Source: Fibrobacterota bacterium (GTDB lineage: Bacteria > Fibrobacterota > Fibrobacteria > UBA11236). Taken from it: 64,000 bases of DNA. A program made the position numbers and the translations under genes. Below are positions 1 to 64,000 of the stretch, piece by piece (within the stretch, counting starts at the first letter, position 1; every line of letters starts with the position of its first letter). The DNA is taken from assembly GCA_023249635.1 (NCBI GenBank), contig JAHFCH010000005.1, positions 1 to 64,000 on the forward strand, in the 5' to 3' direction. The notes under the pieces are model-generated. The model saw only the letters and a list, made by a program, of their open reading frames with translations. It was not told where the DNA came from and searched no databases.

Positions 1-1
1 C

Positions 2-2611
2 ATCACCTTCCTGCAAACCCTGCCCATCTCGGACATCACGTCCAAGTCGGCGGTAGGCAACCTGCGCATCTTCGTGGATCACTCCCGTCTCAAGGCCAGC
101 AATACCGACGAGACCCAGGTGCGCGTAGTGGCCTTCGACAAGTTCAACAACCCTCTCAAGGGCCGCCTGGTCCGCTTCACCGCCAACCGCGGCATCATCA
201 CCGCCAGCGACAGCACCAACGAGCGCGGCGAAGCCGTGGCCACCTACCGCGCCGTCCCCGTCAACGACGACGTGCGCATCACCGCCAGCGTCACCGTGGA
301 AGATTCCTCCCTGTCCGTGTTCACGACCGTGACCCTCACCGGACTGGAAATCGAAATCAAGCCCCAGTTCACCGACGCCCTGCTCAACCGTACCGTGCCC
401 GTTACCATCCGCATCCTCGACGGCGCGGGCACCCCCGTACCGGACGCGACCATCCTCTTCAACGGCAATCCCGGTTTCGGCACCACCGACGGAGACGGCA
501 TCTTCCGCACCAACGTCACCAGCGGCACCCAGAAGCGCGTCATCGTAACCGCCAAGGCCCTGGGCGCCGAGGACACCAATTACGTCGACTTCTGGTCCGT
601 CATCCCCGGCAAGCCGGACAACAACGTGGACACCATCCGCAAGATGCGCATCTTCTCTTCACGCTCCCAACTCCGCGCCGACAACTCCGATTTCGCCATG
701 GTCTCCGTCATCCTCACCAACGAGGACAACAACCCCGCCGTAGGCGAAACCGTGAAGTTCACCAGCGATCTCGGCATCATCGGTCAATCGGCCACCGTGG
801 ACAGCACGGGCCGGGCCACCGTCATCTTGCACAGCGCGCCCGTGAACGGCACCTGCCGGGTGGAAGCGACGGCCGTGGGCCGCAATCTCAAGGCCTCGAC
901 GGAAATCCTCTTCAGCGGAGTGACCCTGCAATTGGCCGCGGGCCAGACCGATTTGAAAGTGGGCGAACTGGCCAGCCTGGAAGCCACCTTGCGGGACGCA
1001 TCCGGCAACGCCATCGGCGGCGACGTCGTGACCTTCAGCCTCACCGGCGCGGGCACCTTCGACAACGGCGCGGCCTCGTACAGCACGGTCTTGCGGCCCG
1101 ACGGCAAGGCCCTGGTGCGCGTGAACGCAAGCGCGGCGGGAACCATCGTGGCCAAGGCCGCGGCGCTGAATACCTCGGATTCGGTAGCGCTCCGCTTCAA
1201 CACCAATACCTTGAGCCTCGTGTCTTCCAAGCCCACCCTGGTCGTGGGCGGAGCCGACTCCACCCAAATCACCGCCACCTACGTGAACGGTTCGGGCGCT
1301 CCCGTGGCGGGCGCAACCATCAACTTCGCCGCCAACGCGGGCGGCCTCTCCGCAGCCTCGGCCGTGACCGATGGCTCCGGCAAGGCCTCGACCTTCCTGC
1401 GCAGCGCATCCTTCTCCGGCACAGCCACCGTGCAGGCCAACGCTCCCGCGGGCAGCGCCCAAATCAAGGTGGACTTCAACGCCGCCGTTCCCAAGACCAT
1501 CAAGCTGACGGTCACCCCCGACAACATCGGCATCAACGGCGGCCTGGCCAACCTGACCGCCGTGGTGGCGGACGCCCAAGGCAACCTGGTCTCGGGCCAA
1601 AGCGTGAACTTCCGCATCCTACAGGGCCCGGGAGGCGGCGAGAATATCCTGAAGCCGGTAGCCCTGACCCAGGCCGGCGTGGCCCTGAGCCAATTGCAGG
1701 CGGGTAGCGTACCGAGCGGCTACCGTGGGGTGCTGGTGGTGGCGTCGGTAGGCAGCATCGCGGATACGTCGAAGCTGACGATTTCGGGACCGGCGCATAT
1801 CGTAACCGTGTCGCGGCCGCAGGATGATTCGGTGGGCGTGGACAATGGCGGAATCCTGGATGAAACCACTTTCGAATTCTTCACCGGCGCCGTGGTCCAG
1901 GACGTGAATGGCAACGCCGTGGCGGATGGGACGGAGGTGCATTTCAGCGCGACCGTGACAGGTGCCGTCTATGCGGTACGAATTTTCGATCATTGGAACG
2001 GACTGGGCGGAACGATTGAATCGGTGAAACCGGTCTATCGGGTCGTGGCATATGATGTTCCCTTCGAAGACATCAACAACAATCTGAAATTCGATCCCGG
2101 CATCGACCCCGACCTGGATGACGACAATTCCATCTTGCGTCGCGGCGAAGACCGCAACGGAGATGGGGTATTCGATTGGAAGCCCGCCACCCATGACTTC
2201 TGGTTCGATTTCAACGGCAATGGCAGCTGCGATCCGGGCGTAGGCGAGAATGACACGGTCGTGGTAAGCGGCAAGACCTTGTTCGCCGATCTGAACGCGA
2301 ACGGCTTCCGCGACAAAAGCGAGATCATCGTGGACCACGGGACCGCGGGAGTATGCGATGAACCGGCCAGCGGAGATTTCCCTTTCATCGCGCGTGACGT
2401 ACGCGATTACCTTCAGGAAATGCAGTTCCGCGCCAATGACTACGCGGTAGCCATTGAGGTCTCCGCGGTTACCAAGAACGGCGTCGCCCATGCGCGCCTG
2501 CGCTATCCCCGTCAGTTCGCGCGACGCCTGAAGGTCAGCGTCAACGCGGAAGCCAACGGGGTTCGTGATCGGGACGGAGAGCGATTCACCCTTCCGGTAA
2601 TCGGGAAATGA
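2..2611 (+). CDS. Ig-like (Big_1/invasin-type) repeat surface protein with Ca-binding motifs, 5' end outside window
   Basis: The frame is open from the first bases of the window, so the gene starts upstream; 869 residues are visible, and an internal GTG at 74 is not needed as start. The visible protein is a string of about six bacterial Ig-like domains with the recurrent pattern of a polar loop such as DKFNNPLKG or DASGNAIGG followed by VxF and a GxA/G-T-x turn, as in invasin/intimin group 1 domains. The last third changes to acidic calcium-loop motifs (DINNNLKFDPG, DRNGDGVFDW, DFNGNGSCDPG, DLNANGFRDKSE). This suggests an extended, calcium-stabilised cell-surface or secreted adhesin. Its stop overlaps the start of the next gene (ATGA), and both precede the pilus operon, so a pilus- or envelope-associated role is possible but only inferred. 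Confidence 0.85.
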   Translation: MTFLQTLPISDITSKSAVGNLRIFVDHSRLKASNTDETQVRVVAFDKFNNPLKGRLVRFTANRGIITASDSTNERGEAVATYRAVPVNDDVRITASVTVEDSSLSVFTTVTLTGLEIEIKPQFTDALLNRTVPVTIRILDGAGTPVPDATILFNGNPGFGTTDGDGIFRTNVTSGTQKRVIVTAKALGAEDTNYVDFWSVIPGKPDNNVDTIRKMRIFSSRSQLRADNSDFAMVSVILTNEDNNPAVGETVKFTSDLGIIGQSATVDSTGRATVILHSAPVNGTCRVEATAVGRNLKASTEILFSGVTLQLAAGQTDLKVGELASLEATLRDASGNAIGGDVVTFSLTGAGTFDNGAASYSTVLRPDGKALVRVNASAAGTIVAKAAALNTSDSVALRFNTNTLSLVSSKPTLVVGGADSTQITATYVNGSGAPVAGATINFAANAGGLSAASAVTDGSGKASTFLRSASFSGTATVQANAPAGSAQIKVDFNAAVPKTIKLTVTPDNIGINGGLANLTAVVADAQGNLVSGQSVNFRILQGPGGGENILKPVALTQAGVALSQLQAGSVPSGYRGVLVVASVGSIADTSKLTISGPAHIVTVSRPQDDSVGVDNGGILDETTFEFFTGAVVQDVNGNAVADGTEVHFSATVTGAVYAVRIFDHWNGLGGTIESVKPVYRVVAYDVPFEDINNNLKFDPGIDPDLDDDNSILRRGEDRNGDGVFDWKPATHDFWFDFNGNGSCDPGVGENDTVVVSGKTLFADLNANGFRDKSEIIVDHGTAGVCDEPASGDFPFIARDVRDYLQEMQFRANDYAVAIEVSAVTKNGVAHARLRYPRQFARRLKVSVNAEANGVRDRDGERFTLPVIGK

Positions 2612-3435
2612 TGGGCACCGCGATGGGAACCAATTTCGGCATGACGGCGAGACTCGTGGCTTGCGTGTTGGCTGTCGCCCCGATAGCACGGGCGGAATTC
2701 CCCTTGGAGTCCATGGGACCGACAAATCTCGGAATCCAATACGGCCTCACTTTCCGGGGCCAGGATATCACCACGCAGAACGTGGCATCCCACGAGACCA
2801 TCCACGCATTCAGCCTCGGATATTCACCGCTGCCTTACCTGGGCCTGGAAGCGGGGCTCGGCCTCGACCGGTTTGACGTCGATAAATACAATTCCACCCG
2901 CTTCCGCGGCGAGTTCGGAATCTCTCCTTTGTTCGGACTCACCTTGGCCACGCCGACCTTGCTGGATTTGGCCCGCTTGGATGCCGGCGCCAGGTTCCTT
3001 TACCTGAACAGTGAAGACGACAATGGTTATTCCTATTCCGGCTTCATCACTTCACCGTGGATCTCCTTAGTGGTGACCCCGCTTGCTTATCTGAACGCGC
3101 AACTGGGGGCCCGTGGCCATTTCATCGGCGGCACAATGCGCGCTCCCGACGGGCGGGACAGGCCTTTCGGAAACGGGGAAACCGTGCGGGGATTCTTTTC
3201 CATCACCCTGAAGTCGCCCAGCGAATCAGCCTTCCTGACCTTCGATGCCGATTTCTCCCCTTCCGCCGAAGCCGATTGGAACAAAGGGCCGAATGAGGCC
3301 TCGATCGGGATCTCATGCGGAACCCTGCTTGGGTGGAAAGCCAAAGCCGCCGAGGGAAAATCGCCTTCGCCGTATTTCCCCGCTTACGAGGATATGAAGA
3401 AGAAGCAGGACAAGATGGCGGAGGAAGTCGAATAA
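2608..3435 (+). CDS. Predicted outer-membrane beta-barrel protein
   Basis: The 275-residue product has a signal peptide (hydrophobic run near residues 13-28 ending in ARAEF). The rest alternates polar and aromatic/hydrophobic residues in short strands (LGIQYGLTF, FSLGYSPLPYLGLEAGLGL, SPWISLVVTPLAYLNAQLG), typical of a small outer-membrane barrel. The C-terminus ends in a charged Lys/Glu tail rather than the usual terminal aromatic residue. No family is recognised. The start overlaps the preceding stop, and pilC starts 4 bases after its stop, so the three genes are probably one transcript. It may anchor or export the upstream adhesin, which is inference from position only. Confidence 0.7.
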   Translation: MMGTAMGTNFGMTARLVACVLAVAPIARAEFPLESMGPTNLGIQYGLTFRGQDITTQNVASHETIHAFSLGYSPLPYLGLEAGLGLDRFDVDKYNSTRFRGEFGISPLFGLTLATPTLLDLARLDAGARFLYLNSEDDNGYSYSGFITSPWISLVVTPLAYLNAQLGARGHFIGGTMRAPDGRDRPFGNGETVRGFFSITLKSPSESAFLTFDADFSPSAEADWNKGPNEASIGISCGTLLGWKAKAAEGKSPSPYFPAYEDMKKKQDKMAEEVE

Positions 3436-3439
3436 CGCC

Positions 3440-4678
3440 ATGGGCAAGTTCAGCTACAAAGTCCGGGATCGGGAAGACCGGGTGCTAATTGGCACCATGG
3501 ATGCGATTACCGCGGACGAGGTTCTGGAAAAACTGTCCCAGAAATCCTTGCTTCCTATCCAGGTGAAGGAACTTTCCAAGGATGAACTGAACACTCGTCC
3601 GTCACTCACGGAAATCCTCCGCGAAAGCTTTAAAACGCGCCATGACCGTGTCCCTTACAAAGTAGTCGTATTCTTTACCCGTCAACTTGCAACTATGGTC
3701 GGGCAAGGGGTTCCCCTTTCCAGGGCACTGGACCAACTGGCCAAAGGCGAAAGAGACGTCTTCAAGAAAATCATCCTGCAGGTGGCCGAAGACCTCTCCT
3801 CCGGGTTCACCTTTTCGGAGGCTCTGGCCCGCCATCCCGGAGCGTTCAATTCCATGTACGTAGCGGTGGCGCATTCCGGTGAAGTGGCCGGGGCCTTGGA
3901 TCGAGTGCTTGACGGTATGGCAAATTACATGGAGAGCGTGGAAATAATGCGCGGGAAAGTGAAGACCGCCATGCGCTATCCCATCTTCATCGCGTGCTTC
4001 GTCTCCCTAATGATGGTTGGAATCCTCTGGAAGCTCGTTCCCACATTCGCCACCATCTACAAAAGCATGAACGCGGTCCTACCGGCTCCAACCCAGTTCC
4101 TGATTTTCGCTTCGGAAACGATGCGCCACAACGCCCTTATCTTGATCGGGGCCGCGATTTTCTGTTTCGTCGCATTCCGAGTGTTGCTCACGCAGGAAGC
4201 CTTCCAAATTGCGTGGCAAAAGACCATCTTGTCCGCTCCGGTGTTCGGGGGCATACTAAGGAAGAATATCTGGGCCACCTATTGCCGTACCATGTCCCTG
4301 CTGATGGGCGCGGGCACTCCCATTCTCAAAGCCACGGAGATTGCGGGTGCCACCGTGAATAACCGATATTTCTCAAAGAACCTGGAGTCGATTTTTTCCG
4401 GATTGCGTAAGGGGGATCTCCTGAGCGAGGCGTTGGAAGCCAGCAATCTATTCCCAGTACTAGTGGTGCAACTAGTAGCCACAGGCGAAACCAGCGGCAA
4501 GGTCGACGAGCTTTTGGCCAAGGCTGCCGAATTCTATGAACGCGAGATCCGCAATGTCGTGGACTCATTATCTTCCATCATTGAACCCATTTTGATCGTC
4601 ACTCTCGGAGGAGTGGTGGGCGCGATCCTATTCGCGCTCTACCTGCCAATCTTCCAGGTCGGTCAGTACATCCATTAG
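3440..4678 (+). CDS. pilC: Type IV pilus/type II secretion inner-membrane platform protein PilC/GspF
   Basis: A 412-residue polytopic protein of the GspF/PilC family, the inner-membrane platform that couples the assembly ATPase to pilin extrusion. The N-terminal KFSYKVRDREDRVLIGTMDA resembles the usual start of the family. Two GspF domains follow: the first carries FFTRQLATMVGQGVPLSRAL and LSSGFTFSEALARHPGAF, the second TYCRTMSLLMGAGTPILKAT and LRKGDLLSEALEASNLFP. Three hydrophobic segments lie near residues 175-200, 230-255 and 380-405. Length fits the family (about 400). It heads the prepilin genes; its ATPase partner is encoded separately at 19211. Confidence 0.95.
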   Translation: MGKFSYKVRDREDRVLIGTMDAITADEVLEKLSQKSLLPIQVKELSKDELNTRPSLTEILRESFKTRHDRVPYKVVVFFTRQLATMVGQGVPLSRALDQLAKGERDVFKKIILQVAEDLSSGFTFSEALARHPGAFNSMYVAVAHSGEVAGALDRVLDGMANYMESVEIMRGKVKTAMRYPIFIACFVSLMMVGILWKLVPTFATIYKSMNAVLPAPTQFLIFASETMRHNALILIGAAIFCFVAFRVLLTQEAFQIAWQKTILSAPVFGGILRKNIWATYCRTMSLLMGAGTPILKATEIAGATVNNRYFSKNLESIFSGLRKGDLLSEALEASNLFPVLVVQLVATGETSGKVDELLAKAAEFYEREIRNVVDSLSSIIEPILIVTLGGVVGAILFALYLPIFQVGQYIH

Positions 4679-4758
4679 GTGGCCGTATGGCTTACTCAGA
4701 AGTGCTCCGTGTGCAGTCAAACCAAGTAGAATCCATAATCTATTCAGGAGAGAATCAA

Positions 4759-5190
4759 ATGAAAAAGATGAACCTTAAAAGCCAAAGGGGTTTCACCCTC
4801 GTGGAAGTTATCGTAGTGGCGATCATCGTCGCCGCCCTGGCCGCGGTGGCGATTCCACTCTATAACAACTACGTAACAACCTCCAAGAACAATATGGCGG
4901 CCAACGCCGGCGGTGCTGTCGCGTCCTTCATCGGAGCATGTATCGGCCTGGGTGGAGAACCGGGTGGAGTAACTACAACGGATGCCGTAGGAGTTGCCGG
5001 TACCCCTCTAGTCGCCACTTGCCTCGATATTGGTAAGGCGACAGTACACAACGCTTCGACCATCCAAGTCCCCGATGGGATTCACATCAAGATTACCGGG
5101 AAGACTACAGGATCCCAGGTTGTCACCAACGGTTCGGTTGCGACAGGTGGAACTGACGTGAATGCTCCGGATCAGAAATACTCATTCTGA
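4759..5190 (+). CDS. Type IV prepilin (major pilin-like)
   Basis: A 143-residue prepilin. A short basic leader ending SQRG is followed by the methylated-Phe motif FTLVEVIVVAIIVAALAAVA, with the conserved Glu5 of mature pilins. I start at the ATG at 4759, which has an AGGAG-type ribosome site 8-10 bases upstream, rather than at the in-frame ATG at 4687, which would add 24 residues before the leader. The globular part is small and Gly/Thr-rich with two cysteines that could form a disulfide. It is first of five consecutive prepilin-like genes and has the best-formed ribosome site, consistent with an abundant subunit. An 80-base gap after pilC may hold its own promoter. Confidence 0.9.
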   Translation: MKKMNLKSQRGFTLVEVIVVAIIVAALAAVAIPLYNNYVTTSKNNMAANAGGAVASFIGACIGLGGEPGGVTTTDAVGVAGTPLVATCLDIGKATVHNASTIQVPDGIHIKITGKTTGSQVVTNGSVATGGTDVNAPDQKYSF

Positions 5191-5207
5191 CCGAATTGAA
5201 TGCGGAG

Positions 5208-5588
5208 ATGCGTAGCATAGGTTTAGGGAGAGGCGGGCGTAGCTGCAGTGCTACTCAGCCTATGCGCGCCCATCCCCGGGGTTTCGTGCTAACGGAAGTC
5301 CTGGTCGTGTCTATAATTGTGGCCATACTTGCGGTAACGGCAATCCCCTTGTATACCGGGTATGTCCAGAACCAAAAAAAGATGGCGGCACTGGCGATAG
5401 CTCAGACAGCATCCATAACAGCAGCCTCAATTCTCCGCAGGACTGGAGTCGCTCCGACGAGTGCTGAGCTGAACGCCGCGCTCGCCATCCCAAACGCGAC
5501 GCAATTCACTATCACCGTAATTGCCGGCCCCAAAGTGAGAGTCATTGAAAATTCCGAAGCCACAGCTGATACTTCAGTAAATTTCTGA
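5208..5588 (+). CDS. Prepilin-like protein, probable tandem paralogue of the preceding pilin
   Basis: The product has the prepilin core PRGFVLTEVLVVSIIVAILA, with Gly before the cleavage point and Glu5 retained, but Val replaces the usual Thr at position 2. The helix and following residues (IPLYTGYVQNQKKMA) resemble the preceding pilin, and the short C-terminal domain ends similarly, so a tandem duplication is likely. The start is uncertain: ATG at 5208 (used), ATG at 5262 giving a 7-residue leader, or TTG at 5196; none has a clear ribosome site. About 126 residues, with Ala-rich helix and no cysteines. Confidence 0.75.
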   Translation: MRSIGLGRGGRSCSATQPMRAHPRGFVLTEVLVVSIIVAILAVTAIPLYTGYVQNQKKMAALAIAQTASITAASILRRTGVAPTSAELNAALAIPNATQFTITVIAGPKVRVIENSEATADTSVNF

Positions 5589-5595
5589 GCTACCC

Positions 5596-6051
5596 TTGCG
5601 TTCCGAATTTTCGACACCCGGCTGCTGCGCCTCGACAGATACAAGGGCCGGCTTCACGTTGATCGAAGTAATGGTCTCGTCCATAATCCTCGGCCTTACG
5701 GTTTCGGCTGTCGTCTTTACAGTCATCAATTCTTCCAATTTTCGGTTGGGAAATGACCACTACCGCCAAGCCCGGATCCTCGCCCAGGAGGAACTGGAAG
5801 ATACGCGTTTTCATTTTCTGAACTATGAATGGGATTTTTATGAAGATGACTTCATGTTCGACTACGGAGCGGATGCCGTACAGGTGCCGACTTCAGCCCA
5901 CCAGGTGGTGTCTACTAGCGATGAACTAACCCCGGAAATGAGTGATGCGGTATTCACGCCTTTTCGAGTCGTAACTTCGCATGTTACCTGGACTGAAAAC
6001 GGGCACGCTATGAGCGTTACCTTATACAAACGGATCGCCAAGCTCAAATGA
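5596..6051 (+). CDS. Prepilin-like minor pilin (PilV/GspI-type)
   Basis: A 151-residue protein with an N-terminal prepilin motif RAGFTLIEVMVSSIILGLTV including Glu5. The C-terminal part is acidic (NYEWDFYEDDFMFDYGADA) and resembles the small beta domain of PilV/GspI minor pilins in size and place. The apparent start is TTG at 5596, giving an 18-residue leader. Its stop overlaps the next start in an ATGA, so translation is probably coupled. Minor pilins of this kind prime fibre assembly at the tip; assignment to PilV rather than GspI cannot be settled from sequence reading. Confidence 0.8.
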   Translation: MRSEFSTPGCCASTDTRAGFTLIEVMVSSIILGLTVSAVVFTVINSSNFRLGNDHYRQARILAQEELEDTRFHFLNYEWDFYEDDFMFDYGADAVQVPTSAHQVVSTSDELTPEMSDAVFTPFRVVTSHVTWTENGHAMSVTLYKRIAKLK

Positions 6052-6659
6052 AAAGGGCTGCAGGATTCACGCTTATCGAGACACTGGTCACGGCTGTTAT
6101 CGCTCTGATTATTCCCGCTGTGGTCATCGCCGTTCTCAAGGTCAGCAGCGCGCAATTATCAGAGAATTCTGTGGGGTTGCGACTGACGCAGATTGCGGAT
6201 GGCGTTTCCGAATCTATCCACCGCGCAGCCCTTAAGGCCACCTACGTTTACGAATGGAACGAAGGAAGCGCAGGTTGCCCGGTCGCGGTCAATGTCGCCG
6301 TCGAAAACCTAACAGGCGTTGTATTTTGCGACGATACACGCGCGATAATCGCAGGGTTCAGGGTTATCCGGTTAACCGGATCCGAATCTTACCTGGGCAA
6401 GCTGCAAGAATGGAAAGCCGGAGGAGCTTGGAGTGATATCACTTATTCCTCAGACGTCGTAAAAGTGACGATCGACAATCTTGATCATTACAGTGAGAAA
6501 AAGAGGAATGGCTTGTTTGGCATAAGGAATGATGGCTTTTTCTTCTGGTACAATATGCGATTTAATATGTCTATTGCCGGAGTTCGGGATTCGCTTCCTC
6601 TGCAAACCCAGTCGGCGGTATGCCGCAATGCCCCAAGTGTACTTGATAAATGGAAATAA
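6048..6659 (+). CDS. Prepilin-like minor pilin (PilW/GspJ-type)
   Basis: A 203-residue product with the class III signal MKRAAGFTLIETLVTAVIAL. The helix is interrupted by Pro (IIPAVVIAV), then a larger beta-rich domain follows with two cysteine-containing strands. Length and gene order (after the V/I-type pilin, before the X/K-type) match PilW or GspJ. Base composition is visibly less GC-rich than the flanking parts of the window. The start forms an ATGA overlap with the preceding stop; the next gene starts 10 bases before its stop. Confidence 0.75.
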   Translation: MKRAAGFTLIETLVTAVIALIIPAVVIAVLKVSSAQLSENSVGLRLTQIADGVSESIHRAALKATYVYEWNEGSAGCPVAVNVAVENLTGVVFCDDTRAIIAGFRVIRLTGSESYLGKLQEWKAGGAWSDITYSSDVVKVTIDNLDHYSEKKRNGLFGIRNDGFFFWYNMRFNMSIAGVRDSLPLQTQSAVCRNAPSVLDKWK

Positions 6660-7132
6660 CTCAGAGAGGTTCCGTATTAGCCGGCGTGATCGGCATCAGC
6701 ATGGTCATGTCCATGGCGGCCGGAGGCTTGCTGGTGGTGGCAAGCAACTCTCGCAATGACGAGGACATGGTCTTTCGCCGTGCTGGTTGTTACCTCGATG
6801 CCGAATCAGCATTGATTACCGGGGCGGCATGGCTTCGCAACCACGATGCCGACAGCAGAGCATTCATCAATACAAACCAGGGTTGGCCAAGTAATACGAA
6901 AATCCTGATCAACAATTTAGAGTTCGAGAATAAATCCTTCGTTACCTTAACCATCGTAGACAATGCCCCTTTCCCGGGATCAGTCGCGGCTACTACGTCA
7001 TCGATGAAGATCCTGACTGCTTTGGCCACCCATGGCTCGGAATCGGTCCAGTTCACCTGGGACGTCGGTACAGCAAGTACGGGTCCAAATTCCCAGCCCG
7101 ATCTTTCCCTCACCAAATGGAGATCGCCTTGA
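6650..7132 (+). CDS. PilX/GspK-like minor pilin component
   Basis: A 160-residue product starting METITQ-like with QRGSVLAGVIGISMVMSMAA, a hydrophobic helix after Arg-Gly typical of PilX/GspK proteins, which often lack Glu5. The following YLDAESALITGAAWLRNH matches the usual Ala/Glu-rich helix (A-E-x-A) of PilX-like proteins. No close family match beyond this is claimed. It overlaps both neighbours and completes the run of five prepilin-like genes ahead of pilM. Confidence 0.65.
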   Translation: MEITQRGSVLAGVIGISMVMSMAAGGLLVVASNSRNDEDMVFRRAGCYLDAESALITGAAWLRNHDADSRAFINTNQGWPSNTKILINNLEFENKSFVTLTIVDNAPFPGSVAATTSSMKILTALATHGSESVQFTWDVGTASTGPNSQPDLSLTKWRSP

Positions 7133-8079
7133 AGCGAAGCATCCAAATATCCAACCCTGGTTTCACGCTCGGGGTGGAATTCGACTCCTTGGCCATCCGT
7201 GCCGCGAGACTTTTCTCCGATGGCAGAGGCGGCTTTTCCATTTCCGGGTTGGATGAATTCCGGGGCGATCTTTCCGATGACGATGCTATTATCGAAGGTC
7301 TAAGAAAGCTAAATACGCGTTTGGGCGTGGGAGCGCGGGAATCCGTAGTTTCCTGTGTCACTGGAAAGCAGGTTTACGCGACCCAGATTCCCTTCCGGAA
7401 ACTGGGCTCGGAAGAACTAGAACAGGCATTACGCCTAGAGCTACGAAAAACGGTTCACTTCGAAATCGCCACCTCCGCCTTGGATTATGAAGTCCTTCCC
7501 GACGATCAAGGTAATGATAGTGGCAGTTGCCAATTGATGGTCGCCTTGGCAGCTAACTCCGTTCTCACACGGCAAATGCAAGTGCTAGAACGTGCGGGAC
7601 TGAAAGCCGCCACTGTCGATGTACTCCCAATCTCCATCGCGAATGCGATATGGAGTTGGCGTCAGGGCCAGGAGTCGGATGCGCCCGCGGTCGCCCTCCA
7701 TATCGGGCCCCAGGTTTCCACGATTGTCATCGACGGGGAATTTTCACCCTTCTTTAACCGAAGCATCTATTTCGCCGCAGAAGAAGTTTTTGGCGAACAG
7801 TTATCAGCATCGGATAAAGCCAAAAGGCTCCAGTCGCTGGCTGACGAAGTCACGAGATCCCTCTCGTTCTATGAAAAAAATGCCTTGGGTACTGGGTTCC
7901 AGGAAATACTTCTACTTGGAGATTACCTCAGCTCGCCGACACTTACCGATGCCTTGCGCCGTCAGACGGGACTAATGACGTCGCGCATGGATTTGGCCGC
8001 CAAGCTGGGTAGCGGCCTCACTGCGGAGCCTGGAAAATTCGATTTGGCCTTGGCTTTGGCATTGCGGGGTAACTTATGA
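7117..8079 (+). CDS. pilM: Type IV pilus assembly protein PilM (actin-like, cytoplasmic)
   Basis: A 320-residue soluble protein of the PilM/FtsA-like actin fold. The start reads FTLGVEFDSLAIRAARL, equivalent to the VGIDIGSSSIKAVEL strand of PilM, followed by FRKLGSEELEQALRLE and VALHIGPQVSTIVIDG, the second nucleotide-binding strand pair. PilM sits under the inner membrane and binds the N-terminal tail of PilN. Two starts are possible: ATG at 7117, or TTG at 7129 with a GGAG site 6 bases upstream and a stop/start overlap like its neighbours. The order pilM-N-O-P-Q that follows supports the call over GspL. Confidence 0.88.
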   Translation: MEIALKRSIQISNPGFTLGVEFDSLAIRAARLFSDGRGGFSISGLDEFRGDLSDDDAIIEGLRKLNTRLGVGARESVVSCVTGKQVYATQIPFRKLGSEELEQALRLELRKTVHFEIATSALDYEVLPDDQGNDSGSCQLMVALAANSVLTRQMQVLERAGLKAATVDVLPISIANAIWSWRQGQESDAPAVALHIGPQVSTIVIDGEFSPFFNRSIYFAAEEVFGEQLSASDKAKRLQSLADEVTRSLSFYEKNALGTGFQEILLLGDYLSSPTLTDALRRQTGLMTSRMDLAAKLGSGLTAEPGKFDLALALALRGNL

Positions 8080-8666
8080 GTGTTAAGGGAGGTGCGGGAC
8101 TCTACCGATTGAATCTCATTCGAGCCACGCGCGAACGTGAAATCAAGTCCGAGCGAAAGAAGCGGCTCGCTTTCATCATCGGGGCCGGATGCTTTGGATT
8201 TTTCGCAATCTCCCTCATCTATTCGACTCTGACCATCTGGCAGATGGAACATGTGATTACCATTGAGAAGGATAAGGTGTCCCGGCTTAAGCAGGAATAC
8301 ACAAAATACACCGCCACAAAATTAATTGTCGATAAGTCCGATATTGAACAGCTTGGGGAACTACAGGATAAGGGAATCTTGTGGACAAAGAAACTCGCAG
8401 CTATGGCCAACCATCTGCCGGAGAATTATTGGATCACCCATTTCGCGTATAACAACAACGAACTGAAGGTAAATGGTTACGGGTACACGAACACCCAGCA
8501 GGAGCAGCTACTGGTGCTCGACGCATACCTGGAGGGACTCAAGAAAGACACAACTTTTTCCGACGTCTTCGGAAGATTGAAATTGAACTATGCTGACCGG
8601 GCCGGCGAGTCTGGTCGGGTCGCCTTCGAATTCTCCGCCTATACTTCGAAATGGATGGGGCAATGA
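8076..8666 (+). CDS. pilN: Type IV pilus assembly protein PilN
   Basis: A 196-residue bitopic protein. The N-terminal YRLNLIRATREREIKSERKK contains the characteristic NL(I/L)P-like PilM-binding segment, followed by one membrane helix near residues 31-52 and a coiled coil (EKDKVSRLKQEYTKY). The C-terminal ferredoxin-like half includes the typical LPENYWITHFAYNNNELKV. PilN links cytoplasmic PilM to periplasmic PilO. The start overlaps the pilM stop (ATGA), and pilO overlaps its own stop. Confidence 0.88.
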   Translation: MSVKGGAGLYRLNLIRATREREIKSERKKRLAFIIGAGCFGFFAISLIYSTLTIWQMEHVITIEKDKVSRLKQEYTKYTATKLIVDKSDIEQLGELQDKGILWTKKLAAMANHLPENYWITHFAYNNNELKVNGYGYTNTQQEQLLVLDAYLEGLKKDTTFSDVFGRLKLNYADRAGESGRVAFEFSAYTSKWMGQ

Positions 8667-9241
8667 AATCCGGTGAATCTCTTTTGATTTTTATGGCGGT
8701 TTCGGCTATTGCGGTAGTCCCGACCGATATCCTGTATACATCCCGGTTTGTGCCCCGTTTCAAGGATATCGAAAAGCAGCGCATCGTTATAAGCAACCAA
8801 CTTGCAACCGCCAAAATCGTTTCTGAAAACCTAAACCACGTGCGGGATTTGGTGTACAGGAACATGGAATTCGCGGACCAGAAGGATAGCGTTTCCCAGG
8901 AATTCCTGCTCTTCGATTTCCTGACTTCTTGCGTGAACGATTTGAAAATGAGATTGGTTTCGGTGCGGCCATCCCAACCCGCAACAATCGGCCGCGTGAC
9001 GACTTATGGGTATGAAATCTCTTTGGAGGGCGACTTCTTCAGCTTCGGCGAACTCTGCTCAAAATTTGAGAACAGCCGCAAGGTAATGTCGCTTATCTCC
9101 TTCGAGGTTAGTCAGGTCTCCCGGGAAACCGCCGCGGAAATCCCAGCCAAAGGTGGTAAGTCCCCTGTGGCCATACCGCAAAACCGTCGTGGTATTTCGA
9201 TTCGATTACACATCGACACCTACCGCGTAAGGAAGGGATGA
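8663..9241 (+). CDS. pilO: Type IV pilus assembly protein PilO
   Basis: A 192-residue bitopic protein: short cytoplasmic start MKSGESLLIF, one membrane helix near residues 7-24, a coiled coil (FKDIEKQRIVISNQLATAKI), then a PilO-type ferredoxin-like domain with YGYEISLEGDFFSFGELCSK. I use ATG at 8663, which overlaps the pilN stop as ATGA and has GGGG upstream, rather than the ATG at 8651. It should pair with PilN in the inner-membrane alignment complex. Confidence 0.85.
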   Translation: MKSGESLLIFMAVSAIAVVPTDILYTSRFVPRFKDIEKQRIVISNQLATAKIVSENLNHVRDLVYRNMEFADQKDSVSQEFLLFDFLTSCVNDLKMRLVSVRPSQPATIGRVTTYGYEISLEGDFFSFGELCSKFENSRKVMSLISFEVSQVSRETAAEIPAKGGKSPVAIPQNRRGISIRLHIDTYRVRKG

Positions 9242-9242
9242 A

Positions 9243-9827
9243 ATGAAAGTCAATCCTTTCGCTGCCGCCGCGTTCATCGCAATGGCCCTGGCCCTGGGTC
9301 TCGCGCTTCGCATCTTCTCCCAGAACAACGGCTTCCGATTTGAAGTCAACCAATCCTTAGCGACTACCGAGGGTTATGATCAACGGTTCATCGACCTGGT
9401 AAACCACCTCGAACAAGTACTAGCCAAGCGGGCCAGCTTTTCCTATCCCGGCGGAAAGGATCCGCTTACCGGTCGTCGTCGCGAAGTGGCGATCCCGGTC
9501 GTAGAACAAGCGTCCCGCCGGGAAAGCGCCTCTTCAATCGCAAAGACCGCGGGAAAATCCTCAATGGTTGCCAAACTGGACTCGACGAAACAGGACGTTC
9601 TCGCTACACCCCCAGATCGAGTGAAGCTGACCGCCATCATCGCCGACGATTATGGGCAGCACACCGCCATTGTCATGGACGGTGAACGATCCCAATCGGT
9701 AGACGTAGGCGACCTTGTCGGTAATCGAAAAGTTACCCGAGTAACAAGCAAGGAAATCACTATGGAAGACGACACCGCCATATACAGTTACGATCTTTCG
9801 GGGAACCGGAACTACCAGCGGAAATGA
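9243..9827 (+). CDS. pilP: PilP-like periplasmic pilus assembly protein
   Basis: A 194-residue protein with an N-terminal membrane anchor (residues 5-22) and no lipobox cysteine, unlike many PilP lipoproteins. A DPLTGRRR segment, comparable to the DPF motif of PilP, precedes a low-complexity linker. The C-terminal homology region (VKLTAIIADDYGQHTAIVMD, then VGDLVGNRKVTRVTSKEITM) fits the PilP/GspC beta domain that contacts the secretin. Position between pilO and pilQ supports PilP; a GspC-like protein is the alternative. Confidence 0.78.
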   Translation: MKVNPFAAAAFIAMALALGLALRIFSQNNGFRFEVNQSLATTEGYDQRFIDLVNHLEQVLAKRASFSYPGGKDPLTGRRREVAIPVVEQASRRESASSIAKTAGKSSMVAKLDSTKQDVLATPPDRVKLTAIIADDYGQHTAIVMDGERSQSVDVGDLVGNRKVTRVTSKEITMEDDTAIYSYDLSGNRNYQRK

Positions 9828-9837
9828 GGCTTATCGC

Positions 9838-11211
9838 ATGCGCTTAACCAATTCCACCTCATTTCTCTGGGTCTTTTTATGCTCCGCTTTCCTCAGCGTG
9901 CAGCCGGTATCGGCTGGACTGCTCGCCTCGGGAGCTGGCCCGGGAACTCCTGTCGCTGCTTCCTTGCCGGCCACGCCCCCGGTCGAAGCGAAAAACGAAT
10001 CACCCATCGTCACTAAGGATCCGAATCCGCAACTGCGGGTACCCATCTCCCTGAACGCCCAGGATGCTAACCTCTCCGAGATCCTTAAGGTCATGGCCGA
10101 TCGCTCCAGTATGAACTTCGTCGCCGGTGAAGGCGTGCAAAAGGCGAAGATCACTATCATCCTCAATAAGACTCCTGTATCGGAAGCTATTGATCTCATC
10201 GTGCGCGCTGCGGGACTGTCCTACGAAATCATCGGCAACTCGGTGCTTATCGGCGAGCAAGGCAAATTGAAAGATGAAGTCGGGCAATCGGGATACGTGA
10301 TCGCCCTGAACTATGCCGATGCCGAAGAGGTCGCCGGCATGCTTTCCGATTTCGCCAAAAACGTGAAAGTAGATCGCGGGGGCAACCGCCTCATCGCCTA
10401 CGCCAGCCCGCGCGTTATCAATGAAATCGAACGCATCGTGCGTTCCATTGATCATCCCCATACGCAGGTCTTGCTCGAGGTCCGGCTCATCGAGGTCACC
10501 ATCGACAATAACGACCGGTACGGAATCGACTGGGGCGCCCTCTCCCCGATTTCCACCAGTATCGCCTTTCCCCAAGTGGCTGCCACCGAGGGGTACCTCC
10601 TCAAGAACGGCATACGAGGGCCGATCAACATGAATATCCTATTGGACATGTTGATCCAGAACGGCAATGCGCGGGTACTGATGAATTCCAAGCTGACCAC
10701 GACCAACAACCGCGAAGCAAGCCTGCTCATCGGCGAAAAGATCCCCTATGTCGTCCAGTCCTACAATTCCGCTGCCACGACGGGCGGCGGCGCGAACCAG
10801 CAGATCCAAAAGGAAGAAGTCGGTGTCAAAATCCGTATGATGCCGCACGTCAACGAGGACGCCGAAATCACCCTCAATCTGGAACCCGAAGTCAGCTCCA
10901 TCACCGGCTTCAAGGGCCCCAACTCCGACTTGCCCCTGGTCAAGGTCCGCACCACAAAGACCACGGTGCGCGTTGCCGATGGGCAGACTGTTTTCCTGGC
11001 GGGCTTGCTGTCCGAAGAGGAAACCGAAGAATTGCGCAAGCTGCCAGTGCTGGGTCAGATCCCCCTGATCGGCTGGCTGTTCACGCATCGCTTGGCCGTC
11101 AAGCGCAAGACCAACCTCATCATCGAGGTGAAGCCGAAGATCATCCGCAAGTCTTCTGATCTCGTATTCGAAGCCAGCACGTTGAAGGCGGATACGGCTG
11201 CAACGAAATAA
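9838..11211 (+). CDS. pilQ: Secretin PilQ/GspD family outer-membrane channel
   Basis: A 457-residue secretin. Signal peptide residues 1-26, a linker, then a STN/N0-like region (VPISLNAQDANLSEILKVMA), an N1-type domain (GYVIALNYADAEEVAGML through IDHPHTQVLLEVRLIEV) and the C-terminal secretin domain with GEKIPYVVQ, VGVKIRMMPHV and the signature VRVADGQTVFLAGLLSEEE plus VPVLG-like LPVLGQIPLIGWLFTHR. Short for PilQ, with no AMIN domains. It ends the operon; a small hairpin after the stop is the only terminator-like structure. Confidence 0.93.
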   Translation: MRLTNSTSFLWVFLCSAFLSVQPVSAGLLASGAGPGTPVAASLPATPPVEAKNESPIVTKDPNPQLRVPISLNAQDANLSEILKVMADRSSMNFVAGEGVQKAKITIILNKTPVSEAIDLIVRAAGLSYEIIGNSVLIGEQGKLKDEVGQSGYVIALNYADAEEVAGMLSDFAKNVKVDRGGNRLIAYASPRVINEIERIVRSIDHPHTQVLLEVRLIEVTIDNNDRYGIDWGALSPISTSIAFPQVAATEGYLLKNGIRGPINMNILLDMLIQNGNARVLMNSKLTTTNNREASLLIGEKIPYVVQSYNSAATTGGGANQQIQKEEVGVKIRMMPHVNEDAEITLNLEPEVSSITGFKGPNSDLPLVKVRTTKTTVRVADGQTVFLAGLLSEEETEELRKLPVLGQIPLIGWLFTHRLAVKRKTNLIIEVKPKIIRKSSDLVFEASTLKADTAATK

Positions 11212-11227
11212 CCGCCACGAAAGCGGT
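11211..11227 (+). terminator. Short hairpin after pilQ, possible weak terminator
   Basis: ACCGC (11211-11215) can pair with GCGGT (11223-11227) across a seven-base loop, between the convergent pilQ and AAA-ATPase genes. There is no T-run on either side, so intrinsic termination is doubtful. Confidence 0.25.
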
Positions 11228-11234
11228 AGCTACC

Positions 11235-12458
11235 CTAAATCGCAGAAACCGGAATGGTGATGACTCCTGCCGATAGGGGCCTGGATTTCGTGGTAAGGCA
11301 GATCAACCCGCCGGGACCTATGGGTTTGCCCAATTTTTCCAGAACCGAGAAATGTCGGATATCATCCTTACTTGGGTTCGCCGACTTCTTGATCTCCAAA
11401 GGGTATAGCATCCCGTCTTGATCGATGAGCAGGTCGATTTCCTTCTTATCCTTGTCCCGGTAGAAATAGAACGGCGCTTGCCGGCCATTGTGCCAATAGC
11501 CCTTGAGCAACTCCGAGAGGATCCACGTTTCCAGGATCGAGCCGGCCATGGCCCCAGCCTCGAGAGTAGCGGGATCGGACCATTTGGTGAGATAGCTGCA
11601 AAGCCCGGTATCCAGGAAATAAAGCTTGGGCGTTTTGACGAATCGCTTGGTCAGATTCGTGAACCAAGGCTCCAAGAGAAAAATAATCCCCGAGGTTTCC
11701 AGGATAGAGAGCCATTTTTTCGCCGTGTGAGGATCGACGGCCGTATCCTTGGCCAGGTCGGCGACATTCAGCAACTGCCCGGTACGAGCGGCGGCGGCAC
11801 GCATGAACCGCAGGAAGGCCGACTCATCCCCCACCCGCGCCAGGTCGCGGACATCGCGCTGCAAATAGGTCGCGACATACGAATCGAAGAAATCCTCTTT
11901 TCGAATTCCGCCTTCCAGCACCGCTTTGGGAAAGCTCCCTTTCCATATCACCTTGTAGAGCCCTGGCGCTTCCAGAATTCCCCCTGTCTTGAGGCGGGAA
12001 TCGATTTCGGACTGATCGGGTAGAAAGGGCCGGCTTTCCCGCGGTTGGCCTTCCAATTCCCTGCGCGAAAATCCCTGCATCCGGACGATGCCCACGCGTC
12101 CCGCCAATGATTCCGAAACGCCTTTCATCAAATGGAATTGTTGCGACCCGGTAAGCCAGAAATCGCCGGCTTTTTGATTCTGATCGGCTTCCATTTTGAT
12201 ATAGGGGAGCAATTGCGGCGCGTATTGGATTTCATCGATCAGGATAGGGCGGGGATACCTTTGAAAGAAGAGCGACGGATCGCTTTGGGCCAAGCTCCGG
12301 TCTTCGGGATTGTCCAGGGTGACATAGCTACGCTTTTCGCGTCCTTGCTGTCGAAGGAAAGTGGTTTTCCCGACCTGCCTCGGGCCGGTCGCCAACAAGA
12401 CCGGGAAACTTTTCCCGATCCGTTCCAGGGTGTCTTCAAGTGTTCTGGCTAGATACAT
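11235..12458 (-). CDS. AAA ATPase with DUF4143 C-terminal domain
   Basis: A 407-residue protein of the common but poorly understood AAA_14/DUF4143 group. Walker A is GPRQVGKTT (residues 25-33), Walker B is PILIDEIQYAP (around 70-80), a sensor-like WLTGSQQF follows, and the C-terminal half has the typical FLEPWFTN-like LEPWFTNLTKRFVKTPKLYF, then EIDLLIDQDGMLYPLEIKK, a nuclease-like D...E-x-K arrangement. Many copies in genomes are thought to be accessory or mobile. It stands alone, convergent to pilQ, with its own AT-rich promoter and a broken helix-turn-helix gene behind it, which fits recent acquisition. Confidence 0.88.
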   Translation of the reverse strand: MYLARTLEDTLERIGKSFPVLLATGPRQVGKTTFLRQQGREKRSYVTLDNPEDRSLAQSDPSLFFQRYPRPILIDEIQYAPQLLPYIKMEADQNQKAGDFWLTGSQQFHLMKGVSESLAGRVGIVRMQGFSRRELEGQPRESRPFLPDQSEIDSRLKTGGILEAPGLYKVIWKGSFPKAVLEGGIRKEDFFDSYVATYLQRDVRDLARVGDESAFLRFMRAAAARTGQLLNVADLAKDTAVDPHTAKKWLSILETSGIIFLLEPWFTNLTKRFVKTPKLYFLDTGLCSYLTKWSDPATLEAGAMAGSILETWILSELLKGYWHNGRQAPFYFYRDKDKKEIDLLIDQDGMLYPLEIKKSANPSKDDIRHFSVLEKLGKPIGPGGLICLTTKSRPLSAGVITIPVSAI

Positions 12459-12486
12459 AACTTCGGCTAATATGGAATGTGTCTAC

Positions 12487-12515
12487 ATAATAGACGATTT
12501 AAGTGCTATTTTCAA
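12487..12515 (-). promoter_or_regulatory. Sigma70-like promoter of the AAA/DUF4143 gene
   Basis: On the minus strand TTGAAA (12515-12510) and TATTAT (12492-12487) are separated by exactly 17 bases in a strikingly AT-rich patch. Predicted transcription would begin near 12480, about 20 bases before the ATG at 12458. Confidence 0.65.
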
Positions 12516-12542
12516 GCATTTATACCTATTTCGCGGGAAAGA

Positions 12543-12662
12543 TCAGGCGGCCAGGAGTCTTTTCCGCACGCCCGGAAAATCGCGAATCAATTCTGCCAGG
12601 ATGTAAATGGGGTCGGGAATCGGTTTTCCGATTTCCCAGCCCTGCAACGTTTTGGTGGCCAT
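12543..12662 (-). pseudogene. Remnant of an XRE-type helix-turn-helix antitoxin/regulator
   Basis: A 39-codon reading frame from an ATG at 12662 reads MATKTLQGWEIGKPIPDP and ends FPGVRKRLLAA. This matches the last part of XRE/HigA-like regulators, where (V)S.KTLQNWEQGRR is the recognition-helix end and a short Pro/Leu-rich tail follows. In the same frame the sequence continues upstream only to a stop at 12702-12704, so the first half of the domain is missing. I read it as the degraded 3' end of a small regulator gene, left between the AAA ATPase and cluster A. Confidence 0.5.
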
Positions 12663-12678
12663 GTGGTAGTGTCGGCGC

Positions 12679-13773
12679 TTATTCCGAAGCTGCGACAGGC
12701 ATCACCGCCCGCCCCCCGGCGTCCCTCGCCCCGCCTCCGGGCGCCGCATAAACCGCCCTTGCGGTTCCGCTTGGCGCGCCCCGCTGCCGTACCTTCCGCG
12801 TTACCTCGCGCACGCCTATCCCCGCGCACGAACCATCCTCCACCACCGCCCGCGCATCGTAACCGGCGCGTAACGGGTCGGTACAGCCCCGGCGGGCATG
12901 GAGGGGGATGCGCGTAACCGGATCCAACTCCTGGATCTCCCAAGCCCGATACCACAACTCGAATCCCTCCGCCTGGATCGCCAAACCCCCGGCCGCGACC
13001 GCAACGCGCTTGGCTGGGGTGGAATCGTCCGGCGAACCGCGCACCTGGAAATGCCAGCCCGAGGTGCGCAGGTTGCCGTTGAGGCGGATAGCGGCGCTGT
13101 CGCCGTAGACTTCCGCTTGCAGCCGGTTCCATTGGCCGGGCGGGTTTTCGCCTACCGGCAGGGAGCTATGCACCACGCGTCGTTCGGGATCCCATGGCTC
13201 GCAAATCCAGCCCACCCCACCTTGCGGTCGCGGCAGGAAATCCTGGGAACCGGCCTTGACCGTGGTGGTGATATACGGACCATAACCCTGCGCCGCCCAC
13301 AAGGTACCAGGGAAGTTACCGTCGCGGCGGAAATTGATCTCGATGGAACGCGGGCGCAGGCCTACCGTGTGGGTCTTGGCCGCTTCCGTGTCGAAAAGGA
13401 TCATCATGCCCGCGTTGGCCTTGTCGCCGACGTCCGGGGCGAAGCGGTAATCGACGCGGGCGCGGTAGCTGGAATATTCCTTGGCGGTCACCAGCAGCGA
13501 GTAGGGACCGTCGGCATGGATGAAACCGCTGTCCGTCTTGAAGTTGGTTTGGGCCTTGACGTCGCTGAAGCCCTTCGCCGAGAGGAAATAATTGAGACCG
13601 GAAAAGTCCTTGCCGTTGTAGAGCGACACCCATCCGGAATCTGCGGCGGTGGGACCGACCGCGACCCCGGAGGCCAAGACTGCGTCGACCGCGAGCGTTG
13701 AGCCCGAGACTGCGGCGAACGCGGAGAGGGAAAGCAAGCCCGGAACGATCAGCGTGCGAACAAGGACGACCAT
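12679..13773 (-). CDS. Secreted DUF1080 (3-keto-disaccharide hydrolase-type) protein, cluster A
   Basis: A 364-residue secreted protein. After a signal-like N-terminus the DUF1080/LamG-like jelly roll runs from about residue 45: WVSLYNGKDFSGLNYFL, SLLVTAKEYSSYRARVDYRF, and NAGMMILFDTE are classic family markers, then GQWNRLQAEVYGDSAAIRLN. DUF1080 members include enzymes that cleave 3-keto-glycosides. A cysteine motif GCTDPLRAGYDARAVVEDGS plus Cys follows at about 290-312, a small repeat seen in secreted proteins of Bacteroidota and relatives. The tail is Arg/Ala/Gly-rich. GGGAGG lies 7 bases before the ATG, and the start overlaps the upstream gene by 25 bases. Confidence 0.82.
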   Translation of the reverse strand: MVVLVRTLIVPGLLSLSAFAAVSGSTLAVDAVLASGVAVGPTAADSGWVSLYNGKDFSGLNYFLSAKGFSDVKAQTNFKTDSGFIHADGPYSLLVTAKEYSSYRARVDYRFAPDVGDKANAGMMILFDTEAAKTHTVGLRPRSIEINFRRDGNFPGTLWAAQGYGPYITTTVKAGSQDFLPRPQGGVGWICEPWDPERRVVHSSLPVGENPPGQWNRLQAEVYGDSAAIRLNGNLRTSGWHFQVRGSPDDSTPAKRVAVAAGGLAIQAEGFELWYRAWEIQELDPVTRIPLHARRGCTDPLRAGYDARAVVEDGSCAGIGVREVTRKVRQRGAPSGTARAVYAAPGGGARDAGGRAVMPVAASE

Positions 13774-15512
13774 GCCCGGCCTCCCGAGAGCAGCCGCACC
13801 AACAGCATTCCCTTCGGAAAATCCGCCGAGGCGAAATCCGCGAATCCGTTACCCGCGCTCGCGGCGGAGGCACGTAAGCGGCCGCGGGAGTCGCGGATCT
13901 CCACGATAAACGCGCCGGTTACCTCCGGGGGCGCCAGCACCCGCAAGCCTGATACAGTCGCGAGGCAGCGCAGCGCGCCCGCGGCGGGCCGGATTATATC
14001 CGCAGCGCCGAGAGAAACCACCGGATCCGTGCCGGGCCCATTCTGGTTCAGCATGTACCAGGCTTCCGTTCCCCACAGTTTTTCCCCGACGTCGGTGGCT
14101 AGAATATCGCCCTTCCAATGGAAATAATGTTCCCAGCCCTCTTCCGATCCCGTCAAAGTAACCGCGACCTTTTTGCGATCCGCGGATACGGCCGCTGCGG
14201 TGACCTTGAGCCACGTGGTGTCCTGCTTGCGCCCCTGTCCATAGGCCTCCTGCGGGCGGTCCCACCACTTCTCCACTTCCAAATGCGCGGCCACGTCGGC
14301 GCCCAGGGATGCGGCCAGGGGCTTGGTGAATTCGATTTCGAAAGCCCCTGCGCCTTTGCTGCGCACCGCGAGCATCTCGAAGGCCACGTTGCCGTTGGGT
14401 TTCATCCGGTCCAGGCCGATATGCGTCTTGCGTCCCCAGCCCGCATTGTCCGAGCCGTTGGCGCCCGCGTAGAAGGCCCCGTCCGGGCCCTGTACCAGGC
14501 GGTAGACGGTTTTGCTTTCGAAGCCGCGGCTGAAATGGAAGACTGCGCCCTGCCATTCGCCCTTGATCTGCTCCAGGAAAACGCGGCAGATGCCTCCGGC
14601 CGAACCATCGGCGTCGGGCACGAACATCTGGCCTTTGAAGGGGCCGTCCTTCAGGAACACGGGATTGCCGGGCGAGCGTCCGCCCGCATCCATGAAAGGC
14701 AGATCAACGGTGAAGGGGGCGCCCACGGGTTTATGCGGGCCGTCGTCCGGAAAGTTGCGATAGGCGATGGTCTGGAACACCGAAGGCGGGTTGATGGGAC
14801 GGTTGTACCAACGCCCCTGGCGTATGTCGATGAGATAGTTGGAAGGCCGGTAGCCGCCCTGGTTCTCGGTGACCCAGACGTCGCCCAACGCGAACTCGAT
14901 GCCGCCGGGAACGCGCATGCCGCCGCTCCAGGGTTCGACCTTGCCGTCGCGGCCCATGCGCAGTACGCCGTTCTGGCGGCCCGCGGGCGCCGGGTTCACG
15001 GCCGTGCCGCTCTCCACGGTGGGATCCCCGAAGGCTCCGTAGAAGTACTTGCCGTCGTACGCCAGCCCGGTGGCGTACTCCTTTTCCATGGTGGACTTGG
15101 TCCAATCGTAAGCCACGGCGCGGTATTGATCGGCCACGCCGTCGCCGTCTCCATCGATGAGCGCGGTCAGTTCATCCTTCTGCAGCACGAAGACGGTATC
15201 GTGGACCACCTTGAGGCCCAGGCTTTCGGTAAGCCCATTGGCGAAGGGCGCCACCGTGATGCCGGCCTTGGGGCCGGTGGCACGCTTCAACAGGTAGACC
15301 CCATACGGGTCGCGCCAGCTGGTGACCGCGAGGGTTCCATCGGAAAGGAAATCCATGCCGCCGATGGGGAAGTCCATGGCCGCGGGGCGGATGTTCTCGA
15401 GGGTATAGCCGGGATGGATGGCGGTGACGGGTTTACGGTCGCCGGCACGGTCGGCGAACGCGGCGCAGGCCAGCGACAAGGCGGCGGGTATGGTTAGAGT
15501 CCGGATATTCAT
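13749..15512 (-). CDS. Beta-propeller dehydrogenase-like secreted protein (PVC/Bacteroidota type), cluster A
   Basis: A 587-residue secreted protein with signal peptide ending CAAFA. Repeated propeller strands (FLSDGTLAVTSWRDPYGVYL, GLKVVHDTVFVLQKDELTAL, GLAYDGKYFYGAFGDP, GGIEFALGDVWVTENQGG) match the glucose/sorbosone dehydrogenase-like propellers common in large Planctomycetes, Verrucomicrobia and Bacteroidota oxidoreductases. No CxxCH haem motif is present, so the cytochrome part of those proteins is missing. The end (VEIRDSRGRLRAS, PKGMLLVRLLSG) resembles a type IX-like sorting tail. ATG at 15512 has GGGG 6 bases upstream; ATG at 15518 is also possible. Substrate unknown. Confidence 0.72.
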   Translation of the reverse strand: MNIRTLTIPAALSLACAAFADRAGDRKPVTAIHPGYTLENIRPAAMDFPIGGMDFLSDGTLAVTSWRDPYGVYLLKRATGPKAGITVAPFANGLTESLGLKVVHDTVFVLQKDELTALIDGDGDGVADQYRAVAYDWTKSTMEKEYATGLAYDGKYFYGAFGDPTVESGTAVNPAPAGRQNGVLRMGRDGKVEPWSGGMRVPGGIEFALGDVWVTENQGGYRPSNYLIDIRQGRWYNRPINPPSVFQTIAYRNFPDDGPHKPVGAPFTVDLPFMDAGGRSPGNPVFLKDGPFKGQMFVPDADGSAGGICRVFLEQIKGEWQGAVFHFSRGFESKTVYRLVQGPDGAFYAGANGSDNAGWGRKTHIGLDRMKPNGNVAFEMLAVRSKGAGAFEIEFTKPLAASLGADVAAHLEVEKWWDRPQEAYGQGRKQDTTWLKVTAAAVSADRKKVAVTLTGSEEGWEHYFHWKGDILATDVGEKLWGTEAWYMLNQNGPGTDPVVSLGAADIIRPAAGALRCLATVSGLRVLAPPEVTGAFIVEIRDSRGRLRASAASAGNGFADFASADFPKGMLLVRLLSGGRAWSSLFAR

Positions 15513-15522
15513 GCGCATCCCC

Positions 15523-16257
15523 TTACCAGGTACCGGTGAGGGTGGATTCGCCGTCCGCGCTTTGCGTCAGTACCGATGCGGCGATGGCGCCTTTTCCCAA
15601 GACGGTCCAGTTCCCGCCCGCCGGCAATTTGAGGCTTACGCTATGGCCGGAAGGGATGCCGGCCAGGGATAGCTTGCGCACCAGGTTGACCTTGCCGCCG
15701 GCGGCCGAGTACTCGGGCGTTTCCGTAACGCTTATGTTACCTCCGTCCGGCAGCACGAGGGAGAAATCCAGCCGCAAGGCATCGCCTTTCAAGGCGTAGC
15801 CCAGGTAAACCGGCTTCGCGTCCACGGCTGCGGCGCCTTTGGCCACGGTCCACGCCTTGTAACCGCGCGGTTGCTTTTTCCACTTCGTGTAATAGGTGTC
15901 GATATCGGCGGGCTTGGTCCAGCTCGCGAAATATTCCCCCACGTCTTCCTTGAAGTATTGCGTACCCGCCGCCGTGAACCAATGCGGGAAATGCGCGCTT
16001 TGATCGAACCAGCCGAAGTCGGCCATTTCCAGGGTGCCGCCCTGGGTTCCGCCGGCCCAGGCCTGGTATAGCTGGCCCTGGGGCAAATCGTAAAGGACCC
16101 AAAGCTTGGCATCCAACGCCACCTTGAGCTGGCGCGAGCGATCGGGGGTGATCACCTTTTCGACGAAGGGGTCATGGGGGCGGGCGGCCCACGTAACGGC
16201 CGTCAGGGCGAGGACGAGTGGAATGATGGGCATACGCATGCGATTGTTTCCTTTCAT
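15523..16257 (-). CDS. Secreted protein, companion domain of propeller dehydrogenases, cluster A
   Basis: A 244-residue exported protein (hydrophobic segment then TWAARPHDPFVEK). The segment RSRQLKVALDAKLWVLYDLP followed by GQLYQAWAGGTQGGTLE resembles a module usually fused to propeller dehydrogenase and cytochrome domains in PVC and Bacteroidota proteins, where it starts with a similar 'LRVALNKGLWVAYD' pattern. Here it is a separate gene directly upstream of the propeller gene (10 bases apart). I use ATG at 16257 with GGGGGA upstream; ATG at 16239 is an alternative. Function unknown; it may be a binding or accessory subunit. Confidence 0.65.
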   Translation of the reverse strand: MKGNNRMRMPIIPLVLALTAVTWAARPHDPFVEKVITPDRSRQLKVALDAKLWVLYDLPQGQLYQAWAGGTQGGTLEMADFGWFDQSAHFPHWFTAAGTQYFKEDVGEYFASWTKPADIDTYYTKWKKQPRGYKAWTVAKGAAAVDAKPVYLGYALKGDALRLDFSLVLPDGGNISVTETPEYSAAGGKVNLVRKLSLAGIPSGHSVSLKLPAGGNWTVLGKGAIAASVLTQSADGESTLTGTW

Positions 16258-16342
16258 GTTCCCCCCACACACAACAGGAATGCATCCGATACCACGGCGC
16301 CACCACGCGCCGTTGCGGAAGGCTTCCGGCCTCGACGCTACT

Positions 16343-18043
16343 CTAAGGCCGGAACTCCACCAGCTTCGCTCCCTCGCGCTGATTCTCGTACGCGAGCTTG
16401 ATCCAGTCGGCCGAACGCGCGACTTCGCCAGAGACCTCGACCTCGTCGAGGCTGCCCAGGAATTCGTAACCGGTTTTGCGATTGCCGTGCTTGCCCATCA
16501 CGAAGGCGGGCGAATAGCGGTAGTCGATGGCGCCCTTGGCGGAGGCTTTGCCCGCCGGCTTGCCGTCGATGTAAAGGCTTAAGGTGGAACCGTCATAGAC
16601 GCCGGCCAGATGATGCCAGGCCGAGTCCAAAAGGCTCATGGCCCCCTTGGCCGATTCCACGCCCAGCGGCGCATCGCCATTGAAGATGGAGAATCGGCCG
16701 GTGCCGTTCGGATTCACGCGCAGGTTGTAGCTATCTCCCATGGTGGCCAAGGTGCCGCCCAGTAAGCCCGAGCGCGTGCCGCGCATCCAGGCCGAAACGG
16801 TAATCAGGGCATTGGGCTGCAGCAAGGGATCGGCCACCGGGGCTGCGATATAATCGGTTCCGCCGAAGCCGGCTCCATGGCCCGCCACTCCCCCCCGATC
16901 CGCCGAGGCCGTGCGGTCCGAAGCGGGATCATAGCCCACCGCATCTTGGTAGAGATCCGAGGTGGTGGTATCGGCGGCATACTCGCCCAGATGCCAAACG
17001 CCCGCGAAGCCGGTGCCCGCGTTGAATACCTGACGGCCGTCGGAGAAGCTTTCGGCCTTGGGCACGCCCCAATGCAAGGTCAGGAATTGCGCGTTGGCAT
17101 TGCCTTGCACGCGATCGACGCGCACCCAAATCTCCGCCCGCCCCGCCTCCGAATCCCAGCGCTCGATTTCGTAGCGTAGGCGTTTCCCCTGCGCGTCCGA
17201 GAAGCGGATGTCGTTCCCGTTGCTTTCCGCGAAGTTGAAGTTGGACGCGTCCAGTCGCACCAGTACGGGGAAATCGTCCACGCTTCCGGGCACGTTGGCG
17301 CCCGCGGCGGTGGTGTTGAGGTATAGGCGTTTGGATCCGGGCCAGGCTGCGTAGTTCTCGTTCTCGAAGGAAGCCAAGCGTAAAGCGCCGATGTCGGTGA
17401 TGGAATCCGGCACGGCGGAGACGCTGTCGATCTCGCGCGCGTCCACGGCGGGGGCGCTGTATACCGCTCGTAACGTGTAGGTTCCCCCGGGCATCCCATC
17501 CACGCGGAAGCTTCCCGTCGCCGAATCGGCCTTGACCTGGCGCTCCAGGCCGTAAACCTGGACCCAGGTACGTCCGGCGAAACCTTCCGGGGGCACGATG
17601 GCGCCCGTTACGGAGCCGGTGGGCTTAAGCGATGCCTTGGCCAGACCCACCTGGTCCTTGTCCCCGGCGATCACGGCGGGCAGCAGCACTCCGCGGCCCG
17701 CGCTATCGCTGATTTCCACGAAGTATTCCCCGCGCTTCACCGAATCCATGCGGAAGGCGCCGGCCGCGTCGGTGCGCACGTTGCGTATGCTCGCGGTCAT
17801 CCCCGCGGTTTCCGAGCCGCCCCCGATGGCGGCGGTATCCGAGAGGAAATGCTTGGGGCGCAGACGCACCAAAGCGTTGGCGGCGGCGCTGCCATCGGGA
17901 TTGGTCACGGTACCCACCAGGGCCACGGCTTCGGAGCCGCCCCCGCCGCCGGCCACCTCGGTGGGACGGTTGGAGCAATGCCAAAGGCAGGCAAGGGCGA
18001 GGCCGACGGCGAGAGCGCGGAACATGGAGAGCACGTCACGCAT
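16343..18043 (-). CDS. LamG/DUF2341 surface lipoprotein coupled to TIGR02147 regulator, cluster A
   Basis: A 566-residue lipoprotein: lipobox LACLWHCSN near residue 20-28, then two carboxypeptidase-regulatory-like beta domains (VALVGTVTNPDGSAAANALV, FRMDSVKRGEYFVEISD), each preceded by a GGGSE motif. A DUF2341 domain follows (DDFPVLVRLDASNFNF, SDAQGKRLRYEIERWD, FLTLHWG), and a LamG/concanavalin jelly roll ends the protein (FAGVWHLGEYAAD, AWHHLAGVYDGSTLSLYIDG, GSLDEVEVSG). ATG at 18043 overlaps the regulator stop by 8 bases and has GGGAGG upstream; an ATG at 18139 would lie deep inside the regulator. The fold suggests glycan binding at the surface. Confidence 0.85.
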   Translation of the reverse strand: MRDVLSMFRALAVGLALACLWHCSNRPTEVAGGGGGSEAVALVGTVTNPDGSAAANALVRLRPKHFLSDTAAIGGGSETAGMTASIRNVRTDAAGAFRMDSVKRGEYFVEISDSAGRGVLLPAVIAGDKDQVGLAKASLKPTGSVTGAIVPPEGFAGRTWVQVYGLERQVKADSATGSFRVDGMPGGTYTLRAVYSAPAVDAREIDSVSAVPDSITDIGALRLASFENENYAAWPGSKRLYLNTTAAGANVPGSVDDFPVLVRLDASNFNFAESNGNDIRFSDAQGKRLRYEIERWDSEAGRAEIWVRVDRVQGNANAQFLTLHWGVPKAESFSDGRQVFNAGTGFAGVWHLGEYAADTTTSDLYQDAVGYDPASDRTASADRGGVAGHGAGFGGTDYIAAPVADPLLQPNALITVSAWMRGTRSGLLGGTLATMGDSYNLRVNPNGTGRFSIFNGDAPLGVESAKGAMSLLDSAWHHLAGVYDGSTLSLYIDGKPAGKASAKGAIDYRYSPAFVMGKHGNRKTGYEFLGSLDEVEVSGEVARSADWIKLAYENQREGAKLVEFRP

Positions 18044-18875
18044 GGGCGCCTCCCTCTTCGGGTTTCTTGGAGACGGGAAAAATCTGGAAGTTGACTTGGA
18101 TGACGCGCTTCGGGTCCGGGCAATTGCGCGCCAGCTCAAGCAGCTCGCGGCGGAAATTCTTGATCTTCTCCTCTACCATGGCATAGCCGTCCTCGGGCAG
18201 ACTCAACGTAAGCGCCGAGAGGCTGCGCTCGTCGCGGGGAAGCTTGTCCAAGGCCACTTTTGCCAAGTCCAGGGTCTCGATGATGAACTGGTTCACGGCC
18301 AGCGAACGGGTATCGTAGCCCGAAGTGATGACCGGATCGGATTTCTCGTAGGCGCCCGTCTCGTTGCGGCGGATAAGGCCCAGTTCCTCCAGGAGCTTGA
18401 TGGCCTTTTGCGCCTCGGCGGTGGAGATGGCCGGCTCCAGCATGCGCGAGAGTTCGCGGTAATCGTCCTTGAAGGGATGGAACGCCAGCACTTCGCGGAT
18501 GACGCTGTAGTACCACTTCTCGTAGAACGCGTATTGCGTCGAGTCCACCTGCTTCAGGTTCGACTTGGGGAACGCGATGATGCGTTCGAAGTAGCGCTTC
18601 TTTTCCGTGTGCCCTTTGCTCTGGCTGAACAGCACCAACAATTCGAAATAGTCCGCTTCATCCTTCTTAAGCGCCAAGAAGCGGACGAAGGACGCCACGG
18701 TATGCGGCGACATGTTGGTTTTGCCTTGCAGGATCTGGGCGAAGGTCCCTGTGGACTTGAACCCGATGGCCTGCGAGATATAGCGATGGGTGAACGCTTT
18801 CAGCGCCGCCCGTCTTGCTTCGTAATAATCACGGAGGTACTTGCGGTAGTCCGTATACTGGAAAAGGTCGACCAT
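18036..18875 (-). CDS. TIGR02147/DUF4423 family transcriptional regulator, cluster A
   Basis: A 279-residue cytoplasmic protein of the TIGR02147 family. It begins MVDLFQYTDYRKYLRDYYEA, then an HTH-like region (YISQAIGFKSTGTFAQILQG, NMSPHTVASFVRFLALKKDE) and the C-terminal DUF4423 part (FYEKWYYSVIREVLAFHPFK, AQKAIKLLEELGLIRRNETG, ending VNFQIFPVSKK). ATG at 18875 is chosen because the family motif starts there; a longer frame upstream has no family similarity. The lipoprotein gene overlaps its 3' end, so the two should be made in fixed ratio. Targets are unknown; local control of cluster A is inferred. Confidence 0.88.
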   Translation of the reverse strand: MVDLFQYTDYRKYLRDYYEARRAALKAFTHRYISQAIGFKSTGTFAQILQGKTNMSPHTVASFVRFLALKKDEADYFELLVLFSQSKGHTEKKRYFERIIAFPKSNLKQVDSTQYAFYEKWYYSVIREVLAFHPFKDDYRELSRMLEPAISTAEAQKAIKLLEELGLIRRNETGAYEKSDPVITSGYDTRSLAVNQFIIETLDLAKVALDKLPRDERSLSALTLSLPEDGYAMVEEKIKNFRRELLELARNCPDPKRVIQVNFQIFPVSKKPEEGGAHA

Positions 18876-19210
18876 GTTGATTTTGGATAAATATACGGAA
18901 AATACCCCGCTTCGCATGGTATATTCTGCTTCGTGAAATTCGCGCAAAACCCAAACCTCCAAAATCGCGTCACTACACGGGGCGGATTTCCTTGGCTTGG
19001 GCCGATCCGACGAATATTTATCCCTGTAGTTACCCTGCGAGGATAAGGCGTGTCCATAGCCCGAATACGTGAAACGCATTTGAGAAAACACAAAAGGCAG
19101 CATGTTCTTTACCTGCCCAAAGAGCGTTTGGGAAGCCCTGGGGGATTGTTCTATGTTTAGGCTTTCCTCCCGGCGGGCCGGATCCACGGGTCGCCAACGA
19201 CAATAGTGTT
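18876..19210 (+). other. Divergent intergenic region between cluster A regulator and pilB
   Basis: This 335-base stretch has no convincing gene. It must carry promoters in both directions. An AT-rich patch (18880-18925) lies just before the regulator ATG and includes a minus-strand TATATT. The nonamer ACTACACGG (18972-18980) also occurs upstream of the second TIGR02147 regulator. pilB lacks a strong ribosome site before 19211. Confidence 0.5.
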
Positions 19211-21385
19211 ATGACGCCGACCTTGACCCACACCGCACCTGAAGCAGGATCTGTCTTGGAAAACCAGTCTCCATTGAAGACCACGTTGCTCGCGTACCGA
19301 AAAGAGTCGTTGCAACAATTCGCGCAGCTGTTGAAAAGCGCGGACGTGGGCCAATTCCTGCAATTGTTCGCCGGCAATTTCGGACATGCCGACAAGCTGC
19401 AATGCGAGATGGCGCTGGCGGTTTTCAGCCCCGGCGACTCCCTGGAAAACTTCATCCATGATGTCGCGACCCTGAAGCTCATCGCCAAGGTCCCCTGCCT
19501 ATTGGCCGTCGTCAACGAAGGCGGCATGAACCAGGTGGCCGAGGCCAAGGCCGAGCTTGCGGCCGACGATATCCTCTACCTGCCCCTGCCGCCCCAGGAA
19601 CTGGGCAAGATCCTTAAAACCTACGTCGCCAGCCTGCGCATCGAGTATAAGAAGAAGTCCCAACGGCTGGACTTCTCCAAGAAGGCCCAGGCCTTGGGCG
19701 CCATTCTGGTCGAGAACGGCATCATTTCCTCGGTGCAGCTCAAGAAGGCACTGGATTTCCAGAAGGAGACCACCAACCTGCGCTTGGGCGATGCGCTGGT
19801 CTCCTTGGGCTTCATCGACGAATTCCAGAAGACCCACTTCCTGGCCAGCCAGTTGGGCGTGCCCGTGGCGACCCCGAAGCAATTCGCCTCCGCCGATCTC
19901 AACGTGGTGGCGCTGATCCCGGAACGGGTGGCTCGCGAATACCATTGCATCGCCCTGGAGAAGAACGAAGACGAGTTGATCGTGGCCATGTTGGATACCT
20001 CCAACCTGCGGCTGCTCGACAATCTGCGCGACCAGACCGACCTGCGTATCAATCCCATCCTGGGCACGCTGGAAGACATCACCGTTTCCATCGAGCGGTA
20101 TTACCGCGACATCGCTTCGCACCGCAGCGCTTCCGATCTGATGGCCGACCTCGCGACCGAGGTGCAGTACATCAAGAAGGTCGAAGAGGAGATGGGCGTC
20201 GAGGAGGCCGCCAGCGCGGGGGCCGAGCTCGGCATCATCAAGCTGGTGAACATGCTCATCGCCAACGCGGTGCGCGACCGCGCCAGCGATATCCATATCG
20301 AGCCCATGGAAAAGGAATTGTCGGTGCGCTACCGTATCGACGGCGAGCTGCGCCGCGTGATGTCGCCGCCGCGCCATTCCCATCAGGCCATCATCACCCG
20401 TATCAAGATCCTTTCCGACCTTAACATCGCCGAGCGCCGCCTGCCCCAGGACGGGCGCATGGTGGTCAAGATCGGCCTCAAGGAAGTGGACGTACGCGTC
20501 TCGATACTGCCGACCATCTTCGGCGAGAAATGCGTGCTGCGTATCCTGGACAAGGAAGCCTACGAGAAGTCCATGTTCAGCCTGGGCTTCACCGAGCATG
20601 AGCTGGCCATCTTCAAGGAAAACATCGGCAAGCCCCACGGCATGTGCGTGGTGACCGGCCCCACCGGCTCGGGCAAATCCACCACATTGTACTCAGCGCT
20701 GCAGCAAATAAAAGACGTGACTTCGAACATCATCACCGTCGAGGATCCCGTCGAGTACCACATGGAAGGCGTGACCCAGGTGCCCGTGAACGCGGCCATC
20801 GGCATGACCTTCGCGAACGCCCTGCGCTCCATCCTGCGCCAGGATCCGGATACCATCCTCATCGGCGAAATCCGCGATAACGAAACGGCCGACATCGCCG
20901 TCAAGATGGCCCTCACCGGCCACATGGTGTTCTCATCGCTGCACACCAACGACGCTTCCAGCGCCATCGCCCGCTTCGTCGATATCGGCATCCCGCCCCT
21001 GTTGCTGGCATCCTCGCTCAACCTGGTCATCGCCCAGCGCCTGGTCCGCAAAATCTGCCCGCGCTGCAAAGTGTCATATACGCCGCCCCAGGAGATGATC
21101 GATCAGCTCGGCCTGCAATCCATGGGCCCGGATATCAAGTTCCACATGGGCGAAGGCTGCGTGACCTGCAACGGCGTGGGCTACTCGGGCCGTATCGGCA
21201 TCTTCGAGATGCTGAACGCTTCGCGCGAGATCAAGAAGCTTATCCTCAAGAACGCCTCCACCATGGAAATCCAGGACTGCGCCGAGAAGGAAGGCATGAA
21301 GACCTTGCGCCAGGCCGGCATCGAACTGGTGATCAAGGGCGATACCACCATCGAGCAAATCCTCGCGGCGACCACGGAGATCTGA
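19211..21385 (+). CDS. pilB: Type IV pilus assembly ATPase PilB/GspE with degenerate receiver-like N-terminus
   Basis: A 724-residue motor ATPase, about 150 residues longer than usual PilB. Residues 1-145 look like a response-regulator receiver fold without the phosphoacceptor Asp (VPCLLAVVNEGG, then ADDILYLPLPPQELGKILKT). An MshEN/GspE_N domain follows (ALGAILVENGIISSVQLKKA, LVSLGFIDEFQ, LIPERVAREYHCIAL). The ATPase has RYRIDGELRRV, Walker A GPTGSGKST (about 483-491), Asp box EDPVEYHMEG, Walker B ILIGEIRD, His box SSLHTNDASSA and a four-cysteine zinc site (CPRC, CVTC). It powers pilus extension with PilC. It starts an operon with the two genes below. Confidence 0.93.
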   Translation: MTPTLTHTAPEAGSVLENQSPLKTTLLAYRKESLQQFAQLLKSADVGQFLQLFAGNFGHADKLQCEMALAVFSPGDSLENFIHDVATLKLIAKVPCLLAVVNEGGMNQVAEAKAELAADDILYLPLPPQELGKILKTYVASLRIEYKKKSQRLDFSKKAQALGAILVENGIISSVQLKKALDFQKETTNLRLGDALVSLGFIDEFQKTHFLASQLGVPVATPKQFASADLNVVALIPERVAREYHCIALEKNEDELIVAMLDTSNLRLLDNLRDQTDLRINPILGTLEDITVSIERYYRDIASHRSASDLMADLATEVQYIKKVEEEMGVEEAASAGAELGIIKLVNMLIANAVRDRASDIHIEPMEKELSVRYRIDGELRRVMSPPRHSHQAIITRIKILSDLNIAERRLPQDGRMVVKIGLKEVDVRVSILPTIFGEKCVLRILDKEAYEKSMFSLGFTEHELAIFKENIGKPHGMCVVTGPTGSGKSTTLYSALQQIKDVTSNIITVEDPVEYHMEGVTQVPVNAAIGMTFANALRSILRQDPDTILIGEIRDNETADIAVKMALTGHMVFSSLHTNDASSAIARFVDIGIPPLLLASSLNLVIAQRLVRKICPRCKVSYTPPQEMIDQLGLQSMGPDIKFHMGEGCVTCNGVGYSGRIGIFEMLNASREIKKLILKNASTMEIQDCAEKEGMKTLRQAGIELVIKGDTTIEQILAATTEI

Positions 21386-21392
21386 GGGAGCC

Positions 21393-23264
21393 ATGGGAGA
21401 TACGCGCTTCGGCAAACCCGCGGAGGAGAACCTGGACTGGGACAACCTCGACCGTCCCGTTCCCATGGATCTTATCGATCCGGAATTCCCCGCCCATGCC
21501 CCCTTCCTCGAATCGCGTCCCGGCGCCGCTTCGGAAATCCTCCCCCGCGAAGAATCCGAAGCCCTCGCCCGCGAAGCGGATGGGACGGAAGAAGCCCCCG
21601 CCGATCGCACCATCGAGATGACCCAGGGCAGATTGCCCACTTCCCAGTCGGAAGGCACCCTTGAGATGCCCGCCCGCGGTGCGCCTTCCATGCCGCCTCC
21701 CGGCGCCACCCTCTTCGGCGGCACCGACGCGCTGCAAGACGATTTCGCCCGCATCCGCGCCAAGATGGACGCCGAGGCTGCCGAGGACAAGCTCAAGAAG
21801 GCCGAGACCGAAAAGGAAGAGGCGTCCCAGCGTGAACGCCTGGAACAGTGGATGGCCAATGCCCGCGCCCGTTTGCTCAAAGCCGACGCCGATCTCACCG
21901 GCCCATCGGGCCGCATCCGCATCCGCAAGGAAAGCTCCCCCAGCCTCTACCGCTTGGCGGAGATGCAGAAGACCATTTATAGCGATGGCGAGGCCACCCA
22001 GGCGGACGGTGCGAAACCGGTTCCCCCGAAGCCGGCGCCTCCGCTCGATCCCATGGCCACCATCTCGGTGCCCACGGAGCAATTCCTGACTTTGGACGCG
22101 CCCGCGCAACCGACGATGCGGGAACAAGCCCTGGCCAAGCAGGCCGCGCAGCAGGCGGCCCAGGTGGCTGCCGTGCAGCAGGCCGCGACCCGGCACGCCG
22201 AAGAGCAGAAGGCCCAGGCGGAACAGGTGCTGGCCGCCCGCGCCGTCGCCGCCCAGGCCAAGCAGAACCTGACCGCATTCACCCCCATGACCCGCGAAGA
22301 GGCGCTCACCCGCAAGGTAGCCAAGCTGCGCAAGGTCGCCGGCGGCAGCGACAACACCCTGATGGTGGCCGCCCCCATGGGCGAAGGGGATGATCGTTCC
22401 GCCTTGAATTTCGCCGTCGCGGCCGTGGTCGTGATTGCCATCCTGGTCCTGGGCCTGGGGCTGTTCGCCGCCACCCAGGCAGGGCTTTTCGACGGCCTCG
22501 AGAATCGCATCCCTTTCCTCAAGCCCAAAATCGCCGCCGTGGTTCCGGCCGTGCAGAATCCGCAGCCTCCCGCCGCTCCCTCCCCTGCTCCGGTTGCGCA
22601 GCCCGCACAGCTCGTACAGCCTAAGGCTGCCGCCGTCGCGCCCTCGCCATCCCGCGAAATCCCGCCGGCAAATCAGCCCGCCCCAACCACCGGCCGTCCC
22701 GCCAACTACGCGGAGATTCCCCCGGGAAACCAGCCGACGGCGGCGGAACTCCGTAACCTGGCGGCTACCCAGGCCGTCCGCCCCGCCCCCAAGCCGCCCA
22801 CGCCCGCCGCCGTTAAGACGCCGACGCCGCGCGCACCCAAGCCCGAGCCGGTGCGGGCCGCCAAGGTAAAGAAGCCCGCGCCCGCCGCCGTAGCCGCTGC
22901 CGCCGACGATGACGGCGAAATCCCCGCCTATGCCAAACCGCGCGCCAAGGCCTCCAACCTTGGCGAAATCATCCTGCGCGCCTCGGTGCAGGCCGCCAGC
23001 AACATCGACAAGGACAATCTGCTGGAGCTTTACAACCGCTACGCCCTGGGCTTCCCGGGACTTTCCGGCGAAGTCGTCATCGGCCTGACCGTCGATCCGG
23101 GCGGCCGCATCCTGGAAGGATCCATCGTAAGCAGCACCACGGGCGTGGACGCGTTCGATCAAGAGCTATTGCGCAAGGTGCTGGACTGGCGCCTGCGTTC
23201 CTTCCCGGACTCCCGTCCGAAGTTCATCTCCGTTCCGTTTCTGTTCCCCTTACAAGGGCACTAA
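21393..23264 (+). CDS. TonB/AgmX-like envelope-spanning protein
   Basis: A 623-residue bitopic protein. The cytoplasmic part (1-330) is acidic with a coiled coil (about 120-165) and Ala/Gln-rich helix (230-290). One membrane helix lies near 335-358 (NFAVAAVVVIAILVLGLGLF). A long Pro/Ala periplasmic spacer with PxxP repeats (380-520) leads to a C-terminal domain (VIGLTVDPGGRILEGSIVSS, LLRKVLDWRL, SVPFLFPL) of the TonB/AgmX-PglI type. It starts 8 bases after pilB. In Myxococcus AgmX belongs to gliding machinery; here a link between pilus motor and envelope is inferred from the operon. Confidence 0.82.
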   Translation: MGDTRFGKPAEENLDWDNLDRPVPMDLIDPEFPAHAPFLESRPGAASEILPREESEALAREADGTEEAPADRTIEMTQGRLPTSQSEGTLEMPARGAPSMPPPGATLFGGTDALQDDFARIRAKMDAEAAEDKLKKAETEKEEASQRERLEQWMANARARLLKADADLTGPSGRIRIRKESSPSLYRLAEMQKTIYSDGEATQADGAKPVPPKPAPPLDPMATISVPTEQFLTLDAPAQPTMREQALAKQAAQQAAQVAAVQQAATRHAEEQKAQAEQVLAARAVAAQAKQNLTAFTPMTREEALTRKVAKLRKVAGGSDNTLMVAAPMGEGDDRSALNFAVAAVVVIAILVLGLGLFAATQAGLFDGLENRIPFLKPKIAAVVPAVQNPQPPAAPSPAPVAQPAQLVQPKAAAVAPSPSREIPPANQPAPTTGRPANYAEIPPGNQPTAAELRNLAATQAVRPAPKPPTPAAVKTPTPRAPKPEPVRAAKVKKPAPAAVAAAADDDGEIPAYAKPRAKASNLGEIILRASVQAASNIDKDNLLELYNRYALGFPGLSGEVVIGLTVDPGGRILEGSIVSSTTGVDAFDQELLRKVLDWRLRSFPDSRPKFISVPFLFPLQGH

Positions 23265-23298
23265 AATTCGCGCGCGTGGGGCGCCGGGAGGATTTTGG

Positions 23299-23784
23299 AT
23301 GACGTCATTCCGCCGTTACCTGTTGGCCTTATTGGCCCTATCAGCCCTGCTGGCGGGTTGCATGGGTTCCATGACCATGAAGAAACCCGAGCAGGGCATC
23401 ACGGGCGCCTTTACCACCTATGGTCCGCCCGCCGCGCAGGAAGATTGCGGCCCCAAGGTGACCCAGGCGGAAAAGGATTCCTGCCGCCACGGCAACCAGC
23501 GCGTCATCGAAGAGCCATACCAGGGAACCCTCGGCATCCGCAACCTGGATACGCGCAAGCTGGTGGAACAGCCGTTGGATGCCCAGGGCAATTTCCGCAC
23601 CGTGCTCGACCCGGGTGCCTACGAGATTTGCCTGAATGGGGAATGCAGCGATCCTATCGAGATCCGCATGGGGCGCTGGGCCACCTATGGCCAACGCCTG
23701 CCGCGTCCCGCTTCGGAAATCCCGAAGCCCGGGGCCGGAGCCGCGCAGAAGCCGACCGGGGACACCGCGTCGACGGTGCGCTGA
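23299..23784 (+). CDS. Small lipoprotein in the pilB operon
   Basis: A 161-residue lipoprotein with lipobox LLAGC at residues 17-21. The mature part has four further cysteines (EDCGP, DSCRH, YEICLNGEC) and a single beta-like domain (GTLGIRNLDTRKLVEQPLDA, FRTVLDPGAYEI) resembling a short carboxypeptidase-regulatory fold. GGGAGG lies upstream of the ATG at 23299. No named family recognised. It is 35 bases after the AgmX-like gene and likely outer-membrane attached, perhaps a partner of the TonB-like C-terminus. Confidence 0.75.
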   Translation: MTSFRRYLLALLALSALLAGCMGSMTMKKPEQGITGAFTTYGPPAAQEDCGPKVTQAEKDSCRHGNQRVIEEPYQGTLGIRNLDTRKLVEQPLDAQGNFRTVLDPGAYEICLNGECSDPIEIRMGRWATYGQRLPRPASEIPKPGAGAAQKPTGDTASTVR

Positions 23785-23815
23785 AGCCGGCTTCAGGTCA
23801 ATTCCCGCATTTTTC

Positions 23816-23844
23816 TTGAACTATACCCGATCAGGTATAAATTC
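23816..23844 (+). promoter_or_regulatory. Possible promoter of the hipBST operon
   Basis: TTGAAC (23816-23821) resembles a -35 box, with TATAAA or TAAATT about 14-16 bases later. The first operator palindrome fills the spacer, so bound repressor would block RNA polymerase. The short spacing makes the exact promoter uncertain. Confidence 0.4.
23822..23839 (+). promoter_or_regulatory. hip operator O1
   Basis: 18-base imperfect palindrome TATACCCGATCAGGTATA; first of three similar sites ahead of hipB, comparable to the TATCC-N8-GGATA operators bound by E. coli HipB. Confidence 0.8.
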
Positions 23845-23861
23845 AATCCTTTTTTCATTCT

Positions 23862-23879
23862 TATACCCTTTCGGGTATA
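23862..23879 (+). promoter_or_regulatory. hip operator O2
   Basis: 18-base palindrome TATACCCTTTCGGGTATA, 40 bases downstream of O1, so on nearly the same face of the helix. Confidence 0.8.
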
Positions 23880-23902
23880 AGAAATGGTATTTTATAGGAA
23901 AT

Positions 23903-23920
23903 TATATCCGATCGGGTATA
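23903..23920 (+). promoter_or_regulatory. hip operator O3
   Basis: 18-base palindrome TATATCCGATCGGGTATA, 41 bases after O2, ending two bases before the hipB ATG at 23923. It would overlap the ribosome site region of the transcript. Confidence 0.8.
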
Positions 23921-23922
23921 CC

Positions 23923-24141
23923 ATGCCTACCGCCCTCTCCAGATACGTAAAAGCACGCCGCGAACGCGCGAATTTGACCCAGGCCGATCTCGCGCTAAAG
24001 GCCGGAGTCGGGTTGCGGTTCATCCGTGATCTGGAACAAGGCAAGCAAACCTTACGGATGGATAAGGTAAACCAGGTGCTCGCGATGTTCGGACAGGAAC
24101 TTGGCCCACAACGTTTGGAAACCGACGCGGAAGCGGGATAA
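23923..24141 (+). CDS. hipB: HipB antitoxin/repressor
   Basis: A 72-residue XRE-type DNA-binding protein: LSRYVKARRERANLTQADLA, then LKAGVGLRFIRDLEQGKQTL is a textbook helix-turn-helix, and the short tail (VLAMFGQELGPQRLE) matches HipB. I use ATG at 23923, since the upstream ATG at 23884 would translate the third operator into protein. It should bind the three palindromes and repress its own operon, and bind the kinase toxin. It is followed after three bases by hipS. Confidence 0.9.
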   Translation: MPTALSRYVKARRERANLTQADLALKAGVGLRFIRDLEQGKQTLRMDKVNQVLAMFGQELGPQRLETDAEAG

Positions 24142-24144
24142 CCC

Positions 24145-24471
24145 ATGGCATATCGTAGCGGCGAAGTACTCGTCGACGGAATTCCGGCCGGGCGTATCTC
24201 CGAAACGGAGAATGGTTACCTCTTTGCGTATGCTAAAGCATACCTGGCCGGGGAGGATGCGCAGGCCGTCAGTCTCACCTTTCCCTTGCGTGGCGATCCC
24301 TATGAATCGAAAGTCCTATTCCCATTCTTCGATGGCCTGATCCCCGAAGGGTGGCTTTTGGATATCGCTGAAAAGACATGGAAGTTGAATACACGGGATC
24401 GGATGGGTTTATTGCTCGCATGCTGCGAGGATTGCATCGGCAACGTAAGCATCAAAGGCGATAAGAAGTAA
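24145..24471 (+). CDS. hipS: HipS-like protein (HipA N-subdomain 1 as a separate gene)
   Basis: A 108-residue protein equivalent to the first N-terminal subdomain of HipA: GEVLVDGIPAGRISETENGY, VSLTFPLRGDPYESK, then LFPFFDGLIPEGWLLDIAEK, with the conserved FF.GLLPEG-type motif. In the HipBST system of enteropathogenic E. coli this small protein, not HipB, neutralises the kinase. The stop overlaps the next start as TAATG, indicating coupled translation. Confidence 0.85.
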   Translation: MAYRSGEVLVDGIPAGRISETENGYLFAYAKAYLAGEDAQAVSLTFPLRGDPYESKVLFPFFDGLIPEGWLLDIAEKTWKLNTRDRMGLLLACCEDCIGNVSIKGDKK

Positions 24472-25430
24472 TGGGTCGCACGGCCGGACGTTGCCTTTAC
24501 TGCCGCGAATCCTGGACCGGGGAAGGGGCCTTCCACGAGAGCTGCAGCGCCAAATTCTTCGGCCACCGGCATGCTCCAACGATCGAGTATAAGCTTGACG
24601 ACATGGAGAAGCTGGCTACCTCCGTACTCCGGTCCCATTCCACGGTTCCGGGAGTGCAGTCCAAGATTTCCCTGGATTTGGAGAAGTCGCCGGGTGAAGG
24701 AAAGGCCGGACGACTTACTTTGGTCGGCCTGTGGGGCCGATTCATCCTCAAGCCGCCATCGCGGAAATACCCCCGGCTTCCCGAACTTGAGGACGCGACC
24801 ATGCATTTGGCCGCCGCGGCGGGATTGCCGGTCGTTCCCCACTGCCTGATACGGCTTGCCTCGGGGGAACTGGCGTACATTACGCGGCGGATCGATCGAA
24901 CGAAAACGGGCAAGCTGGCAATGGAGGATTTGTGCCAGGCCTCGGGGCGGCTTACGGAAGACAAGTATAAGGGATCGCTGGAAGCGACCGGTAGAACGAT
25001 CCGATCCTTTTCCAGCCAACCGGGTTTGGACGCGATTCTCTTTTTCGATCTGGCGCTATTCTGTTTCATGACGGGCAATGCCGACATGCACCTCAAGAAT
25101 TTTTCCCTCTGGCGCCCGGAGGGCGGCGAAACACAACTGGCTCCCGCTTATGATCTGCTCGCGACCAAACTCGTCATCCCGAAAGACGAGGAAGAGACCG
25201 CCCTGACCTTGAATGGAAAGAAGAAAAACCTGCGTAGAAAGGATTTCGATGCCCTCGCGGCATCCTTGCGCTTACCGGATAAGGCCCGGGAGAATTCCTA
25301 TACCCGTCTCATGGGAATGCGAAAAACCTGGGATGCGGATTTGGGGAAAAGCTTTCTGCCCGCACCGGTTCGGAAAAAATTCCAAACGTTGCTCGAGGAA
25401 CGGATCGGCCGCCTCAAATCCAAGGGATGA
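24471..25430 (+). CDS. hipT: HipT-type serine/threonine kinase toxin (HipA C-terminal part)
   Basis: A 319-residue HipA-like kinase without the first N-subdomain. The start has a zinc-knuckle pattern, Cys8-x2-Cys11-x10-His22-x2-Cys25. Kinase elements follow: VPGVQSKIS (59-67, counterpart of the HipA Gly/Ser loop), FILKPPS with ATP-binding Lys94, TGNADMHLKNFS with catalytic Asp205 and Asn210, and PAYDLL with metal-binding Asp228. All key residues are intact, so an active toxin is expected. HipA kinases phosphorylate aminoacyl-tRNA synthetases (HipA: GltX; HipT: TrpS); the target here is unknown. Confidence 0.9.
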   Translation: MGRTAGRCLYCRESWTGEGAFHESCSAKFFGHRHAPTIEYKLDDMEKLATSVLRSHSTVPGVQSKISLDLEKSPGEGKAGRLTLVGLWGRFILKPPSRKYPRLPELEDATMHLAAAAGLPVVPHCLIRLASGELAYITRRIDRTKTGKLAMEDLCQASGRLTEDKYKGSLEATGRTIRSFSSQPGLDAILFFDLALFCFMTGNADMHLKNFSLWRPEGGETQLAPAYDLLATKLVIPKDEEETALTLNGKKKNLRRKDFDALAASLRLPDKARENSYTRLMGMRKTWDADLGKSFLPAPVRKKFQTLLEERIGRLKSKG

Positions 25431-25439
25431 AGCAGAACC

Positions 25440-25712
25440 CTAGAACAGGCTCCTTACCAGCCAGCCCAGGAACAACAGGATGAGCACGGTGGAGACGGCG
25501 CCCGTCACCCACCGGTTCGGTCCCGCCTTCGGTTTGCGGAAGCCTTCCCGCTCCAATCCCGCCTCGTAATCGCCCTCTTCGGGCAAATCGATGCCGTCCA
25601 TGTAGGTGTCATTGGACCAGCCGGTGCGATCGTCCGAACCGCAATGGCGGCAGGACTTGGCGTTGCGGTTGATGCGTTCCCCGCAATGCGGGCAGGCGAC
25701 CCAGTCGGACAT
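25440..25712 (-). CDS. Zinc-ribbon, single-pass membrane protein
   Basis: A 90-residue protein with an N-terminal zinc ribbon (Cys7-x2-Cys10, Cys21-x2-Cys24), an acidic middle and one C-terminal membrane helix (about 69-88, VSTVLILLFLGWLVRSLF). It is thus tail-anchored with the zinc ribbon in the cytoplasm. Convergent to hipT with nine bases between stops. Function unknown. Confidence 0.75.
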   Translation of the reverse strand: MSDWVACPHCGERINRNAKSCRHCGSDDRTGWSNDTYMDGIDLPEEGDYEAGLEREGFRKPKAGPNRWVTGAVSTVLILLFLGWLVRSLF

Positions 25713-25787
25713 GGGTTTAAGATAGGAAGAGGGGTCTGAGTGGAGGGCGGTGAGTTGGGAAATCGTGCGGGGTTGCGGCGGGATATC

Positions 25788-25883
25788 GTCGGGCGTCGGG
25801 CGTACGGGAGGAAGCGCCCCTGGGCGTAGGGCGTTAAGAAAATGCGCGCATTATTCTTAACGCCCTACGCCCTACGCCCGACG
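25788..25883. repeat. Long nested inverted repeat with GGGCGT(C/A) units
   Basis: A 19-base arm GGGCGTAGGGCGTTAAGAA (25822-25840) is matched exactly in inverse at 25854-25872, and the loop contains the palindrome AATGCGCGCATT, so nearly the whole 51 bases can fold on itself. Outside it, CGTCGGGCGTA (25794-25804) is inverted at 25873-25883, and GGGCGT(C/A) heptamers repeat in tandem. It lies after the acyl-CoA dehydrogenase gene and before the zinc-ribbon gene; it may terminate transcription or be a REP/MITE-like element. Confidence 0.7.
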
Positions 25884-25908
25884 AACAGAGAAAAGACAGG
25901 GTTCGGTC

Positions 25909-27612
25909 TTATGGTTTTTCCCGCAGGATGGCGGCCGATGCCTTCCGATGCGCGAGGTCGGCTTCGGGGAGGGTGAACAGGTTTTCCCGGCACCAGCGGT
26001 TGGCCACCGATCCGGCGCGCAGATGGCGAGGGTCGGTGCCGTGCGCCCCATCGGCGGCAAGCCACGAAGCGAATTCAAGCAGCAGGGAACCGGTATACAC
26101 GCGGGCGAGACCGTAGGCGAAGGAGCGTGCCATGGCTTCGGCGTATTCGGGTTCCGAGCCGTCCATGCGTTTGCGCCCCTCCTGCAAGGCTTCCAGGGCA
26201 CGGCGCACGCGGCGGGCGCTTTCCAACAGGGGTTCGGCCTTGACCCGGCGCAGACGCAAGGATACGTCCTCGACGAAAGGTTCGAAGGCACCATCGCGCT
26301 CCATGGCCCTGAGCACATCCAAGGCCAGCACGTTGGTGGTCCCTTCCCAGATGGGCAGCACCAAGGTATCCCGCATCAAGGCGGGGATGCCCGTATCTTC
26401 CACGTAACCCGCCCCGCCGAACGATTCCATGGCCTCGGCCACGCCGGCAACGGCCTGCTTGGCGGAATACAGCTTGGCCACCGGGGTGAGCAGCCGCAGC
26501 AGCGCGGCCTCGCCTTCGGCGGCTTCGCCGGCTTCCTGGCGGCCCAGCAAGAGCGCGAGGTGGAAAGCGAAATGGAAATTCCCCTCCCACTCCACCTGCA
26601 TGCACGCCAAGGTTTCCGCATGGGCCGGCAATTCGATAAGCGGTCGGCCGAAGGCCTGGCGGCGGGCCGCGTAATCCTTGGCCAGGGAAAGCGCGCGCCG
26701 CATGGACGAGGCCGCGGCCACGGAATTGTGCAGGCGCGTGAGATTGAACAGGGAGGCCATCTTGCGCACTCCATGCGATTTGTCCCCCACCAGGGTGGCG
26801 GGCGTGCCTTCCAATATCAGCTCTGCCGGGGGCATGGCGCGCGAGCCCAACTTGTCCTTAAGCCTTTCGATGCGGATGTTGCGCAACCGTCCGGTCTCGT
26901 CGAAAAGTTCCACGTAGAAAAGGCTCAAGCCCGCGCTGCCGGGGGCCGCCCCTTCGATGCGCGCCAGGGTCAGGGCCACGGGCGAGTCGGTGGCCGAGGT
27001 GAACCATTTGCTGCCGGTGAGCAGATAGGTGCCGCCCTGCTTGCGCGCGGTGGTGCCGGTGCGGCTGACGTCCGAGCCTCCGCTGCGCTCGGTCATCCAT
27101 TGGCCCGCGGTCCAGAACTGCTCAGGGTTGCGCGAAAGCAGATGCGACAGGGCGCGATCTTTCAATTGATCGTCGCCGAATTCCTCGATGGCGCGGGCGG
27201 CCCCATCGGTCATCGCCAAAGGGCAGGTGAACCATGCCGAGTCAGGATGGAACAGGTACAGGCGCGCGAATTGATGCAGACGGGAGAAGGCGCCTTCGGC
27301 GCGCTGGTAGCCGATGGAGACCAAGCCTTCGGCGGCGGCGATATCCCGCAGACGTTTCCACGCGCCGCTGATCTCGATCTGGTCGATGCGCTCGCCCCAG
27401 GCCGAATACGGAACCAATCGGGGGGGATGGGATTCGGCTTGGCGGCCCAAGCCTTGGACCTCGTCCACCATCCTTTGACCGAAAGCGAGCAGCCCCGGCG
27501 CCAAGGTTTCCTGGAGATCCGCAGGCAGACGCCACCGCAAGTAGGCCTGCAAGAGCGGGTCGTCCGCGAAAGGGTTCCCGAGCACCGGCCCGGCCTGCAC
27601 GAATCCATCCAT
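25909..27612 (-). CDS. AidB-like acyl-CoA dehydrogenase
   Basis: A 567-residue FAD flavoprotein of the acyl-CoA dehydrogenase superfamily, closest by motif to AidB: WMTERSGGSDVSRTGTTARK (compare MTEKQGGSDVxxNTT), TGSKWFTSATDSPVALTLAR, the helix of ARRQAFGRPLIELPAH, and ESFGGAGYVEDTGIPALMRD followed by LVLPIWEGTTNVLALDVLRA. Longer than typical acyl-CoA dehydrogenases (about 380), matching AidB (about 540). AidB is linked to alkylation-damage response. ATG at 27612 is used because residues upstream in frame have no family similarity. It is divergent from lhr with 45 bases between starts. Confidence 0.87.
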   Translation of the reverse strand: MDGFVQAGPVLGNPFADDPLLQAYLRWRLPADLQETLAPGLLAFGQRMVDEVQGLGRQAESHPPRLVPYSAWGERIDQIEISGAWKRLRDIAAAEGLVSIGYQRAEGAFSRLHQFARLYLFHPDSAWFTCPLAMTDGAARAIEEFGDDQLKDRALSHLLSRNPEQFWTAGQWMTERSGGSDVSRTGTTARKQGGTYLLTGSKWFTSATDSPVALTLARIEGAAPGSAGLSLFYVELFDETGRLRNIRIERLKDKLGSRAMPPAELILEGTPATLVGDKSHGVRKMASLFNLTRLHNSVAAASSMRRALSLAKDYAARRQAFGRPLIELPAHAETLACMQVEWEGNFHFAFHLALLLGRQEAGEAAEGEAALLRLLTPVAKLYSAKQAVAGVAEAMESFGGAGYVEDTGIPALMRDTLVLPIWEGTTNVLALDVLRAMERDGAFEPFVEDVSLRLRRVKAEPLLESARRVRRALEALQEGRKRMDGSEPEYAEAMARSFAYGLARVYTGSLLLEFASWLAADGAHGTDPRHLRAGSVANRWCRENLFTLPEADLAHRKASAAILREKP

Positions 27613-27657
27613 GCCCGTTAAACTACCTTTCTCATAAGTCCACCCAACACAATTCCC

Positions 27658-30600
27658 ATGACCACCCCTGCGGATCCGCTTGACCTGTTCCACCCCTTGA
27701 TTGCGGCCTGGTTCCGCGGAAAAACGGGGATTCCCACCGATATCCAGGCGTGCGCCTGGCCCCTGATTGCCGAGGGGCGGCATGTGCTTTTGACGGCACC
27801 CACCGGAAGCGGCAAAACCCTGACGGCATTCCTGTGGGCCCTGAACCGTTTCGCGACCGATGCCGCTTCCGCCGGCTCGGGCACCCGTATCCTGTACGTT
27901 TCCCCCCTGAAGGCCCTCAACAACGATATCCAACGCAATCTAATGGCTCCTCTGGAAGCCCTGCGCGCGGAGTTCGCTGCGGCCGGTTCAGCCTTTCCCG
28001 AAGTACGCGTACTGGTCCGCAGCGGCGATACGCCAGCCTCGGAACGGCGTCGCATGCTTCGCAATCCCCCCGAGATCCTCATCACGACTCCCGAAAGCCT
28101 TAACCTGATGCTGCTGACCGATGCCGGAAGGGCTTCACTGCGTACGGTGGAAACCGTGATCCTGGACGAAGTGCACGCGGTGGCCGGCAGCAAGCGCGGC
28201 ACCCATTTGATCACGGGCATCGATCGCATGGTGCCGTTGGCGGGTGAGTTCCAGCGCATCGCTTTGTCGGCGACCGTGCGGCCCTTGGAAACCGTAGCGG
28301 CCTGGATCGGCGGATATATCCTCGGTGAAACCGGCTACGTGCCGCGTCCGGTTTCCATCGCGGTTTCCCGCGCGCCCAAACTTTACCATGTACGCGTACG
28401 CTATCCCTCGCGCGCCGAGTCAGGCGCGTTCGGAACGCCGCCGCCGGAGCGGGAAGGCGCGGCTCCCGGCAGGATTCCCGGTGACAATGATGTATGGACC
28501 GCGATGGCGAAGGAGATCCGCGATCGCCTGCAGGGGGCGCGCTCCACCCTGGTCTTCGCCAATAACCGGCGCATGTCCGAGCGCATGGCGCGGCTGCTCA
28601 ACGAAGGATCGGATAAGCCGGTCGCCTATGCGCATCATGGGTCGCTCTCCCGGGAAATCCGGAGCCTGGTGGAAGAGCGCATGAAGGCGGGCCAATTGCC
28701 CGCCATCGTGGCCACCAATTCCCTCGAGCTCGGCATCGACATAGGCGCGCTGGACCAGGTGATCCTGGTGCAGACCCCGTTCTCGATCGCATCGGCCTTG
28801 CAGAAAATCGGCCGCGCGGGCCACGGCGTGGGGCAAACCAGCCGGGCCCTGCTGTTCGCTTCCCATGGCAAGGATCTGCTCGACGCCGCCACCGCCGTGG
28901 GCTGCGTGCTCGCGGGCGATCTGGAAGAGACCCGCGTCATCGAGGGACCCTTGGATCTATTGGCCCAGATCCTGGTCTCGCTGGCGGCTTCCGAAGCCTG
29001 GACCGCCGACCGCATGTTCGCCTTCATCCGTACCAGCCATCCTTATCGGCACCTTTCCCGCGGGCAATTCGACGTGGTGCTGGAGATGCTGGCCGGACGC
29101 TTTGAGGCCTCGCGGGTGCGTGAGTTGCGACCGCGCGTGTTCATAGATGCCGTGGATGGACGCGTGACCGCGGCCAAAGGCGCGGTAATGCTGGTGGGTC
29201 TTTCCGGAGGCACCATTCCCGACCGCGGCCTGTATGCCTTGCGGCACGCGAACTCGCGGGCCAAGATCGGGGAGTTGGACGAGGAATTCGTCTGGGAGAG
29301 GCGCGAAGGCGAATTGTTCCATTTGGGGAGCCAGAGCTGGCGCATCACCCGCATCACCGCCAACGAGATGGAAGTGGTGCCCGCGGATCGACCCGCCCAG
29401 ATGGCCCCGTTCTGGCGCGCCGACGAGCGGGATCGCGGGTTCCATTTTTCCGATCGGTTGGGAAGTCTGCTGGAAAGGGCCGAACGCGATCTGGATGATC
29501 CGGCCTTCGCCGCTTCCTTGATAACCGATCATGGACTCGAAACTGACGGCGCCGAAGCCTTGGTGGAATTCCTCCGTCGGCAGCGGGCGGCGACGAACGC
29601 TCCGCTTCCGCATCGCCATCATCTGCTGCTGGAAGAGGCTGGCGAATCCGAAGGCGGCGAAGAGGCCGGCGAGGGCGTCCAGATTATCGTGCATGCGATT
29701 TGGGGCGGACGTTTGTTACGCCCGTGGGCGTATGCGATGGCGCAAGCTTTCGAGGCCTCGCGGGGGCGTCCATTGGAAATCATCACTTCCGACGATTGCC
29801 TGCTGGTGCGGCTGCCCCCGGACATGGAGCCCTCCGCCCTGCTGGAACTTGTCCATCCCGACAACCTCGAGGGACTGCTGCGTAAGCGCCTGGAGCATAC
29901 CGGCTACTTCGCGGCGCATTTCCGCGAGAATGCCGCCCGCGCGCTTTTGCTGCCGCGCTCCACGCCGCGCGCCCGCGTGCCCCTCTGGCTCAACCGCCTG
30001 CGCTCGCGCAACCTGCTGCAGGCCGTCTCGGCCTTCCCGGACTTTCCCGTGGCCCTGGAAACCTGGCGCGAATGCCTGCGCGATGAATTCGATCTGCCCA
30101 ATCTCAAGGCCATGCTGGCCGAAGTCCACGCGGGTACCATCCGCGTCAGCCAGGCCCGCAGCAGCGAACCATCGCCCTTCGCCGATCACCTGATGTGGAA
30201 GAAGACCAACAAGTGGATGTACGAAGGCGATCGGCCGGCTGCGGGCCCGGGCGCCAACGCGGATCTGTTGCGCGAGATCGCCTTCAGCGCGCCCCTGCGG
30301 CCGCGCATCCCGCGCGCCGTCATCCGCGAATTCGAAGCCAAATCCCTGCGCCTGGCCCCTGGCTATGCGCCCCAGGGGGCCAACGAGTTGGTGGAATGGG
30401 TCAAGGAACGCGTGTTGCTCCCTCGGGAAGAATGCCGGGAGCTGCTGGGGCGGATGGAAATCCCTCCGGATGCCGCCGTTGAATTCCGCTCCCACGCGGA
30501 GGCGCGCCTGGTAAGCGTCCGGTTGCCGGGGGCCCAACTCGCCGCGGTCATCGCCGTGGAAACCTTGCCGCGCCTGCTTACCGCTTTGGGAACGGTTCGC

Positions 30601-32310
30601 GACGACGTCGTACTGACCTCCGCGCTGCCCCTGGAGACCCTTGTCTCCCTGTCTGCCCGGGCCGCGGACGCGGCGACCCCGGATGACCGGCCCGCTTCCG
30701 AAGCTGTCCTGGCCCACCTCGCGCGCTTCTCCGCTGCTCCGTCGCCTGCCGATCCCGAAAGCGAACCGCCGCTCGCGCCGCTGATATCCCAATGGCTCCG
30801 GGCCTACGGTCCCGTAACCGGGGAGTTTCCCCGTCGCCTGTTCGGAAGGGCCTTCCCCCGCGTGGAAGAAGCCCTCTCCGAATTGGGCGAGGGGGATCGT
30901 TTGGTGGCCGATGTCCTGAGCGAAGACGCCACGGGCCCGGAAATCTGCGATGCCGCCAACCTGGAAACCCTGTTGCGTATCATGCGCCGCAGGGCCCGGC
31001 CGGAGTTCCGCGCTTTGGCCGCCGAGCGCCTGCCGCAATTCCTGGCCGCCTGGCAAGGACTCGCCAACCCTGCGCGGGATGCCGAAGGCTTGCAGGCCGC
31101 CCTGGAGAAACTCTTCGGGTATCCCGCCGCGGCCGCCGCATGGGAAACCGATATCCTGCCCGCCCGGGTGGCGCAATACCTTCCTTCCCGTCTCGACGAA
31201 GCCATGCGCGACACGGGCCTGCTCTGGTGCGGACGCGGCGATGAGCGCATCGCCTTCGCCTTCCCTGAGGATTTGGAACTGTTCCCTTTCCTTAATGAGG
31301 GAGCGGATGCGAAAGCAGATTTGAAAACGGATGCGAATGCGGGCACGCAACCCGCCTTGGGGCATGAGGCCGCTCTGGTCCTGAACCTGCTGGCGGCCGC
31401 GGCTCCGGGACGGGTGGATTTCCAGGCGCTGGCAGCCCGCTGCCCGCTGCCTTCGGACCGCCTCACGGCGGCGTTGTGGGAGCTAGCCTGGCGCGGACGG
31501 ATTACCAACGATACCTTCGCCGCCTTGCGCAAAGGCATCGAAACCGGTTTCCGACCGGCGGCCGCGCCGGATGCGAATGCGGGCCGCGGGGATCGCGAGC
31601 GTATGGGTTCGCGACGGCAGGGATTCCAACGTTGGAAGGCGGCGCGGCCCATGGCAGGGGCCTGGTCAATCTTGCCCACGGGGGAAGCGGATACCGATGC
31701 CCTGGAGCTGGAGGATCTCGCCCAGGACCGCGTGCGGCAATTACTCAGGCGCTATGGCGTGCTGTTCCGCGAGCTCCTTAACCACGAAGCCCCGGCCCTG
31801 CAATGGGCCGCCGTCTTCCGATCCCTGCGCCTGCTGGAACTCTCGGGCGAAGTGCTTTCCGGCCATTTCTTCGAGGGCATCCCCGGGTTGCAATTCCTCG
31901 CGCCCAACGCGCTGCGTATGCTGGAAAGCGGCCTACCCGATGGCGCGGTGGTTTGGATGTCGGCGACGGATCCGGCCTCGCCTTGCGCCCTGGGACTACA
32001 GCGCCTGCCTTACGATCTGCCGCCCCGCCTGGCCTCGACTTGGCTGGTATTCCATGGATCGGAACTGGTCGTTACCGCGCGCAGGTTGGGACGCGATCTG
32101 GCCATCCGCGTGCCTCCCCGGCATAAGTACCTCGCCGGTTACCTCGCGGCGTTGCGGACCCCGGTAGAGCGGGCGTTCCTTCCCGTGAAAGCCCTGGAAA
32201 CGGAAACCATCAACGGGGAGCCGGCTACGGAGAGCCCCTATCTGGAAGATTTGTTGGAGGCGGGTTTCGAAAAGGGATTCAAAACCCTGGGCCTCCGCAA
32301 ACGCTTCTAA
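27658..32310 (+). CDS. lhr: Lhr-type large ATP-dependent helicase
   Basis: A 1550-residue superfamily 2 helicase of full Lhr length (E. coli Lhr 1538). N-terminal core: Q-motif-like IPTDIQACAWPLIAEG, Walker A APTGSGKT (47-54), ILYVSPLKALNNDIQ, TTPESLN, DEVH box (about 170), ALSATVRPLE, then motifs IV-VI with VFANNRRMSERMARLL, ATNSLELGIDIGALDQVILV and KIGRAGHGVGQ. Winged helix and Lhr-core domains follow, and a long C-terminal region (about 900-1550) completes the protein. It acts in DNA repair or RNA/DNA unwinding. Its stop overlaps the convergent DUF1080 stop. Confidence 0.94.
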   Translation: MTTPADPLDLFHPLIAAWFRGKTGIPTDIQACAWPLIAEGRHVLLTAPTGSGKTLTAFLWALNRFATDAASAGSGTRILYVSPLKALNNDIQRNLMAPLEALRAEFAAAGSAFPEVRVLVRSGDTPASERRRMLRNPPEILITTPESLNLMLLTDAGRASLRTVETVILDEVHAVAGSKRGTHLITGIDRMVPLAGEFQRIALSATVRPLETVAAWIGGYILGETGYVPRPVSIAVSRAPKLYHVRVRYPSRAESGAFGTPPPEREGAAPGRIPGDNDVWTAMAKEIRDRLQGARSTLVFANNRRMSERMARLLNEGSDKPVAYAHHGSLSREIRSLVEERMKAGQLPAIVATNSLELGIDIGALDQVILVQTPFSIASALQKIGRAGHGVGQTSRALLFASHGKDLLDAATAVGCVLAGDLEETRVIEGPLDLLAQILVSLAASEAWTADRMFAFIRTSHPYRHLSRGQFDVVLEMLAGRFEASRVRELRPRVFIDAVDGRVTAAKGAVMLVGLSGGTIPDRGLYALRHANSRAKIGELDEEFVWERREGELFHLGSQSWRITRITANEMEVVPADRPAQMAPFWRADERDRGFHFSDRLGSLLERAERDLDDPAFAASLITDHGLETDGAEALVEFLRRQRAATNAPLPHRHHLLLEEAGESEGGEEAGEGVQIIVHAIWGGRLLRPWAYAMAQAFEASRGRPLEIITSDDCLLVRLPPDMEPSALLELVHPDNLEGLLRKRLEHTGYFAAHFRENAARALLLPRSTPRARVPLWLNRLRSRNLLQAVSAFPDFPVALETWRECLRDEFDLPNLKAMLAEVHAGTIRVSQARSSEPSPFADHLMWKKTNKWMYEGDRPAAGPGANADLLREIAFSAPLRPRIPRAVIREFEAKSLRLAPGYAPQGANELVEWVKERVLLPREECRELLGRMEIPPDAAVEFRSHAEARLVSVRLPGAQLAAVIAVETLPRLLTALGTVRDDVVLTSALPLETLVSLSARAADAATPDDRPASEAVLAHLARFSAAPSPADPESEPPLAPLISQWLRAYGPVTGEFPRRLFGRAFPRVEEALSELGEGDRLVADVLSEDATGPEICDAANLETLLRIMRRRARPEFRALAAERLPQFLAAWQGLANPARDAEGLQAALEKLFGYPAAAAAWETDILPARVAQYLPSRLDEAMRDTGLLWCGRGDERIAFAFPEDLELFPFLNEGADAKADLKTDANAGTQPALGHEAALVLNLLAAAAPGRVDFQALAARCPLPSDRLTAALWELAWRGRITNDTFAALRKGIETGFRPAAAPDANAGRGDRERMGSRRQGFQRWKAARPMAGAWSILPTGEADTDALELEDLAQDRVRQLLRRYGVLFRELLNHEAPALQWAAVFRSLRLLELSGEVLSGHFFEGIPGLQFLAPNALRMLESGLPDGAVVWMSATDPASPCALGLQRLPYDLPPRLASTWLVFHGSELVVTARRLGRDLAIRVPPRHKYLAGYLAALRTPVERAFLPVKALETETINGEPATESPYLEDLLEAGFEKGFKTLGLRKRF

Positions 32311-32318
32311 TCGATTAG
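32307..32318. other. Palindrome at overlapping convergent stop codons
   Basis: CTAATCGATTAG contains the last base of the lhr coding frame with its TAA and, on the other strand, the TAG of the DUF1080 gene. The two genes overlap by four bases and no hairpin terminator separates them. Confidence 0.6.
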
Positions 32319-33374
32319 CACCTTGACCGTGGCGGAAGTCCCGGCCTGGAAGCGGCGCAATAGGTACATACCTGACCGCGGTGCGCGCAATTCCCCCGCC
32401 GTCGTAGCGGCGATGAAACCCCCGTCAAGGGTGCGAAGTTCGTAACGCGCCGAATTCTCCCCGGAATGACCTGCCGGGTTAGCCGCCGCGTTACCCCCCG
32501 CGTCTCCCACGTGAATGCGGTTCCCTGCCGACCGAACCCAGACGATGGGCTGCATCCCCGCGCCCTTGGGAACAGGGGCGCCAACGGCGACCGGAGGCGG
32601 AAAGGGGTAATTCGCGACCTTGATATTCCGCACGTACAGTTGCCCCGGATATGCCGTCTGTAATCCGATATACCCGGTCTTGCGATAGGGGTTGGCGTGA
32701 TCGCATTGCGCCTCGGTAGCCGCCTCCACCGAAAGGCAGGGCGCATTCGCCCACTTATGCGCCACCATGCTGGCCTTGAACTCTTCGCTGGCCAGGCTGT
32801 ATTTCAGCACCAGCGCCCCGTTGTGCCAGTGGTAGACGCTGTCCTTGTAAAGCCGGACGCGGATGTTGTTCCATTCCCCGGTGGCGAAATGCTTGTAGTT
32901 GATGAGGTTGGGGGGATAGATATCGTAGGCGGCCCCGGGCGCGTTCCAGTTGCCCGCCACGGGCGTTCCGTCGTAGATGGGATACTCCACCGCGTTGTTG
33001 TAGATCGCATCCGTCAGCAGGCTGGCGCGGTAGTAGAGTCCCGCGTTGTCGCTGATACGGTAGTCGAACTTCAACTCGAAATCGGCGTACTGTTTGATGG
33101 AGCGGATATCCTGGGTGGCGTTATTGTCCCAGAAATAATCCTTCCCCGCAGGCGCTTCGATGTTGGCCGGCAAGGTGGTGACGTTCGCGCCGTTCTTCTG
33201 GTAGGCCACGAAATTGTCGCGCACGCTTTGCATGGTCCCATCGAAGAGCAATGCGAATCCCTGGGCTTTCTCCTCCACCGTAAGCGTATTCACGGCCTGC
33301 CCGTAGGCGGCCCCGGGCCCGAAGGCCATGGCCTGCAAGGCCAGCAATGAGCAATACCAATATTTACCGGTCAT
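32307..33374 (-). CDS. Secreted DUF1080 protein with C-terminal sorting-like domain, cluster B
   Basis: A 355-residue secreted protein. Signal peptide 1-25 (ending GAAYGQA), then a DUF1080 domain: GFALLFDGTMQSVRDNFVAY, YADFELKFDYRISDNAGLYY, NNAVEYPIYDG, HFATGEWNNIRVRLYKDSVY, and TGYIGLQTAYPGQLYVRNIK, matching the family's closing strand (IxLQxHGxxVxFRNIKI). The C-terminal 60 residues (RYELRTLDGGFIAATTAGEL, APRSGMYLLRRFQAG) look like a type IX-like sorting tail. GGGAGG precedes ATG 33374. DUF1080 includes 3-keto-glycoside hydrolases/lyases; the catalytic residues cannot be confirmed by eye. Confidence 0.82.
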   Translation of the reverse strand: MTGKYWYCSLLALQAMAFGPGAAYGQAVNTLTVEEKAQGFALLFDGTMQSVRDNFVAYQKNGANVTTLPANIEAPAGKDYFWDNNATQDIRSIKQYADFELKFDYRISDNAGLYYRASLLTDAIYNNAVEYPIYDGTPVAGNWNAPGAAYDIYPPNLINYKHFATGEWNNIRVRLYKDSVYHWHNGALVLKYSLASEEFKASMVAHKWANAPCLSVEAATEAQCDHANPYRKTGYIGLQTAYPGQLYVRNIKVANYPFPPPVAVGAPVPKGAGMQPIVWVRSAGNRIHVGDAGGNAAANPAGHSGENSARYELRTLDGGFIAATTAGELRAPRSGMYLLRRFQAGTSATVKVLID

Positions 33375-33407
33375 ACCATTCCTCCCGTTCGTGACTTCCG
33401 AACCCAC

Positions 33408-34925
33408 TCAAATTCCCCATCCCAATTGCGCCACCCAGTACCAATCGGATTTCCGCACCGTCACCTCGTTGGGATTCAGCTGCGGACCGTAATACGAAGT
33501 CGCGTCGGGAATGCGTAAATGATCGCTGGCGGCCTGCAGGCTCAGGGTGGTGCCCGCGCCCAGTCGTTTGCGCAGCAGCAGCGAATACTTGAAGTTGTCC
33601 TTGTCGGCCAGGTCGTAATAGCTATGCGACGAAGTCAGGCGATCGCTGGCATCGGGCACGAAGGGCACGTTGTTCCCGTCCGAGCCGATGGGCCAGGTAT
33701 TGTTGAGCCAGGGCGAATCGTACCATTCGGCCTGCACGCTGAAGAGATCAAGCCAACCGAAAGCGGGGATGTTGATGCCCGCCATGATCGGCACGCGGCG
33801 CATGCGATCGGTATAGAACACGGGCCGGTTCTCGACGCCTAGCAGCGCGACCTCGGCGAAGATCTTAAAATCCGACGGGGACATCCCGAGTTCCGGGAGC
33901 AGCGGCTTGGGATCGAAGGTGGCCCGGGCCATCAGCAAGGTTCCGGCCGCGCTGTAATAATGCAGCTGTGGCCGCTCCGCCGGGGAAAGCTTATCGAGTC
34001 CTTCCACCAGCGCGGCCAAGGAGTCCTGCTCGTGGGCCATGGCCGCGAAACGGGCGGAATCGGCGCCGGTCGCCCCGGCCAGGCGCCCGCGCCAATACGT
34101 ACCGGCATTGGCATAGAAGGAGTAATTGGCCGAGCGATCCACGCCACCGCTGGTGAACCAGGCATTGGCCTTGTTCTCGCGTGAGGTACGTTCGGGATAA
34201 ACCGGCAGCAAACGTTTGCAATCCACTCCCGCTCCCACATCGAATACGCCTTGCGGGGATCGATAGGCGGCGACGGCGGCCAGGGATCCGTCGTATAAAG
34301 GCGCCAGACCGGTCTCGGTGAGCAGCAGCAAATCCGCGGAGAATCCGCCCATGCGGAAAGACGCGCGCGCGCCTTGCAGGTACGCCGCGGCGCTGTTCGC
34401 CAAGGCATAGCCGCCCGTCATCACGACACCCGGATAAGGGGTGCTGCGGAACAGGTATTCTCCCAGGTTGGATGCCTCGGGATTGTACTTGTAAGGGAAC
34501 AGGCCGATGGCCAAAGTGACCGGCGGGCGTTCGGGATCGCCGAAGGCGTAAGCCGCTTCGCTTATGCTGGGTCCCACGAAAAACGCCTTGCGTTGCGATC
34601 CGGAGAAACCGCCGTTGACCACTTCCGGTTTGCGGAACTGGAAGATACCGCCCAGGCCCCCGGTAACCCGGAAGCGACTGTCCCAGGTGAGGGTGCGGGT
34701 GACGGAGGCGCCGAAATGATCGATCCATTCCGGGCGCAACGGCTCCAGCACGCCGCCGCCGACCACGCCGCTGCGGATCATGCCCGCTTCCTGGAAGGCG
34801 GACAGGGCCAGGGTATCATGGATAGGACGCTCGGCTCCGGCCGGATCGGAATGCGCCGGCGGCACGGACGCCGCCAGCGCGCATGCGAGCACCAGCACCG
34901 GGGACATTGGGCCGGACGCGCGCAT
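33408..34925 (-). CDS. Outer-membrane protein paralogue 3 (cluster B)
   Basis: A 505-residue exported protein, signal peptide ending PPAHSDP. It shares a chain of motifs with the next two genes: EWIDHFGA, GLGGIFQFRKPEV, GSQRKAFFVGPS, FPYKYNPEASNLGEYLFRS, APLYDGSLAA, SAAGTLLMARATFDPKPL, FYTDRMRRVPIMAGINIPAF and a C-terminal KSDWYWVAQLGW. Alternating strands and repeated aromatic girdle residues suggest a beta-barrel. I use ATG at 34925, one base after the upstream stop, instead of a start inside the upstream gene. The family is not one I recognise by name. Confidence 0.75.
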   Translation of the reverse strand: MRASGPMSPVLVLACALAASVPPAHSDPAGAERPIHDTLALSAFQEAGMIRSGVVGGGVLEPLRPEWIDHFGASVTRTLTWDSRFRVTGGLGGIFQFRKPEVVNGGFSGSQRKAFFVGPSISEAAYAFGDPERPPVTLAIGLFPYKYNPEASNLGEYLFRSTPYPGVVMTGGYALANSAAAYLQGARASFRMGGFSADLLLLTETGLAPLYDGSLAAVAAYRSPQGVFDVGAGVDCKRLLPVYPERTSRENKANAWFTSGGVDRSANYSFYANAGTYWRGRLAGATGADSARFAAMAHEQDSLAALVEGLDKLSPAERPQLHYYSAAGTLLMARATFDPKPLLPELGMSPSDFKIFAEVALLGVENRPVFYTDRMRRVPIMAGINIPAFGWLDLFSVQAEWYDSPWLNNTWPIGSDGNNVPFVPDASDRLTSSHSYYDLADKDNFKYSLLLRKRLGAGTTLSLQAASDHLRIPDATSYYGPQLNPNEVTVRKSDWYWVAQLGWGI

Positions 34926-34926
34926 G

Positions 34927-36615
34927 TCAGAGTTCCCAGCTCGCATTGGCCATCCAATACCAGTCACGGGAAGCCCCCAGGATCTGATTGGGTTCCAGGC
35001 GGGAGCCGAAGAACCAATCCGTGCCTACGGTACGCAGGTGATCCCGCGCGAATTGCGCGGAGACCAGGAACCCGGGCAGCACGTGTTTTTGCAGCAGCAA
35101 CGACCAGCTGAAATCGTCCTTGCCGGACGCATCGTAATAAGCATCCCGGGAAAATCCCGCATGGGTTCCCGCTGGGAAATACGGGGTAGCTCGACCGTTA
35201 CCTAGGGAGACGAAATCGTTGGCGAAAGGGGAATGGAACCATTCGCATTGGAAGGCGGCCAGATCCAGCCAACGGAAGGCGGGAAGATTGAAACCCAGCA
35301 TGAAGGGCATGCGGTCGGAACGGCGCGTGTAGTAGACCGGATAGTTTTCCACCCCCAGCAGCGCGATTTCACCGTACAGCTTCAGGTCTTCCGGACCCAG
35401 GGCCGCCGAAGGGAAAAAACGTTTGGGATCGAAGGCGGCCCGGGCCATCAACAGGGTGCCTGCGGGGGAGAAATATTCCAGACCGGGTTTGGAGTAGGCC
35501 ACGCGGTTACCGGCGCCGTCGGTGACGGAATCGGTCGTGGTCCAATAGGCGATGGAATCGGCGACGGCCCCGGCGACATCGGCATCGACCCGGTGGCGGC
35601 GGGCCGCGGCCAGGGGACCCAGGGCGGCCGGCACATCGGCGGCGTAGCGGGCCGCCGAGTCGAGGTTGGCCGCGGTGGGATCGGCCAGGAAAGCCAGGGC
35701 GGGATGCGACGGGTTGACGGCGGCCAGATCGGCTTTGGCGACCGCGACCCCTTCCGTAACACGCAAGTTACCAAAGGCCTGCTTCTGCGTGTACTCTTCC
35801 GGAGTGCCCGGGTACCAGGTTCCGGCCTTTCGGAAATAGGCATTGGCCAGGGTATGGGGCGCCGTGCGCCCGGGTCTGACCTGGATCAGCCGCTTTTGGT
35901 TCACGCCCGCGCCCAGCACCAGCGCGCCGTCCCCCGCCGTGTAGGAGGCCAGGGCGGCCAGGGACCAATCATACAAGGGGGGCACATTGGTTTCGGTATA
36001 CAGCAGGGCTTCCGCGCGGAAATCGCCCCGGGACCAGACCGCCTGGAACCCTTGCAGCATGGCTCCCGAACTGCCGATGGCGGAAAGCCCGCCGGTGGTG
36101 AGGAAGGTCGGATAGGGACCGGAGCGCAGCAGGTATTCGCCCAGGTTATGCGCATCGGGATTGTATTTGAAAGGGAACATCCCCATGGCCAGGGAGAAGG
36201 TAGGCCGTTCCGGATCCCCCCAGGCATAGGTCCCCTTGGCGATGGAAGGCCCCAGGAAGAAGGCCTTGGACTGGCTGCCGCCGAACTCGGCCTGGGCCAC
36301 CTCGGGCTTGGGGAATTCGAACACGCCGCCCAATCCCACCGCGATATGCAGGCGCTCGGCGACCACGGCTTCACGCAGGTAATACGCCCCGAGATGATCG
36401 ATCCATTCATCCCGGAAGGGCTCGTTCACGTCCTTCCAGGCGCCGCTTTGCAAGCGCCCGAATTCCTGCATGCCGCCTACCACGGCCGGCAGCCAACGCA
36501 CCGCGGGCGCTTCGTTCGCCCACGCGGGCTGCGGGCAGAGCGCGCCTCCCGCGCCTATCACACCCATGGCCACCATCGCAGCCGACAACGCGTATGCCAT
36601 CCGGGCCGCGTTCAT
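34927..36615 (-). CDS. Outer-membrane protein paralogue 2 (cluster B)
   Basis: A 562-residue exported protein, paralogous to its neighbours: EWIDHLGAYYLREA, GLGGVFEFPKPEV, GGSQSKAFFLGPS, FPFKYNPDAHNLGEYLLRS, PPLYDWSLAALASY, SPAGTLLMARAAFDPKRF, LKLYGEIALLGVENYPVYYT, RMPFMLGFNLPAFRWLD, SRDWYWMANASWEL. It is the longest copy because of an Ala/Asp-rich insertion (about residues 285-370) before the SPAGT motif. ATG at 36615 overlaps the upstream stop (ATGA). A substrate channel or surface-layer role is only inferred. Confidence 0.75.
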   Translation of the reverse strand: MNAARMAYALSAAMVAMGVIGAGGALCPQPAWANEAPAVRWLPAVVGGMQEFGRLQSGAWKDVNEPFRDEWIDHLGAYYLREAVVAERLHIAVGLGGVFEFPKPEVAQAEFGGSQSKAFFLGPSIAKGTYAWGDPERPTFSLAMGMFPFKYNPDAHNLGEYLLRSGPYPTFLTTGGLSAIGSSGAMLQGFQAVWSRGDFRAEALLYTETNVPPLYDWSLAALASYTAGDGALVLGAGVNQKRLIQVRPGRTAPHTLANAYFRKAGTWYPGTPEEYTQKQAFGNLRVTEGVAVAKADLAAVNPSHPALAFLADPTAANLDSAARYAADVPAALGPLAAARRHRVDADVAGAVADSIAYWTTTDSVTDGAGNRVAYSKPGLEYFSPAGTLLMARAAFDPKRFFPSAALGPEDLKLYGEIALLGVENYPVYYTRRSDRMPFMLGFNLPAFRWLDLAAFQCEWFHSPFANDFVSLGNGRATPYFPAGTHAGFSRDAYYDASGKDDFSWSLLLQKHVLPGFLVSAQFARDHLRTVGTDWFFGSRLEPNQILGASRDWYWMANASWEL

Positions 36616-38105
36616 ATCGCGATCCCGATCCGGCACATCCAATACCAATCCTTGCTGGTGGAAAGGTTTTCGTCCGCTTCCAGGGCCGGGCCGAACCAGG
36701 TATTCAGGCTCACCAGGCGGAGATGATCCCGGGCCGCCTGGGCGCTCACGGTGATGCCCGGCAGGATGTTCTTTTCCAGCAGTACGGACCAGGACCAGTC
36801 ATCCAATTTCGCGGCATCGTAATAGTTGTCGCTGGAATAAGCCGCGTCCCCGCCCCGGGGCTGGAAGGGTTGCGGAAGTCCCACGGTCGCCACGCGCTCG
36901 GTGCTGTTGAGGAAGGGGGAACGATAAAGTTCTCCCTGTACGGCAACCCTATCGAGCAAGCGGAAGGCCGGAAGGTTGAATCCGAACATCATGGGGATGC
37001 GATCCGCCATGCGCGGGTAAAATACCGGATAATCCTTGACTCCCAACAACGCAAGTTCGCCGTAGAGTTTCAAGTCCTGCGGTCCCAGGGCCGCGGAGGA
37101 GAACCAGGGTTTGGGATCGAGGGACGCCCGTGCCATCAGGATGATTCCCGCTGCGCTGTAATACTGGTAATCGGGATGGGCATAGGCCACCGCGGGCCCG
37201 CCGGTAGGGCCGGGAACGGTGTCGGTCGTGGTCCAATACAGAACCGAATCGAGGGCAGCCTTCCAATACGCCGAATCGGCGCTGCGATGGCGGGAAGCGG
37301 CGAACTCGAGCCGGCTACGGTAATAATTGGGATTGCCGGTGTACCAGGTCCCGGCCTTCTTGAAATAGGCGTTGTTCGCTTGGCGCGGATCGGTGCGGCT
37401 GGGGCGCACGGGCACGATGCGCTTGGCGTTCACGCCTCCGCCGATCTCGAGGGAACCGTCCAGGGTCTTGTAGGTTGCCAAGGCCGCCAGCGACAAATCG
37501 TACAGAGGCGGAAATCCGGTTTCGGTCAGGGCCAACAGGGTAACGTTTGTGCTACCTAGGCGGAATTCGGCCTTGGCTCCCTGCAGGTAGGCGTCGGCCG
37601 TTCCGATGATGGCATAGCCTCCGGTTTGCAGGTAATTGGGATAGGGATTGGCGCGGAACAGGTACTCGCCCAGGTTGGCGGCATCCGGATTGTATTTGAA
37701 AGCGAACATGCCCGCCGTGGCGGTGAACCCGGGGTTTTCCGGCTCGCCGCCGCGCCAGGTCAGGGTGGCCCGGGAAGGCCCTACGAAGAAATTGCGGTAC
37801 TGGCTGCCGCCCCAACCCGCCGAGATGACCTCGGGCTTCTGGTACTGGAACACTCCGCCCAGGCCCACTTCCATCTCGAGCCGCTCCCCCACGGAGGCCC
37901 TTTCCAGGAAGAAGGCGCCGAAATGATCCACCCATTCGTCATGGAAGGCGCCGGCCGCCGAGAACCTTCCGCTTTGCAGCATACCGCATTCCTGGAACAA
38001 ACCCAGCGATGGGGCGTCGTAGCGGACGATCGGGTTTTCACCCGCTGTCGCTCCCATGCACTGCAGCGCCAGCGGCGCCGCGTATACCCAAGCCTTGGAC
38101 ATCAT
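36612..38105 (-). CDS. Outer-membrane protein paralogue 1 (cluster B)
   Basis: A 497-residue exported protein with a signal peptide ending GATAGE. Shared motifs: EWVDHFGAFFLERA, GLGGVFQYQKPEV, GGSQYRNFFVGPS, FAFKYNPDAANLGEYLFRA, PPLYDLSLAALATY, SAAGIILMARASLDPKPW, LKLYGELALLGVKDYPVFYP, RIPMMFGFNLPAFRLLD, ARDHLRLVS, SKDWYWMCRIG. It is the first of three head-to-tail copies, 11 bases after the HEAT-repeat gene. Divergence among copies is substantial, so the triplication is old or under diversifying pressure. Confidence 0.75.
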   Translation of the reverse strand: MMSKAWVYAAPLALQCMGATAGENPIVRYDAPSLGLFQECGMLQSGRFSAAGAFHDEWVDHFGAFFLERASVGERLEMEVGLGGVFQYQKPEVISAGWGGSQYRNFFVGPSRATLTWRGGEPENPGFTATAGMFAFKYNPDAANLGEYLFRANPYPNYLQTGGYAIIGTADAYLQGAKAEFRLGSTNVTLLALTETGFPPLYDLSLAALATYKTLDGSLEIGGGVNAKRIVPVRPSRTDPRQANNAYFKKAGTWYTGNPNYYRSRLEFAASRHRSADSAYWKAALDSVLYWTTTDTVPGPTGGPAVAYAHPDYQYYSAAGIILMARASLDPKPWFSSAALGPQDLKLYGELALLGVKDYPVFYPRMADRIPMMFGFNLPAFRLLDRVAVQGELYRSPFLNSTERVATVGLPQPFQPRGGDAAYSSDNYYDAAKLDDWSWSVLLEKNILPGITVSAQAARDHLRLVSLNTWFGPALEADENLSTSKDWYWMCRIGIAI

Positions 38106-38116
38106 CGGGGTTCCGT

Positions 38117-39229
38117 TCAGGGATTCACGAAGGCGGCGCTACGCGCGCCTCCCGCCCGTTCCGCCACTATCCGATAGATTCCGGAGGGTAATGCTTTCGC
38201 GTCCCAGCCGATCGCGGCCGAGCCATCGCCGCGCCATTCCCGCCGCGTCCTACCGCCCATGTCGGCTATGCGCACGCGCCAGGGTCCGGCTCCCGGCCAA
38301 TCCAGGCGCAAGCGCCCGCCCACCCGGGAAAAGACGAACCTGCCCGACGGAGGCGCAGTTCCCCCTCCTGGCACCGCCGTGGGCAGGCTCTTGATGAAGG
38401 CCAGGGTCGAATCGGCGTGCAGGACCACGTTGGGGCGTACCGCCGTAACCGCCGCGCTACGTACGGCGTTGGCGACTTCGGTGGCTTCCGCCTTGAGCCC
38501 GCGCTCGGCCAGTCGCTCCGCGAAGAGCAGGTTCAAGGCCATGGCCTGCATCGATTCCAGGCGATCGGACGCGTTCATGGCCTGGGCGATGGCAGTCTTG
38601 CCCAAGGGACTACCGATATTCGCCAGGCTTCGCAAGGCGATAGCGCGGATATTGCGATCGGTAGAGGTCGCCGACGGCGTCAGGGACGCCAACGTCGATT
38701 CGGATCCGTCGCGTAAGGATCCCGCCGCCCGCATAAGTGTGGGACGGCATTTGTCCTGGGAAGAGGGCAAAGCCGCGCGGACGGCGGGAATAATCTTGTC
38801 GGGGCCTTCGGTCGAGGCGATCCCGAGCAGGGATTGGGCCGCAGGCTCGCACAGGTTGGCATCGGTCAGGTAGGCGGCAAGCGGATCCACCGACGCCGAC
38901 TTGCCGCAGAAACGCAACTCTTCGATCAGGAATGCCTTGATCTCCCAATCCACCGGCTTCGCCAGGCCGGCGAGCAATGCCGTCTCCTGCGCTTGCCGTT
39001 CGCTCTCCGATCCGGGGCGAAAAGAATAATTCGTAAGCCGGCGGACCTCGAGTCGCGCGGCCGCATCGTTGCCGCCTCCGGGTTTCTTGATCTGCGCGAT
39101 GGCATCGGCGGCGGTCTGGGCGCCCGCGGATACCGCAGAGAGAGCGGAGACCGCGGCCAGCAGCAGTATCGCTGCCGGCCACGGGAGCCTTCCGGCGCGC
39201 GTCACTGGGAGTGAACTTACGCGTGCCAT
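38117..39229 (-). CDS. Secreted HEAT-repeat protein with sorting-like C-terminus
   Basis: A 370-residue exported protein (signal peptide ending SAVSAGAQTA). The middle is a row of paired helices of the HEAT type (AFLIEELRFCGKSASVDPLA, RAIALRSLANIGSPLGKTAI, SLLGIASTEGPDKIIPAVRA). After a Pro/Gly hinge the last 80 residues form a beta domain typical of type IX-like sorting tails: FVFSRVGGRLRLDWPG, VRIADMGGRTRREW, ALPSGIYRIVAERAGG. ATG at 39229 shares bases with the stop of the oxidoreductase gene. Probably a secreted scaffold or adaptor; no enzyme motif seen. Confidence 0.75.
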   Translation of the reverse strand: MARVSSLPVTRAGRLPWPAAILLLAAVSALSAVSAGAQTAADAIAQIKKPGGGNDAAARLEVRRLTNYSFRPGSESERQAQETALLAGLAKPVDWEIKAFLIEELRFCGKSASVDPLAAYLTDANLCEPAAQSLLGIASTEGPDKIIPAVRAALPSSQDKCRPTLMRAAGSLRDGSESTLASLTPSATSTDRNIRAIALRSLANIGSPLGKTAIAQAMNASDRLESMQAMALNLLFAERLAERGLKAEATEVANAVRSAAVTAVRPNVVLHADSTLAFIKSLPTAVPGGGTAPPSGRFVFSRVGGRLRLDWPGAGPWRVRIADMGGRTRREWRGDGSAAIGWDAKALPSGIYRIVAERAGGARSAAFVNP

Positions 39230-40524
39230 CAGGCGCCTCCATCGGGAAGGGCCCAAGGGGCCCGCATCGGTTGGAAGATCATGCGGTTGGCTTCCTCGTC
39301 ACCGACGAAGACCAACTTGTCGGGATCGAAGCGGAGCTTGCGCCCCAGCCGCACCGCGATGCTGCTGAGGTTCACCAAGGTGCAGGAGCGGAAGCCGTTC
39401 CGTTCATTGAGGCCGAAGCTCTTACGTGTACGCACCGCCTCGGAAAAATCGTCGAGTTGCACGGGCGGGTTCGGCAAGGCATCCACCTTGGCCTTGAGCC
39501 CCGTGATGTCCGATTGGAAATTGGCGCGCACCTGGCCCTTGCTTCCCTGCATCAAGGCGGTATCCTTGCCTACCCCGTCGAGGATGATCTTGGTGCCGTC
39601 GGCATAGGCCAAGGTCACTTTACGCCACGGGATTACCGCGTCCGCTGGCTGGGGATCGGAGTCGGGAGTGATCTCCACCGGGCTGGTGTCGTCCTTGCCC
39701 AAGATGTATTGGAAGGCATCCAGGTAATGCTGCCCCATATCGCCCAGTCCGCCGGCATCATAATCCCAATAGCCGCGGAAACTCTGGTGCACGCGGGCCG
39801 CGTTGTAGGGCTTCCAGGGCGCCGGGCCCAACCATAAATCGTAGTCGAGTCCCGCGGGCGGGGTTTGCGGAGCCAGGTTTTGCTGGCCCATCCACAACGG
39901 AAGTTTCCAATCGAAACCCGTGCCCGCTCCCACCGTTACCGTCAAGGGTCCGCCCAGCACATCTCCGATCACGAGCTTGCGTAAATCGCGCGCGGGTACG
40001 CCCGCGCCGTAGAACGCGTCGCCGAACAAGGCGCTGGCGCCGGTAAAGCGGAACCAGGTATTCAAACGGAAGATGGTGCCGTTGCGGCGTACCGCTTCCA
40101 TCACCTTGCGGCCTTCGCCGATGGTACGGGTCATGGGCTTCTCGCACCAGATATCCCGTCCCGCCTCGGCGGCAGCCAGGGCCATCAGCCCATGCCAATG
40201 CGGCGGAGTGGCGATGTGGATGATGTTGGCGTCGGTCTTGGCAAGCAGATCGCGGAAGTCCTTGTACCCTGTCACGCCGGCCCTGCCTGACAGGGCCTGC
40301 GCCAGATGCGCCTCGTCCACGTCGCAAACCGCCACCAGTCGCGAAGGCGAGGAGTTGTTCATGCCCGGCTCGGTGCCGGCCACATGGCCCATGCCTTTGG
40401 AGCCGGTTCCGATCACGGCGCGCGTCAATTGATCGCTGGGGGCTTGGCCCCGCGCCCAGGAAGGCAAGATGGTGAAGGCCGCAGCCGCCTGCGCGGTCCG
40501 CGTCAGCATCTGCCTGCGGTTCAT
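39229..40524 (-). CDS. Tat-exported Gfo/Idh/MocA family oxidoreductase
   Basis: A 431-residue NAD(P)-dependent oxidoreductase. It starts MNRRQMLTRTAQAAAAF, a twin-arginine signal, so it is exported folded with bound cofactor. The Rossmann motif VIGTGSKGMGH lies at about 38-48, followed by VAVCDVDEAHLAQA, IIHIATPPHWHGLMALAAAE and the catalytic CEKPMTRT (Glu-Lys-Pro). The C-terminal half has GGLGDMGQHYLDAFQYILG, with the conserved His in the active site region. Exported relatives oxidise sugar or glycoside hydroxyls, including C3. ATG at 40524 is chosen because it starts the Tat motif. It heads the six-gene run to 32307. Confidence 0.9.
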   Translation of the reverse strand: MNRRQMLTRTAQAAAAFTILPSWARGQAPSDQLTRAVIGTGSKGMGHVAGTEPGMNNSSPSRLVAVCDVDEAHLAQALSGRAGVTGYKDFRDLLAKTDANIIHIATPPHWHGLMALAAAEAGRDIWCEKPMTRTIGEGRKVMEAVRRNGTIFRLNTWFRFTGASALFGDAFYGAGVPARDLRKLVIGDVLGGPLTVTVGAGTGFDWKLPLWMGQQNLAPQTPPAGLDYDLWLGPAPWKPYNAARVHQSFRGYWDYDAGGLGDMGQHYLDAFQYILGKDDTSPVEITPDSDPQPADAVIPWRKVTLAYADGTKIILDGVGKDTALMQGSKGQVRANFQSDITGLKAKVDALPNPPVQLDDFSEAVRTRKSFGLNERNGFRSCTLVNLSSIAVRLGRKLRFDPDKLVFVGDEEANRMIFQPMRAPWALPDGGA

Positions 40525-40639
40525 TTTCCCCTGGAACATCGGCTCCCCCGAACCCGGCTGCGGGGCCGCTAATGGCCCGCACCCGTGGGAGAAAATCTAG
40601 GCCGGGGGAGTAGGCGCGGGGGTGGAGGGAGGGGAGAAA

Positions 40640-40660
40640 GCGTGCGGTAGCGCTACACGC
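40640..40660. other. Hairpin between lipoprotein and oxidoreductase genes
   Basis: GCGTG (40640-40644) and CACGC (40656-40660) flank the self-complementary TAGCGCTA, giving a bulged hairpin just after the lipoprotein stop. It could end or attenuate the transcript that runs on into the oxidoreductase operon. No T-run follows. Confidence 0.35.
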
Positions 40661-40676
40661 CCGGCGATGCGCGCGT

Positions 40677-42395
40677 TCAGGGAACGCGGAGGCTTACCAC
40701 CTCGGATCCGGGCGCCTGATTGGCGTGCGCGAACCGGATCCAATCGGCCCCGCGCGCGACATCGGAAACGGTCGCATCGTCCACGCATCCGTTCAGATGC
40801 GTATTGGCCTGCAGGGCCGGGGCCCATTGGCGCAGGGTGCCGCCGCCCAGGATCCAGAATCCGGAAATATCCTCGGCATGGGGCGCGTCGGCGTTCTTCG
40901 CCGCCGCTTCGCCATCCAGGAACAGCGCCATGCCCGCGACCGGATCCTGCGTCGCGATCATATGGTGCCAGGCCCCGTCGGCGTAGCCCGGCTTGGATAC
41001 CGCCAGACGTTCGAATTCACCGCGGCCCTCGGGAGGGTCGGCGATGTACACGCCGAAATGCACCGAACCGTCGGGATCGATCCACACATGGCGATCGTAA
41101 GGTCCTGTATTGCGCCCCAGGTAGCTGTCCTCGAAGCCGATTAGCTTTCCCGGCCCCGTGGCCAGGAACCACATGGAGAGGGTGAAGGTCTGGGGAGCGC
41201 GCACCGAATCGGTGGAAGAGAGCAGGCCCGTCAGCCCGTCGAATTGCGCGCAGCCGCCCAATGGCGAGCCATGCAGGGAAGCGGCGTCCGCCGTGGCGCC
41301 CGCCAAGGGGTTCTTCGCCGACGAAGCATCGGCCCAACGCAGCCCCTGCGGCATCGCGTCGAAATGCCAGGCGCCCCGCCAGCCCTGCGCAGCCGGGAAA
41401 ACGGAGGCCCCCGCTCCCATGCCGGGGGCCGCCGCTTTGCCCCAAAGCAAGGAGATGCTTTGGCTATCATCCCCCGCCCTCAAGCTATCCACGTGCACCC
41501 AGATGAGCGCGTCCTTCGCCTTGGCGTCCCAACGCGCGATCTCGAACGCCAGATGGCGCCCGGCAGCATCCGCGAAGCGGAGATCGCTCCCGCCTGCCGC
41601 CGCCGAATCAAAGGGGAAGGTCGTCGCGTCCAACCGCACCAATACGGGAACGTCCGCGATGCCGACCGCCAGATTCGCGCCCAAGGGGCTGATGCGCATG
41701 ACCACGGCACGGGAGCGCGGCCAAGCCGCGTAATCCTCCGACCCGAATGCGTCCAGCACCAGCTCGCCCCCGTCTCCGCTCTCGCCGGAACGCACGTCCA
41801 CATCGCGTAGCTGGACGGTTCCCAAGGCGGGATCTCCGGACAAGGCCTGCAGGACATACCGGCCCGCGGGCAGATCGGCGAACTTGAAGCGGGTCGAATC
41901 GGGAGCCAGGTACAGAAGCCGATCGAGCCCGCCGATGCGGAGGAATACGGAACCCTGGGAAGCGCGACCGCGACGGATGGTCCCCGTTAGCCCGCCCACG
42001 GGCTTAAGCACGGCGTCCGGCGCCTTGGCCAAACCGGCTTGCGCCCTTACGAACACCAGGGCCGATTGCCCGTTATCCCCGCGTATCTCTACGGAATAGG
42101 AGTCGACCGGCAGCGGTGCGATGCGATAACTCCCGTCGTTGGCGAGAGCGGTTTCGCTGCCGGGCCCGTTGGCCGCCGCCTTCTCCGAAGTATCCCGGAA
42201 CCATGAGGCAGGGCGGACCACGACCTTGCCATGGGCAACGGGCGCGCCTTCAGGGGTCCGGGCCACGCCTTTGAGCCCCACGGTTTCCGAGCCCGGGCCC
42301 TGCACGCCGGGAATATCGCCTTCCTCGCGGAAGCATGCCGTGGGTAACAGCGCGGTTACCAAGACCGCGGCCAGCAGCAGGCGGGGGGCCTTCAT
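40677..42395 (-). CDS. LamG/DUF2341 surface lipoprotein coupled to TIGR02147 regulator, cluster B
   Basis: A 572-residue lipoprotein, lipobox LLPTAC near residue 21. The order of parts repeats the cluster A lipoprotein: GPGSET motif, carboxypeptidase-regulatory domain (VGLKGVARTPEGAPVAHGKV), second GPGSET, RIAPLPVDSYSVEIRGDNGQ, then DUF2341 (ADVPVLVRLDATTFPF, FADAAGRHLAFEIARWDAKA, ISLLWG) and LamG (WRGAWHFDAMPQG, FTLSMWFLATGPG, AWHHMIATQDPVAGMALFLD). The start overlaps the regulator stop by four bases. A 150-base gap with a small hairpin separates it from the oxidoreductase gene. Confidence 0.85.
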   Translation of the reverse strand: MKAPRLLLAAVLVTALLPTACFREEGDIPGVQGPGSETVGLKGVARTPEGAPVAHGKVVVRPASWFRDTSEKAAANGPGSETALANDGSYRIAPLPVDSYSVEIRGDNGQSALVFVRAQAGLAKAPDAVLKPVGGLTGTIRRGRASQGSVFLRIGGLDRLLYLAPDSTRFKFADLPAGRYVLQALSGDPALGTVQLRDVDVRSGESGDGGELVLDAFGSEDYAAWPRSRAVVMRISPLGANLAVGIADVPVLVRLDATTFPFDSAAAGGSDLRFADAAGRHLAFEIARWDAKAKDALIWVHVDSLRAGDDSQSISLLWGKAAAPGMGAGASVFPAAQGWRGAWHFDAMPQGLRWADASSAKNPLAGATADAASLHGSPLGGCAQFDGLTGLLSSTDSVRAPQTFTLSMWFLATGPGKLIGFEDSYLGRNTGPYDRHVWIDPDGSVHFGVYIADPPEGRGEFERLAVSKPGYADGAWHHMIATQDPVAGMALFLDGEAAAKNADAPHAEDISGFWILGGGTLRQWAPALQANTHLNGCVDDATVSDVARGADWIRFAHANQAPGSEVVSLRVP

Positions 42396-43273
42396 GCATT
42401 TTCTCCAGCGCCTAGCGAACCAGCGTCCGCCGCGTTGCGCTCCTGCCGTTTTTCCGTGGGCTTGGTCAAGGGGAATACCTGGAAGTTGACCTGGTATACG
42501 GTGTCTTCCTGGGCATCCGCTTCGGCTATCTTGAGCAGCTTACGCCTGAACCCGTTCAGCTCTTCGGCGATGGCCTGGAAGCCCTTGTCCGAAAGGCTGA
42601 AGGTAAGCGTGGAGATGCTGCGCGATCCCCGGGGAAAGCGATCGATGGATTCGCCCGCCAGCGCCAGGGTCTGCAATTGGAAATTGTGGATGGCGGTGGC
42701 ATTGGCGTCATAGCCCGTGCTGCTGCTCACCGCATCGGCGCGTACGTAGCGGCCCTGGGAATCCCGCGTGATCATTCCCAGGCGCTGGAGCAAAGCCACG
42801 GCCTGCTTGGCTTCCGCCGGCTTGATCGCAGGCGATACGCGTTTCGCCAATGCATCGAAGTCGCCGCGGAAAGGCTCGAACCAGAGCAATTCCCGGATGG
42901 CCGTGTAGTACCACTTCTCGTAGAATTCGAAGCTCTCCGCCCCGACTATTTTCACGCGTGAGCTGCGGAAGGCCATCAGGCGTTCGAAGCCCTGCTTACG
43001 CTCTTCATGGTTCTTGGCTTGGTTGTACAGCACCAGCGCTTCGAAGAAATCCACTTCCTTGCGCTTGAGCTTGAGAAAGGCCGCGAAGCGGGCGGCCATG
43101 GACAGGGAGATGTTGCTCCGGCCTTTCAGGATCTGGCTGAAAAAACTGGCGGATTTGAAGCCGACCTTCTGGGCGATGAAGCGGCAGGAATAGGCGGGAT
43201 TGCGGGCCTTGTTCTCCTGATAGGTATCCTTCAGGAATTCCCGATAATCCATGTAGTCGAATACGTTCGCCAT
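42392..43273 (-). CDS. TIGR02147/DUF4423 family transcriptional regulator, cluster B
   Basis: A 293-residue paralogue of the cluster A regulator: MANVFDYMDYREFLKDTYQE, FIAQKVGFKSASFFSQILKG, NISLSMAARFAAFLKLKRKE, FYEKWYYTAIRELLWFEPFR, AKQAVALLQRLGMITRDSQG and the family ending YQVNFQVFPLTKPTEK. Same length and spacing of motifs as the other copy. A 17-base palindrome lies 68 bases upstream of its ATG. The lipoprotein start overlaps its stop (ATGA), so the pair is translationally coupled as in cluster A. Confidence 0.9.
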   Translation of the reverse strand: MANVFDYMDYREFLKDTYQENKARNPAYSCRFIAQKVGFKSASFFSQILKGRSNISLSMAARFAAFLKLKRKEVDFFEALVLYNQAKNHEERKQGFERLMAFRSSRVKIVGAESFEFYEKWYYTAIRELLWFEPFRGDFDALAKRVSPAIKPAEAKQAVALLQRLGMITRDSQGRYVRADAVSSSTGYDANATAIHNFQLQTLALAGESIDRFPRGSRSISTLTFSLSDKGFQAIAEELNGFRRKLLKIAEADAQEDTVYQVNFQVFPLTKPTEKRQERNAADAGSLGAGENA

Positions 43274-43340
43274 TCGCCTCCGCCCCTGGAAAAGATACCA
43301 CCAGGTACCGATGGCTACGGGGTGAAAAGGGGTCCAGGGT

Positions 43341-43357
43341 GTGTAGTAGGACTACAC
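43341..43357. promoter_or_regulatory. 17-base palindrome upstream of the cluster B regulator
   Basis: GTGTAGT (43341-43347), AGG spacer, ACTACAC (43351-43357): perfect 7-base arms. It lies between the protease stop and the regulator start, so it could be an operator or a weak terminator; no T-run follows. Confidence 0.45.
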
Positions 43358-43376
43358 GGAAAGTGGGCTTTTTGGG

Positions 43377-44753
43377 CTACCAACGGATTTTAGGGCCGAT
43401 GGGCCTGGGCCCGCGCGCGCCCAGGGCGTCCGACTCCCGGAGCGCTTCCGGTCGCATGGCCCCGGCCGCCGGTATCCGGCGCAGACCCACCTGGATATCC
43501 CCCACGTAGAACCCCATGGTATCCGCCGCAGCCTCGACATCATGCAGGTTGAGTCCCGAGGCCGTTCCGTTGTTCCACTTGGCCACCGGATTGCTCGCCG
43601 CGCCGAAAGCGGCACCCGTGGTCTTGGAGAAATAATCCATGGCATCGCTGCCCGGCGCGGGCCACATGGTCTTGTTCAAGTCGCCTTTACCGTCGGCCTG
43701 CACCACGGCCAGCCCCAGGGTGGCTGGGGGATTGTTGGTCCCGATGTCCTTGTCGAAATGCAGCATCAGCAGCCCGCGTCCCTTGAGCACGGCCCGCCTG
43801 TCGACGTTCTTGTAATTGGACCAGAAAAAGCATTCCTGCGGGCGAGCCGGATTCACGAAGCGGTAGCCTACCGCCGAGTTGGCCGCGGCGCGGTAATAGG
43901 CGCGGGTATCCTTGCTCACCTCCACCACGTCGATCCAACCCTGATCCGCGCGGTAGAAATCGTTGATGGTGGGAGGGTTCACGTCATTGGGCCGGTTGCC
44001 CATGATGCAATAATCCCCGAAGCCGTACAGGTCCGGCCACCCGAAAATCATGTGCCCGCATTCGTGGCAGAACACGTACAGGGAAAAGCTGGTCCCCAGA
44101 TCCGTCATCATGTAGCGCGTCAGTTGCACGCCGTCGCGCTTCTGGTTGACCCCGCCCGCATGCGGCCACAGGCCCTGCCCCCAGGTCTCTCCCTTCCCCG
44201 CGTATACGATGCTGACAGCCTCCACCTTGCCGTCCTTATCGTTGTCGAACTTGGAGAAGTCCACCTCAGGATCGAAATGCGCGATTAACTCGTCCACCAA
44301 TTCGGCCGCGTGCTCATAGCCGGTGCCGCCTTCGTAATACGACTTGGGATGCAGGGCGCGGTAATAGCCGTGGACTTCGTTCTGGAAGTCCACTTTGCCG
44401 TTGGAAACGTCGGCATAGTAATCGCGCACCGAACCCTTGCACGAGAAGCGGTTGAAGCCCTTCAGGTTGAGCCAATCATCCACCTCCACCTTGGTGAAGG
44501 CCGGCGGCGTATCGGAAAAATCGACGAGCATGGTAAGGCCCCAAACGGCGCCGGCGGGATGGGGATAATAATGCGGGGCCGTCTGCGAGGATTTCCCGAG
44601 GGCATTGGACTGGGGCTGGAGCCGGGGTTGATCCGGCCAGGTATCGACTATCTTGCCGTCGATGACGATCAGGGCCGAGGCGGGAGCCGCGAAAAACAGC
44701 ACTGAGAAAAACAGGCACACCGACACGATGCGGTAAAGCGTGGACAACGGCAT
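43377..44753 (-). CDS. Secreted M6-family metalloprotease
   Basis: A 458-residue secreted protease of the immune inhibitor A/M6 family. Signal peptide 1-27. The zinc site is HECGHMIFGWPD (His230, Glu231, His234, Asp241), and YGFGDYCIMGN follows as in M6 enzymes (LxDYTxMG). Upstream SVRDYYADVSNGKVDFQNEV is the usual 'S(V/L)RDYYxExSyGK' family segment, and a DNDKDG calcium loop sits at 170-175. The C-terminus lacks PKD or sorting domains and ends in a basic Pro/Arg tail. Not obviously co-transcribed with the regulator. Confidence 0.9.
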   Translation of the reverse strand: MPLSTLYRIVSVCLFFSVLFFAAPASALIVIDGKIVDTWPDQPRLQPQSNALGKSSQTAPHYYPHPAGAVWGLTMLVDFSDTPPAFTKVEVDDWLNLKGFNRFSCKGSVRDYYADVSNGKVDFQNEVHGYYRALHPKSYYEGGTGYEHAAELVDELIAHFDPEVDFSKFDNDKDGKVEAVSIVYAGKGETWGQGLWPHAGGVNQKRDGVQLTRYMMTDLGTSFSLYVFCHECGHMIFGWPDLYGFGDYCIMGNRPNDVNPPTINDFYRADQGWIDVVEVSKDTRAYYRAAANSAVGYRFVNPARPQECFFWSNYKNVDRRAVLKGRGLLMLHFDKDIGTNNPPATLGLAVVQADGKGDLNKTMWPAPGSDAMDYFSKTTGAAFGAASNPVAKWNNGTASGLNLHDVEAAADTMGFYVGDIQVGLRRIPAAGAMRPEALRESDALGARGPRPIGPKIRW

Positions 44754-44897
44754 GAGACCCCCCGAATCATTCCCAGGATACCGCCTCCCACACCGAAGCG
44801 TCCCTTATTAGTAGCGGAATCCCCCCTCTCCCGCCCAACCAATAACGGGAAATTTCCGGGTCTGCGGTTTCTGGGACAAAAAAGCTAAAGTCTGGGC

Positions 44898-45470
44898 ATG
44901 CGCCGCTACCATTTTCTGCTCCTGCTCCTTCCCGGCCTGCTCGCCTCCTGCACCTTCTTCAGGCTCGTGCGCGGATCCAAGCTCAAGGCTCCGGACTTCG
45001 CCTTCGTGGCTTGCCGCCTGACCGGCGTGAACGAGAACCAGGCCAACCTGGAAATCGTGTTGAAAGCCTTCAACCCCAACGCCATCGGCCTGCGCAACGT
45101 GACGCTGGGCTACGAACTCTTCCACCAGGACAATCGCTTCCTGCACGGGGACGATATAACCCTGGAATTGAAGCCCAAGGATACGACCACGTTGGTGGTT
45201 CCCGCCGTGGTCGTGTATCGCGAATTGATCAAGGCCGCCGGTCCCGCCGCCGAAGGGCTCATGCTCAACCACAAGTCGATCCCGGTGCGCATCGATGCGC
45301 TGCTGGCGGGAAACCCCACGGTGTACAATGAGGTGGAAGAGGGATCGCTGTTCCAGTTCAGCCTAAAGACCAGCCGCACGGAAGACATCCCCATCCCGGA
45401 CAGTTTCTATCGGGATGCGGGAAAGGCGGCCGGAAAAGCCGCCCGGAGCGCCCTCAAGAAAATCTTTTGA
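44898..45470 (+). CDS. LEA14-like (WHy domain) lipoprotein
   Basis: A 190-residue lipoprotein: lipobox LLASC at residues 14-18, then a LEA type 2/WHy fold with NLEIVLKAFNPNAIGLRNVT (the family N-P-N-x-(I/L) motif), ITLELKPKDTTTLVVPAVVV, and FQFSLKTSRTEDIPIPDSFY. WHy proteins can protect other proteins under stress; here it would sit in the envelope. Single gene, convergent with the ABC-F gene. Confidence 0.82.
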   Translation: MRRYHFLLLLLPGLLASCTFFRLVRGSKLKAPDFAFVACRLTGVNENQANLEIVLKAFNPNAIGLRNVTLGYELFHQDNRFLHGDDITLELKPKDTTTLVVPAVVVYRELIKAAGPAAEGLMLNHKSIPVRIDALLAGNPTVYNEVEEGSLFQFSLKTSRTEDIPIPDSFYRDAGKAAGKAARSALKKIF

Positions 45471-45492
45471 GCCGCGCCGGAACTTCCGCCGT

Positions 45493-47112
45493 CTAGGCGT
45501 ACAGCTTTTCGCGCAGCTTCTTGACGTCCTCATTGCCCAGGTACTCGTCGTAGGTCATGGTGCGGTCGATGTAGCCCTTGGGGGTGACTTCGATGATACG
45601 GGTCGCGATGGTCTGCACGAACTGGTGATCCTGGGAGGTGAACAACACCGTGCCGTCGAAGGCGGTAAGCCCGTTATTCAGGGCGGTGATGGCTTCCAGA
45701 TCAAGATGATTGGTGGGCTCGTCCAGGATAAGCACATTCGCCTGCAGCAGCATCATTCGCGCCAGCATGCAGCGCACCTTCTCGCCGCCCGAGATCACCC
45801 GCGCGCTCTTCTGCGACTCTTCGCCCGAGAACAGCATCTTGCCCAGCCAGCCGCGGATGAACTGCTCGTCCTTCTCCTTCTCCTTGGAGAACTGGCGCAG
45901 CCAATCCACCAGGTTCATGTCGGTATCGAAGAAGGCGGCGTTGTCCTTGGGGAAATAGGCTTTGGTAACCGACCCGCCCCACTTGAAGGTACCGTGATCG
46001 GCTTTGGTCTCGTCCATCAGCACCCGGTACAATGTCGAGGCGGGAACGTCGTCGCGCCCCACGAAGGCGATCTTATCCCCGGTGCGCACGTTCAGCTCGA
46101 AACCCTTGAACACGGGTTTGCCTTCGATGGACTTGGACAGTCCTTCGATCTCGAGGATGATCTTGCCCGCTTCCTTCTCCTGCTTGAACACGATGAAGGG
46201 GTACTGGCGCGTGGAGGGGCGGATATCGTCGAGCGTGATCTTATCGAGCAGCTTGCGCCTGGAGGTGGCCTGCTTCGACTTCGAGGCGTTGGCGGAAAAG
46301 CGTTGGATGAAGGTCTGCAAATCCTTGATCCGGTCTTCCTTCTTCTTGTTCTGATCGCGCTTCAGCTCCAGCGCCAGCTTGCTCGATTCGTACCAGAAGG
46401 AATAGTTTCCGGTATAGGTCGAGATCTTCTGGTAATCGATATCGCAAACGTGCGTGCACACCTTGTCCAGGAAATGCCGATCATGGGAAACCACGATCAC
46501 GGTGTTCTCGAAACCGTAGAGGAATTCCTCCAGCCACATGATGGAATCGACGTCCAGATTGTTGGTGGGCTCATCGAGCAGCAGGATGCCGGGATTGCCG
46601 TACAGCGCCTGGCAAAGCAGTACGCGCACCTTTTCGCCGCCGGTCAATTCCTTCATCAGCAACTGATGCTTGTCCTCGCGCACTCCCAGCCCGTTGAGCA
46701 TGGCGCCCGCGTCCGACTCGGCGTTCCAGCCGTTCATGTCGGCGAACTCGCCTTCCAGTTCCGAGGCGCGCACGCCGTCGGCTTCGGAGAATTCCGGCTT
46801 GGCGTAAATGGCGTCCTTCTCGCGCATCACCTCGTACAATTGCTTATGCCCCATGATCACGGTTTGCAACACGGGGAACTCGTCGAATTCGAATTGGTTC
46901 TGCTTCAAGGTGGCCAGGCGCGTACCGCCCGAAATGTTCACGCTGCCCGAATCGGGCTCGATCTCGCCGGAAAGGATCTTGAGGAAGGTGGACTTGCCGG
47001 CGCCGTTTGCGCCGATGATGCCGTAGCAATTGCCGGGGGCGAATTTGATGTCCACGTCCTTGAAGAGGACACGTTTGCCGTAGGCTAGAGAGACTTCGTT
47101 GGCGCTGAGCAT
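45493..47112 (-). CDS. ABC-F family ATPase (YbiT-like) with degenerate second nucleotide site
   Basis: A 539-residue ABC-F protein, cytoplasmic and ribosome-associated by family. NBD1 is complete: Walker A GANGAGKST (34-42), signature LTGGE, LLLDEPTNNLD, H-loop His210. The linker FIQRFSANASKSKQATSRRK and KITLDDIRPSTRQYPFI match YbiT. In NBD2 the signature SGGEK (441-445) and LILDEPTNHLD are intact, but Walker A reads GRDDVPAST (352-360; Lys and last Gly gone) and the H-loop is Gln494 (TSQDHQF). ATG 47112 is used over ATG 47148, which adds unrelated residues. Confidence 0.93.
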   Translation of the reverse strand: MLSANEVSLAYGKRVLFKDVDIKFAPGNCYGIIGANGAGKSTFLKILSGEIEPDSGSVNISGGTRLATLKQNQFEFDEFPVLQTVIMGHKQLYEVMREKDAIYAKPEFSEADGVRASELEGEFADMNGWNAESDAGAMLNGLGVREDKHQLLMKELTGGEKVRVLLCQALYGNPGILLLDEPTNNLDVDSIMWLEEFLYGFENTVIVVSHDRHFLDKVCTHVCDIDYQKISTYTGNYSFWYESSKLALELKRDQNKKKEDRIKDLQTFIQRFSANASKSKQATSRRKLLDKITLDDIRPSTRQYPFIVFKQEKEAGKIILEIEGLSKSIEGKPVFKGFELNVRTGDKIAFVGRDDVPASTLYRVLMDETKADHGTFKWGGSVTKAYFPKDNAAFFDTDMNLVDWLRQFSKEKEKDEQFIRGWLGKMLFSGEESQKSARVISGGEKVRCMLARMMLLQANVLILDEPTNHLDLEAITALNNGLTAFDGTVLFTSQDHQFVQTIATRIIEVTPKGYIDRTMTYDEYLGNEDVKKLREKLYA

Positions 47113-47221
47113 GTTGGGCCTTGGGGAGGAAAACAGGCAAAATAGCAATCGCGCCCGCCCCGGTCATACCCGGGCGCAGGGCATTATTTGGTAGTTTTCC
47201 TGCTCCCTTTCAAAGGATTTC

Positions 47222-48052
47222 ATGGGCGCCTCCCTCCAACATGGGCTTGCGGAATTTTGGGCGCACCTGTCCTACGTCTACGTGATCGCGGGCCTTGGCG
47301 TCGGCTTCATCGTGGGCATGACAGGTGTAGGCGGAGGCAGCCTGATGACGCCTATCCTGCTCCACTTCGGCATCGTGCCCATGAACGCGGTCGGCACCGA
47401 TCTTCTCTATGCGGCGATCACCAAGGGCAACGGCGTCTGGGTACACCAGAAGAAACGCAACGTCGACTGGTCCATTACGCTACGGCTGGCCTGCGGCAGT
47501 ATTCCCGCCGCGGTCCTGACCCTGGTGGGCCTCCGCATCTTCAAGGCCCATTCCCACGGGCATGCCGCCAACGACATCATCAAATTCTCCCTTGGCATCG
47601 CCCTGCTGCTGACTTCCGTGGCGATCCTATTCAAGCAGGCCTTGCTTAATTGGAGCCACCGCAACGATGTCATCTTTACGCGCATGAGCGAGAAGCAGCG
47701 CCATGTCGCAACCGTCGTTATCGGCTTCGCGCTCGGCGTCATCGTCTCCATCACCTCCATCGGCGCCGGGGCCTTGGGCACCATGGCCCTGTTCCTGGTC
47801 TATCCGCTCTTGCCCACTTCCAAGCTGGTGGGAACCGAAATAGCCCATGCCGTTCCCTTGACGCTCATCGCCGGCCTGGGCCATGCCAGCGCGGGCAATG
47901 TCGATTTCATGCTGCTGGCCAACCTGTTGGTGGGCTCCCTTCCGGGAATCTGGCTGGGCAGCCATACCGCCGGGGCCGTATCCGATAAATACCTGCGTCC
48001 CGCCTTGGCGGCCATGCTGGTTTACGCCGGGGTCAAACTGCTCCTGAAGTGA
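47222..48052 (+). CDS. TauE/SafE family sulfite/organosulfonate exporter
   Basis: A 276-residue inner-membrane protein with about eight hydrophobic segments in two halves. Each half begins with the family glycine motif: VGFIVGMTGVGGGSLMTPIL near residue 27 and VIVSITSIGAGALGTMALFL near 177, followed by GTDLLYAAITK and GTEIAHAVPLT. AAAGGA precedes the ATG. Family members carry sulfite, sulfoacetate or other anions; the substrate is not predictable. Confidence 0.9.
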   Translation: MGASLQHGLAEFWAHLSYVYVIAGLGVGFIVGMTGVGGGSLMTPILLHFGIVPMNAVGTDLLYAAITKGNGVWVHQKKRNVDWSITLRLACGSIPAAVLTLVGLRIFKAHSHGHAANDIIKFSLGIALLLTSVAILFKQALLNWSHRNDVIFTRMSEKQRHVATVVIGFALGVIVSITSIGAGALGTMALFLVYPLLPTSKLVGTEIAHAVPLTLIAGLGHASAGNVDFMLLANLLVGSLPGIWLGSHTAGAVSDKYLRPALAAMLVYAGVKLLLK

Positions 48053-48116
48053 GTACTCCCCGGGCGGGGTCTGTCGCCGGTAGCGGTTCGACGCCCCCGC
48101 ATCGTCCAATCAGGGT

Positions 48117-49157
48117 ATGCGCATGCGACCCCTGGTCTTGGGTTTTTTGATCCTCCTCCCCGCCGCCGCCCATGCTTCCGACCTCAGCTACGGCGATACC
48201 TACGCCGTCCCCAAATCGGCCCCCGCCCCGAGCGACAATTCCGGTTCCAAACACAATGATAAGGATGATGACGATGACGGGAGTTCCGGCTTTCATTTCC
48301 ATTCCGGTAGTTCCGACGATGACGGGCCGAACCGGAGCGGAGGACCGGTCCTCACGCTCAAGCAGCCGGAGCACGCCGACTTGGCCGGGATCTGCTTCAA
48401 CTACGAAATCCATGCAACTTCGGGCAGTGAATTCGTGGGCGCCATCATCGCCGCTCCCATCTGGTGGGGCGTATGCAGCGCGGCCTATGGCGTGGTCTGG
48501 TCGCATATGCATTTGGCCTACGGCAATCATTTCGGCGACGGGACCGCTCCCGAGCGGGACCGCTGGCGCTACGGCGCCGGTTTCGGATTGGACTACGGTT
48601 GGCTCGCCCGCACCGCTTCGGGCGTAGGCAGCGGACTTCATCTCGAGGCCGTGGGGCCCTTGGGCGACGCCGGGAAAGGCTCCCTGGATGTGCGGCTCCG
48701 GGCCGGAGCGGTGTTCCGGAGCCCGACCCCGGAAATCGATTATGCCCGCCCTGTCTTTTCGGAAGGGAAGCTGATCGGCGTGGAGCGCGATGTCATGGGG
48801 GACTACACCCAATCGACGATTCCCCTCTCCGCGGAATTGCTTTGGCACCCGGGAAGGCATGGATTCTACCTCGCAGGCGGCGGAGGGGCCGCCTGGATGA
48901 GCGAGACCATCGTGTTCGAGCGGACCACGCCGGCGCCCACGGTAGAGGGCACGCGCACCGAGACCCGCGAAGGCGTCCATCCTTTCGGAATCCTGGCCCT
49001 GGGACGCGATGGCCTCGCCCCCAATGGGCGTCCCCGTTGGTATTTCGAAATCCGTTACCAGGCCATCGCGCATGACCCCTTCCATCGCAGCTCCTTCCCT
49101 GCGGATAACGTCGCGACCACGCATTCCCTGGGCTGGGCCTGGGGATGGTACTGGTGA
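48117..49157 (+). CDS. Exported outer-membrane-like protein with Asp/His-rich linker
   Basis: A 346-residue protein with signal peptide ending AAAHASD. Residues 40-72 are a low-complexity stretch rich in Asp, Ser and His (HNDKDDDDDGSSGFHFHSGS, then SSDDDG), possibly metal-binding. Beyond this, alternating strands rich in Gly, Tyr and Trp (YGAGFGLDYGWLAR, HLEAVGPLG, GFYLAGGGGAAWMSE, WYFEIRYQAIA) and an ending WAWGWYW suggest an outer-membrane barrel. No family recognised. It starts 65 bases after the TauE gene and may be co-transcribed. Confidence 0.7.
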   Translation: MRMRPLVLGFLILLPAAAHASDLSYGDTYAVPKSAPAPSDNSGSKHNDKDDDDDGSSGFHFHSGSSDDDGPNRSGGPVLTLKQPEHADLAGICFNYEIHATSGSEFVGAIIAAPIWWGVCSAAYGVVWSHMHLAYGNHFGDGTAPERDRWRYGAGFGLDYGWLARTASGVGSGLHLEAVGPLGDAGKGSLDVRLRAGAVFRSPTPEIDYARPVFSEGKLIGVERDVMGDYTQSTIPLSAELLWHPGRHGFYLAGGGGAAWMSETIVFERTTPAPTVEGTRTETREGVHPFGILALGRDGLAPNGRPRWYFEIRYQAIAHDPFHRSSFPADNVATTHSLGWAWGWYW

Positions 49158-49268
49158 ACGGGATCGTCGCCCGATCGGACAAATCCGGCGTCCACCGGGG
49201 CGGTTGGATTTAGATTGGGGGAGGGGAGCCCCTCCCCCGGGGACGGACTCCCCTTCCAAGGAGCATCG

Positions 49269-50669
<1,401 letters not shown>

Positions 50670-50714
50670 GCCCCGGCCGATGCGAATCCCCACGGGGGGA
50701 TAATAGAGCGTGAG

Positions 50715-51542
50715 TCAGCCCTTTAATTTCCTGGTCTTTTTAGCGGGTGACAGGTAATTGCCCGGGGAAACCACCTTCTTTCCGGTTCGATTTTCCAATT
50801 CGTTCCTGGCCTTGCCGGCCACCGTGCCACCTTCCTTGGCGATTTTCCTATTCTCGACGAACCCGTCCGGGTTTCGGACGCGGGTAATTTCGGTTGTCGC
50901 GGCTTCGCCCAACATACTGAAAATCAGCTCCAGGTCGTTCATGTGGTCGCGGAGGTTTTCCCGTTTAAGGCCCTTTACCTTCTTGTATTCGGCTGGAGTG
51001 ATCCCGAAGGCGGCTTTGGAGATTTCCGCCGTCAGGATCGCGAAATCCTTCTCCTCCTGAATTCCTCGGTTTTTCCATTCACCGGTCAATTCCTCACGGA
51101 TCGCGATGGAACGCATGCGCTTTTCGATCCAGTCATCGGGATACCCTTTCGCCTTGTAGAGCGTTCGGGTTCTCTGCGTGGCTATTTCGGGGTTTTCGAT
51201 TTCCTGGATACGTTCGTAGCCTACTTTGGCCAACCATTTTTTGAACGGCTCGGCTTTGGGCGAAGGAATGCTTTGAAGGATTCTGAATACCGATTCAGTA
51301 TTTGAGCAACCCAATAATTGGGGACCGCCGGAGGTTTGGATGGTAAGGGGGGGTACAAGCTGTACCCACCCTTTCTCCAACTCCGCATCCCGGGAGCGCA
51401 TTTTCTTGATGTATTGACGGGGATCTTTACTATCCGTCAGGGCTTCGACAACGTCCTGTAGGACGAAAAACCATTCGCCCTTAACCAAGGTTTTCCTAAT
51501 CTGTTTGCCACGGAAGAGGGCTAGGTGGGTAGTATCATTCAT
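50715..51542 (-). CDS. Bro-N antirepressor-type protein with DinD-like C-terminus
   Basis: A 275-residue protein. The first 100 residues form a Bro-N domain (LALFRGKQIRKTLVKGEWFF, VLQDVVEALTDSKDPRQYIK, SVFRILQSIPSPKAEPFKKW LA). The rest resembles E. coli DinD: NRGIQEEKDFAILTAEISKA, YKKVKGLKRENLRDHMNDLE, then FVENRKIAKEGGTVAGKARN. Such proteins are found in prophages and as DNA-damage-inducible genes; DinD inhibits RecA filaments. Its lower GC and isolated place suggest acquisition. Direct repeats TGTGAC (51566 and 51576), one helical turn apart, lie just upstream. Confidence 0.82.
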   Translation of the reverse strand: MNDTTHLALFRGKQIRKTLVKGEWFFVLQDVVEALTDSKDPRQYIKKMRSRDAELEKGWVQLVPPLTIQTSGGPQLLGCSNTESVFRILQSIPSPKAEPFKKWLAKVGYERIQEIENPEIATQRTRTLYKAKGYPDDWIEKRMRSIAIREELTGEWKNRGIQEEKDFAILTAEISKAAFGITPAEYKKVKGLKRENLRDHMNDLELIFSMLGEAATTEITRVRNPDGFVENRKIAKEGGTVAGKARNELENRTGKKVVSPGNYLSPAKKTRKLKG

Positions 51543-51868
51543 AGATTGGAATATCAGTTTTCTCCTGTGACAGATTGTGACTCCGGAAAACTTTTACAGC
51601 GAAGAACCGGGTCGAGTCATTCCCCTTCCAGCATCTCGCGCATCGGCCCCAGTAGAATTCCTTCCACCCCGAACCGATGCCCTTGAATTCCCTCTCCGGC
51701 ACGGGATTTTCCCTTTTTCACTGCCGCCATCCCGTCTCCTCGGTTTTCCCGGTCGATCCCGGTAGCGGGAAAGGTATCTTCGCGCTACCCTTATCCCCAG
51801 CCCGGACTCGGGTCGATAACGCGCTCTGGAACCCCTGGGCGCCGACGGACAAATCTGAAAGGACGCGC

Positions 51869-52501
51869 TTGAGCCTCGCCGCCGTGCTCATCTCCTACGC
51901 CTGCATGGTGTTTTCCATGGAGATGTGGGCCCGCAAGCATCCTCCCGCCAATCTCGAAGCCCTGGCCGCCCAGGCCGCTCTCGACAGCGCCGAATGGGTC
52001 GATCGCTTCGCCATCCCGGACAGCGGCCGATCCGTCCCGGCGGTGGGTACCTACCTGGACTTTGTCGCCGTCAGCGGCTCCCAAGGCGGGCTCATCCACA
52101 ATTACGTGAACAACGGCATGCACCATCTGATGCGCGCCATCATGAGCGTGTCCAGCCTGACCCTTCGCGTGGGGACCGTAGACCGGATGCAAATCGCCAT
52201 GGCGCGGTACGTGGATACCCTGCAAACCCATCCCCGCTGGGCCCTGGACCCCAACCGCGTGCGGCCCGCCATGCTCATGGCCGTGGAAATCATGGGCAGC
52301 ATGAATATTCCCTACGACGAACCCACCCGCGCCCGCATCAAAAGGGCCGAGGAGGCCGCTTTGGGGCTCGAGAACGGCACCTCGACCCTGTGGCAGCGTC
52401 CCAAAGTGCAGGATTTCTTCATTCAGAGCGGAATTGCCCTGGTTTTGATGAAAGAAAGGGCCTTTTCCGGGTTCGGGGGCACCATGGCCCCAACCCCTTG
52501 A
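51869..52501 (+). CDS. Uncharacterised protein with N-terminal membrane anchor
   Basis: I place the start at TTG 51869, which has AAAGGA five bases upstream and puts a hydrophobic anchor (SLAAVLISYACMVFSM) at the N-terminus, giving 210 residues. An ATG at 51677 would add 64 residues with no recognisable features. The rest is helical (LEALAAQAALDSAEWVDRFA, YVNNGMHHLMRAIMSVSS, MLMAVEIMGSMNIPYDEPTR). No family recognised. It lies 44 bases before the GH17 gene and could share its transcript. Confidence 0.55.
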   Translation: MSLAAVLISYACMVFSMEMWARKHPPANLEALAAQAALDSAEWVDRFAIPDSGRSVPAVGTYLDFVAVSGSQGGLIHNYVNNGMHHLMRAIMSVSSLTLRVGTVDRMQIAMARYVDTLQTHPRWALDPNRVRPAMLMAVEIMGSMNIPYDEPTRARIKRAEEAALGLENGTSTLWQRPKVQDFFIQSGIALVLMKERAFSGFGGTMAPTP

Positions 52502-52545
52502 AATAGCCCACCTTGGCCGATACGGAGGCGGCCTATCTTTAACGC

Positions 52546-53712
52546 ATGATTAAAAAGACGTTTGCGATCGTTTCCCTCGCCCTCGGGCTGGGGATGACCC
52601 ACTCCTATGCCGCCTCCGCCCTTGCCCGCGACACCAATATCGTGCTGAAGGACGGGCGTGCGTTCAAGTGCATCTGCTATTCGGGATACCGGGACGGCCA
52701 AGGGCCGGGCGCCGCCGAACCCAACGAGGCCCAGGTGCGCGAAGACCTGGTGCTGCTGAAGAAATTCACCCATGAGATCCGCACCTACGGATCGGGCAAG
52801 GGCGGCCACGGCTACCTGGTTCCCAAGATTGCCGACGAGCTCGGTCTCACCGTGCACCTGGGGATCTGGATCGACAACACATACGACGAGGCCGTGAACC
52901 TGGCCGCCGTCAACGACGGCATCGCCTTGCTCAAGGAAAACCACAAATCAATCAAGTCCGTGATCGTGGGCAATGAATACATGCTGCGCGTGCGCCACCC
53001 CGAGCTCACCACCAAGCCCAACATCCATCCCGATGTGAACGTGGAGCAGGCCCGCCTGGTCAATTACATCAAGTTGGTCAAGGCAGGCGCCCCCAAGGGC
53101 GTGCAGGTGACCAGCGCCGAGACCTGGAGCGATGTGCGCGACAACGGCGACGAACTGCTCTCGCAGCTCGACTTCGTCATCTGGCACACCCATCCTTGGT
53201 GGGAGAACCAGTCCATCTCCGCGGCGGTGGGTTACATCGCGAGCCGGCAGCAGATCATCAAGGATCGCGTGGCGAAGATCGGCGGCAAGCGCCTGGTACT
53301 GGGCGAAACTGGCTGGCCGACCTTGGCCACCCGCGGCGCGGCCGTGGGCAGCCCCGAGAACCAGCAGCGTTATTACAAGGAGCTGACCGCGTGGGGCTTC
53401 GAGAACTACAGCGAGTTCTGGTCCTTTACCGGCTTCGACGAACAGTGGAAGGATGCGGAGGGAACCGTGGGCGGGCATTGGGGCCTGTGGTACAACAACC
53501 GCCAACCCTTGCCGGTCATCACCAACCTCACCCAGATGGCGCCCAAATACATGTGGAGCGAAAATCCCGATCTCTCGACCGCCATCGCCCCGGTAGCGCG
53601 CCTGTCGCCGCGGTCCGCCGTAGTAGGCGGACCCGTGGATGCACTGGGGCGCGCCGTCGAGGCCCTCTCCCAGCGCCACCACGCGATGGGAACCCTGCTG
53701 CTGGCCCGCTAA
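52546..53712 (+). CDS. Secreted glycoside hydrolase family 17 enzyme (beta-1,3-glucanase type)
   Basis: A 388-residue secreted enzyme. Signal peptide 1-23. The barrel carries the GH17 pattern: KCICYSGYRDGQGPG at the start, HEIRTYGS, the acid/base in VIVGNEYML (Glu144) and the nucleophile in LVLGETGWPT (Glu254), with FWSFTGFDEQWK near the end. GH17 enzymes cleave or transfer beta-1,3-glucans such as laminarin or fungal wall glucan. The last 25 residues (VDALGRAVEALSQRHHAMGT LLLAR) resemble a shortened sorting tail. Confidence 0.88.
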   Translation: MIKKTFAIVSLALGLGMTHSYAASALARDTNIVLKDGRAFKCICYSGYRDGQGPGAAEPNEAQVREDLVLLKKFTHEIRTYGSGKGGHGYLVPKIADELGLTVHLGIWIDNTYDEAVNLAAVNDGIALLKENHKSIKSVIVGNEYMLRVRHPELTTKPNIHPDVNVEQARLVNYIKLVKAGAPKGVQVTSAETWSDVRDNGDELLSQLDFVIWHTHPWWENQSISAAVGYIASRQQIIKDRVAKIGGKRLVLGETGWPTLATRGAAVGSPENQQRYYKELTAWGFENYSEFWSFTGFDEQWKDAEGTVGGHWGLWYNNRQPLPVITNLTQMAPKYMWSENPDLSTAIAPVARLSPRSAVVGGPVDALGRAVEALSQRHHAMGTLLLAR

Positions 53713-53758
53713 GCCGCCAAGACGTTAAAGTGCCCGGTGAGCGACCCGCGCGGTTCGC

Positions 53759-54997
53759 CTAAGGGCGGACCCGGGCGGCGGGGTATTCCCGGCCGTCCAT
53801 GCGGAAGCGCAATCCCTTCCATTCCGGACGGTAACTCACGTGGTACCTGGGCGCGAGCGCGGTAGGCGCGGGCCCCAGATCCGGGCTGTCCAGCAGATAG
53901 ATGGGCGAAGCCTCGGAGTAGATGGCCGCGTAGACGAGGCCCTGGGAATCGGTGCCGAAGGTGGTGGGCTTGTCCGGGAAGGTGCCCACCTTGGTCGATG
54001 GGACCACGGCGGTGCCGTTCTTCTTCAGGTTCCAAAGCGCCTTGCCGTTGTTGTCCGAGAAGAAATAGGTCCCGTAGTATTTCGAAGCCGGATTGCCGCG
54101 GTAAACCACGCCTCCGATCACGCAATTGTTGCCCCCGTTATGGCCCCAGGAATTGATGGGCAGGATCATGCTCCCGTTGTTGTCGCCGTTGGGCCCTTCC
54201 ATGGGATCCCAGCCGTAGTTACCGCCCTTGGTCACGATATCCACTTCTTCGACAGCGTCCTGGCCCACGTCGCCAACGTATTGATCGCCGGTGACGGGAT
54301 CGAAGGACCACTTCCAGGGATTGCGGAAGCCGTAGGCCCAGATTTCCCCGCGGGTATTGGCCTGGCCGGCGAAGGGATTGTCCGAAGGGATGCCGTACTC
54401 CAATCCCGCGTCCTTCTTGTTCACGTCGATGCGCAGCATCTTGGCCAGCAACACGTTCTTGTTCTGACCGTTGCCGTCCGGGTCGTACTGATTCCCGCCG
54501 TCGCCTAAGCCGATGTACAGGTACCCGTCCTTGGGGCCGAAGGCGATGGTGCCGCCGTTATGGTTGTCGTATTTGTCCGACTGCTTGATCAGGATGCGGG
54601 ACTTGCCCGCGTCCTTCATCAAGGTGGCGTCGGTCTCGCGCTCTTCCACGATGTTGTACATGGTTCCGGGCGGATCCCAGCTTATGTAGTACTTATGGTT
54701 GTTCTTGAAATCGGGATGGAAGGCGATGCCGAGCAATCCCTGCTCGTTGGCCGGGTTGACGGCCACGGTGTAGAGCGCGGTGGTGTCCCACTTACCGTCC
54801 TTTTTCGCCAGCAGGGTCACGTGGCCGATATGCTGCTCCAGGATCACGAAGGTCTGGGTGGCCACGCCGGGCAACTCCCCGAAGTACACGGGACGCTTGA
54901 AAACCTGGCCCGGGAAGGCATCCTTGAAATTGACTTGGGCACCGGCGATTCCGGCGACGGCAAGCACCAGGGAAAAAAAGGGAACGGATAAGCGCAT
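53759..54997 (-). CDS. PQQ-dependent sugar dehydrogenase-type beta-propeller 1
   Basis: A 412-residue secreted six-bladed propeller of the soluble glucose/sorbosone dehydrogenase family. Signal peptide ends GIAGAQ. Motifs: GLLGIAFHPDFKNNHKYYIS, DNHNGGTIAFGPKDGYLYIG with the catalytic His, LGDGG, AKMLRIDVNKKDAGLEYGIP, YGFRNPWKWSFDP with the cofactor Arg, DVGQDAVEEVDIVTKGGNYG and VIGGVVYRGNPASKYYGTYF. ATG 54997 has GGAG upstream. Ends with a short beta tail (WKGLRFRMDGREYPAARVRP). Substrate unknown; first of four such genes. Confidence 0.88.
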   Translation of the reverse strand: MRLSVPFFSLVLAVAGIAGAQVNFKDAFPGQVFKRPVYFGELPGVATQTFVILEQHIGHVTLLAKKDGKWDTTALYTVAVNPANEQGLLGIAFHPDFKNNHKYYISWDPPGTMYNIVEERETDATLMKDAGKSRILIKQSDKYDNHNGGTIAFGPKDGYLYIGLGDGGNQYDPDGNGQNKNVLLAKMLRIDVNKKDAGLEYGIPSDNPFAGQANTRGEIWAYGFRNPWKWSFDPVTGDQYVGDVGQDAVEEVDIVTKGGNYGWDPMEGPNGDNNGSMILPINSWGHNGGNNCVIGGVVYRGNPASKYYGTYFFSDNNGKALWNLKKNGTAVVPSTKVGTFPDKPTTFGTDSQGLVYAAIYSEASPIYLLDSPDLGPAPTALAPRYHVSYRPEWKGLRFRMDGREYPAARVRP

Positions 54998-55252
54998 GAC
55001 TGTCTCCAGTAAGAAGTGATCCCTCCTTGAAAATCCGGAACAGTCCCCCGACTGCCGCGGCCCGTGCCAGGAGGCAAAGCCGTACACCTACACCCGGCGC
55101 TAAAGATATCCAACGCTGGCGAAAAAGCAAACGGGAATCCGCGTTCCGCATGGGAATGGCGCTTCTTGGGTGAAAACAAGGCGGCCCCCTGCCGAAAACG
55201 GCGCTGAATCGGCATGCCGGCGCCGCTATGGAGGCGGAAGGCCGGGGACGGC

Positions 55253-56749
55253 TCAGGGGTCCGCGGGAACGAGCAGCAACAAGCCCTCGGACGGGACGGC
55301 GCGGAAGTCTGGAGTAACCTCTCGGTTACCCTGGCCGGCCGCGATCCGTCCCAGGCGGGTACCATCGGGAGCGAAGGCTTCCCATGCGCCCCTCGCCCCG
55401 GGAGGCAGCGTTACCCTTCCGTTCCAGGCGAAGGCCGCCCGAACCGCCTTCCGGCCCGTAGCGGAGGGACGCTCCAGCGCGGTGGCTTGCGGCTTCAGCT
55501 GGGGATGCTCCAATCGGTAGATGGTGCCTGCGTAGCCCACCAGGTAGATGTTGTTCAGCGCATCGTTGCCGAAGGCGATGGGCGGTTCCGGCGGCGGCGC
55601 ATACTCTTTGACGATGGCGGCCCCGCCGGGCGATGGCTTTCGGAAGCCGAACACCTTGGTCAGGGTATAGTCGCCGAACAGGTAGGCGCCATAGAACCCC
55701 GAGGCGGGATCGCCGCGGTAGACATGGCCGCCGATGATGCATTTCGCCATACCGGCGCCGTCCCCGTTCGGCAGGGAAAGCGCCGGATCTTCGATGGCCT
55801 CGGTCACGGCCGCGCAGGGGCCGGTGGGAAGGCAATACGGGCCTTCCTTGAGGCTCCACCCGTAATTGCCGCCCTTCTTTACGATGTCGACCTCGTCGTA
55901 TTTGGTGTACCCGATATCGGCCAGGTACAGCTCGCGGGAAAAGCGATCGAAGGAGATACGGTAGGGATTGCGGACGCCGTAAGCGTAAATCTCGCGGCGC
56001 ACCTTGGGGTTGGTGTCCTTGGCGAAGGGATTATCGGAGGGTATCGCGTATTCCAGGCCCGCGTCCTTATGGTCCACGTCGATGCGGATGATTTTCGCCA
56101 ACAGGGTTTCCAGGTTCTGCCCGTTTTTGGAAGGATCAGGATTGATCTGATCCCAGCCCCCGTCGCCGAAACCCAGGTAGAGGAAGCCGTCGGGGCCGAA
56201 AGCGGGAGAGCCGCCGTTGTGATCGCCGAAAGCATCCGGCTCCTCCATGGTCAGCAGGCGCCGCCCCGGTTGGCCGGAGTCATGCAGCAGGTCGGCCGCG
56301 GCGATCCGCTCGTCCAGGAACAAGCGTCGCGGGTTGCGCGCCCCGTACTTGACGTAGTATTTGCGGTTGTTGGCGTAGTCGGGATGGAAGGCGAATCCGC
56401 TCAGGCCGAGATCCTCCTCACCCGGCGCGCCGGCGACGGTTCCGAAAAGGGTTTTGCCATAGGCGGGATTGCCGGGGGAAAGCACCCAAATCCTGCCGGT
56501 ACCCATCTCCGTAACCGCGAAGTTACCGGGTTTGCCGGGCATCTCCCACAGGCCCCCGGGATGGGTGAAGAAATTCGCCTGGTCGGTGCCGAAAGCGGGC
56601 GCATAGGTGATGCCGTCCGGCAGGGCCTGGGCGCGGGGATCGGGGGCGAAGCCGGCCAGTAGCATGGCGAGGTAAGCGGAAAAGCGGGCGAGGGGGGTAA
56701 TGTCGAAGGCAACCGCGCGGGCGGCCGGGGAAATGCGTTGAGCGCGCAT
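55253..56749 (-). CDS. PQQ-dependent sugar dehydrogenase-type beta-propeller 2
   Basis: A 498-residue exported propeller of the same family: LGLSGFAFHPDYANNRKYYV, GDHNGGSPAFGPDGFLYLGF with catalytic His, AKIIRIDVDHKDAGLEYAIP, YGVRNPYRISFDRFSRELYL, KYDEVDIVKKGGNYGWSLKE, CIIGGHVYRGDPASGFYGAY. A disulfide-like pair (YCLPTGPC) is peculiar to this copy. The start is taken at ATG 56749, giving a long basic signal region before LAMLLAGFAPDPRAQA. The last 70 residues (AFAWNGRVTLPPGARGAWEA) form a sorting-like tail. Confidence 0.87.
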   Translation of the reverse strand: MRAQRISPAARAVAFDITPLARFSAYLAMLLAGFAPDPRAQALPDGITYAPAFGTDQANFFTHPGGLWEMPGKPGNFAVTEMGTGRIWVLSPGNPAYGKTLFGTVAGAPGEEDLGLSGFAFHPDYANNRKYYVKYGARNPRRLFLDERIAAADLLHDSGQPGRRLLTMEEPDAFGDHNGGSPAFGPDGFLYLGFGDGGWDQINPDPSKNGQNLETLLAKIIRIDVDHKDAGLEYAIPSDNPFAKDTNPKVRREIYAYGVRNPYRISFDRFSRELYLADIGYTKYDEVDIVKKGGNYGWSLKEGPYCLPTGPCAAVTEAIEDPALSLPNGDGAGMAKCIIGGHVYRGDPASGFYGAYLFGDYTLTKVFGFRKPSPGGAAIVKEYAPPPEPPIAFGNDALNNIYLVGYAGTIYRLEHPQLKPQATALERPSATGRKAVRAAFAWNGRVTLPPGARGAWEAFAPDGTRLGRIAAGQGNREVTPDFRAVPSEGLLLLVPADP

Positions 56750-56905
56750 GCGGAACTCCGGGTTCGAAACCGGCCGGCGCCCATATCCCCATAAGCGCGT
56801 GGCCAGCTTAAATATGCAGCACCCCGCCCTTGAAAGCAATGGTTTTGGGCGACGGAGGCGGTTCCCGCATGCATTCGGGTGATTCCCGCCTTCCCGAACA
56901 GCGGG

Positions 56906-58270
56906 CTACCGCACCATCAGCACGTCGGGCAGGGCCCCGCTCTTGGGCGCGCGCAGCAGGTAAATGCCTGCATCCATGTTGGGCGGCAGGCTGGGATCGG
57001 CCTGGCGCAAGGCTCCCAGGCGGTTTCCTCCCAGGTTGAAGATTTCCAGCACGGCCCCCTTGGCGAAGGCCTGCGCGTCCACTGGGGACCCGGGACTTGC
57101 GGTGAAGGTGCGCCCGTACCTCGAAGGCAACCGGGCGCGGTCGCGCAGCGCGGCGTTCGGGTGCAGATCCGGGCCGTCCAGCAGGTAGATGGTGCCATTG
57201 CCATAGCCCACGCCGTAGATGCGCCCTTCCGGATCGCTTCCGAAGGAGGAGAAGCCGGTCGGCGTATCGTTCAGCTCCGTAACCGTCGCATCTCCGGACG
57301 CGTTCTTCTTCAGGTTCCAGAACAGACTGGTTCCGATATCGGAAACGAAATAGGTGCCGTAGTACTTCGAAGCGGGATCGCCCCGGAACACCACTCCGCC
57401 GATGATGCAATTTCCCTTAGGGTGGTTGTAGGTGAAGATCGGCAGGGTCATCTTGCCGTTGTTGGTCCCGACCTTGCCCTCCATGATCTTCCAGCCGTAG
57501 TTGCCGCCCACGGTGACGATGTCCACCTCTTCGACGGCGTCCTGTCCCACGTCCCCGACCCAGAGATCACCGGTGAGGGCGTCGAAGCTCCATTTCCAAG
57601 GATTGCGGAATCCGTAAGCGAAGATTTCCTTGCGGCCGCCGGCGGTGGCGAAGGGATTGGTGGGCGGGATGCCGTACTCGCCCGCGTCCCGCTTATCCAC
57701 GTCGATGCGGTGGAACTTGCCCAGCCAGGCGTTCACGTTCTGGCCATTGGCGTCCGGATCGTTGCCGCTGCCGCCATCCCCGGTCCCGAAGTAGAGGAAA
57801 TGATCCTTGGGGCCGAAGGCGATGGTCCCGCCGTTATGGTTGTCATGAAGGTCGGGAATCTTGATCAAGGTGCGGGGCTTGGTCCCTGAATCCTTCATCC
57901 CCGTCGCGTCGGCCACGCGTTCATCAACCATGTTGAAATAATCTTCGGGAGGATCGTAACTCACGTAGTACTTGTGGTTGGTATTGAAGTCGGGGTGGAA
58001 GGCGATGCCCAGAAATCCCATTTCCCCGGCCTGGTTCACGTCGATATGCACCAGGGTATCCTTGCTAAAGCCGCCGCCCGCCTTCGCGGAGACCAGCAGC
58101 GCCAGCCCCTTATGCTGCTCGAGCACGACATAGGTCTTGGCTTTGCCCGGAAAGGATCCGAAATAGACCGGTGCCGAGAATTTGGTCCCCGGAAAGGCGT
58201 CCGTGAATTTGATCTGTCCGAAGACCGCTCCGGCCAGCATTGTCGTCGTCACGCATGCGAATTTGAGCAT
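56906..58270 (-). CDS. PQQ-dependent sugar dehydrogenase-type beta-propeller 3
   Basis: A 454-residue secreted propeller, closest by motif to copy 1: GFLGIAFHPDFNTNHKYYVS, DNHNGGTIAFGPKDHFLYFG, TGDGG, YGFRNPWKWSFDALTGDLWV, DVGQDAVEEVDIVTVGGNYG, IIGGVVFRGDPASKYYGTYF. The C-terminal 80 residues are a clear sorting-like tail (AVLEIFNLGGNRLGALRQ, NMDAGIYLLRAPKSG). ATG 58270 follows a minus-strand TATAAT by 22 bases; the longer frame to 58324 is not needed. Confidence 0.88.
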   Translation of the reverse strand: MLKFACVTTTMLAGAVFGQIKFTDAFPGTKFSAPVYFGSFPGKAKTYVVLEQHKGLALLVSAKAGGGFSKDTLVHIDVNQAGEMGFLGIAFHPDFNTNHKYYVSYDPPEDYFNMVDERVADATGMKDSGTKPRTLIKIPDLHDNHNGGTIAFGPKDHFLYFGTGDGGSGNDPDANGQNVNAWLGKFHRIDVDKRDAGEYGIPPTNPFATAGGRKEIFAYGFRNPWKWSFDALTGDLWVGDVGQDAVEEVDIVTVGGNYGWKIMEGKVGTNNGKMTLPIFTYNHPKGNCIIGGVVFRGDPASKYYGTYFVSDIGTSLFWNLKKNASGDATVTELNDTPTGFSSFGSDPEGRIYGVGYGNGTIYLLDGPDLHPNAALRDRARLPSRYGRTFTASPGSPVDAQAFAKGAVLEIFNLGGNRLGALRQADPSLPPNMDAGIYLLRAPKSGALPDVLMVR

Positions 58271-58292
58271 TGGGACCCCGCTTTTCCGCTTT

Positions 58293-58298
58293 ATTATA
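58293..58298 (-). promoter_or_regulatory. -10-like TATAAT before PQQ dehydrogenase 3
   Basis: A perfect TATAAT on the minus strand, 22 bases before the ATG at 58270, in an AT-rich patch. The nearest -35-like TTGGCG (58324-58319) is 20 bases away, too far for a strong sigma70 promoter, so the assignment is tentative. Confidence 0.4.
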
Positions 58299-58449
58299 AA
58301 ATAGCCCCGATGCTTGGACGCCAAATGAAAATTCCGCCGGAGAAAGCGGTCTATTCCCTAAACGCGCGTTATTATCGTGGAATGACGTCTTTCGGGCCTT
58401 GGGGAAAACCCGGAAGCGTTTCGGAACGACTAAGCAAACGGACACCCTC

Positions 58450-60132
58450 ATGATCGCCCTCCCGACCTACCGCGCCGGATCCGCTCCGGCTGCCTGCCTC
58501 TTATCCGCGCTTTACGCGCTCCTGGCATCGGCCTTTGCCGGTCGCGCCTATGCCCAGCAGACCTGCGCGCTCTCCAATGCGGATTTCAAGCGCACGGTCC
58601 TTTATGACCTGCCGGCCGAGCCCATGAAGCTTACCGTGCTTCCAGACGGCCGCGTAGTGTGGACCGAGAAGCGCGGCGCCGTGCGCATGTGGCTGCCCGC
58701 GAACGGATCAACCGTCACCGCCGGGACCCTCAACGTATTCTGGACCATGGACGAGGGCCTGCACGGCATCGCGCAGGATCCGGATTTCGCCAACAACCAT
58801 TTCCTCTACCTGGCCTACGATCCCAAGAGCGACAACGCCCCCGCCGGCCCCGGCCGCTGGCTATCGCGTTTCACCCTCAACGGCAACGTTCTCGACCTGG
58901 CCTCGGAAAAGAAGCTTCTGCACGTGGAGATCGAACGCGATCTGATGGACGGCTGCTGCCACCAGGGCGGCGCCCTCGCCTTCGACAAGCAGGGAAACCT
59001 GTTCTGGTCCATCGGCGAGCAATCGGACTATCGCGTACTCTCTTCCCTGACCGATGAGCGCGGCCGCCACCAGAACAGCCTGCGCAGCGCGGGCAACAGC
59101 AACGATCTGCGCGGTAAGATCGTCCGCATCCATCCCGAAGCCAACGGCACCTATACCGTTCCCGCCGGTAATCTGTTCCCGCCCGGCCTAGCCAAGACGC
59201 GGCCCGAAATCTACGCCATGGGCGTCCGCAATCCCTTCTCCCTCCAGGTTGACCCCAAGACCGGCTGGTTGTGGGAAGGCGAGGTCGGCACCGACGCCAC
59301 CGTGCCTTCGGCCGATAAGGGAGCGGTGGGCTACGACGAGATCAACCTGCTCACGCATGCGGCCCACCTGGGCTACCCCTTCGTGAACGGCCCCAATGAC
59401 CCTTTCAACAATTACGATTGGGTCAACTCCAAACCCCTGGGCCTTTTCGATCCGGATCACCTGGTCAACAATTCCAAGTTCAACACCGGGCTTGTCGATC
59501 TCGCCCCGGCCGGCAAGCCCCAACCCGCCCTGATCTATTGGACCGTGCGTAAGGAATATTCCAAGACCTTCGCCTTCGGGGACGGCAAGACCGCCGCCCT
59601 CGCCGGCCCCACTTACCGGTTCGATCCGGCCTTGTCCAACTCCACCAAGCTGCCGGCCTGGCTGGACGGAAAAGTGTTCTTCGTGGACCACGAGCGCGAA
59701 ATCATCCGGGTACTCACCCTGGGCGCCGATCAGAAGCCCGCCAAGATCGATTCCTTCATGACCAACGGCGGATGGAGCGGCATCGTAGACCTGCAACAAG
59801 GCCCCAACGGCTCGCTGTACGTGGCCGAATACGGGCACGGTTATTACACCGCCAACCCCACCGCCAAGATCTCGCGCATCGATTACATAGGCCAACCCTG
59901 CGGCACCGTAGCCATGGAAACCCCTGCGGCCCGCTCCCGGCGTTCCCCTCAGGCCCGTCTCGCCTACGCGGATCCCGCGGTCGGCGTGGCCTTGTCATGG
60001 CCAGCCGGAGCCCACGCGGTCGAAGCGTTAAGCCTGCAAGGCAAGCTGCTGTGGCGCGGAACCGAGGGAGACCAGCGGGTGCCCGCGGAGAAGTTGGCCG
60101 GCAGCGGGGTTGTGCTGCTCCGGTTCGAGTAA
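58450..60132 (+). CDS. PQQ-dependent sugar dehydrogenase-type beta-propeller 4
   Basis: A 560-residue exported propeller, more distant from copies 1-3 and divergently transcribed. Signal peptide ends GRAYAQQT. Motifs: VLPDGRVVWTEKRGAVRMWL, LHGIAQDPDFANNHFLYLAY, CCHQGGALAFDKQGNLFWSI with the catalytic His in the HQGG strand, RGKIVRIHPEANGTYTVPAG, AMGVRNPFSLQVDPKTGWLW, VGYDEINLLTHAAHLGYPFV. The tail (AVEALSLQGKLLWRGTEG, LAGSGVVLLRFE) is a sorting-like domain. Similar proteins occur fused to ThuA/PKD domains elsewhere. ATG at 58450 gives the proper signal peptide. Confidence 0.86.
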   Translation: MIALPTYRAGSAPAACLLSALYALLASAFAGRAYAQQTCALSNADFKRTVLYDLPAEPMKLTVLPDGRVVWTEKRGAVRMWLPANGSTVTAGTLNVFWTMDEGLHGIAQDPDFANNHFLYLAYDPKSDNAPAGPGRWLSRFTLNGNVLDLASEKKLLHVEIERDLMDGCCHQGGALAFDKQGNLFWSIGEQSDYRVLSSLTDERGRHQNSLRSAGNSNDLRGKIVRIHPEANGTYTVPAGNLFPPGLAKTRPEIYAMGVRNPFSLQVDPKTGWLWEGEVGTDATVPSADKGAVGYDEINLLTHAAHLGYPFVNGPNDPFNNYDWVNSKPLGLFDPDHLVNNSKFNTGLVDLAPAGKPQPALIYWTVRKEYSKTFAFGDGKTAALAGPTYRFDPALSNSTKLPAWLDGKVFFVDHEREIIRVLTLGADQKPAKIDSFMTNGGWSGIVDLQQGPNGSLYVAEYGHGYYTANPTAKISRIDYIGQPCGTVAMETPAARSRRSPQARLAYADPAVGVALSWPAGAHAVEALSLQGKLLWRGTEGDQRVPAEKLAGSGVVLLRFE

Positions 60133-60139
60133 GAAGTGA

Positions 60140-61252
60140 TTAGGGATTGGGGATCACCCTTATTCCCAACCCCTGTATTCTCTTCCACACCCACCACCCC
60201 TCCTGCTTCACCGCCTTCCCCAACGCCCATGCCGTGAAGACGAAGGGTGAGCCGCCGCCGAATACCGCCGCGATGGCCAACAGCACCCGTGGAGTGAACT
60301 CGGGCCGATTGCAAATCGCGTAGATGGGTTCCCATTCCCCCGGCCCGAATTTGGACTTGAAGGCCTCCAGCCCGCCGAAGTTGTAGAAGCGGCTACCATG
60401 CAAACGCAGCCAGCGGAAAAGCAGATCCAGCCACCAAGGGCCGCCGGCGCGGCTTTCCGGCATGCCTGAGAGCGGGGATAAGCCCAAGGTGATATAGGCC
60501 AGCCCTTCCCCGGCGGCCGCCCGAAAGGCCGCGTCCACCAGGGATTCCGCCGTGCCGTTGGGAGCCGCGCGTATGCGGATGATCTGCTCGATGAGCCATC
60601 CCCGGCGGCCGGGTACCGGCGAAGCGATCAGGAATCCCACCAAGCGGCCCTCCCGCTCGGCGGCGAACACGTGGCGATCCCAAAGCCGTCCCAAGGTGGC
60701 GGGTTCCACCAGGAAATGCATGGGAGGCATGCGCCGACGGCGTAGCCATTCCTTGAGGCATAGGCGCAGCTCGGGCGAGGCGTAGGCGCGTTCCCGTGGC
60801 CATTCCGTGACCGTAACGCCTTTGTTACGGGCGCGATTGAGCTGGGCGCGCAAGGAAGGCCGGCCCGCAAGGATGCCGCTCCAGGTCGCAGGGTCCCATG
60901 AGGGCTGGGCTCCCAACAGGATGCGCGCGTAGCCCGGGGCGTCCCCCAGGGAAACCTCCAGCCGCGAACCGGCCCCGAAATAGCACACCCCGTTTCCCGC
61001 CCCGCGCGCATCCGCTTCGAACTCGGCGGCCACTTCCAGCAAGCGTTCGGGAGCGCAGATGGGAGCGCCCGCGACCACGCGCACGCGGCCCCAAGTCGCA
61101 TAGCCGGCAACGGCATCGCCGTCGCGGCCGAACCACAGGCTTATGCCGGGATTGAGGATCTGGTAGGCGGTGGCGTTCCAGCCATGGCGCAGGACCAGCT
61201 CCCGGGCCCGCGCCAAGTCGCCGTCGGGTTCCGTTTCGCTGCCGATGGCCAT
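60140..61252 (-). CDS. DUF2156 (MprF C-terminal-like) acyl/aminoacyl transferase
   Basis: A 370-residue protein resembling the cytoplasmic DUF2156 domain of phosphatidylglycerol lysyltransferases, a tandem GNAT fold: AYQILNPGISLWFGRDGDAV, AGAPICAPERLLEVAAEFEA, LRAQLNRARNKGVTVTEWPR (the conserved (R/S)x.NrArrxG motif), then FAAEREGRLVGFLIASPVPG and LEAFKSKFGPGEWEPIYAIC near the end. It lacks the membrane flippase part of MprF, so it may modify another acceptor. Convergent with propeller gene 4, eight bases apart. Confidence 0.82.
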   Translation of the reverse strand: MAIGSETEPDGDLARARELVLRHGWNATAYQILNPGISLWFGRDGDAVAGYATWGRVRVVAGAPICAPERLLEVAAEFEADARGAGNGVCYFGAGSRLEVSLGDAPGYARILLGAQPSWDPATWSGILAGRPSLRAQLNRARNKGVTVTEWPRERAYASPELRLCLKEWLRRRRMPPMHFLVEPATLGRLWDRHVFAAEREGRLVGFLIASPVPGRRGWLIEQIIRIRAAPNGTAESLVDAAFRAAAGEGLAYITLGLSPLSGMPESRAGGPWWLDLLFRWLRLHGSRFYNFGGLEAFKSKFGPGEWEPIYAICNRPEFTPRVLLAIAAVFGGGSPFVFTAWALGKAVKQEGWWVWKRIQGLGIRVIPNP

Positions 61253-61285
61253 GGGGTAAGGGTAGGATTATGCCCCGGCCGCCGG

Positions 61286-61570
61286 CTATGCTTGCGTGAA
61301 TTCCCAGTGGAAGGCCGGGCCTTTGCCCTCGATGCGGCCCCGGTTACGTCCCTTGTTGATTTCCGTTTCCAGCTGGATGCGCAGGCGGATGGGCAACATC
61401 CGGTTGAGGTCATCGAGAAATCCCCGCGTCATGCGAAAGCGCGCGTAGGGAGGCGTGTCCGTCAGGGTCTTCTCCCCTTCCGAGTGCGGGTCTCCGGGCT
61501 CGGTCAGGTACAGGTTCAGGGTTCCGGAGCGCCGGGAGGCGCTTTCGGTGGAAATAGGGGTTTGCGACAT
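61286..61570 (-). CDS. Small uncharacterised protein
   Basis: A 94-residue soluble protein with no signal or membrane segment and no family I recognise. It has a conserved-looking core, RGFLDDLNRMLPIRLRIQLE followed by a basic TEINKGRNRGRIEG. The ATG at 61570 lies 33 bases upstream of the DUF2156 gene start region, so they could be co-transcribed. Its reality rests on coding-like composition and position only. Confidence 0.5.
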   Translation of the reverse strand: MSQTPISTESASRRSGTLNLYLTEPGDPHSEGEKTLTDTPPYARFRMTRGFLDDLNRMLPIRLRIQLETEINKGRNRGRIEGKGPAFHWEFTQA

Positions 61571-61630
61571 GGTCTTCCCATCATAGGGCCAACCATCCTA
61601 AGCTGCCAAGTAACCTAGGGTTAAGCTATC

Positions 61631-61685
61631 CGCACAAAGTGTGCGTAAAACCCCCCGTCAAACCGGGGTAAAACCCGGCTTTGAA
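61631..61685 (-). terminator. Hairpins after the copper radical oxidase gene
   Basis: Just past the oxidase stop, minus-strand transcription meets CCGGG-TTTTA-CCCGG-like pairing (61661-61679) followed by TTT, then GGGGGGTTTT and a second hairpin CGCAC-n5-GTGCG (61631-61645). The T-runs are short, so termination is plausible but not certain. Confidence 0.4.
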
Positions 61686-61699
61686 GGGAGAACGGGTCT

Positions 61700-63397
61700 T
61701 CAGGGAACCAGGAATTTCGCGGATATTTCGCGATCACCCGTGTGCAATGTCGCCAAGTAGGCCCCGGCTTTAAGGCCGGCGGGCAACAGGAATTCCCGGC
61801 TACCGCCGCGCTGCAATTTCCGGGTGCCACGACCGCGGAAATCGCTCAGGCGGCAGACGGCCCCGCCCTCCAGGGCCGCCCCGCTGATGACCAACCGGCT
61901 TCCGGACGCGGTAAAGGAGATACGCGGCGCCGAGCTCCCCGGCAGAATGCCGTTGCCGGCGTTTCCCGTAGTCACGAACAAGGTCTTGGCGACGGAAGGC
62001 ACGCCGGCGCTGTCCAGCAGGAAGAGCATGTGCGGACCCGGGGTGGTGAGAATGGAATCGGCCGGGGCCTTCACCTTCACGCCGCCCGCCACCTTGGTGA
62101 AGGAGAGCCGATTGAAATCCTGGTTCTGGTTGAAAGCATGCGTCATGGCCGGGGATTTGATTAGTGTAACCTGCGCGATACGGGGGGAGGATGTCGTCAT
62201 CAGGAACTCTCCGCCGTAATACAGCGTATCCGGGGCCGCGTCGATGAAGGGGCGCGTTCCGCCCTTGAACAGGTACGGCGGATCGAAATATTCGAAATCG
62301 GGATGCTCGTCCTCGTAAGGATCCCCGGGATGGCCCCCGCCGCCGGTGAGTACGCGCGCGTCGGGCATGAGAATGGCGATGGAATGGTAGATGCGCAGCG
62401 TTTTCGCGGCCGCCCAGGTGGTCCAATGTCCGGTCTTGGGATCGAACATCTCGGCATTGAAGACGGCGCCGGATGCGTTATTGTCGCCGCTGGCGCCGGT
62501 GCCGCCCGTGACCATGACGGTGCCGTCGGGCAGCACGGTGGCGGTATGGTGGCGGCGCGCGAACTTCATGGGTTCGGCTTCGGTCCAGGCCGGTTTCGCC
62601 GCATTGATGTCGATCAATTCCACCGAGGCCGTAGGCGGGTCGATGGACCCCCCGCAAATCATGATCTTGCCGGGCTCGTACATGGCCGAGGATCCGTAAT
62701 TGCGGTTGAGATGGCTGTTGGTCACCGCGACGTTGGTCCAGCCCCCGCGGCCCTGGGTATTGAGCATGCGCGTTTGGCTTTCCGGGCCGGCCATGAAGGC
62801 CTTGTCCTTGCCGACCACGTACATGAACGGGTACCAAGGCAACGCGAGTTCCGCGCTGTCGAGGGTGCGCAGCTTACGGGTGCGCGAGTCGAAGATCTGC
62901 GGCATGGGGTTGCCGACCGACTTGGTGATGTCCCCGCTGATCATGAGCACGTCGCCGTTGGGCAGGTTGATGGCGGTGGGATACCAACGGCCCGCGTTCA
63001 TCCGGGGCAGGCTCTGGTCCCAGGTACCGGCCTTCCAGTTGTAAATGCTGATCTTGTCCTCTCCCACGAAATCCTCGATGTGCCCGCCCACCACCATCAC
63101 ATCGCCGTTGCGCAGGAAGGTATGCCCGGCGCAGAACAGGTCATAGCTGGTGGGCGGAGTCTTCACGTTGGTTTTGCTGACCGGATCCCACAGGCGGGGA
63201 TTCATATCATGGGTGCCTTCGTCATGCCGGTCCCAATACAGGATTTTCCCGTTGGGGAGCAGGATGACATGGATGGGAACCAGTCCCGTATTGATCAGAG
63301 GTTCGAATTGCCCTAACGCCGAGGGCTGGGCCTGCGGGGAAAGGGAGGTCAACAGGAGCGTGATGGGCAGCAAGAGCCGCAGGATTTCGCGATGCAT
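61700..63397 (-). CDS. Galactose oxidase-like copper radical oxidase with sorting-like C-terminus
   Basis: A 565-residue secreted kelch-propeller enzyme of the galactose oxidase/GlxA family. Signal peptide 1-24. All copper-radical residues have counterparts: Cys89 in DLFCAGHTF and Tyr139 in GRWYPTA for the Cys-Tyr crosslink, axial Tyr337 and His338 in RIYHSIAI, His420 in MTHAFNQNQDFNRLSF of the C-terminal DUF1929 domain. These enzymes oxidise alcohols or aldehydes with release of hydrogen peroxide. The last 75 residues (ISFTASGSRLVISGA, LKAGAYLATLHTG) are a sorting-like tail. ATG 63397 is used because the frame beyond runs antisense through marR. Confidence 0.9.
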   Translation of the reverse strand: MHREILRLLLPITLLLTSLSPQAQPSALGQFEPLINTGLVPIHVILLPNGKILYWDRHDEGTHDMNPRLWDPVSKTNVKTPPTSYDLFCAGHTFLRNGDVMVVGGHIEDFVGEDKISIYNWKAGTWDQSLPRMNAGRWYPTAINLPNGDVLMISGDITKSVGNPMPQIFDSRTRKLRTLDSAELALPWYPFMYVVGKDKAFMAGPESQTRMLNTQGRGGWTNVAVTNSHLNRNYGSSAMYEPGKIMICGGSIDPPTASVELIDINAAKPAWTEAEPMKFARRHHTATVLPDGTVMVTGGTGASGDNNASGAVFNAEMFDPKTGHWTTWAAAKTLRIYHSIAILMPDARVLTGGGGHPGDPYEDEHPDFEYFDPPYLFKGGTRPFIDAAPDTLYYGGEFLMTTSSPRIAQVTLIKSPAMTHAFNQNQDFNRLSFTKVAGGVKVKAPADSILTTPGPHMLFLLDSAGVPSVAKTLFVTTGNAGNGILPGSSAPRISFTASGSRLVISGAALEGGAVCRLSDFRGRGTRKLQRGGSREFLLPAGLKAGAYLATLHTGDREISAKFLVP

Positions 63398-63462
63398 GAT
63401 GCCAATAGAATACCACCGCTCCGGTCCCGCTGGCCGCGCTGGAATATTTGGGAAATACCCAT

Positions 63463-63494
63463 TTGCAACATTCGTTATAACAGATATATTATAA
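63463..63494 (+). promoter_or_regulatory. marR promoter with inverted-repeat operator
   Basis: TTGCAA (63463-63468) and TATATT (63485-63490) with a 16-base spacer form a sigma70-like promoter. TTATAA at 63475-63480 and 63489-63494, eight bases apart, make an inverted repeat over the -10 region, four bases before the marR ATG. On the other strand TATAAT (63494-63489) could serve the divergent oxidase gene. Confidence 0.6.
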
Positions 63495-63497
63495 GCC

Positions 63498-63968
63498 ATG
63501 GCGCAGAACATCCAGTCGGAAATCAAACAGCGGAAACCTTTCACTTGCCGCGAAGAGGAGCTCTTCCTCAACATCCTTCGCACCTCGGATCTGCTACAGC
63601 GTCGCAGCGTGGATGTGTTGCGTCCGGCCGATCTTTCGGTTACCCAGTATAACGTGCTCCGCATCCTGCGCGGCGCAGCCGGCGACGGCCTGGCCTGCGG
63701 GGAAATCAGCGAACGCATGGTCACGCGCGATCCGGACATCACGCGCCTGCTCGATCGCTTGGAGAAGCGGGGCCTGGTGGCGCGCACCCGCGAAAAGGCC
63801 GATCGCCGCGTGGTCACCGCGCGCATCACCGCCGCGGGACTGGACCTGCTCAAAAAGCTCGACGACTCCGTACTGCGCATGCACAAAGCCCAGTTGGGCC
63901 ACATGGACGCCAAGGCCCAGGAGCAGCTGATCCGCTTGTTGGAATCCTCCCGGGAAAAGCTGCCCTGA
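63498..63968 (+). CDS. MarR family transcriptional regulator
   Basis: A 156-residue winged-helix regulator: LSVTQYNVLRILRGAAGDGL, CGEISERMVTRDPDITRLLD (recognition helix), RLEKRGLVARTREKADRRVV (wing with conserved D-R-R) and ITAAGLDLLKKLDD. MarR proteins bind palindromes near their own promoters and release DNA on binding small phenolics or on oxidation. Divergence from the copper oxidase, with an inverted repeat between, makes joint control plausible. Confidence 0.92.
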   Translation: MAQNIQSEIKQRKPFTCREEELFLNILRTSDLLQRRSVDVLRPADLSVTQYNVLRILRGAAGDGLACGEISERMVTRDPDITRLLDRLEKRGLVARTREKADRRVVTARITAAGLDLLKKLDDSVLRMHKAQLGHMDAKAQEQLIRLLESSREKLP

Positions 63969-64000
63969 TCCCGGCTTCTTGTTAGTTTGAAGAACCGTGA

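Follow-up and report, generated by a model that had tools for sequence, protein, structure and literature searches.

Besides ordinary glycosidases, oxidative cleavage through 3-keto derivatives has recently become established as another way to split glycosides. The closest described systems act outside the cytoplasm. BT2157 of Bacteroides thetaiotaomicron and CCNA_01705 of Caulobacter are DUF1080 proteins in extracytoplasmic 3-keto pathways (PMC9007349), and BT2158, the exported Gfo/Idh partner of BT2157, is periplasmic (PMC11300592). In Caulobacter, a dehydrogenase of another class, the membrane-bound three-part LacABC, oxidizes C3 in the periplasm before the DUF1080 protein acts (PMC9007349). 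Extracytoplasmic 3-keto chemistry with such an enzyme pair, suggested in an earlier note on the DNA studied here, has already been described (PMC11300592, PMC9007349). ThuA is the 3-keto-trehalose family, its link to 3-keto derivatives coming from thuAB (Ampomah et al. 2013, as cited in PMC10433430 and PMC4765114). PorP/SprF proteins have a shuttle or anchor role in type IX secretion, the T9SS (PMC9143113, PMC12618676).

The window analyzed is a stretch of 64,000 nucleotides from a Fibrobacterota bacterium (GCA_023249635.1, contig JAHFCH010000005.1), whose genome assembly amounts to 6.75 Mb. Six minus-strand genes, abutting or overlapping, span positions 40539-32307; the run from a Gfo/Idh oxidoreductase to a DUF1080 protein that had been reported from a first reading is present in full, with near-zero spacing. 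These genes and the two found upstream are:

39229..40539, minus strand: Tat-signalled Gfo/Idh/MocA oxidoreductase (PF01408 and PF19051), EKP and GDMGQH kept
38117..39256, minus strand: exported HEAT-repeat protein ending in a T9SS-like tail; its homologue in other phyla is the HEAT part of the gene following Gfo/Idh
36612..38105, minus strand: OMP-family (putative outer-membrane) protein 1, unmatched in Pfam and the PDB
34927..36648, minus strand: OMP-family protein 2, paralogue of proteins 1 and 3, likely Met start near 36615
33408..34967, minus strand: OMP-family protein 3, paralogue of proteins 1 and 2
32307..33407, minus strand: exported DUF1080 (3-keto-disaccharide hydrolase family, PF06439) protein whose C-terminal beta domain is similar to a T9SS tail, with TAYPG instead of the conserved DHG
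40677..42395, minus strand: DUF2341 and LamG-type lipoprotein, upstream of the six genes
42392..43273, minus strand: member of the TIGR02147 (Fsuc_second) family, its gene overlapping that of the lipoprotein

Like BT2157/BT2158, the locus pairs an exported Gfo/Idh protein, here a putative glycoside 3-dehydrogenase, with a DUF1080 protein, an eliminase/hydratase in B. theta; it differs in its Gfo/Idh family, in the added HEAT and three OMP genes and in the absence of the DHG His. The putative succession of periplasmic C3 oxidation and DUF1080 action is that of Caulobacter, but LacABC is not seen at the window locus and Caulobacter has no OMP array. A putative outer-membrane protein combined with a putative surface glycan protein in many genomic copies also recalls SusC/SusD loci, although neither a TonB-dependent receptor nor a match to the SusD family is found. 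The reading that we favor, with confidence and doubt in about equal parts, is a hybrid extracytoplasmic 3-keto-glycoside module made of a native cassette and a foreign-derived gene pair. The OMP-array/DUF1080-or-ThuA cassette and its hybrid with Gfo/Idh-HEAT appear new, on the literature searched.

Judged from sequence comparison, the three OMP genes and the DUF1080 gene are a cassette native to the lineage. Orthologous OMP triplets (G000:C94, G159:C95, G158:C4, G156:C27, G160:C54, G163:C8 and G154:C281) occur across the genus, family and order, with a DUF1080 gene immediately upstream at six of the seven; in G154:C281 the contig starts at the triplet. Gfo/Idh genes of the window type are found at none of these seven loci. 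F7, a DUF7133-like dehydrogenase relative that profile comparison identifies as a GSDH homologue (probability 99%), adjoins the triplet in G156, G160 and G163. An adjacent oxidoreductase is absent from C94, the native cassette closest to that of the window, and from some relatives. The earlier note had named homologous loci lacking one of the two enzymes as evidence against its reading, and such loci do exist in part, as OMP-triplet/DUF1080 loci without Gfo/Idh in the genus, family and order. In a phylogenetic tree the window DUF1080 falls among the native OMP-triplet DUF1080s with SH-like support of 99 and apart from the fused DUF1080s that partner Gfo/Idh elsewhere, which makes the locus a hybrid.

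PF19051 is found in one of 168 genomes of the phylum, that of the window alone, which makes the Gfo/Idh and HEAT pair foreign to the lineage, the Gfo/Idh gene having probably come from a different phylum. Scanning 84,980 genomes led to 80 kept loci with Gfo/Idh homologues of 52-59% identity, mostly from Bacteroidota and also from Hydrogenedentota, Verrucomicrobiota, Planctomycetota, Lentisphaerota, Aminicenantes and others. The gene directly 3' codes for HEAT plus DUF1080 in 59 loci, HEAT alone in 10 and DUF1080 alone in three, so that HEAT follows Gfo/Idh in 69 loci, a tally over all 80 that includes contigs ending too early to tell. According to Pfam the fusion proteins carry two DUF1080 domains behind their HEAT repeats, and an HG motif is conserved in 58/60 and 55/60 of these domains. 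Outside the phylum, Gfo/Idh, HEAT and DUF1080 thus form a conserved set, which backs the linkage of Gfo/Idh and DUF1080 first noticed in the window. The loci of Bacteroidota and others (L135-L214) share homologous Gfo/Idh and HEAT parts with the window; their DUF1080 is fused to HEAT and has HG, whereas that of the window is separate, native and placed after three OMP genes. In the tree the window Gfo/Idh has a long branch that falls outside the clade of Bacteroidota, with a weak affinity to Lentisphaerota, leaving a simple Bacteroidota donor unsupported. Contamination or misassembly was rejected as its source, since strand, spacing and GC3 (0.76-0.80) match those of the neighboring genes; the flanking genes, for a TIGR02147 protein and a LamG lipoprotein, are of kinds typical of the genome and also counter that explanation.

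The oxidoreductase belongs by profile to GFO_IDH_MocA_C2 (PF19051, E=8e-109; PF01408, E=2e-17), has EKP and GDMGxH motifs and carries the Tat-like signal MNRRQMLTRTAQAAAAF. These features are conserved in the Gfo/Idh set (Tat-like signal 80/81, EKP 81/81, GDM..H 78/81). Its nearest PDB sequence matches are the dehydrogenases 8tdf (E=5e-21) and 8tdh (E=2e-19). Compared to NF058561, the BT_2158 glycoside 3-dehydrogenase family, it scores 118.7 bits against a curated equivalog cut-off of 750, so it is a putative glycoside 3-dehydrogenase with a presumed substrate and oxidized carbon. The HEAT protein hits HEAT_2 with E=4e-5, under the Pfam cut-off, and is homologous to true HEAT proteins. Its C-terminal tail resembles T9SS tails in a local profile (E=2e-6), with no TIGR04183 match. 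This tail and the homology to HEAT-DUF1080 fusions place the protein with Gfo/Idh; the gene proposed as a scaffold between the two enzymes is present, but its grouping with the OMPs does not hold.

Export of both enzymes, also claimed in the earlier note, is borne out. The DUF1080 protein is a clear member of PF06439 (E=3.5e-20; 73.3 bits for a cut-off of 26.8), and its tail is weakly similar to T9SS tails in the local profile (E=0.02), with no TIGR04183 match. Its AF2 model (pLDDT 70) is nearest to DUF1080 structures (E 1e-11 to 1e-15), including characterized enzymes such as the 3-keto-glycoside eliminase/hydratase BT2157 (3osd, 8rr2, 9fbe). Alignment reveals that the surround of the BT2157 pocket is largely kept (NxG, E of EY, YD, GEWN, HxN). 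Near the C terminus, TAYPG stands where BT2157 and the six orthologous cassettes have DHG, and the protein does not group with BT2157-type eliminase/hydratases by this His. The loss of catalytic residues, against which the pathway was to be judged, is therefore seen in part. The H275N exchange reportedly makes the B. theta lyase hydration-deficient (PMC13273386). By position count (H250 of the chain plus about 25) H275 would be the DHG His, which is then the likely hydration residue. Its loss is not rare, as about half of the genome's DUF1080 domains have no His at this position.

The three OMP paralogues are 43-52% identical and match no Pfam or NCBIfam family. What had been called three outer-membrane proteins are indeed three paralogous genes, and an outer-membrane location is suggested by signal-like N termini in some members, by the lack of internal TM helices in 72 members and by a C-terminal hydrophobic residue (I/F/L) after an aromatic strand. 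A profile of 33 members has no PDB match at E up to 10. Pfam gives these 33 members no credible match, with one spurious hit to Connexin43 (E=0.015), no assignment to PorP/SprF and no SusC-type TonB receptor domains. An AF2 model built from only the three window paralogues (pLDDT 42) was too poor for fold search. The proteins are about 480 aa long and are encoded in tandem arrays of two to six per putative cargo. About 45 genes in 25 clusters are found in the window genome, genome-wide gene counts being derived from the coordinates of search matches; 30 of the 168 phylum genomes have family matches (E up to 1e-8), about 25-30 in each of five relatives.

OMP and DUF1080 genes adjoin each other more often than by chance. 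Of the 53 DUF1080 genes in the window genome, 14 have an OMP gene no more than 2.5 kb away, compared to 1.5 expected (P about 2e-10), at hand-chosen distance cut-offs and with a random-placement expectation that ignores operon structure. The five relatives give 10/34, 9/32, 3/17, 6/11 and 6/13 for expectations of 0.3-0.8. Among the 25 OMP clusters 11 adjoin DUF1080, and a further 7-8 adjoin ThuA (OMP-ThuA linkage 7-8/33, 0.9 expected). DUF1080 genes are also found within 2.5 kb of GSDH genes (10/52, 3 expected).

For the OMPs, the main competing explanation is a shuttle or anchor role. They would be PorP/SprF-like proteins dedicated to T9SS cargo, DUF1080 and ThuA proteins being merely such surface cargo and Gfo/Idh a co-transcribed but separate periplasmic enzyme, a scheme that we find possible but rather unlikely. 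The genome does encode the T9SS protein SprA, and several OMP-type genes each stand beside a T9SS-tailed cargo gene as for PorP/SprF: 21 of 25 OMP clusters adjoin a T9SS-tailed or DUF1080 protein (11 DUF1080, 10 another tailed protein). The T9SS-like tail is carried by 12/15 OMP-adjacent DUF1080s compared to 8/40 elsewhere (Fisher P 7e-5), with a hand-chosen tail cut-off and a background rate drawn from loci picked near the studied genes. However, the tails match TIGR04183, taken here as the mark of type A; since PorP/SprF act on type B tails, the tail type probably differs. Unlike PorP/SprF, the OMPs have no credible Pfam or other sequence match, are larger at about 480 aa and occur in tandem arrays, with more members per cargo than one anchor needs.

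Another explanation concerns the DUF1080 protein, which could be a non-catalytic glycan-binding surface protein with a CBM66-like jelly roll, feeding OMP porins in a SusD/SusC-like manner and taking no part in 3-keto chemistry. With the DHG motif lost, the protein may only bind sugar; its clade mates L063, L109 and L115 also have no His, and CBM66 is matched in the same fold search (E about 1e-5). The far better matches to the DUF1080 fold, characterized enzymes among them, and the mostly kept BT2157 surround make us doubt this account. It seems improbable that Gfo/Idh and HEAT were inserted as mere passengers, functionally unconnected to the OMP and DUF1080 genes. The presence of PF19051 in a single genome of the phylum and the sister cassettes without Gfo/Idh would fit an insertion, but the pair shares strand, near-zero spacing and GC3 with its neighbors, and HEAT/DUF1080 genes follow the Gfo/Idh homologues in 72/80 loci.

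The hybrid module that we favor would have as its base the native cassette, in which three paralogous OMPs are joined by an exported DUF1080 protein. The genome has many such copies, with OMPs next to T9SS-tailed DUF1080 or ThuA proteins. The foreign-derived Gfo/Idh and HEAT proteins would take the role apparently held by GSDH/DUF7133-like dehydrogenases in several sister loci, the usual GSDH-like enzyme being replaced or joined by Gfo/Idh. The DUF1080/OMP part might bind glycosides at the outer membrane or let them in there, and Gfo/Idh might oxidize them at C3 in the periplasm. A DUF1080 protein would then cleave the 3-keto-glycoside via elimination. The released 2-hydroxy-3-keto-glucal could be hydrated by another of the roughly 50 DUF1080s of the genome, since the local one does not have the His presumably needed for hydration. 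The chief weakness of this scheme is a compartment mismatch: the Tat signal would direct Gfo/Idh to the periplasm while the T9SS-like tails would bring HEAT, and perhaps DUF1080, to the surface, so that the two enzymes may end up in different compartments.

We tentatively extend this to the lineage, which may possess an undescribed cell-surface sugar system made of tandem arrays of an expanded, unnamed OMP family. Each array would be paired with a T9SS-exported 3-keto-glycoside enzyme, DUF1080 or ThuA, and often with a dehydrogenase, which is GSDH-like or, in the present locus, of the Gfo/Idh type. Such a system would resemble SusCD in strategy but use oxidative cleavage of glycosides. If so, 3-keto cleavage can form surface utilization systems in a lineage apparently outside Bacteroidota, and its dehydrogenase is exchangeable between GSDH-like and Gfo/Idh enzymes. 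The OMPs, with about 25-45 genes per genome, provide a concrete family with a testable role.

PADLOC detects no defense link. TIGR02147 was rejected as a specific marker, having 84 matches across the genome, an abundance that points to Fibrobacterota. The DUF2341 and LamG-type lipoprotein gene recurs beside DUF1080 loci.

The Gfo/Idh homologue loci L135-L214 encode a Gfo/Idh protein followed by a fusion protein of about 1,140 aa that joins HEAT repeats to two DUF1080 domains, an arrangement conserved across Bacteroidota and several other phyla, and for which no published description was found in the literature searched. Loci of relatives with DUF1080 and the outer-membrane-type (OMP) family also carry cytoplasmic-type Gfo/Idh proteins and, in two of them, a Nuc_H_symport-type transporter, which would fit a route that imports the sugar product and metabolises it further. 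The positions concerned are:

L080 21-1070
L081 2085-3161 and 7223-8554
L082 6103-7176
L074 11951-13339

In the source genome, ThuA-family proteins, most of them with type IX secretion (T9SS)-like tails, adjoin OMP clusters on seven contigs (C19, C38, C165, C279, C308, C319 and C340). A clear T9SS-like tail (local profile, E=4e-8) is also found in the protein at window 61700-63397.

The window holds a second DUF1080 locus, whose gene layout parallels that of the main locus, and a GSDH cluster:

12679-18875, TIGR02147 gene, DUF2341/LamG lipoprotein, 244-aa protein, GSDH-like/DUF7133-like dehydrogenase relative, then DUF1080
53759-60132, four clustered GSDH (PF07995) genes, of about 67 genome-wide

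The 244-aa protein belongs to a three-member family, and this DUF1080 protein has AEG instead of the C-terminal motif DHG.

Window 3440-11211 and 19211-21385 hold genes similar to those that build type IV pili or type II secretion systems, among them one for a T2SSE ATPase (E=8e-132). A HipA_C protein with small ORFs upstream (24145-25430) possibly forms with them a HipAB-type toxin-antitoxin module.
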